Assembly (NCBI RefSeq): GCF_003011925.2
Contig: NZ_PXXU01000001.1
Coordinates: forward strand, 107,564-171,563
DNA: 64,000 nucleotides
Direction: 5' to 3'
Source of the DNA: Nitrosomonas supralitoralis
GTDB lineage: Bacteria > Pseudomonadota > Gammaproteobacteria > Burkholderiales > Nitrosomonadaceae
Under the pieces are notes generated by a model, which searched no databases, was not told where the DNA came from, and saw only the letters and a program-made list of their open reading frames with translations. Below are positions 1-64,000 of this stretch, one piece after another (positions within the stretch are counted from its first letter, which is position 1; each line of letters starts with the position of its first letter). The position numbers were made by a program, and so were the translations under genes.

Positions 1-1727
1 TGGCTCAATTCCTCTTCCGTTTGTGGGCGTAAACGCACCAATTCATGCAAAGTAGCGTCATGAAAAATTACGTAGGCCGGAACACCATGCTCTTTGGCTA
101 TCTTCGCCCGCCATAAACGTAACTGCTCCCACAAATAACGCTCAGCTGAATCCAGAGGCATCGGATCATCATCACTGCGCTTTCCAGATAATCGCTCTGT
201 TCTTGTTTGCTGACGCAAATAGACGCTCTGCTGGCCTTTAAGTACAGCACGGCTAGCCTCTGTCAGATGCAAAGCACCGTGCCCTTCACTGTCCGTTGTC
301 AACAAGCCTAGCGCAACAATTTGGCGAAATATCGCACGCCAGGTTTTTTCAGGCAACTTTTCTCCAATCGCAAAAGTACTGATTCTGTCGTGATGCCATT
401 CTTTTACACGAGCGGTCAGATTGCCACGCAAAACATCAATCAAATGGCCTGCGCCGAAAATCTGTCCGGTACGATAAACGCACGACATAGCCTTTTGCAC
501 TTCGACTGTAGCATCCCAGACTTTGGGCGGGTTTAAGCAAGTGTCACAATTTCCGCACCCCATTGTGTCGATTATCTCACCAAAATAACTTAACATTCGA
601 ATACGACGACAGTTAGTCGTCTCGCATAGCGACAACATGGCCTCCAGTTTACGCGCGGAAACTTGCTTAAATTTAAGCTGCGCATCGGATTCTTGAATCA
701 TACGTCGCAGCTGAATAACGTCGCCGAGACCATATGCCATCCAGGCATTAGCTGCCTGTCCATCGCGCCCAGCCCGCCCGGTTTCCTGATAATATCCCTC
801 AATGCTTTTCGGTAAATCCAGATGCGCAACAAAACGTACATCCGGCTTGTCAATACCCATACCGAACGCAATCGTAGCAACCATCACGACACCCTCCTCG
901 CGCAAAAATTTTTCCTGATTCATGCTTCGCTGTTGCATGCTCATCCCAGCATGGTAGGCTACCGCATGCAGGCCTTGTTTCTTCAACCAAAGAGTCGTTT
1001 CTTCCACCTTTTTACGCGACAGACAATACACAATTCCAGCATCTCCTGGATGTTCCGCTTGAATGAAAGTCAGTAGTTGCGAGCGGCTGTTGGTTTTATC
1101 GACGATCTGATAGCGAATATTCGGCCGATCAAAACTCGACACAAATATCTTGGCGATATCCAGCCCAAGCCGCTCAATGATTTCCTTACGCGTTTCCATG
1201 TCAGCAGTTGCCGTTAATGCAATACGGGGAACCTCAGGAAAGCGTTTGTGCAAAATGGATAACTGAATGTATTCTGGACGAAAGTCATGTCCCCATTGCG
1301 AAACACAATGGGCCTCATCAATTGCGAACAAGGCAAGCGGAATGCGTGCAATTAGATTCAGAAACCGCGCAGTCAACAAGCGCTCAGGTGCCACATACAG
1401 CAAATCATATTGGTTTGCTAAAAGCCTCTGCTCAACCTGCATAGCTTCTTGTTGTGATAGTGAAGAATTCAGAACCGCGGCACGCACTCCAATCTCGTGC
1501 AATGCAGTAACTTGATTCTGCATCAAAGCAATGAGCGGAGACACGACAATAGCGACACCATTACGCAATAACGCTGGAATTTGATAACACAACGACTTAC
1601 CACCGCCCGTTGGCATCAATACCAAACAGTCGCCTCCATTGGCAAGATGCGCAATTACTTCCGCTTGCTGCCCGCGAAAAGCTGGATAACCAAAAACTTC
1701 CTTTAGTATGTTAAGTGCTTCGGACAT
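1..1727 (-). CDS. recQ: ATP-dependent DNA helicase RecQ (3' end outside window)
   Basis: 3'-5' DNA helicase of recombination and replication-fork repair. I translated the strand directly: it starts [20 protein letters not shown] and stays open to the window edge (575 codons seen). Visible in order are the Walker A motif MPTGGGKS (about residues 38-45), the DEAH box in [19 protein letters not shown], helicase motifs V/VI ([17 protein letters not shown], then [10 protein letters not shown]), a zinc-binding cysteine set (CETTNC and CGNCDTC) and the beginning of an HRDC domain ([20 protein letters not shown]). The family is usually about 600 residues, so only a short C-terminal piece is missing. 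It is transcribed divergently from glnA. Confidence 0.95.
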
Positions 1728-1938
1728 TCAGAATAGAACTACTGCAAATTCCCACTGATTAACCAGAACAATGCATTATTGATATACACATTGCCTGCAA
1801 ATTGACTTCCCGCGAACCAAAACGACATTGTTCATGATACTACAATAGAATGCACAGCCAGATACATGCTGATCTATTCCCATTCAGTTTGGTTGATAAT
1901 AATCGTTAATATCGTTTCAAATTATTCGGCTGTTGTGC

Positions 1939-1947
1939 TGGTATAAT
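1939..1947 (+). promoter_or_regulatory. Candidate extended -10 promoter of glnA
   Basis: TGGTATAAT is a consensus -10 hexamer (1942-1947) preceded by TG one base upstream, i.e. an extended -10. No good -35 box lies 17 bp upstream. I looked for a sigma-54 GG-N10-GC element, common ahead of nitrogen-regulated glnA genes, and did not find one in this gap. Confidence 0.4.
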
Positions 1948-2003
1948 CTTATCTGAGTGTGCTTCTTTTATAAAATACGTGACGTTAGTTGGGAGAAATA
2001 AAT

Positions 2004-3413
2004 ATGGTGGTAGCTGATGTTTTGAAATTGATTCAAGACAATGAAATCAAATTCGTTGATTTGCGTTTTACCGATACCAATGGAAAAGAACATCATGTCA
2101 CTCTGCCGGCACACACTTTTGATGCAGATAAATTTGAAGATGGTCACTCTTTTGACGGATCATCAATTGGTGGTTGGAAAAGCATTCAAGCTTCAGATAT
2201 GTTATTAATCCCTGACCCTGATACCGCCAATTTAGATCCATTCATGGATGAACCCACACTGTTGCTTACCTGCGATGTGGTCGAGCCCGCTGATGGCAAA
2301 GGGTATAGCCGCGATCCACGCTCATTAGCCAAGCGTGGAGAAATTTACCTAAAATCAACTGGCATAGGAGATGTTGCCTACTTCGGCCCGGAACCTGAAT
2401 TCTTTATTTTCGATTCGGTACGTTGGCATACCGGCATGTCGGGTTGTTCGGTCAAAATAGAATCAGATGAAGCAGCCTGGAGTTCGGCAATCAAATACGA
2501 AAGCGGTAACGTCGGTCATCGCCCCGCCATCAAAGGAGGCTACTTTCCTGTCCCTCCGGTAGACTCATTACAGGATATTCGCTCTGCAATGTGCTTGACT
2601 CTGGAGGAAATGGGTGTAGCCGTGGAAGTTCATCACCATGAAGTAGCTACCGCAGGTCAATGCGAAATAGGCACGCGCTTTAACAGTCTTGTAAAACGCG
2701 CGGACTGGAACCAGGTCCTTAAATATGTCATACATAACGTTGCGCATTCATACGGCAAAACGGCAACTTTTATGCCCAAGCCGATCGTGGGCGATAATGG
2801 TTCCGGCATGCATGTGCATCAGTCGATCTGGAAAGATGGCAAAAATTTATTCTCTGGCAATGGTTACGCAGGCTTATCTGAGATCGCTTTACATTATATC
2901 GGCGGCATCCTCCGGCATGCCAAAGCACTTAATGGCATCTGCAATCCTAGCACAAACTCATATAAACGATTGGTCGCCGGATTTGAAGCTCCGATCAATC
3001 TGGCTTATTCAGCCAGCAACAGATCGGCTGCAATTCGTATTCCACATACTAGCAATCCCAAGGGGCGACGCATTGAGGTTCGTTTTCCCGATCCAACTGC
3101 GAATCCTTATCTAGCCTTTACTGCATTAATGATGGCTGGTTTAGATGGTATCCAAAATAAAATACACCCTGGTGATCCAATGGATAAGAATCTTTATGAC
3201 TTACCGCCAGAAGAAGCCGCCAAAGTACCTAATGCCTGTGCCTCGTTAGATGAAGCTTTGGAATGCTTGGATAAAGATCGGGATTTTCTGATTCGTGGTG
3301 GCGTGTTCTCCAATGATCTGATCGACGCATTTATTCAGCTTAAGATGGATGAGGTGAAATTATTACGCGCCACTACACATCCAATTGAATTCGATTTATA
3401 TTACAGCTTATAA
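2004..3413 (+). CDS. glnA: Type I glutamine synthetase
   Basis: Makes glutamine from glutamate, ammonia and ATP; central to ammonium assimilation. The 469-residue protein has the GS beta-grasp N-terminus and the catalytic domain, with [10 protein letters not shown], the ATP-binding [12 protein letters not shown] stretch and NRSAAIRIP. Tyr398 (397 without the Met) in NLYDLPPEE matches the adenylylation site of GSI-beta enzymes, so GlnE-type control is likely. The ATG at 2004 is preferred because GGGAGA lies 7 bases upstream. A TTG at 1989 would add five residues but sits on top of that ribosome-binding site. It appears to be a single-gene unit. Confidence 0.97.
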
Positions 3414-3602
3414 TTTTTACAAATTCAGCAAAATAGAATACGCTGAGCAACACTAATAACCCATAAGATTGACGTATACCTGATACATATTAAGTAGAGT
3501 AATAAGGAGGAATTGGTAGTTCTTTTTTTGCTTTTCATTAAAGAAAACTTTGATAAACTTATCAGTCGGTTGCAACTGTCATCAATATTCTTTCAGAAAA
3601 AT

Positions 3603-4052
3603 ATGAAAACTAGAACATTATTGATTTTATTGATCTTTATACTTCCGGTTGGCTTCCCTCAGGCAATAGCCGGTTCAGAAATTTATAAATTTGTAGATAA
3701 AGACGGCAATATCACATTCACAAATCGCCGCATTTCAAATGCAGAAAAAATTTCTATTACCTCGTTCTCCAGAAATACAATATCCAGTCAACCAAAAACA
3801 AGCCTAAACTCAAATCTTCCGCGCATAAAAGAAACAGCACAGAAAGATCGTGATGGCATGCGTCACCAAATTCTCAAGCAAGAGCTCATAGCTGAAGAAA
3901 AGCTATTTAATGATACGCAGAAATTTTTGGATGAGATCCGCAATAAGCCCGAATTAAACAATAGTTCTCAGGAAAAGGTTGTACAGTTGCGAAATAAATT
4001 GTTCAAGCATCAAAGAAACGTTGCGGCTTTAAAAAAAGAACTCAACCGATAA
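3603..4052 (+). CDS. DUF4124 domain periplasmic protein (first of pair)
   Basis: A 149-residue protein with a signal peptide (MKTRTLLILLIFILPVGFPQ, cleavage probably near AIAG) followed by a short DUF4124 domain (EIYKFVDKDGNITFTNRR, about residues 25-45). The rest is charged, helical and probably coiled-coil (residues about 80-149). The frame is open further upstream to 3513, but the Met at 3603 gives a normal signal peptide and is preferred. DUF4124 proteins are exported and their function is unknown. The next gene starts one base after this stop and encodes the same architecture, so the two are a tandem duplicate and probably co-transcribed. Confidence 0.8.
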   Translation: MKTRTLLILLIFILPVGFPQAIAGSEIYKFVDKDGNITFTNRRISNAEKISITSFSRNTISSQPKTSLNSNLPRIKETAQKDRDGMRHQILKQELIAEEKLFNDTQKFLDEIRNKPELNNSSQEKVVQLRNKLFKHQRNVAALKKELNR

Positions 4053-4053
4053 A

Positions 4054-4503
4054 ATGTCAAGAAACAATCTTTTGTTCATTACTTTAATTTTCTTCTCTAG
4101 CTTATCTTATGCGGATGTTTATAAACAGATCGATGAGCATGGCAACGTAACTTACTCGAATATCCCTTCCAACGATGCCAAGCGCATTGATTTACCATCG
4201 ATTATTGTCGTACCACCTGTAGATTTGGGAGCAGTTGAAGAGCGTATTGAGAAGCGAAGAGAATCGATGAAAGTCGAAACCCAACGCGAACAACTGCAAA
4301 ATAAAATTGCCGAGGAAGAGAATCAGCTCAATGAGGTAAAAAACGAATATAAAGATGGCATGCCGGATCGCCTGGGAAGTGAACGCAATTACCAAAGATA
4401 TCTCAATCGGGTAGATAGATTACGAGAGGAAATCAGTACTCGCGAAAAAAATCTGGAATTAATGAAGGATGATCTGAAAAAGATACCGAGTAAAATTAGA
4501 TAA
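4054..4503 (+). CDS. DUF4124 domain periplasmic protein (second of pair)
   Basis: 149 residues: a signal peptide (NNLLFITLIFFSSLSYA), then DUF4124 (DVYKQIDEHGNVTYSNIP, residues about 21-40), then a long charged coiled-coil segment (residues about 65-145, many E/K/R). It has the same length and layout as its upstream neighbour but clearly diverged sequence, which points to an old tandem duplication. The one-base spacing suggests translational coupling. Function unknown; a periplasmic scaffold or envelope protein is a guess from the coiled coil. Confidence 0.8.
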   Translation: MSRNNLLFITLIFFSSLSYADVYKQIDEHGNVTYSNIPSNDAKRIDLPSIIVVPPVDLGAVEERIEKRRESMKVETQREQLQNKIAEEENQLNEVKNEYKDGMPDRLGSERNYQRYLNRVDRLREEISTREKNLELMKDDLKKIPSKIR

Positions 4504-4618
4504 TACACTAACCCACTTTTGATTCTGACAGTTTCAACAATTACTCCGAATTGAATCTGACATCGCTTGACTGAATTCGACACCAAGCAGATAACAAAAT
4601 AGAGGGAAATTTATTGTG

Positions 4619-4696
4619 CGAGCTTATCGGTCGGTGCATATCTCTAGTTTCATCTGTTAGCTCTTCTAATGGTTTGTGATAACTTTCGTTTGCTAT
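4619..4696 (-). pseudogene. Remnant of encapsulated ferritin (EncFtn) N-terminus
   Basis: Twenty-six codons on the minus strand read I/M-ANESYHKPLEELTDETRDM followed by HRPISS. From memory this closely matches the start of encapsulin-associated ferritin-like proteins, which oxidise iron inside encapsulin shells. AGGAG (4703-4707) sits at normal spacing, but the expected ATG is ATA (4694-4696). The similarity stops after ISS and none of the iron-binding ExxH helices follow. It is therefore a 5' fragment of a lost gene. The rest of the 4504-5184 gap shows nothing I recognise. Confidence 0.5.
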
Positions 4697-5184
4697 TGAT
4701 TTCTCCTGCGGTACAGTTATGTGTGATTTAAGCAGATGATTTATAATACTTAACAAGTAAAAATATGGCTTTCACATATCGGTCAGACTTTTAGCATTAA
4801 CAGCAATAAAGCTATTATATTTATGTGGTTAATTATTTACTTTATTCCATCCTATATGGAGCGATATAAAGTTTTAGTAAAAATGGTGTTTATAGTTACT
4901 TCATGAAATTTTACCTAATTATCAAATATTTATTGAAGGATAAAGTCTAGAGATAACAGTAACTGGGTGATGCCAATAGTCGAAATTTATTTAATTCTAT
5001 TTTTAAATACATGAGATAAATCTCAAACTTAACAGATATTCTTAAACAAAATAATATGGGTTGCTATTGCGACGTTTGAATCAGGCTCAAAATATCTTGT
5101 TTCGACATAAATTACGCTCTATCGCCAGTAAATTACTTGCATCGACTCCATCAATAACGATGTACAACAACCTTAGTATCCGGT

Positions 5185-5952
5185 TCAGAGAGATAGCTCA
5201 ACTATAACGGGCACATGATCCGATGGGCGTTCTAATTTGCGCACCGCTTTATCAACCGTACATGCCACACATGCACTGGAGAGTTCGCCGCTGAGTAATA
5301 TGTGATCGATCCGCAACCCCTGGTTACGGCGAAAAGCCATCATACGATAATCCCACCAAGTATATGATTTTTCTGGCTGTTCAAACAAGCGAAAGCTATC
5401 TGTCAATCCCAAGCTAAGTAAATTCCTGAAAGCAGTGCGTTCCGGTTCGCTACATAACACCCTCCCTTCCCAGAGCTTAGGATCATAAACATCGCGATCC
5501 TCCGGCGCGATATTAAAATCGCCTAACACTGCCAATTTCTTATAATCTATTAATTCCTGCTGCAGCCATTGTGTAAAGTGCGGCAACCAGCGTAGTTTGT
5601 AACTATATTTCTCTGATCCAACCTGTTCCCCATTCGGTACATATGCAGAAATGACACGTAGATCACCATAAGTTGCAGCAATTACTCTCTTCTGTTCGTC
5701 CGCCAAACCGGGTATTGCGGTAATGACTTTACTTGCTGCTTGTTTACTGAGTATCGCAACCCCATTATAAGTTTTCTGCCCAATAAATACTGATTCATAT
5801 CCTGCAACTTTTATTTCATTTACAGGAAAGTTTTCATTAATTAATTTAATTTCCTGCAAACATAGCACATCAGGTTGATTTTCCATTAACCAGTCAATGA
5901 CTTGTGACAAACGCACTTTGAGTGAATTAACATTCCATGTTGCTAATTTCAT
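5185..5952 (-). CDS. xthA: Exodeoxyribonuclease III
   Basis: Exonuclease/AP endonuclease of the EEP (exonuclease-endonuclease-phosphatase) fold, acting in base-excision repair. The 255-residue protein begins MKLATWNVNSLKVRLSQVID. It contains the Mg-binding Glu in CLQEIKL (about residue 34), the LGDFNIAPEDRDVYDP loop, and the terminal catalytic Asp-His in RPSDHVPVIVEL. Length is normal for the family. It runs in the same direction as the helicase gene upstream (66-base gap), so the two repair genes may share a transcript. Confidence 0.95.
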   Translation of the reverse strand: MKLATWNVNSLKVRLSQVIDWLMENQPDVLCLQEIKLINENFPVNEIKVAGYESVFIGQKTYNGVAILSKQAASKVITAIPGLADEQKRVIAATYGDLRVISAYVPNGEQVGSEKYSYKLRWLPHFTQWLQQELIDYKKLAVLGDFNIAPEDRDVYDPKLWEGRVLCSEPERTAFRNLLSLGLTDSFRLFEQPEKSYTWWDYRMMAFRRNQGLRIDHILLSGELSSACVACTVDKAVRKLERPSDHVPVIVELSL

Positions 5953-6018
5953 AATCCTAACTATTTATACCTTAGTTAATTCTTTGATAACTGCGGAGAA
6001 AGATTCAGTCAACCCTGT

Positions 6019-7947
6019 CTAAGCAACACCGAAAAAGCGTTCAACCTCTGCCAAATCACGCGTTCGCTTCATGGGAGGCAAACTCTGCCATATTTGCCTG
6101 CCATAAGCTTTTGTTGTCAAACGCGGATCACAAATCATCAAAACACCACGATCCGTTTCATCCCGGATCAATCGGCCAGCGCCTTGCTTCAAATTAATAA
6201 TAGCGCGAGGTAATTGATACTCCATAAAAGCATTGCGACCTGCGCTATTAATCTTCTCAATTCGTGCTGATAAAACAGGATCATCCGGAGGGGCAAACGG
6301 AAGTTTATCAATAATAACCAGTGACAATGCCTCACCTCGCACATCGACCCCTTCCCAGAAAGATTGACTGCCCACCAGGATTGCATTCTCTAATTCGCGG
6401 AAACGCTCCAGCATATATGTGCGCGACCCCTGCCCCTGCAGTAATAGCGGAAAATCGTCGAAATCATCGGAATTCTGTAATAACTCATAAATCCGCTGCA
6501 TCGCGCGTAAACTGGTGCACAGGAAAAATGCGCGTCCCCGACTGGCGCGCAAAACCGGCAATGCCGATTGAACAACCTGATCGATATAAGTTTTATGATG
6601 CGGTTCCGGCAACCCAACCGGCACATAGAGCAGCGCCTGCTCAGAAAAGTTGAATGGGCTATCCCAACAGGCGGTTTGTGCTGTGATCAATCCCATTTCA
6701 CTATTGTAATGAAAAAAATCCTTTTTGACCGACAACGTCGCTGAAGTAAAAATCCAAGCACGTGGCGATGCCAGCATTTGTTTCTGGAAGATTTCAGAAA
6801 TCGATAGTGGAGTCGCATTGAGTTGCAATGCTTGATGGTAAACTTCAATCCAGCGAACATAATCTTGCATCTCTGTTTCATCACACCAGCGTTGAATCAA
6901 ATACAGATGATTGGTTGCTCGCTGGCGGCAATTTTCCAACCCCTCGGATCGTTCAGCCTGACTCTCCAGCAACTTGACCAAGTGAATCAACTGCTCCAGC
7001 AGTTGATTCAATGCAACATTAAAATTCGGCTGTTGATTTATCGCCGATAACGATAGCCGCGTGTTATCTTCTATGATGGTCAGGCGCAAATCCCGCGCAG
7101 CTTTTTCCATAGCAGCAATTGCGTCAGGCAGCGGCACAAAATCACCTGCGGACTGGATGGCCTCCAATTTTGCATCGCGTGCAAGATCCAGCAACTGTCC
7201 GGTACTGATCGATTCACCAAAAAACAAACTGGCCGTTTCCGGTAATTGATGTGCTTCATCAAAAATAACCGTACTACAGGCAGGCAACAATTCAGACAAA
7301 CCTTCATCACGCAACATGACATCCGCAAAAAACAAGTGATGATTAACCACTACAATATCTGCCGCTAATGCTTGCTTGCGCGCCTCCATTACAAAACATT
7401 GTTTATAGCTGGGACATTCGGAACCCAAGCAGTTATCTCGGGTTGAAGTTACATGCTGCCAAATGGCAGCCATTTCGGGCACTTCACTAAGACCACTTTT
7501 ATCTCCGCTTTTACTGATGTTAGCGTAGCGTTTAATTTTTTGCAGATATTGAATTTCGTCATGATCGATAAAGCTTAGATGAGTATCTTGCAGACTTCTT
7601 TCCAAATGATAATGACAAATATAATTGGCACGCCCTTTTAATAATGCAGTCGTAACCGGTATTTTAAGGGCTGCACGTATCGTCGGAATATCGCGCTTAA
7701 ATAATTGATCTTGTAGTGTTTTTGTGCCAGTTGAAATTATCACCTTACCGCCCGCCAGCAAAGCTGGCACCAAATAGGCGAAAGTCTTGCCGGTTCCAGT
7801 ACCTGCTTCGGCAACCAATACTTGATTCTTGGCTATGGTTGTCGCAATAGTTTGCGCCATTTCTAATTGCTGTGAGCGCGCGCGAAATCCTGTGATGTGA
7901 TTGGAAAGTGCGCCACCAGATGAAAAAATGGATACAATATCAAGCAT
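6019..7947 (-). CDS. DinG/YoaA-family ATP-dependent DNA helicase
   Basis: Superfamily 2 helicase of the XPD/DinG type, 642 residues. Walker A is AEAGTGTGKTFAY (about residues 46-58). Cysteines in NYICHYH and DNCLGSECPSYKQCFV (about residues 108-186) make the iron-sulphur cluster domain between the helicase motifs. The DEAH box is in FDEAHQLPETA, and the C-terminal helicase motif is GAGRLIRDETDRG. The length and lack of a nuclease domain fit YoaA more than E. coli DinG. It probably resolves replication or R-loop structures. Confidence 0.9.
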   Translation of the reverse strand: MLDIVSIFSSGGALSNHITGFRARSQQLEMAQTIATTIAKNQVLVAEAGTGTGKTFAYLVPALLAGGKVIISTGTKTLQDQLFKRDIPTIRAALKIPVTTALLKGRANYICHYHLERSLQDTHLSFIDHDEIQYLQKIKRYANISKSGDKSGLSEVPEMAAIWQHVTSTRDNCLGSECPSYKQCFVMEARKQALAADIVVVNHHLFFADVMLRDEGLSELLPACSTVIFDEAHQLPETASLFFGESISTGQLLDLARDAKLEAIQSAGDFVPLPDAIAAMEKAARDLRLTIIEDNTRLSLSAINQQPNFNVALNQLLEQLIHLVKLLESQAERSEGLENCRQRATNHLYLIQRWCDETEMQDYVRWIEVYHQALQLNATPLSISEIFQKQMLASPRAWIFTSATLSVKKDFFHYNSEMGLITAQTACWDSPFNFSEQALLYVPVGLPEPHHKTYIDQVVQSALPVLRASRGRAFFLCTSLRAMQRIYELLQNSDDFDDFPLLLQGQGSRTYMLERFRELENAILVGSQSFWEGVDVRGEALSLVIIDKLPFAPPDDPVLSARIEKINSAGRNAFMEYQLPRAIINLKQGAGRLIRDETDRGVLMICDPRLTTKAYGRQIWQSLPPMKRTRDLAEVERFFGVA

Positions 7948-8136
7948 AAAATCAGATCTGTGGAAATTCCAAGGCTATCGATACATCACAATTTGTAGGA
8001 AGCGTGATCTTCAGGCAAGATTGAGATAGCTAAGAAGTAACAATCAAAACTCAGAATAAAAATAAACGCAAAATTCAATTTTAGCAGGATAACCTGATGA
8101 TAAATTAGTCTTATAAATATCTTTCAGTAATGACGA

Positions 8137-8439
8137 TTATCGTCGATTTTCTGAGCATACTGAACGTTTAGCACGCATTCTTCTGACTTCCTTCGGATCG
8201 ATTATCAGTGGTCGGTAAATTTCGAGCCTGTCATCAGGTCGCAATTTCGTATCCAGTTGCACAAATTTTCCAAAAATACCGAGCTTATTCTTAGTCAGAT
8301 CAATTTCCGGGAATTGCTCCAGAATTACTGAAATTGCTATCGCTTGCTCAACTGTGCAACCATCTGGCACATTAATTTTTTTCACAATTTGAATCTCCGG
8401 CAGTGCATAAGCAATTTCAATTTGAAAAACTGTAGTCAT
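8137..8439 (-). CDS. rnfH: RnfH family ubiquitin-like protein
   Basis: A 100-residue beta-grasp (ubiquitin-like) protein; the body IEIAYALPEIQIVKKINVPD and the segment LGIFGKFVQLDTKLRPDDRL are typical of RnfH/RatB (YfjF). Its start overlaps the stop of the upstream ratA gene by four bases (ATGA), the standard ratA-rnfH arrangement. The molecular role in this family is not settled. Confidence 0.9.
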   Translation of the reverse strand: MTTVFQIEIAYALPEIQIVKKINVPDGCTVEQAIAISVILEQFPEIDLTKNKLGIFGKFVQLDTKLRPDDRLEIYRPLIIDPKEVRRMRAKRSVCSENRR

Positions 8440-8873
8440 CGCTTGCCGTAAACTACTTGCGCCCGCTCAATGAAGGATTCCACGAAGCTATTCGCGATCA
8501 TGTGAAACACCGGTCCAACAAGTTTCTCCAGGATTTTATTCGAAAAAGTGTAGTGCAAACGAAATTTTATTTTGCAGGCATCTTCTGCTAATGAAACGAA
8601 CTGCCAATAACCATCCAGATGCTCGAATGGACCATCCAACAGACTCATTTCAATCAAATCAGGTGGGTAGCGCTTATTTTCAGTGGTAAAGCTATGTCGG
8701 ATATGATGATAGTCAATCTTGACTGTAGCATGTGTAGTTACTTCATCCTGAGGGTCAACCGAAGTACCGCCGCACCATGGAAGGAATTTTGGATATTCCT
8801 CGACATTATCAACCAATGCAAACATTTGACTTGCTGAGTATTCAACCAAAACTGATTTTTCTATTTCTGCCAT
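8436..8873 (-). CDS. ratA: RatA / Coq10-like START-domain protein
   Basis: A START/polyketide-cyclase fold protein of 145 residues: MAEIEKSVLVEYSASQMFAL, then the hallmark VEEYPKFLPWCGG at about residues 25-37. E. coli RatA was reported to inhibit 70S ribosome formation, and the same fold in Coq10 binds ubiquinone, so the cellular role is ambiguous. The ATG at 8873 is preferred because it fits the family start; an in-frame TTG at 8885 would add four residues. It forms an overlapping pair with rnfH and is divergent from smpB, an arrangement common in Proteobacteria. Confidence 0.9.
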   Translation of the reverse strand: MAEIEKSVLVEYSASQMFALVDNVEEYPKFLPWCGGTSVDPQDEVTTHATVKIDYHHIRHSFTTENKRYPPDLIEMSLLDGPFEHLDGYWQFVSLAEDACKIKFRLHYTFSNKILEKLVGPVFHMIANSFVESFIERAQVVYGKR

Positions 8874-8961
8874 AAAGTAAATCAATCCGTATCAATGAGG
8901 AAACACCGAAAAACTGATAAAATACGTGAAATTTTAGCCATTCCCACTGCTTAGTTCCAGT

Positions 8962-9405
8962 ATGAGTATAGTACAAAACAAAAAAGCCTTTCACGATTAT
9001 TTTATCGAAGAGAAGTATGAAACAGGCCTGGTACTGGAAGGATGGGAAGTTAAAGCCATACGTGATGGTCGAGTTCAACTAAAAGAAGCTTATGTTATAA
9101 TTCGAAACAGCGCATTATATCTCATAGGCTGTCATATCAGTCCACTTAATACAGCCTCCACGCATATCAACCCTGATCCGATACGTACTCGCAAATTGTT
9201 GTTGCACGCAGAACAAATCAGGCGACTTATCGGAAAAGTCGAGCGTTCTGGATATACTCTGGTCCCATTGGATATGCATTATAAAACAGGCAAGATTAAA
9301 CTGGAAATCGGTTTGGCCAAAGGCAAGAAACAACATGATAAGCGCGAATCCGAGAAGCAAAAAGAATGGGAACGCACTAAGCATCGTTTGATGCGTGCCA
9401 AGTAA
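8962..9405 (+). CDS. smpB: SsrA-binding protein SmpB
   Basis: Binds tmRNA and delivers it to stalled ribosomes for trans-translation. The 147-residue protein has the core beta-barrel motifs ([20 protein letters not shown]; then [11 protein letters not shown]) and the lysine/arginine-rich C-terminal tail ([20 protein letters not shown]) that folds into the decoding centre. Length is normal. It is divergent from ratA with an 88-base intergenic region that should hold both promoters. No ssrA gene was found in this window. Confidence 0.97.
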
Positions 9406-9458
9406 AACAATCCATCATGATTCATTGATTTATTTTCTGAAATAATTTTTTTACGACT

Positions 9459-10472
9459 ATGCAAAAACCTATAGCAATCTGGTTACTTATTTGTTGTGTC
9501 ATGGTGTTTGCCATGATAGTAGTTGGTGGTGTTACGCGATTAACCGAATCAGGGCTTTCGATTGTTGAATGGCAACCCATAGTGGGTACCATGCCTCCAA
9601 TCACACAGGAAGATTGGGATGTTCTACTAGAAAAATACCGTGCTTCACCACAGTATCAGAAAATCAATAAGGGCATGAGTGTTGGTGAATTTAAAAATAT
9701 TTTCTGGTGGGAGTACTTTCATCGCTTGCTGGGGCGGCTTATCGGAGTAGTATTTTTTGTCCCTTTTGTTTACTTTCTGGTTAAAAAAAGTATTGATCGA
9801 TCCTTGGGAATTAAGCTAACGGGGATATTTATTCTGGGAGGATTGCAGGGTTTTATGGGATGGTACATGGTCATGAGTGGATTAGTTAACGATCCGCATG
9901 TTAGTCAGTACCGGCTTACCGCACATCTGGGATTGGCCTTTGTGATTTTCGCCGCAATGTTCTGGGTCGCATTAGGTCTACTTGTGCCGCAAAGCGAGCA
10001 CCCCAAACCCAATGAAAAAATTCAAAGCTTACGGCGATTCTCCTATAGCCTCACTTCATTAATTTTTATCATGATCCTGTCCGGTGGTTTTGTTGCCGGT
10101 ATCCGCGCTGGCTTAGCTTACAATACCTTTCCGTTAATGAACGGACATTTAATCCCGCCAGACCTCTTTATTCTGGAGCCATGGTATCGAAATTTCTTTG
10201 ATAATATTACCACGGTACAATTTGATCATCGGTTGATTGCATGGTTATTAGCTTTTTTAGTACCACTCTTTTGGTTCAAATCGCGCAAAGCTGAACTATC
10301 CGACACTACACGCCTTGCATGTAATCTTTTTTTATTAATGCTGGCAGTGCAAATCAGCTTAGGTATCACAACGCTATTGCAGGTAGTGCCAATTCATCTG
10401 GCAGCTTCCCATCAAGGCGGCGCAGTGCTGCTATTTGCGGCATCGCTATGGGTCAGTCACCGATTACGGTAA
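9459..10472 (+). CDS. ctaA: Heme A synthase CtaA/Cox15
   Basis: Integral membrane enzyme that oxidises heme O to heme A for aa3-type cytochrome oxidase. It has 337 residues and about eight hydrophobic helices. The conserved start [20 protein letters not shown] and histidine motifs [26 protein letters not shown] and LAASHQGGA are the axial-ligand regions of the two pseudo-symmetrical halves. A hairpin terminator follows directly. Its presence implies a heme-copper oxidase elsewhere in the genome. Confidence 0.95.
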
Positions 10473-10479
10473 TACATTT

Positions 10480-10511
10480 AAAAGCCGGGCGAGCTTGACT
10501 GACCGGCTTTT
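10480..10511. terminator. Terminator between ctaA and the thiolase gene
   Basis: A perfect 9-bp stem, AAAAGCCGG (10480-10488) and CCGGCTTTT (10503-10511), encloses a 14-base loop just after the ctaA stop. The A- and T-rich stem ends suit termination from both sides, and the two genes converge here. Confidence 0.75.
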
Positions 10512-10563
10512 GAATTTAGTAAAAAAACTGTTTTTTCATCAGTTTTTACGCTGCATCGGTTTG

Positions 10564-11763
10564 TTAAAGCGCCTCAAACACTCCTGCTGCACCCATACCG
10601 CTGCCAACACACATGGTGACCATGCCATATTTCTGCTTATGGCGCCGCAACCCATGCAGCAATGTAGCCACCCGGATTGATCCGGTTGCGCCTAACGGAT
10701 GACCCAAGGCAATTGCACCACCCAGAGGATTTACTTTATTATGATCCAGCCCCAGCTCACGAATCACGGCAAGACTTTGCGCCGCGAATGCCTCGTTTAG
10801 TTCAATCCAATCCAAATCATCCTGCTTGATTCCAGTTTGTGCGAGCACTTTGGGAATGGCTTTGATCGGACCGATACCCATAATTTCTGGCGGCACCCCC
10901 GCTACCGAAAATCCAATAAATCGACCTAATGGGGATAGATTATAACGTTTCATCGCCGCCTCACTCATCAGAACCACCGCCCCGGCACCATCTGACATCT
11001 GCGAGCTATTTCCTGCGGTTACCGAGCCTTTGGCAGCAAAAACCGGTCTCAATTTGGCCAGCACATCCAGATTGGTATCGGCACGCGGCCCTTCGTCAGT
11101 ATTTTTTAAGATCACTTTTTCACGCACATTGTGCGTAACCAAATCAGGGCGCTTTTCGTCCACCGGATAAGGTGCAATTTCCTGCTGGAACTCGCCAGAT
11201 TCGATGGCTTTTATTGCGCGTTGATGACTGGTCAGCGCAAACTCATCCTGATCCTCACGTGAAACCTTCCATTGTTCGGCCACTTTCTCTGCGGTCATAC
11301 CCATCCCATAAGCGATCGCAACATTTTCTTCATGTTGAAACATCAATGGGTTCATGGAAACTTTGTTACCCATCATAGGTATCATGCTCATGCTTTCAGT
11401 GCCTCCCGCAATCATCACGTCGGCTTCTCCTAGGCGAATACGATCCGCTGCCAGAGCTACCGACTGAAGGCCTGATGCACAAAAACGATTGATCGTCATA
11501 CCTGCTACGCTATTGGGCAAGCCCGCCAATAACAACGCCACACGTGCGACATTAATCCCTTGTTCCGCTTCCGGCATGGCACAACCAACAATCACATCAT
11601 CAATCGCTGCCGGATCCAAACCTTCGCATTGTTTCATCACCGCATGCAGCACATGCACCAACATATCATCAGGACGTACGTTTTTAAACATGCCGCGCGG
11701 CGCTTTTCCCACCGGAGTACGTGCAGCAGCTACAATATAGGCTTCTTGAGTTTGCTTAGTCAT
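10564..11763 (-). CDS. Acetyl-CoA acyltransferase (thiolase)
   Basis: Catalyses the last step of beta-oxidation, splitting 3-ketoacyl-CoA with CoA. The 399-residue protein shows the nucleophilic Cys in [18 protein letters not shown] (about residue 90), the NEAFAAQ motif, the catalytic His in [17 protein letters not shown], and the second catalytic Cys in [11 protein letters not shown] near the C-terminus. It follows the hydroxyacyl-CoA dehydrogenase/hydratase gene with a 23-base gap, so the two make a fadBA-like operon. Degradative thiolase fits better than the biosynthetic acetoacetyl-CoA thiolase because of this partner. Confidence 0.93.
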
Positions 11764-11786
11764 AGGATTCTCCGTGAATCGTGATA

Positions 11787-14315
11787 TCAGTTTCTAAGTG
11801 GTTTACCGGTTTTCAGTGTATGTGCAATACGTGCCTGGGTTTTTTCGGTTGCCAGCAACTCCATAAATGCTGCACGTTCCAGTTCCAGGAACCAATCTTC
11901 ATCGACCAAACTGCCTGGTGTTAAATCACCGCCACACATTACGTGCGCAACCTTAGTAGCAATCAGATAGTCATGCTCGGAAATAAAATCACCTTCGCGC
12001 AGATTAACCAACTGACTCTGGATCGTTGCAATACCACTGCTGCCTGCTACTGGGATTTCCCGCAAACGTAAAGGTGGACGATAGCCAGTTTCGGCTAACG
12101 CTATTGCCTGTGCCTTAGCCACGTGCAACAATTCAAAACGATTCATCACCACGGTATCGGCAAGGCGCAAATAGCCAAGTTCTTTCGCCTGTTCTGCGCT
12201 TCTCGCCAGTTCTGCCATCGCCACTGTTTGAAAATAATATTTCAATGAAGGAAAAGGATCTCCGTCTTTGGCATAGTGCGCCGCTCTCACGGCAAACTCC
12301 TTACATCCACCGCCTGCGGGAAGCAATCCAACGCCAGTTTCCACCAAGCCAATATAACTTTCCAACGTTGCCACAGCACGATCACAATGCATGACAAATT
12401 CGCATCCGCCGCCCAGCGCCAAACCATCCACGGCAGCAACGGTCGGAATCATCGAATAACGTAGTGCTTGCGAAGCTTGCTGAAACTGCTTAATCATTCC
12501 TTCCACTTCTGCTAGTTTCTTGGCCATTAATGCATCGGCGAGATCAAGTTCACGCGCCACTTGCAATACTGTAGCCTGCGCCGATTTTCTAAATTTTTTC
12601 ATAAATGACTGAAACGCAGTCGGTGGCTGCGGTGGTGCAGACGGCGCACTGCCATGTTGGGCATCTATCTTGGGTCGCTCAGTGGCTTTCTGCAAATTAG
12701 CACCGGCAGAGAACGGCGGCTCAGTCTGCCAGATCACCAGGGCACGCCAATTTTGCTCAGCCTCTTTAACCGCCTGTTGCACACCGTCCAGCACATCGAC
12801 ACCGATAGTGTGCATTTTGCTCTTGAAACTGAGTATGGCGATACCATCGCCGCTTTGCCACATTCTTACGGCATCTGTCTCAAATATGGTCTCACCGTAT
12901 ATCGCTTCTTCACCAACCAATCGATCAGGAAAGAGCTGGCGTTGATATACTGGCAGTTCTGAACGCGGTTGCAGTTCTCCGGAAGCAGGAGCAAACGAAC
13001 CTTGGTCAGTATGTACGCTTTGCTTGTCGCTTGCGGCAATTGTCATTACCCATTGCGGCAATGGCGCCTGGCTCATGCTTTTTCCTGTAGATATATCTTC
13101 TTGTATCCATTCGACAATTTGTCCCCAACCCGCTGTCTGCCAAATTTCAAATGGCCCTTGGTTCCAGCCAAATCCCCACCGTACCGCCAGATCAACATCA
13201 CGTGTATTATCAGCAATCGCTTCCAGTTGCACCGCACAGTAATGAAACAAATCGCGAAAAATAGACCACAAAAACTGCGCTTGCGGCTGTTGACTATTGT
13301 GTAACGCAGCAAATTTTTCTGCAGGATTGCTGTACTTGAGCAGTCGCTTCAGTTCTTCATTCACGTCACTTGCGGACAAACGATAAGCTTGCGTCGACAG
13401 GTCAAGCACATGAATTTCACTTTTTATTTTCTGATACACTCCACGCTTGACTTTTTCACCCAGTGCACCCTTTTCAATCAGCCCTTGCAGCCATTCTGGC
13501 ACAACAAAATAACGATGCCAGGGATCATCCGGCAGCGTATCGCGCATGGTATTGATGACATGCGCCAAAGTATCCAGGCCGACCACGTCCGCGGTACGGA
13601 ATGTTGCGCTTTTAGGACGTCCAATCAGGGAACCCGTCAGGGCATCAACCTGATCAAATCCAAAATTAAATTCCCGTCCATGATGCATCGTCGCGAGCAA
13701 CGAAAACACACCAATGCGATTGGCAATAAAATTGGGGGTGTCTTTGGCGCGTATCACGCCTTTGCCCAGATCGGTCACCAGAAACTCTTCCAAATGATCA
13801 AGCATAGCTGCATCACTGATTTGACAAGGAATCAATTCAACCAGATGCATATAACGCGGCGGGTTAAAAAAATGTATGCCGCAGAAACGGTGTCGCAATG
13901 CTTGTGGAAAAGCTTCTGCCAGTTGATTGATTGATAATCCGGAGGTATTACTGGCGAAAATCGTATGTTCACCCAGATAAGGCGCAACCTTGACGTACAG
14001 ATCACGTTTCCAATCCATACGCTCGGCAATCGCTTCGATCACCAGATCACAATCTTTGAGCAATTCCAGATGTTGATCATAATTCGCCGGTTGAATGCAG
14101 GCAGCTTTGGTTTTGATCGATAACGGAGCTGGTTCCTGCTTTTTAAGTTTCTCCACTGCCTTAATTACACTGACATTGGGATTATCTTCTTCACCCGGTA
14201 ACTCAAACAACAATGTTTCTATATTAGCATTGACCAGATGCGCAGCAATCTGCGCTCCCATCACACCAGCACCCAATACCGCCGCCTTACGCACTAAAAA
14301 ACGTTGATCTCTCAA
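11787..14315 (-). CDS. 3-hydroxyacyl-CoA dehydrogenase / enoyl-CoA hydratase fusion (FadN-like)
   Basis: A bifunctional beta-oxidation enzyme of 842 residues. The N-terminal NAD-binding dehydrogenase (KAAVLGAGVMGAQIAAHLVN, residues about 8-27; then IFASNTSGLSINQLA) comes first and the crotonase domain last (VAAVDGLALGGGCEFVMHCD, followed by the ETGVGLLPAGGG loop). This order is reversed relative to E. coli FadB and resembles Bacillus FadN. The start is TTG at 14315 because AGGAGG lies five bases upstream (14321-14326). The frame also opens 30 codons earlier at 14405, but that extension has no family resemblance. It heads the operon with the thiolase. Confidence 0.9.
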   Translation of the reverse strand: MRDQRFLVRKAAVLGAGVMGAQIAAHLVNANIETLLFELPGEEDNPNVSVIKAVEKLKKQEPAPLSIKTKAACIQPANYDQHLELLKDCDLVIEAIAERMDWKRDLYVKVAPYLGEHTIFASNTSGLSINQLAEAFPQALRHRFCGIHFFNPPRYMHLVELIPCQISDAAMLDHLEEFLVTDLGKGVIRAKDTPNFIANRIGVFSLLATMHHGREFNFGFDQVDALTGSLIGRPKSATFRTADVVGLDTLAHVINTMRDTLPDDPWHRYFVVPEWLQGLIEKGALGEKVKRGVYQKIKSEIHVLDLSTQAYRLSASDVNEELKRLLKYSNPAEKFAALHNSQQPQAQFLWSIFRDLFHYCAVQLEAIADNTRDVDLAVRWGFGWNQGPFEIWQTAGWGQIVEWIQEDISTGKSMSQAPLPQWVMTIAASDKQSVHTDQGSFAPASGELQPRSELPVYQRQLFPDRLVGEEAIYGETIFETDAVRMWQSGDGIAILSFKSKMHTIGVDVLDGVQQAVKEAEQNWRALVIWQTEPPFSAGANLQKATERPKIDAQHGSAPSAPPQPPTAFQSFMKKFRKSAQATVLQVARELDLADALMAKKLAEVEGMIKQFQQASQALRYSMIPTVAAVDGLALGGGCEFVMHCDRAVATLESYIGLVETGVGLLPAGGGCKEFAVRAAHYAKDGDPFPSLKYYFQTVAMAELARSAEQAKELGYLRLADTVVMNRFELLHVAKAQAIALAETGYRPPLRLREIPVAGSSGIATIQSQLVNLREGDFISEHDYLIATKVAHVMCGGDLTPGSLVDEDWFLELERAAFMELLATEKTQARIAHTLKTGKPLRN

Positions 14316-14489
14316 TTTCGCCTCCTGCTTGATCCGGTTATGGAATAACACACTGTTCGTATCGATCGTGGCTGAAAGAGTACAAGCATGACACATAAAG
14401 CGCAAGCTTGTTTATTTCTGGAACTAGAAATAGTACGCGCAGCGTTACACCCTGCGGATGCCTGAGTACAGAACCTGTAGGTGAAAACG

Positions 14490-14843
14490 TTAATTCCAGA
14501 TAAGCGCAAACCTCTCAGCGTCAAAACCTACGGTTGCGCGTTTCCCATTGGTAATCAATGGCCTTTTGATCAGACGGCCATTGCCAGCGAGCATCGTGAG
14601 TATCTCCCTGTTAGATAATGCGGGCAATTGTTCTTTGATTTTTAGTTGACGGTACTGCACCCCGCTGGCATTAAAGAGTTTGCTCAGTGAAACGTTGGCG
14701 CTTTCTGCAATAGCAGCTAATTCATCTGCGGTTGGCGGATTTTCGGTGATATCGATGAATTCATAATCAATTCCGGCTTGCTGTAAAAATTGCTCAGCTT
14801 TGCGGCACGTGTCACACTTCTTATAGCCATAAAATTTGTACAT
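14490..14843 (-). CDS. ArsC/Spx-like thioredoxin-fold protein (YffB type)
   Basis: About 117 residues. MYKFYGYKKCDTCRKAEQFL carries a CxxC pair (Cys-Asp-Thr-Cys); further on are FNASGVQYRQL and IKRPLITNGKRATVGFDAE, as in the ArsC family reductases and Spx/YffB. It is probably a glutathione-dependent reductase rather than a true arsenate reductase, since there is no ars context. The ATG at 14843 is chosen; a GTG at 14864 would add seven residues. Neither has a convincing ribosome-binding site. Confidence 0.85.
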   Translation of the reverse strand: MYKFYGYKKCDTCRKAEQFLQQAGIDYEFIDITENPPTADELAAIAESANVSLSKLFNASGVQYRQLKIKEQLPALSNREILTMLAGNGRLIKRPLITNGKRATVGFDAERFALIWN

Positions 14844-14873
14844 AATCGTTATAAATTCTGTCACTTAGAACAT

Positions 14874-15212
14874 TCATTCGCCACCTTTAGGACCCCAGAA
14901 CACAACCCAGGTACAAAAATCCGGAGAAAAATTTTCAAAACGATGCTCCACATGAGCTGCAACAAAGAACACCATACCTGGCTCAAATTTATGGCGCTCG
15001 CCCATTACCACCAGCTCACCCTGACCCGATTGAATGAAATACAACTCATCTTGATCATGCGGCGTTTGTATATCGGTATCCTTGGGCGCATAAACCTCAA
15101 CCGACATGGTGCCATGCGCTAAAGCAAGCGTAAAAGGCTCGCCCGTAGGCCATTCCGAACTTGCTTTTCCGGGTATTTTCCGTATTAGTTCCGATAATAT
15201 TGCCTTCATCAT
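14874..15212 (-). CDS. Cupin domain protein
   Basis: A 112-residue single-domain cupin. The metal-binding motif region reads TPHDQDELYFIQSGQGELVV (residues about 50-69) and the second motif is HVEHRFENFSPDF, giving the usual His/Glu ligands. The substrate is unknown; small cupins of this type are often annotated as mannose-6-phosphate isomerase-like. It lies 30 bases upstream of the ArsC-like gene on the same strand and may be co-transcribed with it. Confidence 0.85.
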   Translation of the reverse strand: MMKAILSELIRKIPGKASSEWPTGEPFTLALAHGTMSVEVYAPKDTDIQTPHDQDELYFIQSGQGELVVMGERHKFEPGMVFFVAAHVEHRFENFSPDFCTWVVFWGPKGGE

Positions 15213-15329
15213 GCCTCTATCACCTTACATCCTATTAAAACCACGCTATTAAACATAAACAATATCACAAGTATAAGGAATTATGGCAATTGATACTGAC
15301 AATCGAGCACTAACAATGCATGTTGATGA

Positions 15330-16547
15330 TCAGTCCGGCGCGTGCAACCGATGCTCCATCCATTGCACAATATTCCTCAAAAGCTCGGTACGCGCAGGCT
15401 CTTTTAAAAATAAGTGCTGATGATAGTGAAAATTTGAAAATATCAGAACCTCGTTATCAGGTTGATGCTGTACAGTCGCATGAGCAAAATCCTTACTGCC
15501 CCACGCGGGCGTAATTGGGTCATGCTCCGAATACACCAGAAAATAAGGTATTGTGAAATTTGTCATCTGACGGCGGAAATGCACAATCTCTGCTTCAATA
15601 CCTTTCACAAAACGCAACAAGGTACGGCGAACAATCCAGCCATCAAAACGCAGGCGTGCTTTTTCTTCTTCACTATCGGTCAAATAATTCTGCACCCAAT
15701 CTGGAGAAATGGGTGTCAGAATGCAGCGCAAACCAGGCCAAGATAATATTTCAAACAGGCTATCTAATATGGGCACGGTCACTAATGCTAGTGTCTGATT
15801 AAACATTAGCAATGGCAAAGGTTCATTCTGGGGATGCAAGAAATGCGTTTCGGCATGGAAAGATAGCTTGATCAATGGATTCGCCACCCAACCGCGCCAA
15901 CCAGGCGGTTCGCTAACAGCAAACGCTGGGGCCAGAAAAATAACTCCTCGCACGCGCCGGATCAAATCATCTTCCTCTCGAAGTTGTATCAAGTAAGAAG
16001 CGGTCACCAATGCGCCCAAGCTATGCGCAACGATAAATAATGGACGTCTCTGCTCACTCTCTTTGTCGCACAGCGTAATCATTTTTCTCAGCGCACGGTT
16101 CAGATTGCGGCGAAGCGGCTCCAAATTAATTAATGTGGATTGTGCCAGATAGGCATTACTGACATTTTGCTTGCTCGAACCACTGGTTAACGCCGAATCC
16201 GCCCGTTGTAATACTGAATTGGAAAGGCCATGGGCATAGTGATCAAAACCCGCTACCATGTACTGCCGCGAAAAATAATGCGCTACTTCGCCATAGCGTC
16301 CGATATGTTCGTTCATACCGTGAACCAGGAGCACGCACGCTGGCGCTGCAACAGAATCTGGTGGAGAAAGCGTTCGCAGAATCAATGTCTCATCACCATC
16401 AATATCATCAATACGTACTTCTTTCCCCCAGCGAGGATAAGGCTCAGTGACGAATTTTTGATGCACACAACCGGGTAAAATCAGCACTAGCAAGAGCATC
16501 CCCATCAAACCTGCCAGCTTGTCAGATGAATAAGTGTTTTGCGTCAA
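15330..16547 (-). CDS. Alpha/beta-hydrolase lipoprotein (monoacylglycerol-lipase-like)
   Basis: Serine hydrolase of the S33/monoglyceride lipase group. Oxyanion-side motif: VLLVHGMNEHIGRYGEVA; nucleophile elbow: IVAHSLGALVTASYL; late Asp and His are plausible in YSEHDPITPAWGS and SNFHYHQHLF. The N-terminus has a hydrophobic stretch ending in a lipobox (LLVLILPGCVHQ), so it is probably a membrane-anchored lipoprotein. The start is uncertain. TTG at 16547 is chosen because it gives a usable signal peptide with AGGAAAG upstream; ATG codons at 16505 (very short leader) and 16625 (long leader) are alternatives. The substrate is probably a lipid or ester. Confidence 0.8.
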   Translation of the reverse strand: MTQNTYSSDKLAGLMGMLLLVLILPGCVHQKFVTEPYPRWGKEVRIDDIDGDETLILRTLSPPDSVAAPACVLLVHGMNEHIGRYGEVAHYFSRQYMVAGFDHYAHGLSNSVLQRADSALTSGSSKQNVSNAYLAQSTLINLEPLRRNLNRALRKMITLCDKESEQRRPLFIVAHSLGALVTASYLIQLREEDDLIRRVRGVIFLAPAFAVSEPPGWRGWVANPLIKLSFHAETHFLHPQNEPLPLLMFNQTLALVTVPILDSLFEILSWPGLRCILTPISPDWVQNYLTDSEEEKARLRFDGWIVRRTLLRFVKGIEAEIVHFRRQMTNFTIPYFLVYSEHDPITPAWGSKDFAHATVQHQPDNEVLIFSNFHYHQHLFLKEPARTELLRNIVQWMEHRLHAPD

Positions 16548-16849
16548 TGCGCATTGCTTTCCTATTCCAGCGGATAGGCTGCGTGCACAAATAATTTTAA
16601 ACAAAATACCACGAATGACCATCAAATACAGATTAAATAATTTTTATAAATCAACAGATTATATTTTTTTACCCTTTTATTCTGATTGGTGGTCACGTTG
16701 TTTATTCAAAAAATCCGGCAAAAGCTTGCAATCCAGATCAAATTGCCACCATATCCTCATCCGTCTGGGTTAATCCGCTGCGTTAAAGATAGCAATTTAA
16801 GTTGCTGCGTTTGAAGCGCTTGCTGCCGATAAGCAGGCACATACGAAGA

Positions 16850-17690
16850 TCTGTAATACAGTATGACGCAGTCCGCCTTTCTGTCAATATTCCACAACGA
16901 CAAGCCCAATAATCATTGGGCCCTCCAACCGATGCGGATGCACCGAGTAATTTAATCCCTCTGTGATGGGATTTTCCCGCGCTTTTGTAAGATCGGATAA
17001 ATCATCGCTTCGCAGTGCAATAGATTTTTTGTAGCTAAATGAAAGACTTTCTTTTATTTGGCAGCAATGTCCTCCGAATCTACCGGTTGTGCAACTCGTA
17101 GCAAACTAACCATCTGCGTCGGTTGACTCAACCCAGGGCATTTCGCGGTCGGCTTAGCGAGTCATTCATCCACTTGATTCAGGGAGGGAAGCCAGGCGAA
17201 TAACACCTTCATTCCGAAAGCCGAGCACTCTGTGTTGATGCACATCGACTAACACCACAGCATTAAAAAATCCTTCGAATACTCCACCAACATGCAGCAC
17301 GTGTTATGTATCACCCGTATCCAGACTGATTATAGCCAAATCCACATTACGTAAACTTAATTTCAGTCGTTAACCGGGCTTCCAATGGAAGACCCGTAAG
17401 CGCTTTTGAGCGTAGCTGTGACAATGCAACCAAAACATAAATGTTCCCAACCGTTCCAAAACGCGAGGCCACGCGCAAGACCCAGGCAGAATTACTGGTA
17501 CAAATTTATGGTTAAAGTGGTTATATGCCAGTATGACGCTTCATTCAGCGCGCTGCATACGATGGCACATACATGGGCTGATCAGCTTGCATCGCCATCC
17601 CACCCGTCGAGATGGTGCTCCCAGTTTGGTGATAAAAATCGGCTTCTAACAGGCCGTTGAAAAACGTTTTCATGGTAACTGGTGCAAGGC
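16850..17690 (-). pseudogene. Decayed coding region, family not recognised
   Basis: The 1.16-kb gap between the hydrolase and SH3 genes has no intact gene, but the minus strand reads protein-like in several frames broken by stops and frame changes. Examples: FYHQTGSTISTGGMAMQADQ near 17600, YVLVALSQLRSKALTGLPLE near 17400, HVLHVGGVFEGFFNAVVLVD near 17280, and SDDLSDLTKARENPITEGLN near 16980. These look like pieces of one or two old genes. I cannot name a family, and the other strand is also partly open, so this is tentative. Confidence 0.35.
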
Positions 17691-17785
17691 AAAAGTAGGC
17701 GAAGTGCCGGGAAGGGGTTGTTGTGTCGTGAACTGACGTTCAATGCAATGAATCGTTTGCATGCAATGCGATTAATTTTAGCTGG

Positions 17786-18472
17786 TTAATCAAAACTGCC
17801 ATATGGTGAACGTTTTCTTCTGCTGAACATCGGGAGAACTACACCCAGAACTATTCCGCCGCATAATACTAGAGCCCCGGCAATAAACCAGTCTTTTTGG
17901 TTATGGTTTTCTAATTCACGATTTTCCAGTTGCAATGAAATGAGTCGCTCTTCGTTTGTGATTAATTTTTCATGCAATTCCTTGTTTTCCCCATCAATGC
18001 GCAACACATTGGCAGAAGTTTTTTTAATCGACTCCATTTGCTCTACTAATTGTTTGTTCTCACTTTCAAGTGTTTGCAAGCGCTTCCGCGTACGCTCATA
18101 CTCAGCTCTGACAGCCTTTAACTGATCACTCACAGAGCCTTCATTCGCGTCTGCAAGATCAATCTGTTTGATCATTTTTATCAGTTGTGATCTGGTATCA
18201 GGTTCAACACTCAAATAGCGGCTCAATATCCAACCTTCCATGCCATTGGAAATTTTGACGCGCGTATGTCCAGTCTCCGGATCATTTTCAAGAACCTCCA
18301 CGGGAGTACCGCTTTTCAACATTCTGAGAACCGCATGGCTAAGACTCGGCCCCCTGCGGAAGGTCACTTCCAATTGATCTGATACGTAACGAGTTTCAGC
18401 AGAAATTGAAGCAGAATAGGGAAAGCAGACAATAAGCCAAATTAACAAAACAACATATTTAGTTTTCATCAT
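17786..18472 (-). CDS. TIGR04211-type SH3/coiled-coil membrane protein (YgiM-like)
   Basis: 228 residues from the ATG at 18472 (a TTG at 18493 is possible). In order: a signal peptide (KTKYVVLLIWLIVCFPYSAS), a bacterial SH3 domain (RYVSDQLEVTFRRGPSLSHA to SNGMEGWILSRYL, residues about 25-90), a long coiled coil (about 100-185) and a C-terminal transmembrane helix (FIAGALVLCGGIVLGVVLPM) with a basic tail. This is the TIGR04211/YgiM architecture, exported and anchored at the C-terminus. The role is unknown; a cell-wall association is inferred from the SH3 domain. It sits directly downstream of sdhA, where sdhB would be expected. Confidence 0.85.
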   Translation of the reverse strand: MMKTKYVVLLIWLIVCFPYSASISAETRYVSDQLEVTFRRGPSLSHAVLRMLKSGTPVEVLENDPETGHTRVKISNGMEGWILSRYLSVEPDTRSQLIKMIKQIDLADANEGSVSDQLKAVRAEYERTRKRLQTLESENKQLVEQMESIKKTSANVLRIDGENKELHEKLITNEERLISLQLENRELENHNQKDWFIAGALVLCGGIVLGVVLPMFSRRKRSPYGSFD

Positions 18473-18541
18473 GAATTTATATAGTTGATTCAAAAATTAT
18501 ACAAAGCCTGATTAAACAAGGTTCCAAACAAGCGCTTGGAT

Positions 18542-20305
18542 CTAGTAGGTTCTGGCTTTGGGCGGAAAAGATTCAACTGTGAGCGGTTTGAGTCGCACCG
18601 GTTTGTAATCCAATCGCTTATCCTCACTGAAAAATAACGTATGCTTTAACCATTTGACATCATCTCGTTCCGGATAATCATTACGCGCATGGGCGCCACG
18701 ACTTTCTCGTCGAGCTTCCGCCGAGATCATCGTAGCAATGGCCACTTCTTTCAAGTTATCCAGTTCAAGCGCTTCAATCCGTGCGGTATTAAATACTTTG
18801 CTTTTATCCTTGATTTCTGTACGCTCGACTTGCTTACCCACTTCGAGAATTTTCCCCACGCCTTTTTGCAGCATGTCTTCAAAGCGAAAAACACCACAAT
18901 AGGTTTGCATGGTCTTGGTTAAAGCCGCATGAACTTGCGCAACATTCTCGCCACCTTGTTGATTTTCCAATCTTGCCAGACGCTCCAGCGTTATCTCAGC
19001 GGCATTCTCCGATAGTGGTTTATGATGCAAATTCATTTTTAAATCTTCAATTATCTGATCGGCGGCCGCGCGACCAAATACAACAAGATCAAGTAATGAG
19101 TTAGTACCTAAACGATTCGCACCATGCACTGATACACAGGCACACTCGCCCACCGCATAAAAGCCAGAGACTATTTCTTCCGGTCCGGTTTTATAGGGTG
19201 CGACCACCTGCCCCAAATAATTAGTGGGAATTCCACCCATCATGTAATGCACGGTAGGCACGACCGGAATCGGCTCATTGATAGGGTCGACATGGGCAAA
19301 TTTAATCGCCAACTCACGGATACCCGGCAACCGGGTTTTGATAATTTCAGCGCCCAGATGATCAAGTTTCAACAATAGATGATCGCTCTCCTCGCCACAA
19401 CCGCGCCCATCCTTCATTTCCGTGGTCATGGCGCGTGAAACCACATCACGACTAGCCAAATCCTTAGCGTTAGGCGCATAACGCTCCATGAAACGCTCAC
19501 CAGTCTTGTTCAGCAAGTAGCCTCCCTCACCGCGCACCGCCTCACTGATCAACACCCCCACGCCATACACTCCGGTAGGATGAAATTGCCAGAATTCCAT
19601 ATCTTCCAGCGGGATTCCGGCTCGCGCAGCCATGCCAAGGCCATCACCGGTATTAATTAACGCATTGGTACTGGCTTGAAAAATCCGTCCGCCACCACCC
19701 GTGGCAAACAAGGTTGCACGTGCTTGCAAGATCAGGACTTCTCCGGTTTCCATTTCCAGCGCAGTGACGCCCAATACATCACCCTGTTCGTCACGAATCA
19801 GATCCAACGCCATCCATTCAATAAAAAATTGCGTGTTGGCACTGACATTACGCTGATACAACGTATGCAATAATGCATGACCGGTACGATCTGCCGCAGC
19901 ACAAGAGCGCGTGGCTTGCGCGCCGCCAAAATTCTGCGATTGCCCGCCAAATGGGCGTTGATAAATTTTGCCGTTTTCAAGACGATCAAACGGCATGCCA
20001 AAATGTTCCAGCTCGTACACCACTTCGTTCGCATGGCGACACATGAATTCGATCGCATCCTGATCGCCCAGGTAATCCGATCCTTTTACGGTATCGTACA
20101 TATGCCAATGCCAATTGTCTTCAGTCACATTACCGAGTGCCGCTGCAATTCCACCCTGCGCTGAAACAGTGTGGGAACGCGTGGGAAATACTTTGGACAA
20201 CACCGCTACTTTTAAACCAGCTTCAGATAACTGCAGCGCCGCCCGCATTCCGGCTCCTCCTGCCCCTACAATGACCACATCAAACTTTCTTATGATTAAC
20301 GCCAC
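18542..20305 (-). CDS. sdhA: Succinate dehydrogenase flavoprotein subunit
   Basis: The FAD subunit of complex II, 587 residues. It has the dinucleotide-binding motif [20 protein letters not shown] (residues about 9-28), the covalent-FAD histidine region [18 protein letters not shown], the active-site segment [20 protein letters not shown], and [20 protein letters not shown]. The C-terminus [17 protein letters not shown] is typical. It follows sdhD with a one-base gap. The iron-sulphur subunit gene sdhB does not follow it, although sdhCDAB is the usual order. Confidence 0.97.
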
Positions 20306-20306
20306 A

Positions 20307-20660
20307 TTAACTCCACAATATTTCTGCAGTCCAAACCAGATAAAACAGCAAGGCAGTTACTACCGTGATTTGCATCATTAAGCGAACCGACACGGGATGG
20401 ACATAGTCCATAAGAACATTGCGCACACCCACCCAAGCATGCAAAAAGACACAAATGAAAAATACAAAAGTCGCGATGCGCAGCCATTGAGACTGGAATA
20501 AACCTTTCCATCCCGCGTAATCTTGTGGAGCGACAACAAAAAGTACTCCCATCAGCACAATAAGATAAATCGTCATCAGAATGGCGGTCACTCGCTGAGC
20601 CAGCCAATCCTTCGAACCATAGTGCGCGCCCGTCACGGCAAGCTTGGATTGCCTTACCAT
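20307..20660 (-). CDS. sdhD: Succinate dehydrogenase membrane anchor subunit SdhD
   Basis: A 117-residue hydrophobic protein with three predicted membrane helices; it anchors SdhAB and helps bind heme b and quinone. The segment [20 protein letters not shown] and the [18 protein letters not shown] motif (with the likely heme/quinone His) are typical. The start [11 protein letters not shown] at 20660 is chosen because it overlaps the sdhC stop by seven bases and fits the family. The frame is open further upstream, but that region is sdhC read in another frame. Confidence 0.92.
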
Positions 20661-21043
20661 AACATCAACCCCGTCAGTGTGGTTAGCACAACTCCTGCAA
20701 CCAACACCAGTTTGCTTCCTGTGCGTGCTTGCGTCAACGCGATTCCTATTTGCATATCCAGCAACAAGTGACGGATCCCGGCACATAGATGATGCAGAAA
20801 GAACCAGAGCGGTAGCAATAGCACCAGCTTGATGATCGGACTAATGAGAAAATCTCGTAAAATCTCAAAACTTTGCGGAGATTTCAGTAATAGTTGAAAA
20901 CCGCACAGCAGCAACGGGATGCCAGGAAAAAACAACAATACACCGCTGACACGATGCACAAAAGAAACCACAGCCGGAACGGGCTGCCTGATCTTTAGGA
21001 GATTCAGATATTTGGGGCGTTTATGATGTACTTTTGCTTCCAT
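20654..21043 (-). CDS. sdhC: Succinate dehydrogenase cytochrome b556 subunit SdhC
   Basis: 129 residues with three membrane helices. RPKYLNLLKIRQPVPAVVSF followed by VHRVSGVLLFF is the family hallmark (Ser/Arg quinone site), and LHHLCAGIRHLLLD carries the heme b histidine. The ATG at 21043 is chosen on homology. The frame continues upstream to 21343 but that part has no family resemblance. First gene of the sdhCDA unit; its promoter should lie in the 308-base divergent gap to the DUF6279 gene. Confidence 0.93.
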   Translation of the reverse strand: MEAKVHHKRPKYLNLLKIRQPVPAVVSFVHRVSGVLLFFPGIPLLLCGFQLLLKSPQSFEILRDFLISPIIKLVLLLPLWFFLHHLCAGIRHLLLDMQIGIALTQARTGSKLVLVAGVVLTTLTGLMLW

Positions 21044-21240
21044 GCGAGAAATTCTAGGGTAGAAGATACTGTCGCCAAAGTTAAGCTTACGCGCTGAAAA
21101 TTGAAGCCAAGTGTAGTCTGTTATGGTTTCCGATACAAGCCATATAGACAATCTAGCTGGATTATTCTGTTTTGAAATGAATGGACATCCTATCAAAACA
21201 GCGCACGACAAACGAACGACTGCTATTAATCGAAATAACG

Positions 21241-21283
21241 AATAAACGAGTGATAACACACGGATTATGTATAATAAACGAGT
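21241..21283. repeat. Direct repeats in the sdhC / DUF6279 divergent promoter region
   Basis: AATAAACGAGT occurs at 21241-21251 and again at 21273-21283, 32 bases apart (about three helical turns). A TATAAT hexamer (21270-21275, plus strand) overlaps the second copy. It could be a pair of operator half-sites for a regulator of either divergent gene. The site has not been matched to any known regulator. Confidence 0.35.
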
Positions 21284-21295
21284 ACGTTGAATACT

Positions 21296-21315
21296 GTTGC
21301 TAGTAGCGTAGCAAC
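21296..21315. promoter_or_regulatory. Perfect hairpin upstream of the DUF6279 lipoprotein gene
   Basis: GTTGCTA (21296-21302) and TAGCAAC (21309-21315) form a perfect 7-bp stem with a 6-base loop, followed by ATTCCTTTTGCT and then AAGGA before the ATG at 21352. It could be a weak terminator/attenuator in the leader of the downstream gene or part of a binding site. Confidence 0.35.
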
Positions 21316-21351
21316 ATTCCTTTTGCTCACCTAAAACTGGCAAGGACCATC

Positions 21352-22236
21352 ATGCAGTCCACCTCTCGAAGAATTGCGCTCATCATTTTATTCTCTTTAC
21401 TGAGTGGTTGCAGCATTGTGCGTCTGAGCTATGATCACGGGCCGCAACTGACTTGGTGGTGGCTGGATGGTTATGTCGGTTTTAATCGCGAACAAGCGCC
21501 GCACGCAAAACAAGCGATTCATCAGTGGTTTGGCTGGCATCGCTCGACCCAGCTTCCGGAATATGTTGATTGGCTAGTCGCAGTGCGCACTCAGATCGAC
21601 GGTCCGCTGACGCCATCACAAATTTGCAAGTGGTCCGACGAACTACAAAACATCATCGCACCTGCTTTCGATCAAGCCGCGCAACTGAGCGCCCCTGTGA
21701 TTTTGCGTTTAGGCGAAGCGCAATGGCGTCATCTCGAACAACGTTATGTCAAAAGTAATGATGAACTGCGCGGCGATTACCTGCAACCAGATCTTGGAGA
21801 TCGCCGGCAAGCATCGATCAAGCGAACTGTAAAGCGCATCGAAAATTTATATGGCGACATAGACAAAACTCAACAGCAATTAATTGCTGTCGGTATTGAA
21901 TCATCTCCTTTCAATCCCGAGGTCTGGATAATCGAACGCCAGCGCCGACAACAGGAAACTCTGCGAACACTGCGCCAACTCGCCAGCGAATCCACCGTCC
22001 CTGACTCGATCATTGCCTCGTTAAGACAACTCATCGAATACACGCATCGTTCGGATGACCCGGATTACCGTGCTTACCAATTGAAATTATCCGAATACAC
22101 TTGCGACTTTATCGCGCGCATGCACAATAGCGCCACCCCAGCCCAGCGCCAACATGCACATGACAAGTTAAAAGGGTGGGAAACGGATTTACGTGCGCTA
22201 CTGGTTGATAACCGTATGCATACTGCATTGGAGTAG
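21352..22236 (+). CDS. DUF6279 family lipoprotein
   Basis: 294 residues. The N-terminus is a lipoprotein signal (RRIALIILFSLLSGCSIVRL, lipobox LSGC with Cys at about residue 20). The mature part starts with LSYDHGPQLTWWWLDGYVGF, which I recognise as the start of DUF6279 proteins; the remainder is helical and charged. AAGGA lies just upstream of the ATG. Function unknown. It is divergent from sdhC. Confidence 0.8.
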   Translation: MQSTSRRIALIILFSLLSGCSIVRLSYDHGPQLTWWWLDGYVGFNREQAPHAKQAIHQWFGWHRSTQLPEYVDWLVAVRTQIDGPLTPSQICKWSDELQNIIAPAFDQAAQLSAPVILRLGEAQWRHLEQRYVKSNDELRGDYLQPDLGDRRQASIKRTVKRIENLYGDIDKTQQQLIAVGIESSPFNPEVWIIERQRRQQETLRTLRQLASESTVPDSIIASLRQLIEYTHRSDDPDYRAYQLKLSEYTCDFIARMHNSATPAQRQHAHDKLKGWETDLRALLVDNRMHTALE

Positions 22237-22722
22237 CAATGTCAGGTACCATCTGCGCAACCTGAAACACCGCTGGATTGATAGTCAATCCCTGGAAAGT
22301 GCGCTGCTTCTTCAGCATTTATATATCCATTCTCTGCATAAAATCTTCCTTATCACCATCCTTACACGACTTTTTGCTGGACAATCAAGCTGCATAGCAA
22401 TAAATTCAATGACTACCCACAATAACTAATACTTCTCACGTATTACCAATAAATAGCTGATTTGTTTCTCATCCCCTACTTTCACATTCTTTGATCTTCG
22501 GATAAAGAGGCGAAATTCACCTTATTTTCCTTCTTTAATCTAAAGAACGCATCATCTTCGTCGATAGTAAACAGTCGCGGTAGGTAAAGCGATGCTATCG
22601 AGTGATCATTACCTTGCTAGCGGTTTCTTTACCGCACAGTAAATGCAGAATAAAAAAATGAAAAACCTGGGATTGGTTCTTAAATTAAGTGTTATTGAGT
22701 CAGTAAATATTAGGAGTATGTT
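22237..22722. other. Intergenic region upstream of the subtilase gene, no gene seen
   Basis: 486 bases with no supported gene. It holds a small hairpin GCGGT-ttcttt-ACCGC (22620-22635) about 90 bases before the protease start, and AGGAG six bases before its ATG. I see no clear promoter boxes. Confidence 0.5.
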
Positions 22723-25635
22723 ATGAGCCAGTTCGTAAATAACGAGTTTTTGATTCAATTTTCTCCGAGCCTCACTCAGAAGGAAAAATCGGCACTATTA
22801 CGCAAAAACGGTGCTGAACCTGTTCACGATATAACATCATTCGGTCAAGAGCCAACGCTGGTCAAGATTAGCTCCTCCAAGTCACTGGACAAAGTTATGC
22901 ATTCTTTATCCATGCAACCCGGGGTCGAGTTTGTACAACACAACTGGATTGTTTCCAATCAATTCGCAAGTGATGATCCCTACTACACTAACGGAAACCT
23001 CTGGGGCATGTACGGCGACTCATCTTCACCAGCGAATATTTACGGAAGCCAAGCCAGTAAAGCCTGGAACAACGGTTTTATAGGAACCACAAAAACCGTT
23101 GTGGGTGTGATTGATACGGGTATTGATTACACCCATCCAGATCTTTATTTAAATATCTGGATCAACCAAAAGGAAATCAGCAATGCGCTTCGTTCGGGAC
23201 TAACCGATGTAGACCATGATGGCATTATCAGTTTTATCGATTTGAATCATGCAGCAAATGTCGCTTATGTCTCTGATGTTAACAAAAATGATCGCATCGA
23301 CGCCGGTGATTTGCTGGCCGATTCACGCTGGAAAAACGGCGATGATTTGGACCATAATGGCTATATTGATGATATTGTCGGCTGGGATTTTGTTAATAAT
23401 GACAACAATCCTTTTGATGATGTAAATCACGGAACTCATGTCGCAGGGACTATCGGCGCCACTGGCGGAAATGGTAACGGCGTTTCCGGGATAAACTGGA
23501 ATGTTCAAATGATGGCGCTGAAAGCACTAGGCCCCTCTGGAGGCACCTCCTTATCTACCACAGCGGCAATCGATTATTACACCAACGCCAGCAAAGCTTC
23601 TGGTACTGGCCAGAATTTCGTGGCGACCAATAATTCATGGGGAGGAGGCGGATATTCTCAGAGTAACTTTGATGCTATTGTACGCTCAGCGCAAGCGGGC
23701 AATCTTTTTGTCGCTGCATCAGGAAATAGCGGTTTCAATACGGATACCTATTCAAGTTATCCTTCCAACTTTAACACAACAGCAGCTGCCGGATACGATG
23801 CGGTTATATCGGTTGCGGCCTTAACCAGCTCTGGATCACTGGCTGCTTTCTCAAATCATGGCAAATCTACCGTTGACCTGGCAGCACCGGGGCAAAGCAT
23901 TTATTCTACTGTGCCGGGAGGCGGATATGCCTCTTTCCAAGGCACCTCCATGGCCGCGCCACATGTTACAGGAGCTTTGGCGCTCTACGCATCTGCTCTT
24001 CCCGAACTTACCGCACCACAATTGCGTGAAGCTTTACTGAGTTCAGTCATCCCAACCAGCGCTTTGACGACGACCACAGTTACCGGTGGACGTTTAGATG
24101 TTGGCACCTTGCTTGCCGGCGCACCGCTACCGCCAGGCGTTGTTGCCAGTGGCGGAACATATACCGGCACAACTGCCAACAACATTATGAACGGTGGCGC
24201 AGGTGATGATATTCTCTATGGTTTATCCGGCAATGATACGCTGAGGGGCTTAGCTGGTAACGATATCCTGGACGGCGGAGCAGGCAATGATAAGCTCTAT
24301 GGAGGAGAAGGATCCGATGTTTATCTGACACAATCAGCTACAGATCATAAAGCTGCGGAGTTTTTTGACTCGGGTACCTCAGGAACTGACGAAGTGCGAT
24401 TTGCGGCAACGGTTAAGGGTACTTTGACACTGTACGCAGGAGACACTGGCATCGAACGCGTGGTGATCGGCACCGGGACTGGAATCAACGCGATTTCATC
24501 CGCCACGACCGCACTAAATATTAATGCGAGCGCGGTATCAAATGCGCTGACTATCATCGGCAATGCCGGCAACAATGTTCTTACCGGCACTGCCTACACC
24601 GATCAATTCGATGGCGGTGACGGCTCCGATATCTATATTATCAACTCAGCCACCCATCACTCGGCTGCAGAATTTTCTGATAGTGGATTCAATGGCATCG
24701 ACGAAGTTCGTTTTGCTGCCACTGTATCCAGCACTTTAACGTTGTTTTCCGGCGATACCGGGATCGAACGCATCGTTATCGGCACCGGCACGGCTGCAAC
24801 TGCTGTTTCAACCGGAGTTGTAGCACTCAATGTCAATGCAGCGAATGTTACAAATGCACTAACACTCATTGGCAACGCTGGCCCAAACATTCTTACCGGC
24901 ACAGCACAAGCCGACATGATCGATGGTAAGGCCGGCACTGATGTGATGGATGGAGGGAATAATTCGGATGTTTATTTAATTAATGCAGCTTCGGAACATG
25001 TCGCCGCAGAAATAAGTGACTCCGGTATTAGCGGTACTGACGAAATACGATTTGCTGCATCAGCTAAGAGCACCTTGGTCCTGTATGCCGGCGATACTGG
25101 CATTGAGCGAGTTGTGATTGGAACAGGCTATGCAGAAAACGCAGTTACTACAGGCACAACCGCTATCAACATTAATGCCGCAGCAGTCACAAACGGATTG
25201 TCCATAATTGGCAACAATGGCGCCAATATATTAATCGGTACCGAATTTAACGACACATTCAGCGGCAATAATGGCAATGACATCATCACCGGTGGTAGCG
25301 GTGCAGATAAATTTGTCTTCGATTATAGTCCAAACAGCACATCCAACCGGGACACGCTGATCGACTTCCAAAGCGGTGTTGATATACTGCAATTCAGTTT
25401 AAACATATTCACCGGTTTGGGTGTCAGTCCGGGTACTCTGAATACTCAGCAATTCTGGTCAGGTGCGGGCGCAATCGCTGCCCAGGATATCAACGACCGG
25501 CTCATCTACAACACCACAACAGGTATCCTGTATTATGATGCCGATGGTCTGGGCGGTTCCGCCGCTTTGCAGGTTGCATTAATGGGTACTACTGTTCATC
25601 CAAACCTGATCTACAGTGATATTCAAATGATTTGA
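22723..25635 (+). CDS. Subtilisin-like (S8) protease with RTX calcium repeats
   Basis: 970 residues, with no N-terminal signal peptide. Residues about 1-85 resemble a short protease prodomain. The catalytic triad is visible: Asp131 (VGVIDTGIDYTHPD), His236 (NHGTHVAGTIGATG) and Ser409 (GTSMAAPHVTGALALY). Between Asp and His is a calcium-binding-looking insert with DxDxDG-type loops (DVDHDGIISFIDL, DVNKNDRIDAGDL, DLDHNGYIDD). The C-terminal half has RTX nonapeptides (GGAGDDILYGLSGNDTLRGL) around three diverged 104-112-residue repeats beginning SDVY/SDIY (about residues 532, 635 and 747), then an RTX block before the end. RTX plus no leader suggests type I secretion; no transporter genes lie nearby. 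Confidence 0.9.
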   Translation: MSQFVNNEFLIQFSPSLTQKEKSALLRKNGAEPVHDITSFGQEPTLVKISSSKSLDKVMHSLSMQPGVEFVQHNWIVSNQFASDDPYYTNGNLWGMYGDSSSPANIYGSQASKAWNNGFIGTTKTVVGVIDTGIDYTHPDLYLNIWINQKEISNALRSGLTDVDHDGIISFIDLNHAANVAYVSDVNKNDRIDAGDLLADSRWKNGDDLDHNGYIDDIVGWDFVNNDNNPFDDVNHGTHVAGTIGATGGNGNGVSGINWNVQMMALKALGPSGGTSLSTTAAIDYYTNASKASGTGQNFVATNNSWGGGGYSQSNFDAIVRSAQAGNLFVAASGNSGFNTDTYSSYPSNFNTTAAAGYDAVISVAALTSSGSLAAFSNHGKSTVDLAAPGQSIYSTVPGGGYASFQGTSMAAPHVTGALALYASALPELTAPQLREALLSSVIPTSALTTTTVTGGRLDVGTLLAGAPLPPGVVASGGTYTGTTANNIMNGGAGDDILYGLSGNDTLRGLAGNDILDGGAGNDKLYGGEGSDVYLTQSATDHKAAEFFDSGTSGTDEVRFAATVKGTLTLYAGDTGIERVVIGTGTGINAISSATTALNINASAVSNALTIIGNAGNNVLTGTAYTDQFDGGDGSDIYIINSATHHSAAEFSDSGFNGIDEVRFAATVSSTLTLFSGDTGIERIVIGTGTAATAVSTGVVALNVNAANVTNALTLIGNAGPNILTGTAQADMIDGKAGTDVMDGGNNSDVYLINAASEHVAAEISDSGISGTDEIRFAASAKSTLVLYAGDTGIERVVIGTGYAENAVTTGTTAININAAAVTNGLSIIGNNGANILIGTEFNDTFSGNNGNDIITGGSGADKFVFDYSPNSTSNRDTLIDFQSGVDILQFSLNIFTGLGVSPGTLNTQQFWSGAGAIAAQDINDRLIYNTTTGILYYDADGLGGSAALQVALMGTTVHPNLIYSDIQMI

Positions 25636-25657
25636 CATAGCATTAGCATAGCATTAA

Positions 25658-26601
25658 GGTCAGGTCTATATTAAGACATCACTTTGGGCGCCAGACTACC
25701 CACAATTTTTACCATTATTTGCTTTCGCTTCTCTAGCAATTTTACCAACGGTTGTGAAATGTATGTTAAAGAACGCAGCAATCTGTGAGTAACTATATTC
25801 GCCAGTCATATACATCGCCACAATGGCTTCATTACGATTGGCATGAGCCTGCGCTAATTTTTCCAGCGGCGGTGCAGGTGGGCGGCGCTGGGCTTTGGGT
25901 ATATTGAGATCTTCAGACAATGCTTTGTTTTTCTGTTGCATCTGTTGCACGAAATAATCATCACCAAGTAACACCTGCTGGTTTAAATATCGCCATATTG
26001 ATTCTTGTCCAATGCCTTGCGCAACAAATTGACTAAATCCTTGCACTGCTTCATTTCGTTTACCTGCAAATTGTGCAAGTAGTTTGTCTGTTGCCAACCA
26101 TGGCGGCGCCGAAGTTTTCCCTACCGTTGCATTATAGCTGCTCCATGGCCACTTCCCTGGGTGATCCTCCATCCCCGCCCTTACCGGATTGAGGACAGCA
26201 TAACGCATCAATTCCATCAGATAAGTATCCGCATCAACCAAAATTGCCTTGTATCGCCCCTGGAACAAATGACCACTGCGTTGATGGCGACGATTCGATG
26301 CCTGGGTAAACACGCCATTCAACTGGCGCATACCTTTCGACAAATTGCCATCTGGCGTTTCAATCAATAAATGATAGTGGTTGCTCATCAGACAATAAGC
26401 ATGACAAATCCAATTAAAGTCTTCAATGACTTGCCCCAAAATGGCAAGAAATTTTTCTCGATCAATATCATCATCATAAATATTCTCACGCCGGTCGCCG
26501 CGAGCGGTTACATGATAAAAAGCACCAGGAAACTCAATTCTTATCGGTCTACTCATGAGCCCGATAATAGCAAACATGAAGCATCTTATCTAGACCTGAC
26601 C
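25658..26601. mobile_element. RAYT-type element with inverted terminal motifs
   Basis: GGTCAGGTCTA at 25658-25668 recurs inverted as TAGACCTGACC at 26591-26601, with weaker similarity continuing inward (TATTAAGAC against GATAAGATG). The pair brackets a single Y1-type transposase gene. Such flanking motifs are expected for REP-associated tyrosine transposases, which process REP-like hairpins. No target duplication was identified. Confidence 0.6.
25696..26556 (-). CDS. REP-associated tyrosine transposase (Y1/IS200-like)
   Basis: HUH-type single-strand transposase, 286 residues from the ATG at 26556 (the frame opens seven codons earlier). MSRPIRIEFPGAFYHVTARG is the typical start. The HUH pair is in CLMSNHYHLLIETP (about residue 70), followed by FTQASNRRHQRSGHLFQGRY with the likely catalytic Tyr and then ELMRYAVLNPVRAGM. 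The C-terminus has a helix-turn-helix-like segment (YSYSQIAAFFNIHFTTVGKI), as in longer RAYTs. No stop or frameshift is seen, so it looks intact. It separates the protease from the injection-system cargo gene. Confidence 0.9.
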   Translation of the reverse strand: MSRPIRIEFPGAFYHVTARGDRRENIYDDDIDREKFLAILGQVIEDFNWICHAYCLMSNHYHLLIETPDGNLSKGMRQLNGVFTQASNRRHQRSGHLFQGRYKAILVDADTYLMELMRYAVLNPVRAGMEDHPGKWPWSSYNATVGKTSAPPWLATDKLLAQFAGKRNEAVQGFSQFVAQGIGQESIWRYLNQQVLLGDDYFVQQMQQKNKALSEDLNIPKAQRRPPAPPLEKLAQAHANRNEAIVAMYMTGEYSYSQIAAFFNIHFTTVGKIAREAKANNGKNCG

Positions 26602-26737
26602 CCACGTATTGCTTCACGTATTGCTTGTGTTTACTGCTATTGGATGTGCGGCTATGGGGTCCTCTTCGGCTACAATAAGTCAATACTCATGCTTGACTCC
26701 CTTCATAGGCTTTTTTCTATTGGTTTTTAACGAAATA

Positions 26738-29154
26738 TTACGCTCGAATTTGTGCGCCCAAATCTGTGATAATCTCTAGTGGAGTGGCATTGAGCCTAAC
26801 ACCACGATCGCTAAAAGTATCACGTGATTGAACGGTAGCCAGTAGTGCTGTCCAGGCCGCTTTATTTTTGTTTCCCTTCGTAGGATTGGCTGCCCAGTCA
26901 TGGTTCATTAGAAGATGCTGAATGGCAGTGGCAATCCGATCTCCTTCAGGACCCAATTCGCCTCGTGTAGTATGAACATGCTCGGGGTAATCTGTTAAGA
27001 GGTGTGTTCTAGTCCCGTCGGCTACATGAAGTTGCCCTTGTGCTGTTCTGTAACCCGCTGTATCGGCCCGCTTTTTTTCCACCTCCATGGGATAAGTAAA
27101 ATCCCGTTTGTCCATAGCTTTGGCTGCTACTGGATGGGCACGCTGAAAGGCGGCCCATAATTTATTTACACTTTGTGCAGCGCCAACATTTGCCGCGACA
27201 AAGCTCTGGAGTTCAGGGCCTTTGCCCCATTCTAATAGAGTAGGTGCAACACCCGTTAGAATGTGTTGTTCGCCTCCTAAAACATAGGTTGAAAGATAGT
27301 TGTCCGTAAGCGCCCCTGGAGCTTTGATCTGCTTTGAATCAGAGAGTGACATTCTGTATTCATCCACTCCCGCAACTTTCGCTGCAGTAGGATGCGGTGC
27401 CCCTAATCCAACAACCAAACCTCCTAATTTTGTCTTGGTCATTCGTTTTCGAAGATGTGCTGCTACTTGACCCGAATCTCCATTAAACATTACAATTTCC
27501 ATATCTGCTGCCTGAAGTGCTAAGTCACCTTTTTTAAATTTGCTCACGGTTTTTGCGGTAATGTCAACGATGTTATGGACTCCTTCATCTCCTCCTTTCA
27601 TTTCAATCTCAAATCTAAACCCTTTATGATGTTGTGCGGCATAAACAGTGGCCACAGGTGCGGTCATATCCAAAAGTTGTCGAAGGCTCATAAAAACGGT
27701 ATGCTCTGATAATTCTTTAGGAGCAAGAGAGAGATCATCTGCAGCCTTCCTTGCCAGCCCCATAAGAACGTCAGAATTGGTGGCTCCAATGGTCGCATCG
27801 GCATTGGCATATGCAGCTCTTTTAACTTCTGACATTTGTTCAGAAATGTTTCTATCGTGACTAACTATGGGAACGCCATCTTGTGATAGGAAAACGTCGC
27901 ACTCTATTCCATCCAAACCCCATGGATTGGTCGGTGTGGATGCATGACTTAAGGCAGATGCAAATGCTGCTCGAGAGTTTTCGGTTGGCCTCCCTCGTGC
28001 GGGATCGGTATCAGGGATCAACCCGCCAAATGACTTGTTGGTTGCCCCCATCCCTCTATGGGCTATAATAGACATTCTCGCTCTTTTCTGCATTTTCAAT
28101 CTTAGCGCTTCAATTCTTTTTTTAATTTCATCACTTTGGCTACAATTTGTAGCCCAATAATCCAAAGTACCGAGTAGTAAGCATTCATCTCCTATCTTAG
28201 GCGGAAGTGGATCTAAAGCAATGGCGGCATCCAATCGGGTAACGGAAGCCGCTTTTATAGGGTCGTACTTGTCACCAATTCCAGCATAATTTGCAGGATT
28301 GGCTTCGAGATTAATGTTTACAATGGCCGCATTTAGTAACGCGGCAACAGTTTCCAGATGAGGAATGACATTGATCTGTCCACAAATTCGATTCAGTTTC
28401 CTAAAACCTTTATGTTCCAGTAATTCGTCTTTTACAGGATTGTCAGCATGGCCTTCAGCAGTTTTAACCGCTTTTTTATCAACGCTGATACCGGGCGTCT
28501 TGCCTTCTTTTACCAATTGCCTTATGGCCTGATTGGAAAGAATCGCTCTACTCAATTGATTAAAGAACGCACCTTGAACAACCAAATCCTCATTATTCAT
28601 ATTCAATGCCTTGGTTCTCATCACATCTGCCTCTTTCCCCAATCCTACGTCATCATTTATATGCACCTTACCCTTCATTTGCATGGTAGCCTTTACCCCC
28701 CCCCTTGCTTTTGCTGCACCACGTGCCAAGCTTCATGTGGCAAATGTTTTTCTTGTCCTGGCCCTAAATGAATATCAGTGCCTTGCGCATAAGCATGAGC
28801 TTGCAATTGATCCGGTTTATCAGAGTTACGATGCACTTTTACATCATCCATAGAATAACCAGAAAGATTTTCTATTCCTGATTTTAGATTGTCAGGTAAA
28901 CCCGTGTTGTTTTCTTTCTTTTGGATGGGCTGCTGTCGTTGAGCAGAATAACTAGCAGCTATCGCCTGTAATTGAGCAGCTTGTTTAGCTTGCCGACTAC
29001 TATTTGCCATTTCTTGAAGCTTTCTTTGCGCTATAGCTTCAGGTCGATTATCCACAAACTTAAAAGAAGACTCACTACCACTTTGCTTTTGAGAAAGCTC
29101 ATTCGCCACCGACTGGCCTTTATTTTCTTGTGCTTTATCAGCGTGAGTATTCAT
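26738..29154 (-). pseudogene. eCIS cargo: DUF4157 leader + glycerophosphodiesterase-like toxin, out of frame at a G9 run
   Basis: Two frames join into one protein of about 804 residues. Residues 1 to about 150 start MNTHADKAQENKG and hold the DUF4157 domain (NTGLPDNLKSGIENLSGYSM, then GQEKHLPHEAWHVVQQKQ with an HExxH-like motif), a leader seen on many eCIS effectors. At nine G (minus strand; 28696-28704) the frame hits a stop (KQGGG, TAA). The domain resumes in another frame as VKATMQMKGKVHINDDVGLG. From about residue 360 comes a GDPD fold: IIAHRGMG, RPTENSRAAF, GIECDVFLSQDGVPIVSHD, FRFEIEMKG. Seven or ten G would restore the frame; seven matches the domain length of the neighbouring copy. 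It may be phase-variable, a real pseudogene, or a base-count error. Confidence 0.75.
28696..28704 (-). repeat. Homopolymeric G9 tract inside the cargo gene
   Basis: Nine consecutive C on the plus strand (G on the coding strand) lie inside the DUF4157 domain exactly where the reading frame changes. Mononucleotide G/C runs of this length are classic slipped-strand sites. The frame is closed at 9 and open at 7 or 10. Confidence 0.8.
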
Positions 29155-29185
29155 AATTTATTTCTTTTCAGTTTTAGTCTATTGC

Positions 29186-29239
29186 CCCTGTTGGTTTTCC
29201 CCGATGCTCGCTGAGCTACGGGATAAACAACCTACAGGG
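29186..29239. repeat. Imperfect palindrome, REP-like
   Basis: CCCTGTTGGTT at 29186-29196 pairs with AACCTACAGGG at 29229-29239 with one mismatch, and an inner CCCCG/CGGG pair supports a longer hairpin. It lies between the two cargo genes and could be a REP-type element, a terminator for the second cargo gene, or a scar of rearrangement. Confidence 0.4.
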
Positions 29240-29350
29240 TGAACTATAATAATACCAGCTAACAACACTGGCGCGTTTACCCCGTCCTATAACGTTCATC
29301 CACTACCTTCTTTGATATTACGAAAAAATAATACTTCCCTCGAATAACAA

Positions 29351-29510
29351 TCAACCACCATCATCTTTCATGTTATTCAGATAGTTCGCTAACAAGTTCT
29401 TCAAGTAGATCTTCCCGTTCCCAGACTTCAGATATTTTTCTCGTTTTGTAGCGCCCTGTTGGTTTAGAGATCCTTCGTAGTAGATGAGGGATAACGGTCT
29501 TCTTTGTTTT
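29351..29510 (-). pseudogene. GIY-YIG nuclease C-terminal remnant
   Basis: The minus strand reads VPSTKQRRPLSLIYYEGSLN, then QQGATKREKYLKSGNGKIYL and KNLLANYL before a stop. This matches the conserved C-terminal half of small GIY-YIG endonuclease-domain proteins, where the family typically has a YYEAxLNKxDAxRREKYLK pattern. The N-terminal half with the GIY and YIG residues is absent, and stops interrupt the frame upstream. It is debris lying just past the truncated cargo gene. Confidence 0.55.
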
Positions 29511-29722
29511 GTCGATGGCACGTTCCCTTTAATCAGCGGCAGTCGCTGATTCCTCGTACTTGTTGATTCAACTTGTCATCCGGATCAAATATGAGTTTCA
29601 AGCGGGACTGATTTCTATGCACTGTCTTTTCGACTCTGAAAATTTTGGTCATGACCGCCATTCAACGTTTCACCCAACTGAAATGCTCATGGCATTTTCA
29701 GATCTTGCGTATGCCTCAATGC

Positions 29723-30519
29723 TTACGGAACACTGGCAACCGCCTTCGCCCCCATTACGTCCGCCTCATGCTCCAAACCCTGATCATCATTGACCGACAC
29801 CCCGTCCTTCATCTGCATTGTAGGCTTCACCCTTCCTTGCGCCTGTTGCACCACATGCCAGGCTTCATGCGGCAGATGCTGTTCCTGCCCGGGTGCGACA
29901 TGAATGTCGGTTCCCTGCGCGTAAGCCAGGGCATTGAGTTGTGCGGGCTGGGATGAATTGTAATGGACCTTGACGTTGTCCATGGATATGCCGGAAAGGG
30001 ACTCGATACCGGACTTGAGGTTATCGGGCAGACCGGTGTTGTTGGGTACTACGGCGTTTTTTTGCTCTCGTTGAATAGAGGATTCGGAAGTAAATTTGCC
30101 CTGCAACAGTTTCTCTTCTTCAACACGCTGAGCAGTTGCAAACTTTCCTTGCAAAGGCTCTTCTTCCACTCGCTGAGCGATTCCTTTACCCTGCAAAGGT
30201 TCTTCTTCCTCAACCCGTTGCGTAGCCTCGAATCTGCCTTGCAGCAATTTCTCCCCGGGTTTCGCCTGCAATCGCATACTGGCGGTTTGCAGCGAGTGGC
30301 TTATGCTCTTTGCGCGACCATCTGTGGGCTGTTATGCATTGACTCCGCCAGCTTGTGTTGGGTAATCAACGGCGAACTTGCCTGAATTGCGTGGATGAGC
30401 TGCAGCTGTGCGATGGTTTCAGGGCGGTTGTCACGGGCATTTTGCGGTGTGCTGCCACTAACGGTTGGTGATGGTCGGGTTTGTTGCGGGTCCAATTGAG
30501 TCGATACAGATTGCTTCAT
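29723..30519 (-). pseudogene. Second eCIS cargo gene: DUF4157 leader, frameshifted and lacking a toxin domain
   Basis: It begins at 30519 behind a strong GGAGG (five-base spacing): MKQSVSTQLDPQQTRP. The first frame stops at 30301 after HNSPQMVAQRA, and the protein continues in another frame (SHSLQTASMRLQAKPGEKLL); one missing base explains this. Next come three imperfect repeats around QRVEEEEPLQGK, QRVEEEPLQGKF and QRVEEEKLLQGKF, then a complete DUF4157 domain (NTGLPDNLKSGIESLSGISM; LPHEAWHVVQQAQGRVKPTM). It ends at MGAKAVASVP directly after the domain, where other effectors continue into a toxin. It is probably a dead or decapitated cargo gene. Confidence 0.7.
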
Positions 30520-30555
30520 GCAAACCTCCGTTTTATGAGATAAGACTTGACAGCC

Positions 30556-31188
30556 TTATACCGATAAGTCGCTATTCACTATATCCCGATGTACCAATAC
30601 CGTAAAGTCATCTTCCAGATAACCTTCTATACATTCTACCCGAGACGACAACACTTGACAAAATGCCAGAATTTCTTCACGGTCATGCGCAACTAATAAA
30701 TCATGCTGCGGGAAATGGCGTTTATCCAACATATTAAAAGCCAATGCAACTTGCGCACTGTTATACAGCTTGCAGATCATGTCTATATAAAAGCTCTTGT
30801 TTCTGCAACGATAACCCAGCGCACCGCTGGCAAAAACAATATCCACCAGAGGCAATTCTGCCGTGCTGAAATCGGATTGAAAAAAAGTTGTTCGCGCAAT
30901 CCCTTCGTAGCGGTTCCTTGCTTCTGCGATAAATTCCTGCATTTGATCAATGCCAAGATAATCAAAATCCGAGAAATGCAGATCCAGAAAAGCTTTTAAG
31001 TCGCCATATCCACAGCCAACATCCAGTATCGATTGTCCATTTAAGTTTGCGACTTTGATCAATGCCTGGTAACGAGCCTGCTGACTATGCTCCCCGCGCC
31101 ATCCGAGTGATTCAACCGTGCCATGCTTAAATTCTGTTATGCGATGGCGGTGATAATGCATCACCGTCGCTTTTTCAATCAAGTCCAT
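30556..31188 (-). CDS. Class I SAM-dependent methyltransferase
   Basis: 210 residues with a Rossmann methyltransferase core: SILDVGCGYGDLKAFLDLHF (SAM motif I, about residues 53-72), FDYLGIDQMQEFIAEARNRY (motif II), and PLVDIVFASGALGYRCRN (motif IV region). The substrate is unknown. It lies 14 bases after the GH18-like gene and 36 bases before the cargo leader gene on the same strand, so it is probably part of the eCIS transcript. It may modify a structural or cargo protein or a small molecule. Confidence 0.8.
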   Translation of the reverse strand: MDLIEKATVMHYHRHRITEFKHGTVESLGWRGEHSQQARYQALIKVANLNGQSILDVGCGYGDLKAFLDLHFSDFDYLGIDQMQEFIAEARNRYEGIARTTFFQSDFSTAELPLVDIVFASGALGYRCRNKSFYIDMICKLYNSAQVALAFNMLDKRHFPQHDLLVAHDREEILAFCQVLSSRVECIEGYLEDDFTVLVHRDIVNSDLSV

Positions 31189-31202
31189 ATCATTGATACG
31201 GG

Positions 31203-33839
31203 TCAGTCAACCTGACCATTTGATGAGAGCTGCATGCGAGGACGCGAAGGTTTCTTCATTTGTTTCTTCCAACTTTGATAAAAAATGATACTAATGGCTG
31301 CACCTCCAAAAAGAATCAGGATCAGAGGTAAATTACCCTTTGAAATAGGCTCCAATACGGGATCATAAGTCAATAACAGTAAGGCAATTATCAATGTTGG
31401 AATAATCAGAATGCTCAGATACAACACATAATAATTTTTGATTCGATAACGAATCCGGCAAGAATAGAAATAAAGACCCGCCAGCAGCACGCACACAATA
31501 GTCATAAAATTCAATGACATGCGAAAATAGATGCGATTTTCGCATACGAATTTATCGATAAAGGAATCACCATCACCACGCCAAGTAGATGCCTGAAAAA
31601 ATCTAACCACGTAACCGCTGACAGATTTGATATCATCATATCGCAACGGCATTTTTTCAGCGGTCTCCGGTTTATCGATCATCAAAGGCCAGAAACCGAT
31701 TCCACCAAAGTTATCCTTGAAATACACCACATCATCTTCCAGTTGTTTCCAGTTCCTGCCATCGAATTGGATTACTGGAATAATATTCCTTAGTAACAGA
31801 CCACGCTCGACGCCATGCAGCTCACTATGCTCGATATCGAACCGTAACTTCTTTTTAGCATTGGTTGTGGGCTCTTCGATCAAAACCAGAATTTTAGTTT
31901 TTAAATTTTCATTCTGACTGCTTGAAAGCAAAGAACCGGCGTTAACAGAAGATATTTTCGTATCATCAACCCATGAAAGAATATTGGAATAACGGTATAA
32001 GCCCTTACCCAGCACGGACTGAGGAACCAGAATATTGACAAAGTAATCGTGCTTTGCTGCAAATAATCGTTTCTGTAAGTCGGCGAAGAAACGGTTAAAA
32101 ATCGCAATCGAGTCCGGATCACCGGGGAAATCGTTAAAGTAGAGTGTTATGCCATCGCCTTGCGTGGGCGCAGTCACAGCGCCGAATGTTATATTTTGCC
32201 CGATTTGGGAAAAATGATTGGTTATTTGACGATTCAGCAAGTGCACGATGTCTTCGGTCAAAGTTTTCAAAATAGTGGCTTTAGTTTCGATGGACTGCGT
32301 TTTCCACCAGTTCCAATACGGCTTGTCATTATGAATCACCCAATCCACTTTGCTGGTATATTTTCGAGCCACCTGAACAAATGCAATCTGAGATGCTCTG
32401 ATCGTCTCGTCGGTCGATAACACCGTTTTTTGGTTATGTTGGCTATTCGCTTGCATAATCGCGCCATTCTCATCAAACGAAAGTCCATAATAAGCCACTC
32501 TTGACAACACACTAAAGTTAACTGTTTGCGTTTCCCCGTTTGCCAGCCAGAATGGATAGAAACCATACACCGTACCGGATAAATCATTCAGCACGCAACC
32601 ACAACCGCGACCATCCCACTGCACTGGCATTGCTTCACTATAGATAGGATTCTTCTTATATAAAGATGCAATTGCTGGGTGCACGACACTTACATACAGA
32701 TCGGTAACAAACTTGTCGATGCTTTCGAGATCGGCTTCCTTACATTTGTCTTTCTGGGGCATGCGCAACTGATCAATTATTTTTAATCGATTTGAAAAAT
32801 CATGAATACCTTCATAAGGACCTGTTAGCAAATCTTCAATCAATTTCTTGAAATTTTTATCATTGATTTTCAAATTCAACACATAATCGTTCTGTTGATC
32901 ATCGTGTTGACAAGCACCGATCCCTGCGTAAATTTTTGACTTCACCGCCTGCTCGAACAAATGCTTATCAGGATACGCCACATCGCTTATCGTTTTATCC
33001 AATAAATCCGCAAGTACACTATTCAGAGAAGTAAACAGCGGGTCCCCTTTGAGCACATCGATAAAACTCTGACTAATTACGGGATCTGCATAGCGATAGT
33101 AGCGCTGGATCACTGACATCAATTGATCCAATTGATCAGGATAATCTTTCAACGCCGCACTTACTGCTTCTTTCAGTGCCGAGATGTTATCAAATTGTTT
33201 ATTTTCCAATTTTGATAATTGCTCATGAATCTGATTTTTATCTTGTAAAACCTTGAAATCTTCAGCAGTTAATTGATAATAGTAGGTAATGAACTTATTT
33301 TTATTAATTTTTGCGCTATCCGGCAAAGGATCGATTATCTGCTGGTACAGATGCACCAGATCCAATAATGCCTGGTGTGTACCATCACGTCGCACGCTGT
33401 AATAATGGTACATTTGTAACTCAGGTCGATCATCGTTCCAATAAGAGAAATCATGACTGATCAGTATCTTCGTCTCCTCCGGGAACATATTTGCAAACGA
33501 TGCTATATCCTCCAATCGTAGAATTGTTTCATGAACATACGAACCAATTGGTTCAATCTTGAAATCCTTGATAAACCGCTGCAACCAGAATAGTGTTACC
33601 GGTCCCATCCTGCCATCGGTCAATGGATGTCGGCTTTGTGCAACATCACGCATCCAATGCCGGTTATTTTGATAAATTGTCGCCAAATTCTGCTGCATTT
33701 GAGAAACGGTGTAATTATCCAGTTTTTTGAATTCATTGGGATTCAATAATCGATCGTAGTAGTAATCGCGTGCCGATACCGCTGAAATGCACCAGCAGTA
33801 AAAAACAAGCACCATCCACATGAGAAAACTTTTTTTCAT
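31203..33839 (-). CDS. Exported membrane-anchored GH18-like protein in the eCIS locus
   Basis: 878 residues. A signal peptide (KKSFLMWMVLVFYCWCISAV) is followed by a possible peptidoglycan-binding segment (PLTDGRMGPVTLFWLQRFIK, about residues 72-91) and a large helical region. Residues about 425-745 resemble a GH18-type barrel (VYGFYPFWLANGETQTVNFS; LSRVAYYGLSFDENG; ending NFGGIGFWPLMID). I do not see the catalytic DxxDxDxE of active chitinases. The last 110 residues hold three likely membrane helices (FMTIVCVLLAGLYFYSC; YLSILIIPTLIIALLLL; LPLILILFGGAAISIIFYQ) and a basic tail. It could bind or cut cell wall for particle release, or anchor the particle; both are inference. Confidence 0.65.
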   Translation of the reverse strand: MKKSFLMWMVLVFYCWCISAVSARDYYYDRLLNPNEFKKLDNYTVSQMQQNLATIYQNNRHWMRDVAQSRHPLTDGRMGPVTLFWLQRFIKDFKIEPIGSYVHETILRLEDIASFANMFPEETKILISHDFSYWNDDRPELQMYHYYSVRRDGTHQALLDLVHLYQQIIDPLPDSAKINKNKFITYYYQLTAEDFKVLQDKNQIHEQLSKLENKQFDNISALKEAVSAALKDYPDQLDQLMSVIQRYYRYADPVISQSFIDVLKGDPLFTSLNSVLADLLDKTISDVAYPDKHLFEQAVKSKIYAGIGACQHDDQQNDYVLNLKINDKNFKKLIEDLLTGPYEGIHDFSNRLKIIDQLRMPQKDKCKEADLESIDKFVTDLYVSVVHPAIASLYKKNPIYSEAMPVQWDGRGCGCVLNDLSGTVYGFYPFWLANGETQTVNFSVLSRVAYYGLSFDENGAIMQANSQHNQKTVLSTDETIRASQIAFVQVARKYTSKVDWVIHNDKPYWNWWKTQSIETKATILKTLTEDIVHLLNRQITNHFSQIGQNITFGAVTAPTQGDGITLYFNDFPGDPDSIAIFNRFFADLQKRLFAAKHDYFVNILVPQSVLGKGLYRYSNILSWVDDTKISSVNAGSLLSSSQNENLKTKILVLIEEPTTNAKKKLRFDIEHSELHGVERGLLLRNIIPVIQFDGRNWKQLEDDVVYFKDNFGGIGFWPLMIDKPETAEKMPLRYDDIKSVSGYVVRFFQASTWRGDGDSFIDKFVCENRIYFRMSLNFMTIVCVLLAGLYFYSCRIRYRIKNYYVLYLSILIIPTLIIALLLLTYDPVLEPISKGNLPLILILFGGAAISIIFYQSWKKQMKKPSRPRMQLSSNGQVD

Positions 33840-33846
33840 CGCGCGC

Positions 33847-35223
33847 TCACAATGTTCGTCCTTCTTTTAGTAGCTCTTTGGTCACACCCTTTATCAGATC
33901 ATTCTGAATAATCTTGTTTCGCTTCATGCGGATTGCTTGAATCGCCGCGTATCGCACGGCGTTGGTAATCGCCCCCCCTGAAAGTTCAAAGCGTTCTGCC
34001 AACCTTACCAAATCAACCTCTGACGACGACAACAACGGGTTGTTGGCAAACATACCCTGCCATAATCTTAAACGTTGCGCAGCATCGGGCATGGCAAAAT
34101 GTATGGAGGTTTGAAACCGCCGGGCAAAAGCGTCATCGATATTAGCTTTCAAATTAGTTGCTAGAATCACCACACCGGAATAATCCTCAACTCTCTGTAA
34201 TAAATATGAAACCTCCTGATTAGCATAGCGATCATTCGAACTGCTGGTTTGTGTTCTTTTACCGAACAGAGCATCGGCTTCATCAAAGAACAGAATCCAA
34301 TTTTTATTCTCCGCTTGATCAAAAACATTGGCGAGATTCTTTTCGGTTTCACCGATGTATTTCGATACCACCATTGACAAGTCAATACGATAAACATCAA
34401 CACCGATGCTTACACCAATCAATGTTGCCGTCAGCGTTTTTCCCGTCCCAGGCGGGCCATAAAATAACGCGCGATAACCAGGCTTAATATTTCTACCCAA
34501 ATCCCACTGGTGCAAGATTGTTTGTGAATGTTGCAACCATGTATTAATGTTCTCGATTTCATCCATCACCTCCGCATCAAGCACCAAATCATTCCATGTC
34601 AAGGATGTAGTTATCAGTTTTGCCGGAAAATGAATACCATAATCGGGTTTATCACATCGCCCCAGCGTCAATCGGTTCAGATACTCGAATGATATTAGCA
34701 ACATGGCACTTAGAAAAGGTTCGCCGCTAGCATTGTGCTCGATCCTGATAATCTGTTGTTGCAGCAAATAATGATCGGTTTGAAACAAGCGTAATACTTC
34801 AAAACGTTTGACAAGATCATCTCCGGCCAGAATAAAAACAGCTGTTTCACAAGTAGGCAGAAATCCGCCATGCCCTTTTCCCTTCCATCCACCAAATTCG
34901 GTAAATCCGCGTGCGGTATTTTGATTATTCAGCAGAAAAGTGTCCAATACATGAGGCTGGATATGGGGCAATAGCGCCAGGATAATTATTATGCGCTCAT
35001 CAAAACCCATTGTGTGATGACGCATCAACTGTGCATATTCTGATGAGTCCGCAGTCAGATCTGGCGCAGTTATTTTACGAATATCATCGATAGCACTTTC
35101 TCTGCAGAAATAAATATCCAAACGCGCAGCCAGAACCGCCTTAAACCAGATAATTTCCTGCATCAATGTTGCCGCGTTAGTGGCACTTTCTGTCATTACT
35201 GAATGCGCATCTGAACTATCCAC
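33847..35223 (-). CDS. eCIS AAA+ ATPase (Afp15/Pvc15-like)
   Basis: 458 residues. An N-terminal adaptor-like domain (about 1-230) precedes an AAA+ module: Walker A ALFYGPPGTGKTLTATLIG (about residue 254), Walker B WILFFDEADALFGKR (about 310), sensor VVILATNLKANIDDAFARRF with the Arg finger, and LSGGAITNAVRYAAIQAIR. Afp15/Pvc15-type ATPases are needed for particle assembly and have been linked to cargo loading. It sits three bases downstream of the tape-measure gene, the usual order in these loci. Confidence 0.92.
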   Translation of the reverse strand: MDSSDAHSVMTESATNAATLMQEIIWFKAVLAARLDIYFCRESAIDDIRKITAPDLTADSSEYAQLMRHHTMGFDERIIIILALLPHIQPHVLDTFLLNNQNTARGFTEFGGWKGKGHGGFLPTCETAVFILAGDDLVKRFEVLRLFQTDHYLLQQQIIRIEHNASGEPFLSAMLLISFEYLNRLTLGRCDKPDYGIHFPAKLITTSLTWNDLVLDAEVMDEIENINTWLQHSQTILHQWDLGRNIKPGYRALFYGPPGTGKTLTATLIGVSIGVDVYRIDLSMVVSKYIGETEKNLANVFDQAENKNWILFFDEADALFGKRTQTSSSNDRYANQEVSYLLQRVEDYSGVVILATNLKANIDDAFARRFQTSIHFAMPDAAQRLRLWQGMFANNPLLSSSEVDLVRLAERFELSGGAITNAVRYAAIQAIRMKRNKIIQNDLIKGVTKELLKEGRTL

Positions 35224-35226
35224 GGA

Positions 35227-38200
35227 TCACCGCCAAGATACATGAACAGGATGATCCATCCAAGTATGCCTAATCACCGAAAAACTCCACGGCAAACCAT
35301 CCAGCAACATATCAAAAACTCCGGGCTCAATCGTTAGATACCACATTCCCTCCTCAGTTAATTGTAAACGACCTTTGCGTTGCAGGAATGTTTCACGCAA
35401 ACCACTGATCGATGTGTTACCAATTGTTTTCCAGTTGTGAATCATGCCATGAATCAAACCTTCAATTGCTTCCTGTTCATGCACACTGATTTCAATCTGG
35501 CTGCAAATTGGAGTCCCGATAGATATTCCACATAAAATCTTATTCAGCGTCAACTGATATTCAGGAGATGACATCTGCTCATTGACCATGAACTGCAACA
35601 GATGTACTGCCCGCTCAGCCGCACGATAATCAACAAATTGCCCCTCTTCGATCAAATTGAGTAGCGAAAAAAGCCGAGGCAAATATGGCGCTGCAAGAAC
35701 CAGCCCAGCATTCTCGATATAGATTTCCTGGTTTGCCTCCAAATCGGACTCCAGTCTGTTAAATAACGTATTCAAATCAATCAAAGATTGCGCCGCTTTT
35801 ATAGGCATAGATTGCTTTGCATCGAACACATTTTTCTCAGCTTGAATCGATTCCGAAACGACTGCATCAAAAATAGCTGTCTCTATAAGAGTAGATAACG
35901 TTCCTTCAGCATTATTTTGCATCAGCGCCGCATGCCATACGTGCAAGGCCGCAGATAGCTGTGCCTCCACTGAAACATGCCTAATCAGTGCATGCAGCAA
36001 GGAGGTTAACTCAAATTCGCGTTCAGCTTTAGTCAGTAGATAATCCAATCCGGCTAACCATAGACGATTTATCCATTGTTGTTGTGAATCAGATGCGGTA
36101 ATTTGGGATGTTCGATGCAGCTTATCCGCATGTATCAACAAGTGTTCAATCAGCAAAGCCGCTTGTGGCGATAAAAAACAAACCATCTCAAACAACACTG
36201 ATTGCGGAAGCCTATCCACAAATATTCGTAATTCTTTCATTCGCAGCACTTCGCACAGCTGTTGCCTGAGTTCATCCAGGCGCATTCCGCTGCGAACTGT
36301 TCCCGTACCTGCTTCTACCAGCTGAGCTTTTCTGAGGGCGGTTAATATCCGCTCATATTGCATCTCATCGGATAGCTGCCGCGGCTCTTTCGATTTATCC
36401 ACCGATTGCGTGTCGATCGATTCTGATTTCGTCTCTTCGTGCTCGGCCGCGCCATCACTAACATTTCGGAATTCGGTTCGTCGCGTCACTGTTGCAATCG
36501 CTTCCAGGTCAATTTCGCGATCATGCAACAAGTCGTCCAGCAATCGACGGTAGTAAATTTTCTGATCCGTTGCCTGGCTTGCCTGATTTTCTATTGCTTG
36601 CTGGAAAATCATCCGGTCGCTGCCAGTAATGGAAGTTTTTGTCTTTAGCAGCATTTCAACCAGATTTCGCAGTTCATGGGCTTGCAACTGCGCGACTGTT
36701 AAAGCGTATCGTCCGTCACGCAAATTCTGATAGATGCGCTTGAGTTCAGTTGGATTGTCCGCAGCCAACGCCTCCAGAATTGTCTGCAAATCCTGCTGTC
36801 CGGAGTCCAACTCAGATTTACCTGCCGTAAAATGCCGACGTAATCTCTGGGATGCAATGCTTTCTTCAAATACTTCATCTGTAGAATCTGCCGCACTTCC
36901 GATTGTTGGGTTTCTTTCAGGGGTGCCAATAATAAGTGTTTGCAGCAGGGTGTATAGCGTGCCATAGGCTTTGCTTTGACTCAGTTGGTCATGCCAGGAT
37001 CGGAGACTGCTCTGCAAATCCGCTTCATCGGATACGCCACGAACCAGGATAAGCAAAAAGGTTGTGGATTTAAGATCGGAGTCTGTTTTAGTCAGCAGAT
37101 AATCCAATCCGGCTAACCATAGACGATTTATCCATTGTTGTTGTGAATCAGATGCGGTAATTTGGGATGTTCGATGCAGCTTATCCGCATGTATCAACAA
37201 GTGTTCAATCAGCAAAGCCGCTTGTGGCGATAAAAAACAAACCATCTCAAACAACACTGATTGCGGAAGCCTATCCACAAATATTCGTAATTCTTTCATT
37301 CGCAGCACTTCGCACAGCTGTTGCCTGAGTTCATCCAGGCGCATTCCGCTGCGAACTGTTCCCGTACCTGCTTCTACCAGCTGAGCTTTTCTGAGGGCGG
37401 TTAATATCCGCTCATATTGCATCTCATCGGATAGCTGCCGCGGCTCTTTCGATTTATCCACCGATTGCGTGTCGATCGATTCTGATTTCGTCTCTTCGTG
37501 CTCGGCCGCGCCATCACTAACATTTCGGAATTCGGTTCGTCGCGTCACTGTTGCAATCGCTTCCAGGTCAATTTCGCGATCATGCAACAAGTCGTCCAGC
37601 AATCGACGGTAGTAAATTTTCTGATCCGTTGCCTGGCTTGCCTGATTTTCTATTGCTTGCTGGAAAATCATCCGGTCGCTGCCAGTAATGGAAGTTTTTG
37701 TCTTTAGCAGCATTTCAACCAGATTTCGCAGTTCATGGGCTTGCAACTGCGCGACTGTTAAAGCGTATCGTCCGTCACGCAAATTCTGATAGATGCGCTT
37801 GAGTTCAGTTGGATTGTCCGCAGCCAACGCCTCCAGAATTGTCTGCAAATCCTGCTGTCCGGAGTCCAACTCAGATTTACCTGCCGTAAAATGCCGACGT
37901 AATCTCTGGGATGCAATGCTTTCTTCAAATACTTCATCTGTAGAATCTGCCGCACTTCCGATTGTTGGGTTTCTTTCAGGGGTGCCAATAATAAGTGTTT
38001 GCAGCAGGGTGTATAGCGTGCCATAGGCTTTGCTTTGACTCAGTTGGTCATGCCAGGATCGGAGACTGCTCTGCAAATCCGCTTCATCGGATACGCCACG
38101 AACCAGGATAAGCAAAAAGGTTGTGGATTTAAGATCGGAGTCTGTTTTAGTCAGCAGATAATCCAATCCGGCTAACCATAGACGATTTATCCATTGTTGT

Positions 38201-40635
38201 TGTGAATCAGATGCGGTAATTTGGGATGTTCGATGCAGCTTATCCGCATGTATCAACAAGTGTTCAATCAGCAAAGCCGCTTGTGGCGATAAAAAACAAA
38301 CCATCTCAAACAACACTGATTGCGGAAGCCTATCCACAAATATTCGTAATTCTTTCATTCGCAGCACTTCGCACAGCTGTTGCCTGAGTTCATCCAGGCG
38401 CATTCCGCTGCGAACTGTTCCCGTACCTGCTTCTACCAGCTGAGCTTTTCTGAGGGCGGTTAATATCCGCTCATATTGCATCTCATCGGATAGCTGCCGC
38501 GGCTCTTTCGATTTATCCACCGATTGCGTGTCGATCGATTCTGATTTCGTCTCTTCGTGCTCGGCCGCGCCATCACTAACATTTCGGAATTCGGTTCGTC
38601 GCGTCACTGTTGCAATCGCTTCCAGGTCAATTTCGCGATCATGCAACAAGTCGTCCAGCAATCGACGGTAGTAAATTTTCTGATCCGTTGCCTGGCTTGC
38701 CTGATTTTCTATTGCTTGCTGGAAAATCATCCGGTCGCTGCCAGTAATGGAAGTTTTTGTCTTTAGCAGCATTTCAACCAGATTTCGCAGTTCATGGGCT
38801 TGCAACTGCGCGACTGTTAAAGCGTATCGTCCGTCACGCAAATTCTGATAGATGCGCTTGAGTTCAGTTGGATTGTCCGCAGCCAACGCCTCCAGAATTG
38901 TCTGCAAATCCTGCTGTCCGGAGTCCAACTCAGATTTACCTGCCGTAAAATGCCGACGTAATCTCTGGGATGCAATGCTTTCTTCAAATACTTCATCTGT
39001 AGAATCTGCCGCACTTCCGATTGTTGGGTTTCTTTCAGGGGTGCCAATAATAAGTGTTTGCAGCAGGGTGTATAGCGTGCCATAGGCTTTGCTTTGACTC
39101 AGTTGGTCATGCCAGGATCGGAGACTGCTCTGCAAATCCGCTTCATCGGATACGCCACGAACCAAGGCTAACAAATACGTCGCAGGTTCAAATTCAGCGT
39201 CCGTTTCCGTCAGTAAATATGCCAGACTGCTCGTCCATAATCTTTGCTGCCATTGCGCTTGAGTATCGCGTCGATCTGAACTGGATGATCGATACAGGTG
39301 ATCTGCTAGAGCCAGTACGCGTTCCATCAGAAAAGCAGCCTGTGGTGTCAATAAGTACGTGATTTCCAGCAGGGTCGATTGCGGCAAATCAATCAACCGG
39401 GCAAGCATTGCCGGCGATCGCAGCAATTCTCTCAGTTGTTGCCTGAATTCATCCGGTTTCCTCTCAGTCGCCACAAGCGCAACACTTTCTTCTGTTAACT
39501 TTGCCTTACGTAGCTGTTTGAAGATCCTCTGATATAACAATCCATGCCTCAATAACACCGGCTTGAGTTGTTGCATGATCGGAGGAATGTATATTATTTT
39601 CGCTTCTTCGCTTTCTTCTACTAAACTACTGGCCTTGTCGCCTAGTGATTTGCTACCCTCCTTCCGATGTATCGCTGCAATCGAGTTTTCTTCGGAAATC
39701 AAATGAGGCTCGAGCAAGAATTCACTGCATTTTCTCAACAAATCATACAGTGCGCTACTGATCTTTCCCTCATTCTGATGTTGCTCGGCAGTGCGCAAAA
39801 TGTTTTGTAACAGAAAATGCGGCGCACACATCTGCTGCCGATTGATTAATTGGTCAATCAGTCGCGCAGGATTATTTAGAGGCTGAGCATCTTCAAACAA
39901 AATTTCAAGCAACTGTATCCAGATCGAGTTTCTTTTCTCAGTTTGAGTACCTAAAATAGCATCTGTCTTAAGAATCACCTGATGACATATCACCAGAAAT
40001 TCCAGTATCAAATGTCCATAAGTGGATTCAATTTTGAGTAAGATTTTTTCCAGGTGCTGTTGCGAGAATTGAGATACCAGTCGTTTGATAATTGCAGTTC
40101 TGTCAGTTGCAGGCAGGCTTCTAAGCATCCTAGCCAACGCGATTTCAGCGATCAGTTCTTCTTGCAATACCTGCAGCAGCATTTTTTCATGTGCGTAGCT
40201 GTCTGTTGCATCTATATGCCAGGGCATACGACCTGTTCTCAGAAAACCATACAAATTCATCAAATCAGATTGTGTTTTACTGAATTGTTGTATGGGTAAA
40301 TTACCCGTGCGCTCTGATCCGGAGAATTGATATTTTTGTTGCAGCGCCCGAAGCTCATCACTAAGTTTCGTTTGAAAACATTGCATCAACTCAATATAAG
40401 AATCACTATCTAGAATATCTCCCAGATCAATCTCAATTTGATTTATACGCCACACTGAACCTTTTTCATCAAACTCGTTTAGGATTTCATCCAGCGCAGG
40501 CAGCAATTTTTCTGTTACCCAGTTACTCATTTCCGCTTCGTGCTGTTGAACCATTATCATGGAATTGCAAGACCAATCAAAGATGAGCTCATCAATGCGA
40601 TGCACTATCGACATGTTGTTAAATCCAGTGCTCAT
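35227..40635 (-). CDS. eCIS tape-measure protein (CIS_TMP, Afp14-like) with internal 353-residue repeats
   Basis: 1802 residues. The N-terminus (HRIDELIFDWSCNSM, then VWRINQIEIDLGDI) is the CIS_TMP signature: a short conserved helix pair ending in an IDLG motif. The rest is helical. Residues about 491-1533 consist of 2.95 copies of a 353-residue unit beginning near VRGVSDEADLQSSLRSWHDQ and containing ELRNLVEMLLKTKTSITGSD. Diverged relatives flank them (QLRKAKLTEESVALVATERK before; RHVSVEAQLSAALHVWHAAL after). Tape-measure proteins set tube length, and Afp14 does so in Serratia Afp. One copy instead of three would give about 1096 residues. The start overlaps the upstream baseplate gene by 17 bases. 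Confidence 0.9.
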   Translation of the reverse strand: MSTGFNNMSIVHRIDELIFDWSCNSMIMVQQHEAEMSNWVTEKLLPALDEILNEFDEKGSVWRINQIEIDLGDILDSDSYIELMQCFQTKLSDELRALQQKYQFSGSERTGNLPIQQFSKTQSDLMNLYGFLRTGRMPWHIDATDSYAHEKMLLQVLQEELIAEIALARMLRSLPATDRTAIIKRLVSQFSQQHLEKILLKIESTYGHLILEFLVICHQVILKTDAILGTQTEKRNSIWIQLLEILFEDAQPLNNPARLIDQLINRQQMCAPHFLLQNILRTAEQHQNEGKISSALYDLLRKCSEFLLEPHLISEENSIAAIHRKEGSKSLGDKASSLVEESEEAKIIYIPPIMQQLKPVLLRHGLLYQRIFKQLRKAKLTEESVALVATERKPDEFRQQLRELLRSPAMLARLIDLPQSTLLEITYLLTPQAAFLMERVLALADHLYRSSSSDRRDTQAQWQQRLWTSSLAYLLTETDAEFEPATYLLALVRGVSDEADLQSSLRSWHDQLSQSKAYGTLYTLLQTLIIGTPERNPTIGSAADSTDEVFEESIASQRLRRHFTAGKSELDSGQQDLQTILEALAADNPTELKRIYQNLRDGRYALTVAQLQAHELRNLVEMLLKTKTSITGSDRMIFQQAIENQASQATDQKIYYRRLLDDLLHDREIDLEAIATVTRRTEFRNVSDGAAEHEETKSESIDTQSVDKSKEPRQLSDEMQYERILTALRKAQLVEAGTGTVRSGMRLDELRQQLCEVLRMKELRIFVDRLPQSVLFEMVCFLSPQAALLIEHLLIHADKLHRTSQITASDSQQQWINRLWLAGLDYLLTKTDSDLKSTTFLLILVRGVSDEADLQSSLRSWHDQLSQSKAYGTLYTLLQTLIIGTPERNPTIGSAADSTDEVFEESIASQRLRRHFTAGKSELDSGQQDLQTILEALAADNPTELKRIYQNLRDGRYALTVAQLQAHELRNLVEMLLKTKTSITGSDRMIFQQAIENQASQATDQKIYYRRLLDDLLHDREIDLEAIATVTRRTEFRNVSDGAAEHEETKSESIDTQSVDKSKEPRQLSDEMQYERILTALRKAQLVEAGTGTVRSGMRLDELRQQLCEVLRMKELRIFVDRLPQSVLFEMVCFLSPQAALLIEHLLIHADKLHRTSQITASDSQQQWINRLWLAGLDYLLTKTDSDLKSTTFLLILVRGVSDEADLQSSLRSWHDQLSQSKAYGTLYTLLQTLIIGTPERNPTIGSAADSTDEVFEESIASQRLRRHFTAGKSELDSGQQDLQTILEALAADNPTELKRIYQNLRDGRYALTVAQLQAHELRNLVEMLLKTKTSITGSDRMIFQQAIENQASQATDQKIYYRRLLDDLLHDREIDLEAIATVTRRTEFRNVSDGAAEHEETKSESIDTQSVDKSKEPRQLSDEMQYERILTALRKAQLVEAGTGTVRSGMRLDELRQQLCEVLRMKELRIFVDRLPQSVLFEMVCFLSPQAALLIEHLLIHADKLHRTSQITASDSQQQWINRLWLAGLDYLLTKAEREFELTSLLHALIRHVSVEAQLSAALHVWHAALMQNNAEGTLSTLIETAIFDAVVSESIQAEKNVFDAKQSMPIKAAQSLIDLNTLFNRLESDLEANQEIYIENAGLVLAAPYLPRLFSLLNLIEEGQFVDYRAAERAVHLLQFMVNEQMSSPEYQLTLNKILCGISIGTPICSQIEISVHEQEAIEGLIHGMIHNWKTIGNTSISGLRETFLQRKGRLQLTEEGMWYLTIEPGVFDMLLDGLPWSFSVIRHTWMDHPVHVSWR
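36038..39164 (-). repeat. 2.95 tandem copies of a 1059-bp repeat inside the tape-measure gene
   Basis: The first unit runs 36038-37096, the second 37097-38155, and the third 38156-39164 (incomplete). The unit length is a multiple of three (353 codons), so the frame is kept for any copy number. Every stretch I compared, and translations in several frames, were identical between copies. Divergence starts at once outside: position 36037 differs from 37096, and the sequence after 39164 changes. Confidence 0.92.
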
Positions 40636-43600
40636 TCACAGCTTCCCTTCTGTTCTTTAGCAAACAGGAAATCACTCGTTCAGATGCTCTATTGAGTTTT
40701 TCAAAGTCGTTGTGATCAGGATTCTGGCTCGCATGTCGCATACGGAACAACCAAATTTTATAGCACTGTTCAAAATCCCGCATATAACCAAAATCAAGCC
40801 AATAGAATTCCGCAAACACATGTGCCGGGAGATTCTTGAGCACCGTTTCTTGCGCGAATTTCCTAAACGCAGCACTTGAGAATCTTGCTGTCCAGGATGG
40901 AAAAATCACGCTGATGCGGAAATCAAAAGAAAACTTGGATTCCGGAATATTATCAAATGAGCCTTGCCCTCGAGGCCGTAATAGCACATGTTCAATCATG
41001 TGGAAATTTTCACATGCCATATTCAGTTGTGTTATTACGCTGCAATAATCATGTGCATATCTTATTGCTTCATTCACACTCTGTTTGCTACCGAGCGGCC
41101 AAAATATTTTATCCTGCTCGGTCTTTATATATACAACCGTTTTATCACCGGAAGTGATAAGCCTATAGTTTTTTAAGTCAGTCCCTTTTTTAAAGAGAGA
41201 GTACCCAAAAGGCGGAAGCTCTAATGGAATGGTAATGCTTTCAAATTTATTTTTTTCGAAAATTACAGAAATCGCTGCGTGCTGCATTTCTTCAGTCAAA
41301 TCTTCCTGGATCAGCGTTTGGTCAGGGATCAGACGGCTGTTTCTTTTAATTAATATATCAGTGATGGATGGAATGCTATGAAACTGACTACAGCCCAATA
41401 AAATGCTTATTCGTTTATGAGCACCCGCAATATTTCCTGCCTTTACCTCATGATGCCCCGACATCGCAGGCTGTAAATAATTAAAACCTGCCGCTCTATC
41501 ACGTGTAATCTCCCTGATACATTTCAGGAAATTAATTTTATTTTCAATAATCCAATGATCGAAATCCGAACGCCGGTAACAATCGAATTGTAATAGCAGA
41601 TCTTGCGGATATTCTTCTCCATATAGCGCCAACAATGTATCCAAGATGCGATTTCTCCGCTCAGCAAAGTGATCATAATGCGCCTGAATTTCAATCAGTA
41701 AGGATTTACAATGTTCCTTGCCAATTACATAGAGTGATTCAATGCCTGGGATATTCTGGTCACTGAGAAATTGAGCAAAATAAGATTGCTTGAGTTCAGA
41801 ATCCAACGAGAATAACCTTGGAATCTCTTGCAGATTTTGCAAATAATCTGCCATTAACTGTTCAAAAGGAAACAAATATGCTTTTAATTGCTTCGCTCTT
41901 GCTTTGACATCTGCTGATTCTGAATGAGAAATACCATACCGGTTAATTCCGTAAACATCAGGAAAATGATTCTGGATTGAAAAATAATCGGCTAATGCGC
42001 GCTGCCGCCCTTTGGGTAACCGAATGAATTGCGAAAACGATTGATCGTTATTTCTAAAAGCGCGGTATTCAAAAATTAATTTTTTGAGTTCCAAGTAAGT
42101 TTCTTTTAACAATGCCTCATCTTGTGGATATTTGGGTGGCACAAAACTTGTGGCATGCCGATCAGAATCTTTACGACTTGCATTCTGTGATAGCACCAGT
42201 TGCAAAATTTGCTGTGGTTTTCCAGGTCTTGGAAAACATAAATCAGGAAAAATATATTTTAATGAATTGTATTCAATCGCAGTAGATTTCTTGTTATATT
42301 GATCAATCAGATACAGATCGCGTACTTGGATAACACCTTCTATTTGATTCACCAGTGTAATTAAATCGACTACACTCAATACTACTTCTTGCGCTGATTC
42401 GAACCATTGATCGCTGATATACCCATGCCTTGTTAAAGGACCTGAAAAAATCTGCTCATAGTTACCCGTTTGATTAAACACAGATTCATAGCGATCAATC
42501 TGAATTCCGGAAGAAATATAGTGAGCGCATTTTAGAAAAATTTCCGCATAAATCTTAGCCTTCTTATAAGAAGGCTGAATTTCGACCTCCCCCCCCAGAA
42601 AATAGGGTATTGTTTGAATAATCTCAATACGGTGAATATCCTCACAAAGATTGCGATGCTTCAAGAAAACCGACAGAATTTTTTGTTTAATAGCCGTATC
42701 ATTGAGTTTCTCTGTACTTTGGTCTGTAGTGACAATTGGCGAAAACAGCCCGTTTCCCATCTCAAGCATTACGTAATTCAGCTTCTGTAATGCATGCTCA
42801 AATCCAGTCATAGAAGTGATCAATCTAGTCAGGCAATCTGTTTCGATAGATACTTTGTCAGCAGGATCAGAGCCTATCGCTGTTAAAATGTATGTTACCG
42901 AGCTCTTCAGATTTGCATTACTAAATACTGCTTCCAGCTTAAACAAAATCTCGCTCAATCTAGAGCTGAGTTCTGCATTAGGTGATGAGTCGTGAATGAT
43001 AGACCAAATAGCGTTAATCTGGCTCCAGACACTATCCACATACGATAAATTCGTGACTAATAGGCGCAGAGTTCTTTTTACTTGATCAATGAGTACCTCT
43101 GGCTCTGATCTTGGCAAACTGTCATTTTCAACAATCTCACATTCTTTTTCCAAGTTTTCGTGCCATATATTCAAACGATCGCCCAGCTGATCAAAAAGGC
43201 CGCGAACTTGATCCGAGGCACGACTTATTTGTTTCAGTCTGCTGAATAATCGATCCAGACTTCCATGGCGCTTTGAATTGTTCGAATGATTCTGGTTCAG
43301 TTCATCATCAATCTTAACAAATACGGTATACAAACAATTTATTGCCGTATTTTCTTCTGCTGAGCAGGACTCAAGCCAGACATAATCAATCTCGGGAATC
43401 TCATCGTAAAGAATTTTCTGATAATCAATCTCTGTAACCGCAGAGCTAGGAAAAACTTCCTCGGGTGAAAATAAAGCATGCCGCTGATAATCAATGCTAC
43501 CCTTTTCATTTGTCAAGTAATCTGGGACTTCAAATTCGGATCGATGAGATAAATCTGTTAATCCATAGCAGAGCTGATCCAAAATGGTAACTCCAGGATC

Positions 43601-43732
43601 ATGCAAATTATAGTCGGTCCAGACATCCCCACATAAACCCTGGATCTTACTAATCGCTTCTTGTCTTAGCGTTTCAAAATCAAGCCCATCAGGATCGATT
43701 TTGATGCGTTGAATGTGCTCAGATGTCGACAT
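40619..43732 (-). CDS. eCIS baseplate protein (Afp12-like)
   Basis: 1037 residues. The N-terminal block GLCGDVWTDYNLHDPGVTIL, then DQLCYGLTDLSHRSEFEVPD (about residues 32-71), is the baseplate wedge signature of eCIS Afp11/12-type proteins. The middle (about 150-350) is helical, and a second conserved segment is KGRQRALADYFSIQNHFPDV. In the T4 analogy it forms part of the wedge around the spike. It overlaps the 108-residue gene upstream by 14 bases and the tape-measure gene downstream by 17, which suggests tight translational coupling. Confidence 0.85.
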   Translation of the reverse strand: MSTSEHIQRIKIDPDGLDFETLRQEAISKIQGLCGDVWTDYNLHDPGVTILDQLCYGLTDLSHRSEFEVPDYLTNEKGSIDYQRHALFSPEEVFPSSAVTEIDYQKILYDEIPEIDYVWLESCSAEENTAINCLYTVFVKIDDELNQNHSNNSKRHGSLDRLFSRLKQISRASDQVRGLFDQLGDRLNIWHENLEKECEIVENDSLPRSEPEVLIDQVKRTLRLLVTNLSYVDSVWSQINAIWSIIHDSSPNAELSSRLSEILFKLEAVFSNANLKSSVTYILTAIGSDPADKVSIETDCLTRLITSMTGFEHALQKLNYVMLEMGNGLFSPIVTTDQSTEKLNDTAIKQKILSVFLKHRNLCEDIHRIEIIQTIPYFLGGEVEIQPSYKKAKIYAEIFLKCAHYISSGIQIDRYESVFNQTGNYEQIFSGPLTRHGYISDQWFESAQEVVLSVVDLITLVNQIEGVIQVRDLYLIDQYNKKSTAIEYNSLKYIFPDLCFPRPGKPQQILQLVLSQNASRKDSDRHATSFVPPKYPQDEALLKETYLELKKLIFEYRAFRNNDQSFSQFIRLPKGRQRALADYFSIQNHFPDVYGINRYGISHSESADVKARAKQLKAYLFPFEQLMADYLQNLQEIPRLFSLDSELKQSYFAQFLSDQNIPGIESLYVIGKEHCKSLLIEIQAHYDHFAERRNRILDTLLALYGEEYPQDLLLQFDCYRRSDFDHWIIENKINFLKCIREITRDRAAGFNYLQPAMSGHHEVKAGNIAGAHKRISILLGCSQFHSIPSITDILIKRNSRLIPDQTLIQEDLTEEMQHAAISVIFEKNKFESITIPLELPPFGYSLFKKGTDLKNYRLITSGDKTVVYIKTEQDKIFWPLGSKQSVNEAIRYAHDYCSVITQLNMACENFHMIEHVLLRPRGQGSFDNIPESKFSFDFRISVIFPSWTARFSSAAFRKFAQETVLKNLPAHVFAEFYWLDFGYMRDFEQCYKIWLFRMRHASQNPDHNDFEKLNRASERVISCLLKNRREAVNEHWI

Positions 43733-44045
43733 GCTCTGTTGGAACCACCGCCAAATGGAGATTCAATTGGTGGTGTATTTGTTGATTTATTTCTGTCAGC
43801 AATTGATTTACTCGATGGTAAGGCATTTTGCTTAACGCCTGCATGGCGAGCGAAAGCTCAGATTCAGTAAAAACAAATGGTTGTCGTTCATTCGCTGCGA
43901 TTCCGGTCACAAATAAATCATTGGCTTGCTGATTTAAACTTCCAATCAACTCAAACACAGATTTAAATGGACACTCAGCGAGGGCTTCAAGCAATAAATT
44001 ACCTTCTTTTAGATTTAAATGAATCGTTAATATCTGTGCCGACAT
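43719..44045 (-). CDS. Small protein of unknown function in the eCIS operon
   Basis: 108 residues, mostly helical: MSAQILTIHLNLKEGNLLLE, then LSLAMQALSKMPYHRVNQLL and TEINQQIHHQLNLHL. I recognise no family. It fits tightly between the fibre-like gene (5-base gap) and the Afp12-like gene (14-base overlap), so it is very likely translated. A baseplate accessory or assembly chaperone is a guess from its position and size. Confidence 0.75.
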   Translation of the reverse strand: MSAQILTIHLNLKEGNLLLEALAECPFKSVFELIGSLNQQANDLFVTGIAANERQPFVFTESELSLAMQALSKMPYHRVNQLLTEINQQIHHQLNLHLAVVPTEHVDI

Positions 44046-44050
44046 TTTCT

Positions 44051-44878
44051 TTATTTCTTTACCTGTCTTTTTCTCAGGACTTTCGGATAAGTAGATTCCG
44101 GCTCTTTCTCACTCTCAAACATCATGGGATCGTGCCATAGTCGGGTGACGTGATATTTAACCCAAATATTGTCGCCGTAGAATGATTCAACACGTAATTG
44201 CAGTGTGTATTCGAAGTTTTCTGTGTTCTCTGCGTTTTCCCAACGCAATTCCAGGCGATTGCATTTCGCACCATAATGCGCCTGATGATAAGTAATATGA
44301 TTCTTGGCGTTATAAGCATTCAACGCAAATGCATGCATCAGTGCGAACTTACCATCTGCGTCTTTACCGCCGACGCCTGCAACAACCTCAAATGCTTCGC
44401 AACCCGTCAACGTTTCGGTAATCGCATGCCACTCCCCATCCGCAGGTACCGCCAGTTGTCCACGACGCCCTATTCTTCCATAAGAAGCAATTGTGCCTGC
44501 AACATCCAGTTCAAATTGCGGGTTATTTATATTGATGCCCACTCCCACTTTGGATGGCTCATCAGATCCGGTATCTACATTTTCAACACTTTTTAGTGTC
44601 AGGATATAAGGGTTATTTTCATTGCCAAAATTCAAGTTGGTTGTTGTCTTATCTATCCTCACAAACCACATTGGACTGAGCGTCGATATTTTCTGATAAA
44701 AACTTATCAGTTTGCCATCACCCAATTGAAAAATTTTAAATCCATCTTCCGGAGTTCTCTCAAACCCATCATCAAACAAATTCAGCGCCGAATCAATTAA
44801 GTCGGCAAACGCATCTTCTGATGGCATTCTGCCTTTCTTAAATCTGGCCTTTAATGTTTCTCTATTTTTTTTCGCCAT
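44051..44878 (-). CDS. Putative eCIS tail-fibre / adhesin-like protein
   Basis: 275 residues. The start KKNRETLKARFKKGRMPSED followed by AFADLIDSALNLF is a short motif I associate with tail-fibre-like proteins in eCIS and phage loci. A middle stretch (VGVGININNPQFELDVAGTI, about residues 110-129) resembles the beta-helical linker of fibre proteins. The C-terminal 130 residues look like a compact beta domain with Trp and Tyr, perhaps for receptor binding. It lies between the two large baseplate genes, a little earlier than the Afp13 fibre gene in Afp. Function is inferred from these cues only. Confidence 0.6.
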   Translation of the reverse strand: MAKKNRETLKARFKKGRMPSEDAFADLIDSALNLFDDGFERTPEDGFKIFQLGDGKLISFYQKISTLSPMWFVRIDKTTTNLNFGNENNPYILTLKSVENVDTGSDEPSKVGVGININNPQFELDVAGTIASYGRIGRRGQLAVPADGEWHAITETLTGCEAFEVVAGVGGKDADGKFALMHAFALNAYNAKNHITYHQAHYGAKCNRLELRWENAENTENFEYTLQLRVESFYGDNIWVKYHVTRLWHDPMMFESEKEPESTYPKVLRKRQVKK

Positions 44879-44880
44879 TC

Positions 44881-47800
44881 TTATTCAGAAACTATAAAAT
44901 TACTACCTATTTCTAATTCCCCAATTCCAGTAATCTCAGGCTTGATAAGATAATATCCATCATAGAGTTCGATAAAATGCTGCCGGATAGGCACCACAAT
45001 ACTCCAAGGATATAGAGGCGCAATAACCTTGACATCCGTATTAAGCTCCTGCTTATCCGCACTATCAAATAAATCAAAGTAGCCTTCACTCTTGGGTGCA
45101 ATCCGCAATATCGAAAGATTAGTAACTTGATCGATATAATCCAAATTCTGGATAAAGGATTCAATATCATACTTATTGATAGTCCAACCAAAGTGACGGG
45201 AATAACCTATCGTATCTTTCCAAGGTGATAAGAAATCGGAAATAGCCTGATTCAAACGATTTAAGTATATGCCACCAAGCAAGGCGTTCTTTAACTTAAC
45301 TGTGCATCGAACCTGGACTACTTCATAAACAGGATTTATCACATGAATAGTCACAAATGAAGATACAAGTTTTTTCAAAAAATCTTTTATCTCATTGATT
45401 AAATACCCATTTATCAACGGTTTCTGGGTGTTTATTTTATCTTGGGTTAAATAGGGAACAGCGACAATCAGCAAATGGCCAGGTGAAAATCTCTGGGTGG
45501 CAACGAAACCCGGATCCATGCTAGGAAAGCATTTAACTTTATAGAGCTGCGGAAATTGTTCCAGTATCAATAATTCATAATCAGCGGGTAGAAGCGCACG
45601 ATTCTTATGTTTTAACCGCTCACTCATACGAATACGCAAATGATTACGCTGTTCTGCCAGTCTGCCTCCAAAAGATGGTTGAATTTGTTTGATCACCTGG
45701 ATGCCAGGAATTGATTTGCGTGCGCGCACTATCGTTCCAACAGGCAGTCTTATGGTATCACCGGTCAAAATATTTCTTGAAGATCTACCGACCTCAATTG
45801 CTTGTGCATAGATAGAATAAACACTGCAAAATTTCTCTAAATCATGGTCAGCAGACACTTTCAGCCAACAATAACCTTTTTGTAGGATTGTATTGTCTTG
45901 TGTGATATCTGCTGGAACATCCACAGTGACAATACCCGACTTCATAAATCGTTGAGTAGAATCTGCTAGAATTTGTTTATCATTTAAAGCTACCCAATGA
46001 TTATTAGCTAGATAATGCCACCGAATCGTTTTAAGATCAAAACGTTCGATCGGTAAGGAATTTTCACGTAAATGGAAATAGAGCGTTATAACACCCCCTT
46101 GCTGCGACATTTTCAATCCAACAAATAAGTTGCCGGAATACAAGTATTTCGGCAGTAAAGTGTTGACTTGCGCTACATTCTGAGTCAGCTCTTCCCAACC
46201 GAACGGATGAAGATAAATCACTTTCTCTTGTGTTGCAGCAATGCAGTTAGCTTCCGATCGACCAAGAGCTATCTTCGATCTTGCTTTGTAGTTGACTGAA
46301 ATCGAGCTAATGATCGGCGTGTAAGGAGGATTCGGTAGTTTCCTAAACAACTTGATGTGCTTCTGTTTTGCATTGAAAGTCAGCGCTTCAGTTAATGCAC
46401 TCGGATAATCACGATGACCAAATGCTTGGGTTGGCGCAATAAGTGTAAATTTAAAAAACCCTTCGGTTGTTGCTGGCGTGAAGTTTAGTTCTGTGCCAAG
46501 TTTTTGGCAATCCAAGGAATTCCAATAAGGCATGACTGAATAGCAAGACAGTGTGCTGTATTCACTTAATGCATTACCACCTTCCAATCCTGATTTTATT
46601 TGAAAAAGTGAATTTATCGCTGCTGATTTAACTTGCTTGGGCTGCCATTTGCCCTGGTTTAAAACCGAGGTGCTGACTAAAAAATCGGCATTCTCGAATC
46701 CTTCATAGCCTTGATAGTGCGTTTTAAAACCGCCAATACCTGGCGGCAGACCACTCCATTGAATCTCAATATCAAAATCTGTCAATTGCTTATTCGCAGC
46801 TTCCGGGGAACCTACAATCAGATAGGACCCTACTTCCGGTAACGGGCCAAAAGGTGCGAATGGAGTCGCGGCTGATAATTGACCATTGTTATTGTGCAAC
46901 TGTAACGTTCTGCAACCTTTTACTGCTACTTCTATGTTAATCCATGCCAATCCCAGTTTGCTCAAGAAGTCATAAGCGTATAGATAATTTCTGGGATTCA
47001 AAATAAATCTGACGACCGGCAATCGTGTTTCATATCCATCACCGTGAATATCTCGATGATAGCAGGTGACCGGAGGAAAGTTTCTAGGCAGAATAAATAT
47101 AATGGATAAACTATTGGTTTCCTGTTGCGCATCCATACCACTATAGGATGGAAGATATTCCGCTATATCGAGCCAGCCATTTTCAGTAGTCACGCTTATA
47201 ATAAACATTTCTTTGAAGATCTTTAAAAAGATCTGCTGTTGCTGAATTTCTTTTGCAACTTCATTCGGTTCGATTGATAGCATTACGCCAGCAATTCTCT
47301 GGATACACTGTTCCAAAGTAATCGGGATATCACCGTCCGCAAAATCTACAAATTTTATCGTAATCTTGATTGTCCGCAGCCCTTCTTGCAAGCACAATGC
47401 CTTGCTGGCAACCGCAAATCCCATGCGTGCATGTTGCTTTATTATGTTCTGTTCGCCTTCTCGCGAGGCGCCAAATAGCGGATTATCTTGGATACTTTCT
47501 TGATCATCCGCGCTCAATTCAGTCTGAATGGGCACAACATTTTGCCAGCAACCACTAGCAAATTGACGCTCCGGGTTATCTGTATGATCATTCAACACCA
47601 TTGGTGCATTTAATTTATTTTCTGGAAAACTTAATGCATCTCGCTTGAAAAATAGGGTATAAATCAGATTCACTTTGGCATCGTTAATTAAAGTGTCATG
47701 AAGCGAAGCATAAACAATATCTTGCTTGTTTTGATCCTTTCCTGCGAGAAATTCCGTATTGTTCGGTATCAATACCTTATGATATTTTTGGGCTGGAACA

Positions 47801-48699
47801 ATTACTAAATAGACATGATCAGGGACTAAATCGAGTGTCTGAGCTTTTAACACCTGATCATAATAAAAATCCACATAATTCAGAGTAAAGCGATTAATTT
47901 TATTTTGTAGTTTTTGAAATAACTGCAAAAAAGCAAATAATAACCCTGCAGCAGGGTCATGTTTTTTGCTGAGTAAAGACGCGGCTAATAGCCTTGCCGC
48001 ACTAGTTTGCATCATTTCTATGGCTTTAATAAGTGCGTAATAACTTGATTGAATCGGCATCGCATCACTTGTATCGATCTCAACATTAGTAAAGGCGGAT
48101 TCTGTTTTGTCGACATACGATTCAACGGGCAAAGCAAAAACATTTGGAAAAACCTCTTTCAACGTCTCGGGAGCAAGATGCTCGGAAAAATATTTCCAGA
48201 GTGTGTTTAAATCTTTTCTGAGGCCAATAATTACACTTTCTAATACTTTGCGTAACTCTGTTCCTATTTCATTTTTTGAATGAGCGAGCAATTGAAGCCA
48301 TCTATCCAGTAAGCTGATCACGGTGCAGGCAGAAACCATATGCTGACCAATCTCTTTGGAAGTTGCTGCGTACAATGCTTCAAATAGTCGACTACTGGGA
48401 TCTGTAGCATAAGATTTGTATACCACACCGCCGGCCATTAATTTACTTAGATCTATTGCTAATATTGCTGCGATAACAACTGTTTCATCAAGAGAAAAGA
48501 ATTTCTCACAGGTACCCTCTTCTTCATTTCTCAAATTATAAAACTTCATCATCTGCGCATAATCAATCACCATCGTCAACAAGGTATGAAAGCGCATATC
48601 CGCCAAATTGAAATAATCATTTTCCAACGGTTGCAATAATCTTTTTGTCTGGCTCTTCCCGTCACTAATATGCAGAAGGCAATTTACTGGCAAGTGCAT
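44881..48699 (-). CDS. eCIS baseplate J/gp6-like protein (Afp11-like)
   Basis: 1272 residues, the largest baseplate component. Recognisable segments: FLQLFQKLQNKINRFTLNYV, then DFYYDQVLKAQTLDLVPDHV (about residues 260-300); the domain around PFAPFGPLPEVGSYLIVGSP (about 650); and the C-terminal gpJ-like part with VRCTVKLKNALLGGIYLNRL and SDFLSPWKDTIGYSRHFGWT. It connects the baseplate hub to the sheath. The stop lies two bases before the fibre-like gene's ATG. Confidence 0.88.
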   Translation of the reverse strand: MHLPVNCLLHISDGKSQTKRLLQPLENDYFNLADMRFHTLLTMVIDYAQMMKFYNLRNEEEGTCEKFFSLDETVVIAAILAIDLSKLMAGGVVYKSYATDPSSRLFEALYAATSKEIGQHMVSACTVISLLDRWLQLLAHSKNEIGTELRKVLESVIIGLRKDLNTLWKYFSEHLAPETLKEVFPNVFALPVESYVDKTESAFTNVEIDTSDAMPIQSSYYALIKAIEMMQTSAARLLAASLLSKKHDPAAGLLFAFLQLFQKLQNKINRFTLNYVDFYYDQVLKAQTLDLVPDHVYLVIVPAQKYHKVLIPNNTEFLAGKDQNKQDIVYASLHDTLINDAKVNLIYTLFFKRDALSFPENKLNAPMVLNDHTDNPERQFASGCWQNVVPIQTELSADDQESIQDNPLFGASREGEQNIIKQHARMGFAVASKALCLQEGLRTIKITIKFVDFADGDIPITLEQCIQRIAGVMLSIEPNEVAKEIQQQQIFLKIFKEMFIISVTTENGWLDIAEYLPSYSGMDAQQETNSLSIIFILPRNFPPVTCYHRDIHGDGYETRLPVVRFILNPRNYLYAYDFLSKLGLAWINIEVAVKGCRTLQLHNNNGQLSAATPFAPFGPLPEVGSYLIVGSPEAANKQLTDFDIEIQWSGLPPGIGGFKTHYQGYEGFENADFLVSTSVLNQGKWQPKQVKSAAINSLFQIKSGLEGGNALSEYSTLSCYSVMPYWNSLDCQKLGTELNFTPATTEGFFKFTLIAPTQAFGHRDYPSALTEALTFNAKQKHIKLFRKLPNPPYTPIISSISVNYKARSKIALGRSEANCIAATQEKVIYLHPFGWEELTQNVAQVNTLLPKYLYSGNLFVGLKMSQQGGVITLYFHLRENSLPIERFDLKTIRWHYLANNHWVALNDKQILADSTQRFMKSGIVTVDVPADITQDNTILQKGYCWLKVSADHDLEKFCSVYSIYAQAIEVGRSSRNILTGDTIRLPVGTIVRARKSIPGIQVIKQIQPSFGGRLAEQRNHLRIRMSERLKHKNRALLPADYELLILEQFPQLYKVKCFPSMDPGFVATQRFSPGHLLIVAVPYLTQDKINTQKPLINGYLINEIKDFLKKLVSSFVTIHVINPVYEVVQVRCTVKLKNALLGGIYLNRLNQAISDFLSPWKDTIGYSRHFGWTINKYDIESFIQNLDYIDQVTNLSILRIAPKSEGYFDLFDSADKQELNTDVKVIAPLYPWSIVVPIRQHFIELYDGYYLIKPEITGIGELEIGSNFIVSE

Positions 48700-48729
48700 G
48701 CTGAATATCTTCTATATATCAGAAAAATC

Positions 48730-49149
48730 TTACAATTCAACATTAGTGCCTTCCGTAAAATAAAAAGGGTAGACGATATTATGACGATTATTTGTTGCTC
48801 GCACGATATAGGTGATTTCAATATTAATCAGGCCATACAAGGTATCTTCAAGATCATCTGAATTTACACTGACTTTTTCCACCGTGACCCTGGGTTCAAA
48901 AAACAGTATGGCGCGTTTTACCAAATCAACAATGACGGTTACATTTGTTTCACTAAGTTCTTCAAAAACCATAGTCTTCAGATCGCAGCCATAGGTGGGT
49001 TGCATCACCCGCTCTCCAGGGTTAGTCGACAGCAAGATATACAAACTTTCACGAATATCTTCTTCCGCAGAAACTTTCCTCACCAATCCCTGATTATCAA
49101 ACTCTGGTGGAAACCCCCACCCAGTGCCAAGAAAAGATTTATCATTCAT
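48730..49149 (-). CDS. GPW/gp25 family baseplate protein (Afp9-like)
   Basis: 139 residues. FLGTGWGFPPEFDNQGLVRK at the start and NPGERVMQPTYGCDLKTMVF (about residues 44-63) are the gp25 core; gp25 folds with the sheath handshake domain and nucleates sheath assembly at the baseplate. Length is normal. It is placed between the PAAR gene and the Afp11-like gene. Confidence 0.93.
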   Translation of the reverse strand: MNDKSFLGTGWGFPPEFDNQGLVRKVSAEEDIRESLYILLSTNPGERVMQPTYGCDLKTMVFEELSETNVTVIVDLVKRAILFFEPRVTVEKVSVNSDDLEDTLYGLINIEITYIVRATNNRHNIVYPFYFTEGTNVEL

Positions 49150-49171
49150 TATTGTTTAGGCTATTGCACCA

Positions 49172-49471
49172 TCATCCACCAATCATCACGGTCGGAAAAC
49201 CGACAACAATTGTTCCTCCATGTGCCGTTGTATCGCCAATTCTGGCTGCTGGTTTGCCGCTGATCATGACGGTCGCAGATCCTTTGACGATACTGTCAGG
49301 CGGCCCAACGCAGACACATATATCCCCTATAACTGCCGCCGGTAAATTCCCAATCAATACATTGGGCACGCAAGGACCGCTAATCGGCCCGCCCACATGA
49401 GGGATGGGCGGAATGCCGGGTGTCTGCATCGGACAGATGTGCATATCGGTAATTCTTGCTGCAGGGGGCAT
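49172..49471 (-). CDS. PAAR-domain spike tip protein (Afp10-like)
   Basis: 99 residues, nearly all PAAR repeat: MPPAARITDMHICPMQTPGI, NVLIGNLPAAVIGDICVCVG and GKPAARIGDTTAHGGTIVVG. PAAR proteins form the sharp zinc-bound cone at the end of VgrG-type spikes and may carry cargo. There is no C-terminal extension, so no toxin is fused here. It lies downstream of the spike gene, as expected. Confidence 0.95.
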   Translation of the reverse strand: MPPAARITDMHICPMQTPGIPPIPHVGGPISGPCVPNVLIGNLPAAVIGDICVCVGPPDSIVKGSATVMISGKPAARIGDTTAHGGTIVVGFPTVMIGG

Positions 49472-49520
49472 AGCTAAATTCCTGAGAAAATATCAAAAAC
49501 TTAATAGTACAAGCTGCAGT

Positions 49521-51317
49521 TTAATTAATCATTACAATGCCGCCTTTAACCATTGTTTGCCCACTTGCGGACAATTCGGCTGTGGCATTGCCTTTTGCAC
49601 TGAAACCAACATTTGCCTGCTGATTAATATTCAAACCCTGATTCTTAATATCTGCCTGCGCCGTCAATTCAATGTTTCCAATCGCATCAAAAGTTATCTT
49701 GCCTTTAGCGCTAATTTTGATGTCTTTAGGGCTATCTATCACAATACCATTGGGATTAAGCTCAATTTTATTGGCATTTTGATCTTGCAGTAAAATCGAT
49801 TTCTGATCATCACTTATTACGATTTTGTTGTTATCTGGTGTTATCAGCGTAACCACTTTCTTCTCATCATCGAATTCAAGCTTAAGCTTACTGCGCGTTA
49901 CGATTGCTTTGATAAAATTATCTGCTGTCAATTCATAAGCAGGATTCTTGTTGCTGCTATACAAACTACCCAAAATAACCGGATATGAAGGATCCGCATT
50001 AAAAAACCCCAGCACGACTTCATCACCAATTTCTGGAATAAAAAAAGCACCCAGTTCCTTTGAACCATAGAAACTGACAAGTCGAGCCCAAACACCATCC
50101 GCCTCTGATTGCATAATCGGAACGGATACCTGAATTTTGTATTGACCATCTGGATCCGCGTCCAATTTTTTAACCAACCCAATCTGAAGTCCATTCACTC
50201 CCGGAACCAGACCTGACGCAAGCGGTGCTTCGGTTCGGTGTTGCTCTGTAAACCATTGCGATGCCAAACCAAACTCAATCTCTGTCACCCAATTTCCATG
50301 CTTGATTTCATGTTTTACCGCAGTCACTAGCACATTGCCATTAAACCGGTTACCTACGCCATTCAGTTCAACCAAGTCGCCGATTTTTACTTTGGCACTT
50401 CCTTGAAAAGTAGCATAACCTCTGATTCTCGCCAACCCTGATTTAATTTGTTGGCTATTAGTCCAATCCGTTAACGCCGCACTTTCTACAGGCACATGCG
50501 TCTGCAAGCGAAAATAGCTGGGCGCAATGACACTAGACAAATCTGCGGCATCAAGATCACCTTGTCCGGTTAAATGTTTCGGACCCGCTTCTTCTGTTTG
50601 TGCAGCTTGTTCGGCAAGATTCCACGAGACACCTTTGACCGTCGAAAATTGCGATGCCGCATCAAGATCTGCACTGAAAGCCATCAAGTCAGTACCATAG
50701 GTTAACGAAAGCACAGCTTCCCCGCTTACCTGAGGTGCTTTGACGCTGACCTTACCCGCATGAATAGTCACCAAAAACCCATTTGCTTCTGCTCGGGTAA
50801 CAACATAATCCCAGTCAGTACAATAGTATTGCACTAATTCCTTGTAGAGAGTCGTTGTAGCATCCACATCAACCGATAATTTGCTATAAGTACTGATTAT
50901 TTTATCGATAATGTCACTGTCTTTTGAGTCGATAAAGTTGGCGTTCCTCCGACCAACTGTCATAGCAACGGCACTGTCTTTACACTGAATGATCAGACGG
51001 GAAAAATTATCACCATCTATTTTTATGCCATGTTTAATAATAATGCCTCTGAAAACCTCAACCGTCTGATTTGCATAACCTGCGTTAATGGTAATTTCAG
51101 CGCCCGGCTTAAAATCATTTTTATTACTCACTGGAAAATCCGCGTTAGGCATATCCCCATCCAGCAGAATTATCTTGGCGCTGGGGATCTTGTTAACTGC
51201 ATATAAGATTTCAATCGAAACTATTTGAATCGTATCGGCAATGGTTTGACCATTGCTCAAAATGATCACTGATAACACGCCCGTGCTACCCATCAAGGGG
51301 GAATCTGCCATAGACAA
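49521..51317 (-). CDS. VgrG-like central spike protein (Afp8-like)
   Basis: 598 residues. The N-terminal half is a gp27-like hub (PSAKIILLDGDMPNADFPVS; VEVFRGIIIKHGIKIDGDNF). A gp5 OB-fold follows at about residues 375-465 (GLQIGLVKKLDADPDGQYKI; FFIPEIGDEVVLGFFNADPS; YPVILGSLYSSNKNP). The C-terminal 110 residues are a repetitive beta-helix needle (DQNANKIELNPNGIVIDSPK). This is the membrane-piercing spike. It starts four bases after the LysM gene. Confidence 0.95.
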   Translation of the reverse strand: MSMADSPLMGSTGVLSVIILSNGQTIADTIQIVSIEILYAVNKIPSAKIILLDGDMPNADFPVSNKNDFKPGAEITINAGYANQTVEVFRGIIIKHGIKIDGDNFSRLIIQCKDSAVAMTVGRRNANFIDSKDSDIIDKIISTYSKLSVDVDATTTLYKELVQYYCTDWDYVVTRAEANGFLVTIHAGKVSVKAPQVSGEAVLSLTYGTDLMAFSADLDAASQFSTVKGVSWNLAEQAAQTEEAGPKHLTGQGDLDAADLSSVIAPSYFRLQTHVPVESAALTDWTNSQQIKSGLARIRGYATFQGSAKVKIGDLVELNGVGNRFNGNVLVTAVKHEIKHGNWVTEIEFGLASQWFTEQHRTEAPLASGLVPGVNGLQIGLVKKLDADPDGQYKIQVSVPIMQSEADGVWARLVSFYGSKELGAFFIPEIGDEVVLGFFNADPSYPVILGSLYSSNKNPAYELTADNFIKAIVTRSKLKLEFDDEKKVVTLITPDNNKIVISDDQKSILLQDQNANKIELNPNGIVIDSPKDIKISAKGKITFDAIGNIELTAQADIKNQGLNINQQANVGFSAKGNATAELSASGQTMVKGGIVMIN

Positions 51318-51320
51318 GCC

Positions 51321-52025
51321 TTAGCGTAATGGAGGGAATTGAAGCTTGATCCCTGGTTTTAAATCACGAAAATTTGTCAGATTATTGATCTTTGCAACTT
51401 CAGAATAATAAGTACTGTCCTGATAAATCCGATAACACAGCAAAGGTAAAGTATCTCCAGCCTTCACCTCAACCAAATGGGTCAAATCGGGAGATTGCAT
51501 TGCTGCTTCTTTGGATATTTCTTCACTGCTCTGATATTCAATAAATGAAAGTGCAACCTTTGCTCGTAATGGTGCACCATTGGGCTTAAACAAGGTATAG
51601 TCAAATTTAAGCGACTCTAGCCGGCCGTAAAATAACAATTTCCCCCATTTTAATTGAACGATTGGTGCCTCATGCTTATTACCCAGATAGGTATAAACGA
51701 CATTTTTTAATAATTCAATCTGATCCTTGACAGACATCGGAATGCTATTAGAAGAACTCCTGCCTGATTTGACAACACCGGTTCCATCCAGAACCAGATC
51801 TTTTAGAGTAATTTTTTCAGGGAGGCTTACATCATATTTAGTTTCGGCTCCGGGCTGACCCAGGACTTTATTTTTAGAATAATACAACTGAAATGCGTGC
51901 TCATATCCCGCAGGATTTATTAATGCTTTAAACTGCTTCTTCGAGCCATCAATACTTATTTTTCCATTGTTGACGGAGCAAGGAGAAATTGTTAGCAGAG
52001 CTTTAGCACCACCCCTAGCTGCCAT
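51321..52025 (-). CDS. LysM-containing hub/tube connector (Afp7-like)
   Basis: 234 residues. The body (ALINPAGYEHAFQLYYSKNK; QLKWGKLLFYGRLESLKFDY; GAPLRAKVALSFIEYQS) is the gp53/Afp7-type hub protein. The last 55 residues are a LysM-like domain (HLVEVKAGDTLPLLCYRIYQ). In eCIS this protein links the inner tube to the spike hub. Its ATG directly abuts the DUF5908 stop (TAGATG). Confidence 0.92.
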   Translation of the reverse strand: MAARGGAKALLTISPCSVNNGKISIDGSKKQFKALINPAGYEHAFQLYYSKNKVLGQPGAETKYDVSLPEKITLKDLVLDGTGVVKSGRSSSNSIPMSVKDQIELLKNVVYTYLGNKHEAPIVQLKWGKLLFYGRLESLKFDYTLFKPNGAPLRAKVALSFIEYQSSEEISKEAAMQSPDLTHLVEVKAGDTLPLLCYRIYQDSTYYSEVAKINNLTNFRDLKPGIKLQFPPLR

Positions 52026-52190
52026 CTAGCGCTCCTCTTTTTCTTGCAAAATATCAACTATCAAACGACGACACTCTGCCAGAACTTCTACTTTTAATAC
52101 ATCACGGCCCTCTGACAACTCCAGTTCCTCTTGGCATGCGCGCTGCACAATATTTGATTTAATTAATAATTGCTTGATTTCTATTGTCAT
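52026..52190 (-). CDS. DUF5908 family small protein (Afp6 position)
   Basis: A 54-residue gene found by reading the gap between the tube and LysM genes: MTIEIKQLLIKSNIVQRACQ to a stop after ILQEKEER. The start (M-x-IEI+xLxI+) fits DUF5908, a short family seen in eCIS loci between tube and hub genes. Its stop directly abuts the next ATG, supporting real translation. Function unknown; probably an assembly accessory. Confidence 0.75.
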   Translation of the reverse strand: MTIEIKQLLIKSNIVQRACQEELELSEGRDVLKVEVLAECRRLIVDILQEKEER

Positions 52191-52208
52191 TTCATACTCT
52201 TTAATATC

Positions 52209-52679
52209 CTAAACAATACGCTTTGAAAATGTATAACTGAAAACTATTTTTTCTATGGCAACTTCATTCTTAGTGGAACCAAAGCTCTCAATCTCCCATT
52301 TCACCGGATACGCCGAATCAAATAACCACCCACGAATAACTTCTTTATTTTCATTCATCAAAAAAACTCGAATGGCTTTTGATTCAATTGACTCTATGAA
52401 ATCCATTTCCATAACAGTTTTGCACCATTTAACCAATGGCGATGTCAATGAAGCTATACCACGTTTCATTTCAAGATTTGGGTGCTTCACACCTTTAGGT
52501 AATTGATGAACAAATCTATTTTCTCCGCCTTCAATCACCGATTCCACTTCGATTTCAGAAGAAATCCCCGACACTTCTTGAAAGGAAGTATCGACTGTTT
52601 CATTACAGTCTCCAAACTTTACTTTAAAATAAAATGCTGAAGGTGGATATATTCCTGCTAATTGTTCATTATCAGTCAT
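52209..52679 (-). CDS. eCIS inner tube protein 2 (Afp5-like)
   Basis: 156 residues of the T4 gp19/Hcp-like tube fold: PPSAFYFKVKFGDCNETVDT, SFQEVSGISSEIEVESVIEG, and KWEIESFGSTKNEVAIEKIV. Being nearest the hub genes, it is likely the baseplate-proximal tube adaptor, as Afp5 is. It is clearly related to, but diverged from, the tube gene just upstream. Confidence 0.93.
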   Translation of the reverse strand: MTDNEQLAGIYPPSAFYFKVKFGDCNETVDTSFQEVSGISSEIEVESVIEGGENRFVHQLPKGVKHPNLEMKRGIASLTSPLVKWCKTVMEMDFIESIESKAIRVFLMNENKEVIRGWLFDSAYPVKWEIESFGSTKNEVAIEKIVFSYTFSKRIV

Positions 52680-52710
52680 TTAAATCCGGTCTTTCTGTTT
52701 GCAAATTGTT

Positions 52711-53169
52711 TTATTTAAGGGCAATTGTTAAACCTTCGTGCACGATTTCTATGGTTTCAATCGCCACTTCATTACCTTCTGATTTTAGATCCGTACCGGT
52801 AATCTTTGTCGGCCAGGCATTTGCCAGCTTCCACACCATCACTGCACCACCGCCTTCATCCAGCAATGTGATAGTAACCGGCAACCGTTTGATCTTATTC
52901 ATCTTGATCTGATCAAACCAATCCCAGAATTTATTATCGTCTTTGAAGACACCTTTTTTCATGGTGACATTACCAAATTTTTTCATTCCTGGCATTTTGA
53001 TAACCGAAAACTGCGGACTATCGCCATGACGATATTTTATTTCCTCAGACTGAATGTCTAGTCCACTTACTTCTTGAAATGACATCTTTTGAGAATCCCA
53101 CTTAACCTCAAAATAAAACTTGGGTACGGGCCAAACTGTCGTTGATTGACTTGATCCATCATCTGCCAT
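52711..53169 (-). CDS. eCIS inner tube protein 1 (Afp1-like)
   Basis: 152 residues: VWPVPKFYFEVKWDSQKMSF, QEVSGLDIQSEEIKYRHGDS, and KITGTDLKSEGNEVAIETIE. It is probably the major tube subunit, stacking as hexamers inside the sheath to make the lumen that carries cargo. GAGGT lies before the ATG. It follows the sheath gene with a 71-base gap. Confidence 0.95.
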   Translation of the reverse strand: MADDGSSQSTTVWPVPKFYFEVKWDSQKMSFQEVSGLDIQSEEIKYRHGDSPQFSVIKMPGMKKFGNVTMKKGVFKDDNKFWDWFDQIKMNKIKRLPVTITLLDEGGGAVMVWKLANAWPTKITGTDLKSEGNEVAIETIEIVHEGLTIALK

Positions 53170-53240
53170 AACTTACCTCGATTATATGATTAAGAAACAA
53201 ACGCCTTTACCAACCTCATTTAGTTGCACAAATTCTCAAG

Positions 53241-54749
53241 TTAGGATTTCTGCATCTGTTGCTGGAATGTAATTTCGATAAATTCTGCAGGACGGCTCAA
53301 TGCCACCATCACAGTTACCCGAAGAACACCATCCAGAATATCCTGTGGTGTCATAGTCTCACCTAGACCCACGAACACACTAAAAGCATCTTCTGGAGAT
53401 GCACCAGCCAAACCACCGCGTTTCCAGATACTGGTCAGAAAATTACTGATCATGCTTCTGATGGTCACCCAAGTCGTTGACACGTTAGGTTCAAAAACAG
53501 AAGCTTTGGCTGCCAGCTTGATAGATTCTTCCAACATAATCATGGTCCTACGCACATTCACATATCGCCAATCCAAGCTGTTTCCATCCAATGTACGTGC
53601 ACCCCACACCAGCGTGCCTTCCCCAATAAAAGTACGAATGGCATTAATCGACTTACCTGCGGTTGTCACATTCAAGTCTTCCTGTTGTGCATGTGTTATT
53701 TCCACCGAAGGGGAAATAACCGCATTTAAGCTCACATTGGCTGGCGCTTTCCATACTCCGCGCGAATTATCAGTCGTAGTGTAAACACCAGCCATGCCAC
53801 CGCTCGGTGGTAGTAAATTGAGTTTGAGCTTGATACTTTCAATAATAGCTTTATAGACAGGAGAAACTGCCGTTAGTATCTTGTGCAGGTCATCATCTGT
53901 AGACATTTCCTCCGTCTTTGGAGTCACATTGATTTCTTTAATCTTGCCAGTAATTTCAGTTTTCTTCTTTTCATCCAAATCGGCAGTGCCTATTTCTTCA
54001 TTCAATACTTCTTGTAATTTATCTAGATTTGAAATATTAGCAAAACTAAGATCACCGGCTTGCACAATAGACGTATTAAGCCAAGGATAATATGCCGCCG
54101 CAAAGTCAAGGTTATTGGTCCCAAGTTGATTGCGGAAATTCTCGATGCACTGACTATCCTGCGCTTCCTTATAGCCATTAAAAATATCCAGGATTGCAAA
54201 GCGATTCCTCATCACCTGTCCACAATGGCGCAGTGCATCCTGTTGTAAAGCGATACAATCAGAATCCTTCAAAGACATGGCATCAGGAATCACAACCATG
54301 GTTGGTTCCTGCTCTTTTAACAAAACATCAATCCCTGTGCTCAGTATATTTTTATCAATAGCTTGTTCATAGCTACCCACTGAGACAACATAACAAGCAC
54401 CTCCGCCATTCGAGAAGAAAAGCATCATGCTGTGATATAAATAATATCTTGATCCCTCGGGTTTTAGAGTGTATTCCTTATTATTACTGGAGAAGTCAGA
54501 TTCATCATCTTTATTGGTCGAGTCAAAATCAGCAATTTCATATTGCGTTTTAGGCGGTCTACCAAAGAAATCGTTAAATTCCAACATGGATGATATGCGC
54601 CACGCCTTATTCAATAAAGTTTTTCCTTTATTGCTGGCCTTTTCTGTATAGCCAATAAATGCGGGTACTGCGGTAGCTACTTCTACAACAGAATTAGGGA
54701 ATGCATTTTTTTCAACAATGTACACACCCGGCGTTTTATATTGCCCCAT
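53241..54749 (-). CDS. eCIS contractile sheath protein
   Basis: 502 residues. The N-terminus GQYKTPGVYIVEKNAFPNSV and TAVPAFIGYTEKASNKGK, and the C-terminus SPEDAFSVFVGLGETMTPQD, then DILDGVLRVTVMVALSRPAE and FIEITFQQQMQ, are typical of the sheath family, the C-terminal part forming the interlocking handshake domain. Only one sheath gene is present (Afp has three). AAGGGGAA (about 54756-54764) gives a strong ribosome-binding site, consistent with a high-copy subunit. A 249-base gap precedes it and may hold its own promoter; I could not identify clear boxes. Confidence 0.96.
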   Translation of the reverse strand: MGQYKTPGVYIVEKNAFPNSVVEVATAVPAFIGYTEKASNKGKTLLNKAWRISSMLEFNDFFGRPPKTQYEIADFDSTNKDDESDFSSNNKEYTLKPEGSRYYLYHSMMLFFSNGGGACYVVSVGSYEQAIDKNILSTGIDVLLKEQEPTMVVIPDAMSLKDSDCIALQQDALRHCGQVMRNRFAILDIFNGYKEAQDSQCIENFRNQLGTNNLDFAAAYYPWLNTSIVQAGDLSFANISNLDKLQEVLNEEIGTADLDEKKKTEITGKIKEINVTPKTEEMSTDDDLHKILTAVSPVYKAIIESIKLKLNLLPPSGGMAGVYTTTDNSRGVWKAPANVSLNAVISPSVEITHAQQEDLNVTTAGKSINAIRTFIGEGTLVWGARTLDGNSLDWRYVNVRRTMIMLEESIKLAAKASVFEPNVSTTWVTIRSMISNFLTSIWKRGGLAGASPEDAFSVFVGLGETMTPQDILDGVLRVTVMVALSRPAEFIEITFQQQMQKS

Positions 54750-54998
54750 AATCAGTTCCCCTTAAAATTGAAACAACAGCGGTCAACAGCGATCTTACCA
54801 ATTAACTTTAACAAAGCTTTCTATTACCCTGTTTAAAATTGATATATAGCAGATTAAATAAAGTTTCTTCGATTGTTATGCAGCATACCGAGAATTACAA
54901 AGCGAGTATGTAGGAAAATTCGGAAAAAACTGAGAAGCAAGAACTCCGACAGCGCCGAGTAAGCTAGTTATTTCGTTTCTGATGCCAGGAATACCGCC

Positions 54999-55859
54999 TT
55001 AGTTAATAAAAATCTCCGAAATATTCTCCATCTTTCCATTCATCATTTCTCCAACTATCTGATTAATGCTTGCATTCGGCAAACGTTTGATGAGCACTTT
55101 ATCTCCCATGCTGCCCGATTCGCGTAATTGCAGACAGCAGGAAGATTGTTCTTCCATCGGAATAGCTGTTGACGACTGAAGTAGGACTGCTGCACGGTTT
55201 CCTGGCATGAGGATGCTCCCTGCATTGTTGAACTGGATTGTATTGTCCAAATCGGCAATGTACACATTGCGTTTCGACAGTTCACCCAGAATGTAATATT
55301 TCCAATAGGTTTGATTGGCTGAGAAGCGAATATAAAACTTCCGGGCTGATGCAGCCAGTCTTTCAGAACACAAACCTTGCTCGTCATCGGCAATGAACAT
55401 TTGCAACACAAAAGCCACATTCGCAAAATAATCTTTGCGATCCAACATTCCTTGAAACGGGTCAGCATTAGTATAAGCCCATGCTTGATCAGTAACACTG
55501 GGATCGCTATGCAGCATTTGTTTGCCTATTGCATCCCTCGTCACTGACTGATTGTTAAAATAAAGCTGATTGTTTTCTGCGGGAACGCCGGGCACTGTAT
55601 AGCGAAAAAAATTAGGATCTTTGGAAAAGACTTTAAATACTAAAGACAAACCGTCCTCAGCATAAAGACGCAATCGACTCAGAGTGCCTTCTTGGTAAAA
55701 AACCGAGACGCCACTTTCGGAAAATTTTACCAGCAACCCAGCATTATTCAGTACAGCAACAGAAGGTCCTGCAGGAATAAATTCGAGTGTTTTGCAAACC
55801 TGACCTGAAAAGTAGGCATGTTCCACTGAAACACTGAATAACAATCGATACGCACCCAT
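54999..55859 (-). CDS. eCIS-associated protein of unknown function
   Basis: 286 residues. MGAYRLLFSVSVEHAYFSGQ at the start suggests a beta-rich N-terminal domain; LYFNNQSVTRDAIGK, RLAASARKFYIRFSANQTYW and KYYILGELSKRNVYIADLDN follow. No signal peptide or membrane segment. I recognise no named domain, but its position between the sheath terminator and the sheath genes suggests a structural or assembly role. Confidence 0.7.
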   Translation of the reverse strand: MGAYRLLFSVSVEHAYFSGQVCKTLEFIPAGPSVAVLNNAGLLVKFSESGVSVFYQEGTLSRLRLYAEDGLSLVFKVFSKDPNFFRYTVPGVPAENNQLYFNNQSVTRDAIGKQMLHSDPSVTDQAWAYTNADPFQGMLDRKDYFANVAFVLQMFIADDEQGLCSERLAASARKFYIRFSANQTYWKYYILGELSKRNVYIADLDNTIQFNNAGSILMPGNRAAVLLQSSTAIPMEEQSSCCLQLRESGSMGDKVLIKRLPNASINQIVGEMMNGKMENISEIFIN

Positions 55860-56022
55860 ATTTAATCAATCCAATTTTTTATCGAGGCACCTTGAAGGCT
55901 CAGTGATTACGTCACACACAATTCAGACCGATAAAGTGAGCGTCGCCACAAAACCGCTTCACATCCATAAACTATAAGAAATGTTCAACACCCTCAAGTT
56001 ACTTGTTTTTGCGAACAAGAGC

Positions 56023-56592
56023 TTACTGCACCGAAGGTTTAGGTTCGCTCACGAGTGGAATGCGACCAGCGATATCTTCTGCGTCAAATGCAACCATTCG
56101 CACTCGATATAGGATCGAGGGCAGATATTTCCCTCCCAAAGCACCCCATAAATTACTCAAATCCTGAATCGAAAGATTTTCGATATCCAGAATAAGTTTC
56201 TCAATCCGAGCATCCATTTCCGGCGCTATTTGACGATTAATCACATAGTTCCTTTGAAAGAAACTAATGGTGCTTGATAGGAATTTAAGTGCCTCAGAAT
56301 AATGGTTGCCGGTAAAATTAGCGGTCATCATCAAGTACAAATTGAAATAAAACGGTGCAACGCTCTGCATCTCAAGTTGACGCACTTCGTGCGATTTTAC
56401 TTGCCGAAAAGGAATCGCATCCTTTTCGATATTAACTAGAAAAATAACCAACTTGTTATTGACATTCGCGGCCATGCTGCCATCCATTTCCAGTAAATTG
56501 GACACCACAACCACATCTTCTCCCAAATTGTATGTACGCCGCAGATATTGATTTAATTGGGTTGCAAGAAGTTGAACGGCTAGATTAATCAT
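56023..56592 (-). CDS. DUF4255 sheath terminator (Afp16/Pvc16-like)
   Basis: 189 residues. AVQLLATQLNQYLRRTYNLG, then VVSNLLEMDGSMAANVNNKL and VIFLVNIEKDAIPFRQ, are the DUF4255 signature; PFYFNLYLMMTANFTGNHYS follows. In Afp the terminator caps the distal end of the tube and sheath and fixes the final length together with the tape measure. It is the first gene of the structural operon here and begins 41 bases after the DUF853 ATPase gene. Confidence 0.93.
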   Translation of the reverse strand: MINLAVQLLATQLNQYLRRTYNLGEDVVVVSNLLEMDGSMAANVNNKLVIFLVNIEKDAIPFRQVKSHEVRQLEMQSVAPFYFNLYLMMTANFTGNHYSEALKFLSSTISFFQRNYVINRQIAPEMDARIEKLILDIENLSIQDLSNLWGALGGKYLPSILYRVRMVAFDAEDIAGRIPLVSEPKPSVQ

Positions 56593-56632
56593 GGAAGATA
56601 ATGATCCGGTATGTTTTGATGTATTTGGCCTG

Positions 56633-58132
56633 CTAGCGTCGCTTTCTACCTAATAACGATCCAAGCAGACCACGAGTAATTTCGCGTGCGATAGACGATC
56701 CAATTGAACGAGCAGCACTTTTTGCCATGGCATCAATTACCCCTTCGCGCCGCCCTCCCCGTACTGCCGGCGAACTCGAGAATAAATCAACCAAATCTTT
56801 CAGAACACCTGCTTCTGCCGGTCGCTTCAAGCTCTCATTATCAGGCATGTTTCCAGTGCCAGTCCGCGCTAGCAATAATTCAAACGCACTCTCACGATCA
56901 ATTTCCTGCTCATACACTCCAGCCACAATAGAAGATTGCAATAGCTGCTGTCGTTCTTTCAGAGTAATCGGTCCAATCTGGCTCATCGGCGGAAGTATAT
57001 AAGCGCGCTCAGTTATACCCGGAGCACCGTCGCGTTCAAGAAAAGAAATCAATGCTTCGCCCACGGATAGCTCAAGGATAGCTTGTTTGATATTCAGTTC
57101 CGGATTAGGTCGCATAGTTTCAGCCACAGAATTCACTGCTTTTTGATCACGCGGAGTAAATGCACGTAATGCATGCTGAATGCGATTACCCAGTTGAGCT
57201 AATACTTTCTCCGGAATATCAAAGGGATTTTGCGTTACAAAAAAAATAGCGATACCTTTGGAACGTATCAATCTCACAACCTGTTCGATCTTCTCCAATA
57301 AAGCCGAGGACGCTGTGCTAAACAATAAGTGCGCTTCATCGAAAAAGAATACAAGTTTAGGTTTAGCACGATCTCCGATTTCAGGTAAATTTTCGTAAAA
57401 CTCGGATAACATCCACAGCAAAAAGGCACTATACAATCTCGGAAAGTTTAACAACTTATCAGCAGCCAGAATATTAATAACACCTTTACCATCAATAGTC
57501 TGCAATAAGTCCTCAATGTTCAACATGGGCTCACCAAAGAATCGGTCTCCGCCTTGCTCTTCTATCTGTAACAAACTGCGCTGAATGGCACCGATTGATG
57601 CAGATGAAACGTTACCATATTGAGTTTTAATTTTATCAGCGTTTTCGCCTACAAATTGCAGCAATGCGCGTAAGTCTTTTAGGTCAAGCAACAATAATCC
57701 ATAATCATCGGCTACCTTAAAAACCAGCGCTAATACACCTTCTTGCGTTTCATTGAGATTCAACAGACGAGCCAGTAGCAGCGGTCCCATGTCGGAAATT
57801 GTTGCGCGCAGTGGATGTCCATTTTTCTGCAGCACATCCCACATCGTTACTGGAAAGCCTTGCCATTCCGGAACATCCGTTTGCATCATATGCAGACGGA
57901 TTTTTACTTTGTCTGTTAACGAACCGGGCTTACTGATGCCAGTTAAATCGCCTTTGACATCGGCCATAAATACCGGCACACCGATATTCGAGAAGCTTTC
58001 TGCCAACTTCTGTAAAGTAATCGTTTTACCTGTTCCCGTGGCACCTGTAATACAGCCATGCCGCGTAGACATTTCAGGCAAAAGCGCTATGTCAACTCTG
58101 TTAGTTTTGGCAATAATCAACGGTTCTATCAT
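56633..58132 (-). CDS. DUF853 HerA-like ATPase (YjgR family)
   Basis: 499 residues. Walker A is in GCITGATGTGKTITLQKLAE (about residues 27-46), then VPVFMADVKGDLTGISKPGS; Walker B is KLVFFFDEAHLLFSTASSAL (about 260-280), with ALLEKIEQVVRLIRSKGIAI after it. The Gly/Arg-rich C-terminus ends LLGSLLGRKRR. YjgR-type proteins are widespread hexameric ATPases of unclear role and are not usual eCIS parts. Its short distance to the terminator gene allows co-transcription with the eCIS operon. Confidence 0.9.
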   Translation of the reverse strand: MIEPLIIAKTNRVDIALLPEMSTRHGCITGATGTGKTITLQKLAESFSNIGVPVFMADVKGDLTGISKPGSLTDKVKIRLHMMQTDVPEWQGFPVTMWDVLQKNGHPLRATISDMGPLLLARLLNLNETQEGVLALVFKVADDYGLLLLDLKDLRALLQFVGENADKIKTQYGNVSSASIGAIQRSLLQIEEQGGDRFFGEPMLNIEDLLQTIDGKGVINILAADKLLNFPRLYSAFLLWMLSEFYENLPEIGDRAKPKLVFFFDEAHLLFSTASSALLEKIEQVVRLIRSKGIAIFFVTQNPFDIPEKVLAQLGNRIQHALRAFTPRDQKAVNSVAETMRPNPELNIKQAILELSVGEALISFLERDGAPGITERAYILPPMSQIGPITLKERQQLLQSSIVAGVYEQEIDRESAFELLLARTGTGNMPDNESLKRPAEAGVLKDLVDLFSSSPAVRGGRREGVIDAMAKSAARSIGSSIAREITRGLLGSLLGRKRR

Positions 58133-58299
58133 TTTTAATTAAGAAATACCGGAAATAAGCATTGAATGACTTATTGTATGTCAATTAATGGGAAAGAAAT
58201 TGGAAACGTGCGTATCGATGTATACTGTCATATTAGTTGGCTAAAATTATTTGTCAGCTTCGTAACAAGTCTTCTGATTAATTTCCAGATAAAAAACAC

Positions 58300-59298
58300 T
58301 TGAACAAGCAATTGATCTGTGGTGATATCGGCGGCACTAAAACTCTTCTGCAAGCAGCAGAAATACGTGATGGTCAAGCACGGGAGTTATTCTCTCGCCG
58401 TTATGACAATCACAAGTTTGCAACCTTCTCTGAAATTTTACAAGACTTTCTGAACCGAACTGGAGAGAGAAATTCTCTGCTTTCAGCATGCTTTGCGGTA
58501 GCTGGACCCGTTGTTACACAGCAGGCAAAGCTAACAAACTTGCCCTGGCAAATCAGTAGCAATGACATTTCCACCGAATTCTCAATCCCTTCTGTCAAGC
58601 TGATTAATGATTTTGAGGCTGCCGCTCTGGGCATTGAGAGCCTGTCATCTGGCGATATGGCAACACTGCAAGCGGGCCAGTCAGTTGCACATTCGATGCG
58701 TGTAGTACTGGGCGCGGGTACCGGGATGGGTGTCGCTTGGCTTACCTGGTTGGAAGGTCGCTATTTTGCAGTGCCTACTGAGGCCGGACATATGGATTTT
58801 GCTCCAACCAGCGAACAACAAATTCAATTACTTGAAACACTGCACAACAAATTCGGCCATGTATCCGTAGAACGATTGCTTTCAGGGTCAGGACTAACAA
58901 ATATTTTCAAATTTCTGCAATTGAGTTCTCCGACAGCTTCAAACCTTGCACCTATCCATCTTGAAGATGATAGTGGCGCCACGATCACAACGCTCGCACT
59001 CACCCATCATCATCCAATCGCGATAAAATCCATCCAGCTATTTGCCGAGATTTATGGCGCTTATGCGGGTAACCTGGCATTGGCAGGACTCACCCGGGGT
59101 GGCGTATATATTGCTGGCGGCATTGCTCCTAAGATTATCAGTATTCTGAAGCTTGACGGGTTTATGCAGGCATTCCGGGCCAAGGGTAGATTTTCTGATT
59201 TAATGCTCGAATTCCCTGTGTTTATAATTACAAACCCGGAAGTCAGTTTGCTTGGTGCAAAACAGGAGGCTCGTCGCTTGCTCAATAGTCATAGTTGA
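58300..59298 (+). CDS. glk: Glucokinase
   Basis: 332 residues: LICGDIGGTKTLLQAAEI (phosphate-binding start), VKLINDFEAAALGIESLS (about residues 100-117), VLGAGTGMGVAWLTWLEGRY, and VPTEAGHMDFAPTSEQQ, all of the bacterial glucokinase (Glk) family. It phosphorylates glucose to glucose-6-phosphate. The start is TTG at 58300, with no strong ribosome-binding site; no better in-frame ATG lies near. It is followed by an alpha-glucan phosphorylase, so both may serve glycogen breakdown. Confidence 0.9.
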   Translation: MNKQLICGDIGGTKTLLQAAEIRDGQARELFSRRYDNHKFATFSEILQDFLNRTGERNSLLSACFAVAGPVVTQQAKLTNLPWQISSNDISTEFSIPSVKLINDFEAAALGIESLSSGDMATLQAGQSVAHSMRVVLGAGTGMGVAWLTWLEGRYFAVPTEAGHMDFAPTSEQQIQLLETLHNKFGHVSVERLLSGSGLTNIFKFLQLSSPTASNLAPIHLEDDSGATITTLALTHHHPIAIKSIQLFAEIYGAYAGNLALAGLTRGGVYIAGGIAPKIISILKLDGFMQAFRAKGRFSDLMLEFPVFIITNPEVSLLGAKQEARRLLNSHS

Positions 59299-59379
59299 AA
59301 TTTTTACAGCTTCAGGTTTATTTTAACTTCCAGATTCTGCTGATCAACACAAAGATAATTCTTTTTAAGGAGAACATAA

Positions 59380-61932
59380 ATGTTTCCGCGTACTGCTTTT
59401 ACCATCACTGTCAATCCTAAAATTCCACCGCGCCTTAAACGTCTGGAAGAATTGGCCAATAACCTTTGGTATAGCTGGGATCGGTCCACGCGTACACTGT
59501 TTTCCCGACTTGATCCGCATTTATGGGAAGCCGTCGGCCATAATCCAAAAGCATTTCTAAAGCGCGTGGACGAATCAGCGCTCATCAAGGCCGCAGAAGA
59601 TCGTTCTTTTCTTACTACTTACAATAGCATTTTGTCCTCATATGACTCTTATCACGATGCATCGACAGCACCCAGTAATGAAGGATTAGATCCGCAAGAA
59701 CAGATTGCCTATTTCTGTTTTGAATTCGGTTTTCACGAAAGCCTGCCCATTTATTCGGGAGGCCTGGGTATCCTGGCAGGCGATCATTGCAAGGCAGCCA
59801 GTGATTTACACCTTCCATTTGTAGCGATTGGCTTACTGTATCGACAAGGATATTTTTCTCAAACTATCGATAGTCTGGGTAATCAGCAAGTCACCTACAC
59901 TGTTTCGAACTTTGATGATTTTCCAGTCACCCCGGTATCGCGAGAGGATGGCTCGAGTTTGCAAATCAAAGTTCCCTTGCCGCATCGCGATGTCACTCTT
60001 AAAGTATGGCAGGCAAAAATAGGTCATGTCACATTATTTCTGATGGATGCCGATTTGCCGGAAAATTCTCCACAGGACCGTTATATTACGCACAACCTCT
60101 ATGGCGGTGACAAAGTCATGCGTATAGAGCAAGAAATTATTCTGGGTATGGGTGGAGTGCGCATTCTACAAGCTCTCGGGATCAAACCCACGATATGGCA
60201 TATTAATGAAGGTCACGCTGCTTTTATGATTTTGGAGCGCATTCACTCACTGGTACAACAAGGACTCGACTTCGCCAGCGCCTTGGAAAGTGTCGCAGTC
60301 AATACGGTTTTCACGACTCACACAGCGGTACCTGCAGGCCATGATCATTTCAGCAAAGAAATGATGCATACCTATTTTGACAATTTTTACCGCAGCCTCA
60401 ATATTACACATGAAGAATTCATGGCGCTGGGCCATATACCCGGCAGTCCGGATTTCAATATGACAGCGCTGGCAATCCACGGCTCACGTACTCATAACGG
60501 TGTCAGCAAGATACACGGAGATGTTTCTGCAAACATTTGCCGGGATTTGTGGCCACAAATTGAGCCGGAAGAAAATCCGATCTCCTATGTTACCAATGGT
60601 GTTCATGTTCCTACCTTTCTTGCGCAGGAATGGTCTGATTTGTTTGATCGATATCTGGGCCATGAGTGGCGCAACAAATTGTGCGATATTGACTACTGGT
60701 CGCGCATTGACGAAATACCGAATCATTTGTTCTGGAGCGTACGACAATCATTGAAATCGCAGTTGTTTTATGGCATCCGTTCACGTATTAGCGAGCAGAA
60801 CGCCAGGAATCGCGGCTCAGATGCGCATCTTGATCGGCTGTTGAAATTTGTCGACCCCATCAATCCGAACATTCTGACATTAGGTTTTGCACGACGTTTC
60901 GCCACCTATAAGCGCGCCACATTGTTATTCCATAATCTCGATTGGCTGCGAAAAATTATTCATGATCAGGAACGACCCGTACTACTTTTGTTTGCTGGCA
61001 AGGCACACCCCGCAGATGTTCCAGGACAGGACCTGATCCGGGACATCAGTCAGATTGCACATTCTCCTGAATTTGAAGGACGTCTTTTATTGATAGAGGG
61101 TTATGATTTGCGCCTCGCCCGACGCTTGGTCTCCGGAGTCGATGTCTGGCTTAACAACCCAATATATCCATTGGAGGCCAGCGGCACTTCCGGCATGAAA
61201 GCCGGAATTAATGGTGCGATTAACCTTAGCGTACTGGATGGTTGGTGGGGAGAAGGCTACGATGGAAAAAATGGCTGGGCAATCAAACCGGGACTCGAAA
61301 ATATGGAAGGAGCATTGCGTGATCAGGAAGAAAGCCGGGCACTCTATGAAATCCTCCAGGACCAGGTAATTCCTCAATATTACAACCATGGCAAGCTCGG
61401 CTATTCGCCAGAGTGGGTAAGAATGGCCAAGCATTCGATGATGTCTCTACTACCTCGTTACAGCGCAACTCGCATGGTCGACGAATATGTGACAAAATTT
61501 TATCGTTCGGCCAGTCGCAAGGGCATGTCCTATGCAGCAAACGACTTTTCAGACGCAAAAATATTAGCCAAGTGGAAGACCAAAATAAAACATGCATGGC
61601 ATGGTGTTACATTACGCCGTCTGGACACGCCTTGTGAGCGCATTCATTTTAATGAAAATCTGAATTTCAAGGTAGCCGCAAATCTTCACGATCTGTCCCC
61701 GGATGACGTCGTCGTTGAGCTGCTGATATGTCGCCAATTTAAAACGACCAAGCTAGGCAATTTCAATCATTTCAAGTTTGAATTCACGGGCACTAAGGAT
61801 TCGCACGAACATATATTCGAACTTAAACTGACTCCGGAATTATGTGGCAAACAGGAATATTTCATTCGCATTCACCCTTACCATTCGTTGCTCACTCACC
61901 CCCTCGAAATGGGTTTGATGGTATGGCTGTAA
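59380..61932 (+). CDS. glgP: Alpha-glucan phosphorylase (GlgP family)
   Basis: 850 residues. An N-terminal DUF3417-like segment (RLKRLEELANNLWYSWDRST) precedes the phosphorylase core: FEFGFHESLPIYSGGLGILA, HINEGHAAFMILERIHSLV, YVTNGVHVPTFLAQEWSDLF, and the pyridoxal-phosphate lysine in EASGTSGMKAGINGA (Lys607). It releases glucose-1-phosphate from glycogen or maltodextrin. AAGGAGA is well placed before the ATG. This is the short GlgP type found in many bacteria and archaea rather than the E. coli GlgP/MalP type. Confidence 0.93.
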   Translation: MFPRTAFTITVNPKIPPRLKRLEELANNLWYSWDRSTRTLFSRLDPHLWEAVGHNPKAFLKRVDESALIKAAEDRSFLTTYNSILSSYDSYHDASTAPSNEGLDPQEQIAYFCFEFGFHESLPIYSGGLGILAGDHCKAASDLHLPFVAIGLLYRQGYFSQTIDSLGNQQVTYTVSNFDDFPVTPVSREDGSSLQIKVPLPHRDVTLKVWQAKIGHVTLFLMDADLPENSPQDRYITHNLYGGDKVMRIEQEIILGMGGVRILQALGIKPTIWHINEGHAAFMILERIHSLVQQGLDFASALESVAVNTVFTTHTAVPAGHDHFSKEMMHTYFDNFYRSLNITHEEFMALGHIPGSPDFNMTALAIHGSRTHNGVSKIHGDVSANICRDLWPQIEPEENPISYVTNGVHVPTFLAQEWSDLFDRYLGHEWRNKLCDIDYWSRIDEIPNHLFWSVRQSLKSQLFYGIRSRISEQNARNRGSDAHLDRLLKFVDPINPNILTLGFARRFATYKRATLLFHNLDWLRKIIHDQERPVLLLFAGKAHPADVPGQDLIRDISQIAHSPEFEGRLLLIEGYDLRLARRLVSGVDVWLNNPIYPLEASGTSGMKAGINGAINLSVLDGWWGEGYDGKNGWAIKPGLENMEGALRDQEESRALYEILQDQVIPQYYNHGKLGYSPEWVRMAKHSMMSLLPRYSATRMVDEYVTKFYRSASRKGMSYAANDFSDAKILAKWKTKIKHAWHGVTLRRLDTPCERIHFNENLNFKVAANLHDLSPDDVVVELLICRQFKTTKLGNFNHFKFEFTGTKDSHEHIFELKLTPELCGKQEYFIRIHPYHSLLTHPLEMGLMVWL

Positions 61933-61982
61933 GATGTTAATTCAAAGCATTTACTTGCCATTTAGATTCTTTATGAGCAAAC

Positions 61983-62366
61983 ATGATGAATCATAACCCC
62001 GTCGACTGGCTTGAAATTTATGTGCAAGATATGGACCGGGCCAAGCATTTTTATGTATAGGTTTTTCAAGTAAAGTTGAAACGTTTAAACAGCGCTGCAG
62101 AGATGAAAAATAGAGCTGTGGAGCTTTCCGATGAAAATGGCCAGATGGGAGCGCCTGGAGCGCTGGTTAAAATGAAAAATGGCCCCGGTGGTGGAAACGG
62201 CGTACTCATCTATTTTACCGGTGCGGATTGTAATGTTGAAGCTGAACGCGCAGTCGCTACCGGCGGGCACATTGTGCGTGTGAAAATGCCGATTGGACAA
62301 TATGGTTTTATTGCGTTGATTCTTGATACGTAAGGCAATAAGATCGGCTTGTACTTCATGCAATGA
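61983..62366 (+). pseudogene. VOC (glyoxalase-fold) family pseudogene
   Basis: One frame reads MMNHNPVDWLEIYVQDMDRA then KHFYV, a TAG stop (62058-62060), and on through FQVKLKRLNSAAEMKNRAVE, GALVKMKNGPGGGNGVLIYF and MPIGQYGFIALILDT to a TAA (62331-62333), then GNKIGLYFMQ and a final TGA. From memory the pattern matches VOC proteins that end ...DTEGNxIGLHSM, so the TAA replaces a Glu codon. Two in-frame stops and no shift in between indicate a recently inactivated gene; a start downstream of the TAG is unlikely to give a fold. Confidence 0.7.
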
Positions 62367-62593
62367 TAATCGCATAATCAGACTGCAAGGATATGACTTC
62401 TGATCACCAAATCTTGCTTTTACGAAGTGGCATTTTCATTGTGTCCGATCAGTTATTCTTCCGATTTATTGAAATTCAGCATTGTCGAGCTAAGCCCATC
62501 AATCCCTACCAATGCGCAACCCATTGCAATGGCAGGATATTTAACCCATTCCGATAAATATTGCTTAGTTGTATTCGAATCACGATCCCGACA

Positions 62594-62627
62594 ATAAAAA
62601 AGCCACAGGAAAAACTTCACCTGTGAC
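62594..62627 (-). terminator. Rho-independent terminator of the PEP-CTERM gene
   Basis: On the minus strand a stem CACAGG/CCTGTG (62620-62625 with 62604-62609), extended by neighbouring pairs, is followed by GGC and a T-rich run (62594-62601). It lies 34 bases after the stop of the PEP-CTERM gene. Confidence 0.7.
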
Positions 62628-62660
62628 TCAAAATTACGAGTTAGAAACTAATTATAATTA

Positions 62661-63191
62661 TTATACTGGTTGTCGGCGTCGCAATGAAAAGCCAATTAAC
62701 CCTAATCCGGCTAATAACATCGCATAGGTTTCAGGTTCTGGAACTGGGGAAATATAGGAATCTATTGTATAGGAGCCCCCTTTCGATCCTAAAACAGTGC
62801 CTGTAATTTCATAATAATAGTTACCGGGTCCCAGACTGCCAAAATCCATACCTACTGATGAAGAGTCAAATGTAAAAGAACCTAAAGAGGCGTCATTAGT
62901 GTAGTTACCATCTACACTGGTTTCCTTCCATAACTGTAAGGAAGAGCCATTAATATTAAATTTTCCGAAATCATTAGTGACTGCAATAGACACGAGATCA
63001 TTCCAGCTAACCAAGTTAAAGGTAAATATGTGATCAAACGAACCAGCACTGGATCCCAGCAGTACGCTTGCATGCTCAACAGGATCGTCGTGAACACCCC
63101 AATTGCCCATCACAGTCGGTGCTGCGTGAGTAACACCACTAGCCATCAGAGCTGCAGCTGCTAATAGTTTCAGTTTAAAGCTGTTTTTCAT
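62661..63191 (-). CDS. FxDxF-type PEP-CTERM protein
   Basis: 176 residues from the ATG at 63191, chosen because GGAG (63198-63201) lies six bases upstream; an in-frame ATG four codons earlier lacks this. A signal peptide (KLKLLAAAALMASGVTHAAP) is followed by a beta-rich domain with the FDHIFTF motif (FxDxF group). The C-terminus PVPEPETYAMLLAGLGLIGF plus SLRRR is a canonical PEP-CTERM sorting signal processed by an exosortase, so the protein is probably exported and linked to exopolysaccharide. No exosortase gene is in the window. Confidence 0.9.
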   Translation of the reverse strand: MKNSFKLKLLAAAALMASGVTHAAPTVMGNWGVHDDPVEHASVLLGSSAGSFDHIFTFNLVSWNDLVSIAVTNDFGKFNINGSSLQLWKETSVDGNYTNDASLGSFTFDSSSVGMDFGSLGPGNYYYEITGTVLGSKGGSYTIDSYISPVPEPETYAMLLAGLGLIGFSLRRRQPV

Positions 63192-63203
63192 TTGAATCTC
63201 CAA

Positions 63204-64000
63204 TAGAGTAAAATAAGAAATATATTAAGAAATCAACCGTCTTGGACTTACTTAGAATTTAATGCAGCACAGATGCCATTCTAGGTTCATTATTTAATTG
63301 AATCTATAGGAAGTTCTTCCTTATTTACTACTATATCCGTATAGTCTTGTTTAGTACAATCATCCTGACTTTATTAGTCTATATTAGATTAATCAATCAG
63401 ATACAAAATATCGTTCAACGAGTTGTTGGAATCAATAATCATCAAATAATATTAACAGTCACTCTGGCATTTACAACTCCGATTGTTATTTCTTGCCAAT
63501 CAATGATGATTTTGTAACGTATTGAATTATCTTTTCAACGAAAACGCGGCCAGATTTCAATTTGATCTTATGCCGTGAGATAGCCCAGTACCGCATAACT
63601 CGTCGGGCTACAGCGTTTGGTTAGCTCAGACTGAAACTTGCCAGGAGGTTATCTCTAATACTCTGACGATCCCTAATCATAATTAAGCTCATCAAAATTG
63701 AAACTTCACACTGACTCACGCCAATTAAAAACTTTCTGAACGTAAGTCATTTGTCTGACTGAAAACAGATTCACGTTTTAGAGTTTTTTTCTGCTTGATT
63801 AATACTGCTTACCTAACCCAGAAATATTATCCATCAACTGGCTTGATGGATTTTCCTGGCCAAAAAATTAAATATATCACCTTGCTCGCACACAAAATCG
63901 AGTTTTGCTCATTTCTTACAGGGACAAATTCAGGACAAAAAGCCCAGAAAAAAAGTTCAATTGTAACTTATATAAGTATTTGTTTCTGACTACCATTTAA
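63204..64000. other. Intergenic region to the window end, no gene supported
   Basis: About 800 AT-rich bases with no convincing gene. The first 200 bases should contain the promoter of the PEP-CTERM gene (minus strand), but I see no clear boxes. A perfect hairpin ATCCATCAA-ctggc-TTGATGGAT with a trailing TTT lies at 63829-63852 and could be a terminator for a gene beyond the window. Confidence 0.5.

Follow-up and report, generated by a model that had tools for sequence, protein, structure and literature searches.

The tape-measure gene of an eCIS locus in Nitrosomonas carries, in the present assembly, nearly three copies of a 353-codon unit that match base for base. We consider it likely that this array belongs to a repeat region in which modules of two types, A and B, are copied over each other, and are gained or lost in whole codons, by homologous recombination. 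The expected result would be copies that remain identical within a lineage while the length of the ruler, and with it that of the tube, changes in steps. In-frame recombination of ruler modules, viewed as an evolutionary process, appears well supported by comparisons across the genus; that it proceeds by homologous recombination, through both gene conversion and unequal crossing-over, is what we infer. The array, first noticed in a preliminary description of this DNA, is confirmed, and the interpretation offered there is supported in part. The strongest new fact is that ruler modules have been homogenized in several lineages of the genus, near-closed genomes included.

The window, by which we mean the whole 64,000-nt stretch of DNA analyzed, corresponds to positions 107564 to 171563 of contig C2 in genome G000, a 3.75-Mb draft in 239 contigs. 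Its open reading frame at 35227-40635 (minus strand) is intact, encodes 1,802 amino acids (aa), and matches the CIS_TMP family PF19268 with 322 bits against a cutoff of 27.8. The frame lies inside an eCIS locus, adjoining an AAA ATPase gene and accompanied by sheath, tube, spike, baseplate, and cap genes, so that it can be assigned, by family and by place, to the Afp14/Pvc14 type; its earlier identification as an eCIS tape measure is borne out. We take Afp14 (of the Serratia Afp) and Pvc14 (of the Photorhabdus PVC) to be members of PF19268. The genes of the locus are as follows.

33847..35223, minus strand: AAA ATPase in the Afp15/Pvc15 position, adjoining the tape-measure gene (PF00004)
35227..40635, minus strand: eCIS tape-measure gene (CIS_TMP, Afp14/Pvc14 type), 1,802 aa, N-A-B-A-B-A-B-A-C (PF19268, E = 1.1e-95; translation; module parse)
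40619..43732, minus strand: 1,037-aa protein in the Afp12 (baseplate) position (weak TIGR02243 match, far under the model's cutoff; no Pfam match)
48730..49149, minus strand: baseplate wedge gp25-like protein (PF04965)
49521..51317, minus strand: VgrG-type spike (TIGR01646, PF04717)
51321..52025, minus strand: CIS_tube protein (PF19266)
52209..53169, minus strand: two gp19-type tube proteins, 52209-52679 and 52711-53169 (PF06841)
53241..54749, minus strand: contractile sheath protein (PF17482 above the cutoff; PF04984 under it)
56023..56592, minus strand: Pvc16/Afp16-type cap (terminator) protein (PF14065, Pvc16_N)

Other genes lie around these. Beside the ATPase gene, an 878-aa protein that matches no Pfam or NCBIfam model (31203-33839, minus strand) is a candidate eCIS component, and several relatives have open frames of 878 to 945 aa in a comparable place. 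Just beyond the eCIS genes, a 184-aa protein with an eCIS_core domain (29723-30277, minus strand; PF13699, 1.4e-9) is a candidate particle cargo, and a 663-aa protein with a GDPD (glycerophosphodiester phosphodiesterase) domain (26738-28729, minus strand) adjoins the locus and may belong to it. An IS200-like Y1 transposase gene (25696-26577, minus strand) is situated between the eCIS region and the gene for an S8 peptidase with RTX calcium-binding repeats (22723-25635, plus strand).

The array spans 3,127 bp, or 2.95 copies of a 1,059-bp period, and consists of exact matches: positions 36038-38105 equal 37097-39164 base for base (2,068 bp, at a lag of 1,059), and positions 36038-37046 equal 38156-39164 (1,009 bp). 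Coordinates, period, and nucleotide identity were all given correctly in the preliminary description, and the unit is, as claimed there, exactly 353 codons long (1,059 = 3 x 353), which keeps the reading frame. Beyond the array edges, identity at a lag of 1,059 falls immediately to about 0.4 to 0.6, as expected of A modules that are homologous but diverged long ago, and then to background. Iterated profiles parsed the protein into an N-terminal region (N), A modules of about 145 to 165 aa, B modules of about 95 to 125 aa, and a C-terminal domain (C), and the parts of the gene, with residue numbers in parentheses, are placed as follows.

39532..40635, minus strand: N-terminal region (1-368), module parse
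39088..39513, minus strand: module A1 (375-516); 3' part in the array, 5' part diverged, dS of 1.5 versus A2 (A1/A2 stretch of 122 codons)
38611..38901, minus strand: module B1 (579-675), module parse
38029..38457, minus strand: module A2 (727-869), module parse
37552..37842, minus strand: module B2 (932-1028), module parse
36970..37398, minus strand: module A3 (1080-1222), module parse
36493..36783, minus strand: module B3 (1285-1381), module parse
35914..36339, minus strand: module A4 (1433-1574); 5' part in the array, 3' part diverged, dS of 2.3 versus A3 (A3/A4 stretch of 49 codons)
35230..35727, minus strand: conserved C-terminal domain (1637-1802), modeled as alpha/beta
36038..39164, minus strand: array of 2.95 identical 1,059-bp (353-codon) units (exact matches of 2,068 and 1,009 bp; identity profile)
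37047..37096, minus strand: inner junction J, 50 bp, copy 1, identical to 38106-38155 and unlike both array flanks
38106..38155, minus strand: inner junction J, 50 bp, copy 2, identical to 37047-37096

Over 353 codons, units 1 and 2 differ by a single synonymous change, located at the array edge, next to A-module stretches with the high dS values listed. Purifying selection was rejected as the cause of this identity, selection on the protein being unable to hold synonymous sites identical. The array is ordered X-J-X-J-X, and J matches neither array flank, indicating that at least one inner junction, and hence at least two X copies, would be required even if the draft had over-counted; the assembled count of three is unsure because the genome is a draft in many contigs. 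The absence of J from the flanks also means that a single duplication of flanking sequence would not explain the array. The older diverged copies previously described on both sides are present as A1 and A4, but they are A modules only, partly inside the array, and not whole units. Their best identity to an inner A module is 55% for A1 and 83% for A4, and profiles indicate a distant kinship between the A module and the second half of N. Copies of the unit in its own genome were found only at this gene, and the 64-kb window holds no direct repeats of 32 bp or more besides those of the array. Tandem Repeats Finder detected no tandem array of period 500 or less in the 30- to 45-kb region, a limit that excludes the 1,059-bp period.

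Relatives of the gene were collected by a profile search of genomes (a protein scan of genome contigs confirmed none). PF19268 was matched in 30 of the 85 genomes of the genus, 29 of them above the cutoff, and these 29 loci were read; the below-cutoff fragment in G452 was left out. All but one are long tape-measure genes, 12 of which are broken by a contig end or a run of N (G003, G019, G022, G027, G028, G438, G444, G445, G449, G461, G472, and G473). Long exact internal repeats are present in 5 of the 16 uninterrupted genes, measuring 2,068 bp (G000), 1,607 bp (G448), 1,501 bp (G443), 1,355 bp (G447), and 869 bp (G029). Five others have short exact repeats of 31 to 58 bp (G026, G031, G446, G454, and G466), and exact repeats of at least 24 bp are absent from the remaining 6 (G006, G034, G434, G435, G453, and G469). 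The periods listed for uninterrupted genes are all multiples of three; lags across N gaps carry no meaning. Among the interrupted genes, exact repeats reach 1,310 bp in G022, 447 bp in G027, and 160 bp in G461. Near-closed genomes, with no N in the gene, comprise three single contigs (G443, G029, and G006) and two genomes in two contigs (G448 and G466), and three of these five have long exact repeats (869, 1,501, and 1,607 bp).

Two loci of the genus are unusual. G028, a single scaffold, was kept out of the near-closed count because both of its tape-measure pieces have N runs; the N-side and C-side pieces (L034 and L035) lie about 1.14 Mb apart, each beside an N run, which probably reflects faulty scaffolding at the repeat, if not two partial loci. 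The short form in G437 (L075, 3190-4596) is a 469-aa CIS_TMP made up of nothing but N and C parts, which sets it apart from the other 28 loci read; it perhaps represents a separately acquired eCIS.

Exact repeats of at least 24 bp occurred in the tape-measure genes of none of 17 loci outside the genus, a control weakened, but not removed, by the contig start that cuts the G171 gene and by proteins that are often shorter (8 of 17 reach 1,000 aa). Ten of these loci came from the class sample, which gave 12 matching genomes out of 370, including two from the genus itself. The other seven came from the phylum sample, in which 11 of 397 matched; two were in the genus, one was already in the set, and one weak below-cutoff match was left out. 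Four short family members of the class sample (493 to 535 aa) have N and C parts only, and a plasmid search with the short protein of G279 returned 11 records. Repeats of another kind were observed in P0044, a 3,000-aa CIS_TMP with many N-like modules and a 245-residue lag, and in P0011 (Candidatus Electronema), a CIS_TMP with internal repeats at an 81-residue lag.

Comparisons between genomes argue that the copies are kept alike over time. G447 and G448 have the architecture NABAABAC in common, and their copies are identical within each genome (1,355/1,355 and 1,607/1,607), as against 1,265/1,355 (93.4%) between the genomes, where N is 96.3% and C 97.6% identical. Since identity within exceeds identity between, changes made since the split have reached both copies, a pattern that reads as concerted evolution and not as one recent duplication. 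G443 and G029, which have NABAAABAC in common, are 100% identical within and 69.5% identical between. Among eight NABAAABAC proteins, A1/A4 and B1/B2 identity extends from 0.99 to 1.00 (G029 and P0024) down to 0.61 to 0.71 (P0026, P0028, and P0029). Paralogues within a genome are more alike than orthologues between genomes in G447/G448, G443/G029, G029, and P0024, but not in P0026, P0028, and P0029, where paralogues are 0.54 to 0.71 and orthologues 0.92 to 0.94 alike. For the window itself, the search gave no conspecific genome that could serve for comparison. The state can differ between close relatives: paralogous A1/A4 and B1/B2 are 0.92 alike in P0023 versus 1.00 in P0024, both named N. 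oligotropha, and P0024 and P0026 have opposite homogenization states with nearly the same N domain (0.996).

Trees of the modules add to this picture. In a quick tree of B modules, with some long branches, from 13 chosen proteins, a single origin of a protein's copies suffices in 8 of the 11 proteins with multiple B modules; support is weak for P0005 (59) and P0030 (81), and the copies of P0023, P0026, and P0028 are ungrouped. The B copies of P0024 are identical also to P0023_B1 and P0026_B1. A copies group less by protein, with 27 changes over 12 groups against a shuffled mean of 39.3, again in a quick tree with some long branches. The array had earlier been attributed to recent expansion or ongoing homogenization; the comparison of genomes favors homogenization, and recent expansion alone is too simple because the copies of relatives are alike within lineages of common older architecture.

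Module number also differs between genomes, in in-frame steps. The uninterrupted genes, 16 in all, fall into eight architectures, with open frames of 1,091 to 1,963 aa (stop to stop, slightly longer than the proteins), and an N-domain tree of 28 proteins with complete architectures involves 13 architecture changes; P0049 and P0050, added by a third protein search, are not in the parsed set. The largest module content is 5 A and 3 B copies (P0002). NABAAABAC is common to many relatives, and copy number looks stable there. Four sequences (P0038, P0034, G027, and P0030) have identical N domains (342/342), with C identical (167/167) in the three that have it, and contain zero AB units in P0038 (NAC, 702 aa), one in P0034 (NABAC, 1,084 aa), at least two in G027 (N gap), and at least three in P0030 (contig end). 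Together with the 1,466 aa of the sister P0005, the lengths 702 and 1,084 form steps of exactly 382. These sequences come from draft, MAG, or similar assemblies in which repeats may have collapsed: P0038 lies on a 5.6-kb contig, and its sole A is a hybrid of A1 and the last A, joined inside 40 identical residues, an outcome that collapse would produce as well. Collapse of the G027 or P0030 copies alone would not yield P0034, because its A1 and B1 carry residues absent from them. The same N and C domains with zero to at least three units are at most a hint of a phase-variable locus.

What a unit contributes to particle length would depend on how the modules fold. AlphaFold2 modeled an A-B-A stretch (14 sequences) as short helices in compact stretches (pLDDT of 74), with low-confidence, disordered linkers of 20 and 34 residues (167-186 and 316-349), and the A4-C stretch (20 sequences; pLDDT of 83) with an alpha/beta C domain. 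Neither sequence search nor Foldseek against the PDB with both models (E ≤ 0.001) yielded a solved structural relative; the A4-C part had no match among 50,697 phage records, and a scan of viral contigs with the tape-measure alignment gave none. Afp14, according to the title of a 2015 paper by Rybakova, is said to be a regulator of Afp length. A role of Afp14 in length is stated also in an excerpt of PMC10066040, which describes Streptomyces CIS of homogeneous length without a typical Afp14. Two extended rulers serve as yardsticks: the 817-aa protein of the bacteriocin diffocin, at about 138.8 nm, gives 0.170 nm per residue (PMC11329794, in part), and gp18 of phage SPP1, whose 1,032 aa correspond to a tail tube some 160 nm long, gives 0.155 nm per residue (PMC6316719, in part). 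If the modules are extended, a 353-aa unit would span 55 to 60 nm and the whole protein 279 to 306 nm, and less if they are folded. The previous estimate of about 50 nm per unit would hold only for modules extended in the tube; with the compact short helices of the model, the step could be smaller.

Three other explanations bear on these results. An assembler that looped through the repeat could have created the array, in which case the actual number of units would be lower (or higher). G000 is broken into 239 contigs, an end of which is found less than 1 kb away from 8 of the 19 transposase loci fetched, as in short-read drafts, and the 12 interrupted long genes of the genus fit this explanation too; it is opposed by J, which needs at least two units, and by exact repeats of 869 to 1,607 bp in the same gene of three near-closed genomes. 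A de Bruijn overlap was sought at one end of the window's contig, and that end shared no sequence with another contig. We regard an artifact as unlikely, and as the main reading it was set aside on the repeats in near-closed genomes and the within-genome identity across diverged genomes. Nor do we favor a one-off recent duplication without a continuing process, in which identity would reflect youth. The window alone would allow it, its copies being too alike for dating and its boundaries sharp, but a common architecture in diverged genomes with copies identical within each contradicts it for G447/G448 and part of the NABAAABAC group, and one duplication of flank-matching sequence would not give J, which differs from both flanks; it was set aside as the main reading and is very improbable.

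The remaining alternative accepts that the modules recombine and holds that particle length does not follow, either because the modules are folded or act in cargo, chaperone, or payload docking or because the tube is terminated by a Pvc16-type cap or some other component. It draws on the predicted short helices with disordered linkers, the alpha/beta C domain, the Pvc16_N cap gene in the locus, and the homogeneous Streptomyces particles mentioned above, and is opposed by the reported role of Afp14 in Afp length. Two other systems also speak against it: a predicted globular domain of the diffocin protein appears as short rods in line in the lumen (PMC11329794, in part), and TP901-1 tails are shortened by tape-measure deletions (Mahony 2016, PMC5099701, in part). 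We consider this alternative somewhat unlikely.

Under the preferred reading, recombination between ruler modules, conversion would make copies alike, unequal exchange would change the number of units, and whole-codon periods would keep the reading frame. Kilobase-long identical direct repeats in one open reading frame are ample substrate for RecA-type recombination. The likely effect of a change in units would be a ruler, and so an injection tube, lengthened or shortened in discrete steps. A stronger version, in which such modules cross over at a high rate and one clone makes, or quickly evolves, a ladder of particle lengths about 55 to 60 nm apart, seems doubtful to us. A length-switching device of this type is undescribed for contractile machines in the literature searched.

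The Nitrosomonas proteins resemble Afp14 and Pvc14 in Pfam family name, place beside an AAA ATPase, and eCIS setting, and differ from short CIS_TMP family members, with N and C only, in their inserted, recombining A and B modules. They are like repeat-bearing phage tape measures in that units are gained and lost: phage proteins have variable numbers of 11-residue units, duplicated and lost (Belcaid 2011, PMC3271669, in part), and the TP901-1 authors propose that duplications and deletions are made easier by repeats (excerpt of PMC5099701). Phage units, however, have 11 or 18 residues with aromatic markers, whereas those of Nitrosomonas are whole domains of about 350 to 810 residues, several kept identical, and phage-type tandem units of 33 or 54 bp were absent at the DNA level from the 30- to 45-kb region of the window. 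As in concerted evolution of the rDNA type, paralogues within a genome are more alike than orthologues between genomes; unlike rDNA-type arrays, these repeats are in frame and belong to a single coding sequence, that of a secretion-machine protein. The open-access literature searched contained no report of eCIS tape measures gaining or losing units and none of an eCIS in Nitrosomonas, although papers containing both "Nitrosomonas" and "contractile injection system" exist, and Nitrosomonas is not named in the main text of a 1,249-genome eCIS survey (PMC8213781).

Caution is needed with assemblies of the eCIS tape-measure gene, since among the drafts read the long form is broken in 12 of 28 cases, a figure that stands without comparison to other genes. 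Few contractile injection systems have had their length control described, and a single genus here offers a graded series of rulers, with uninterrupted frames of 1,091 to 1,963 aa and one of 702 aa in a database protein from a short contig. With known unit steps, the nanometers per residue of an eCIS, and whether its modules are extended or folded, could be measured directly on particles from cultured strains by electron microscopy. Should the number of units switch within strains, this would be an unusual form of phase variation, one that alters how large a nanomachine is and not its presence or surface.
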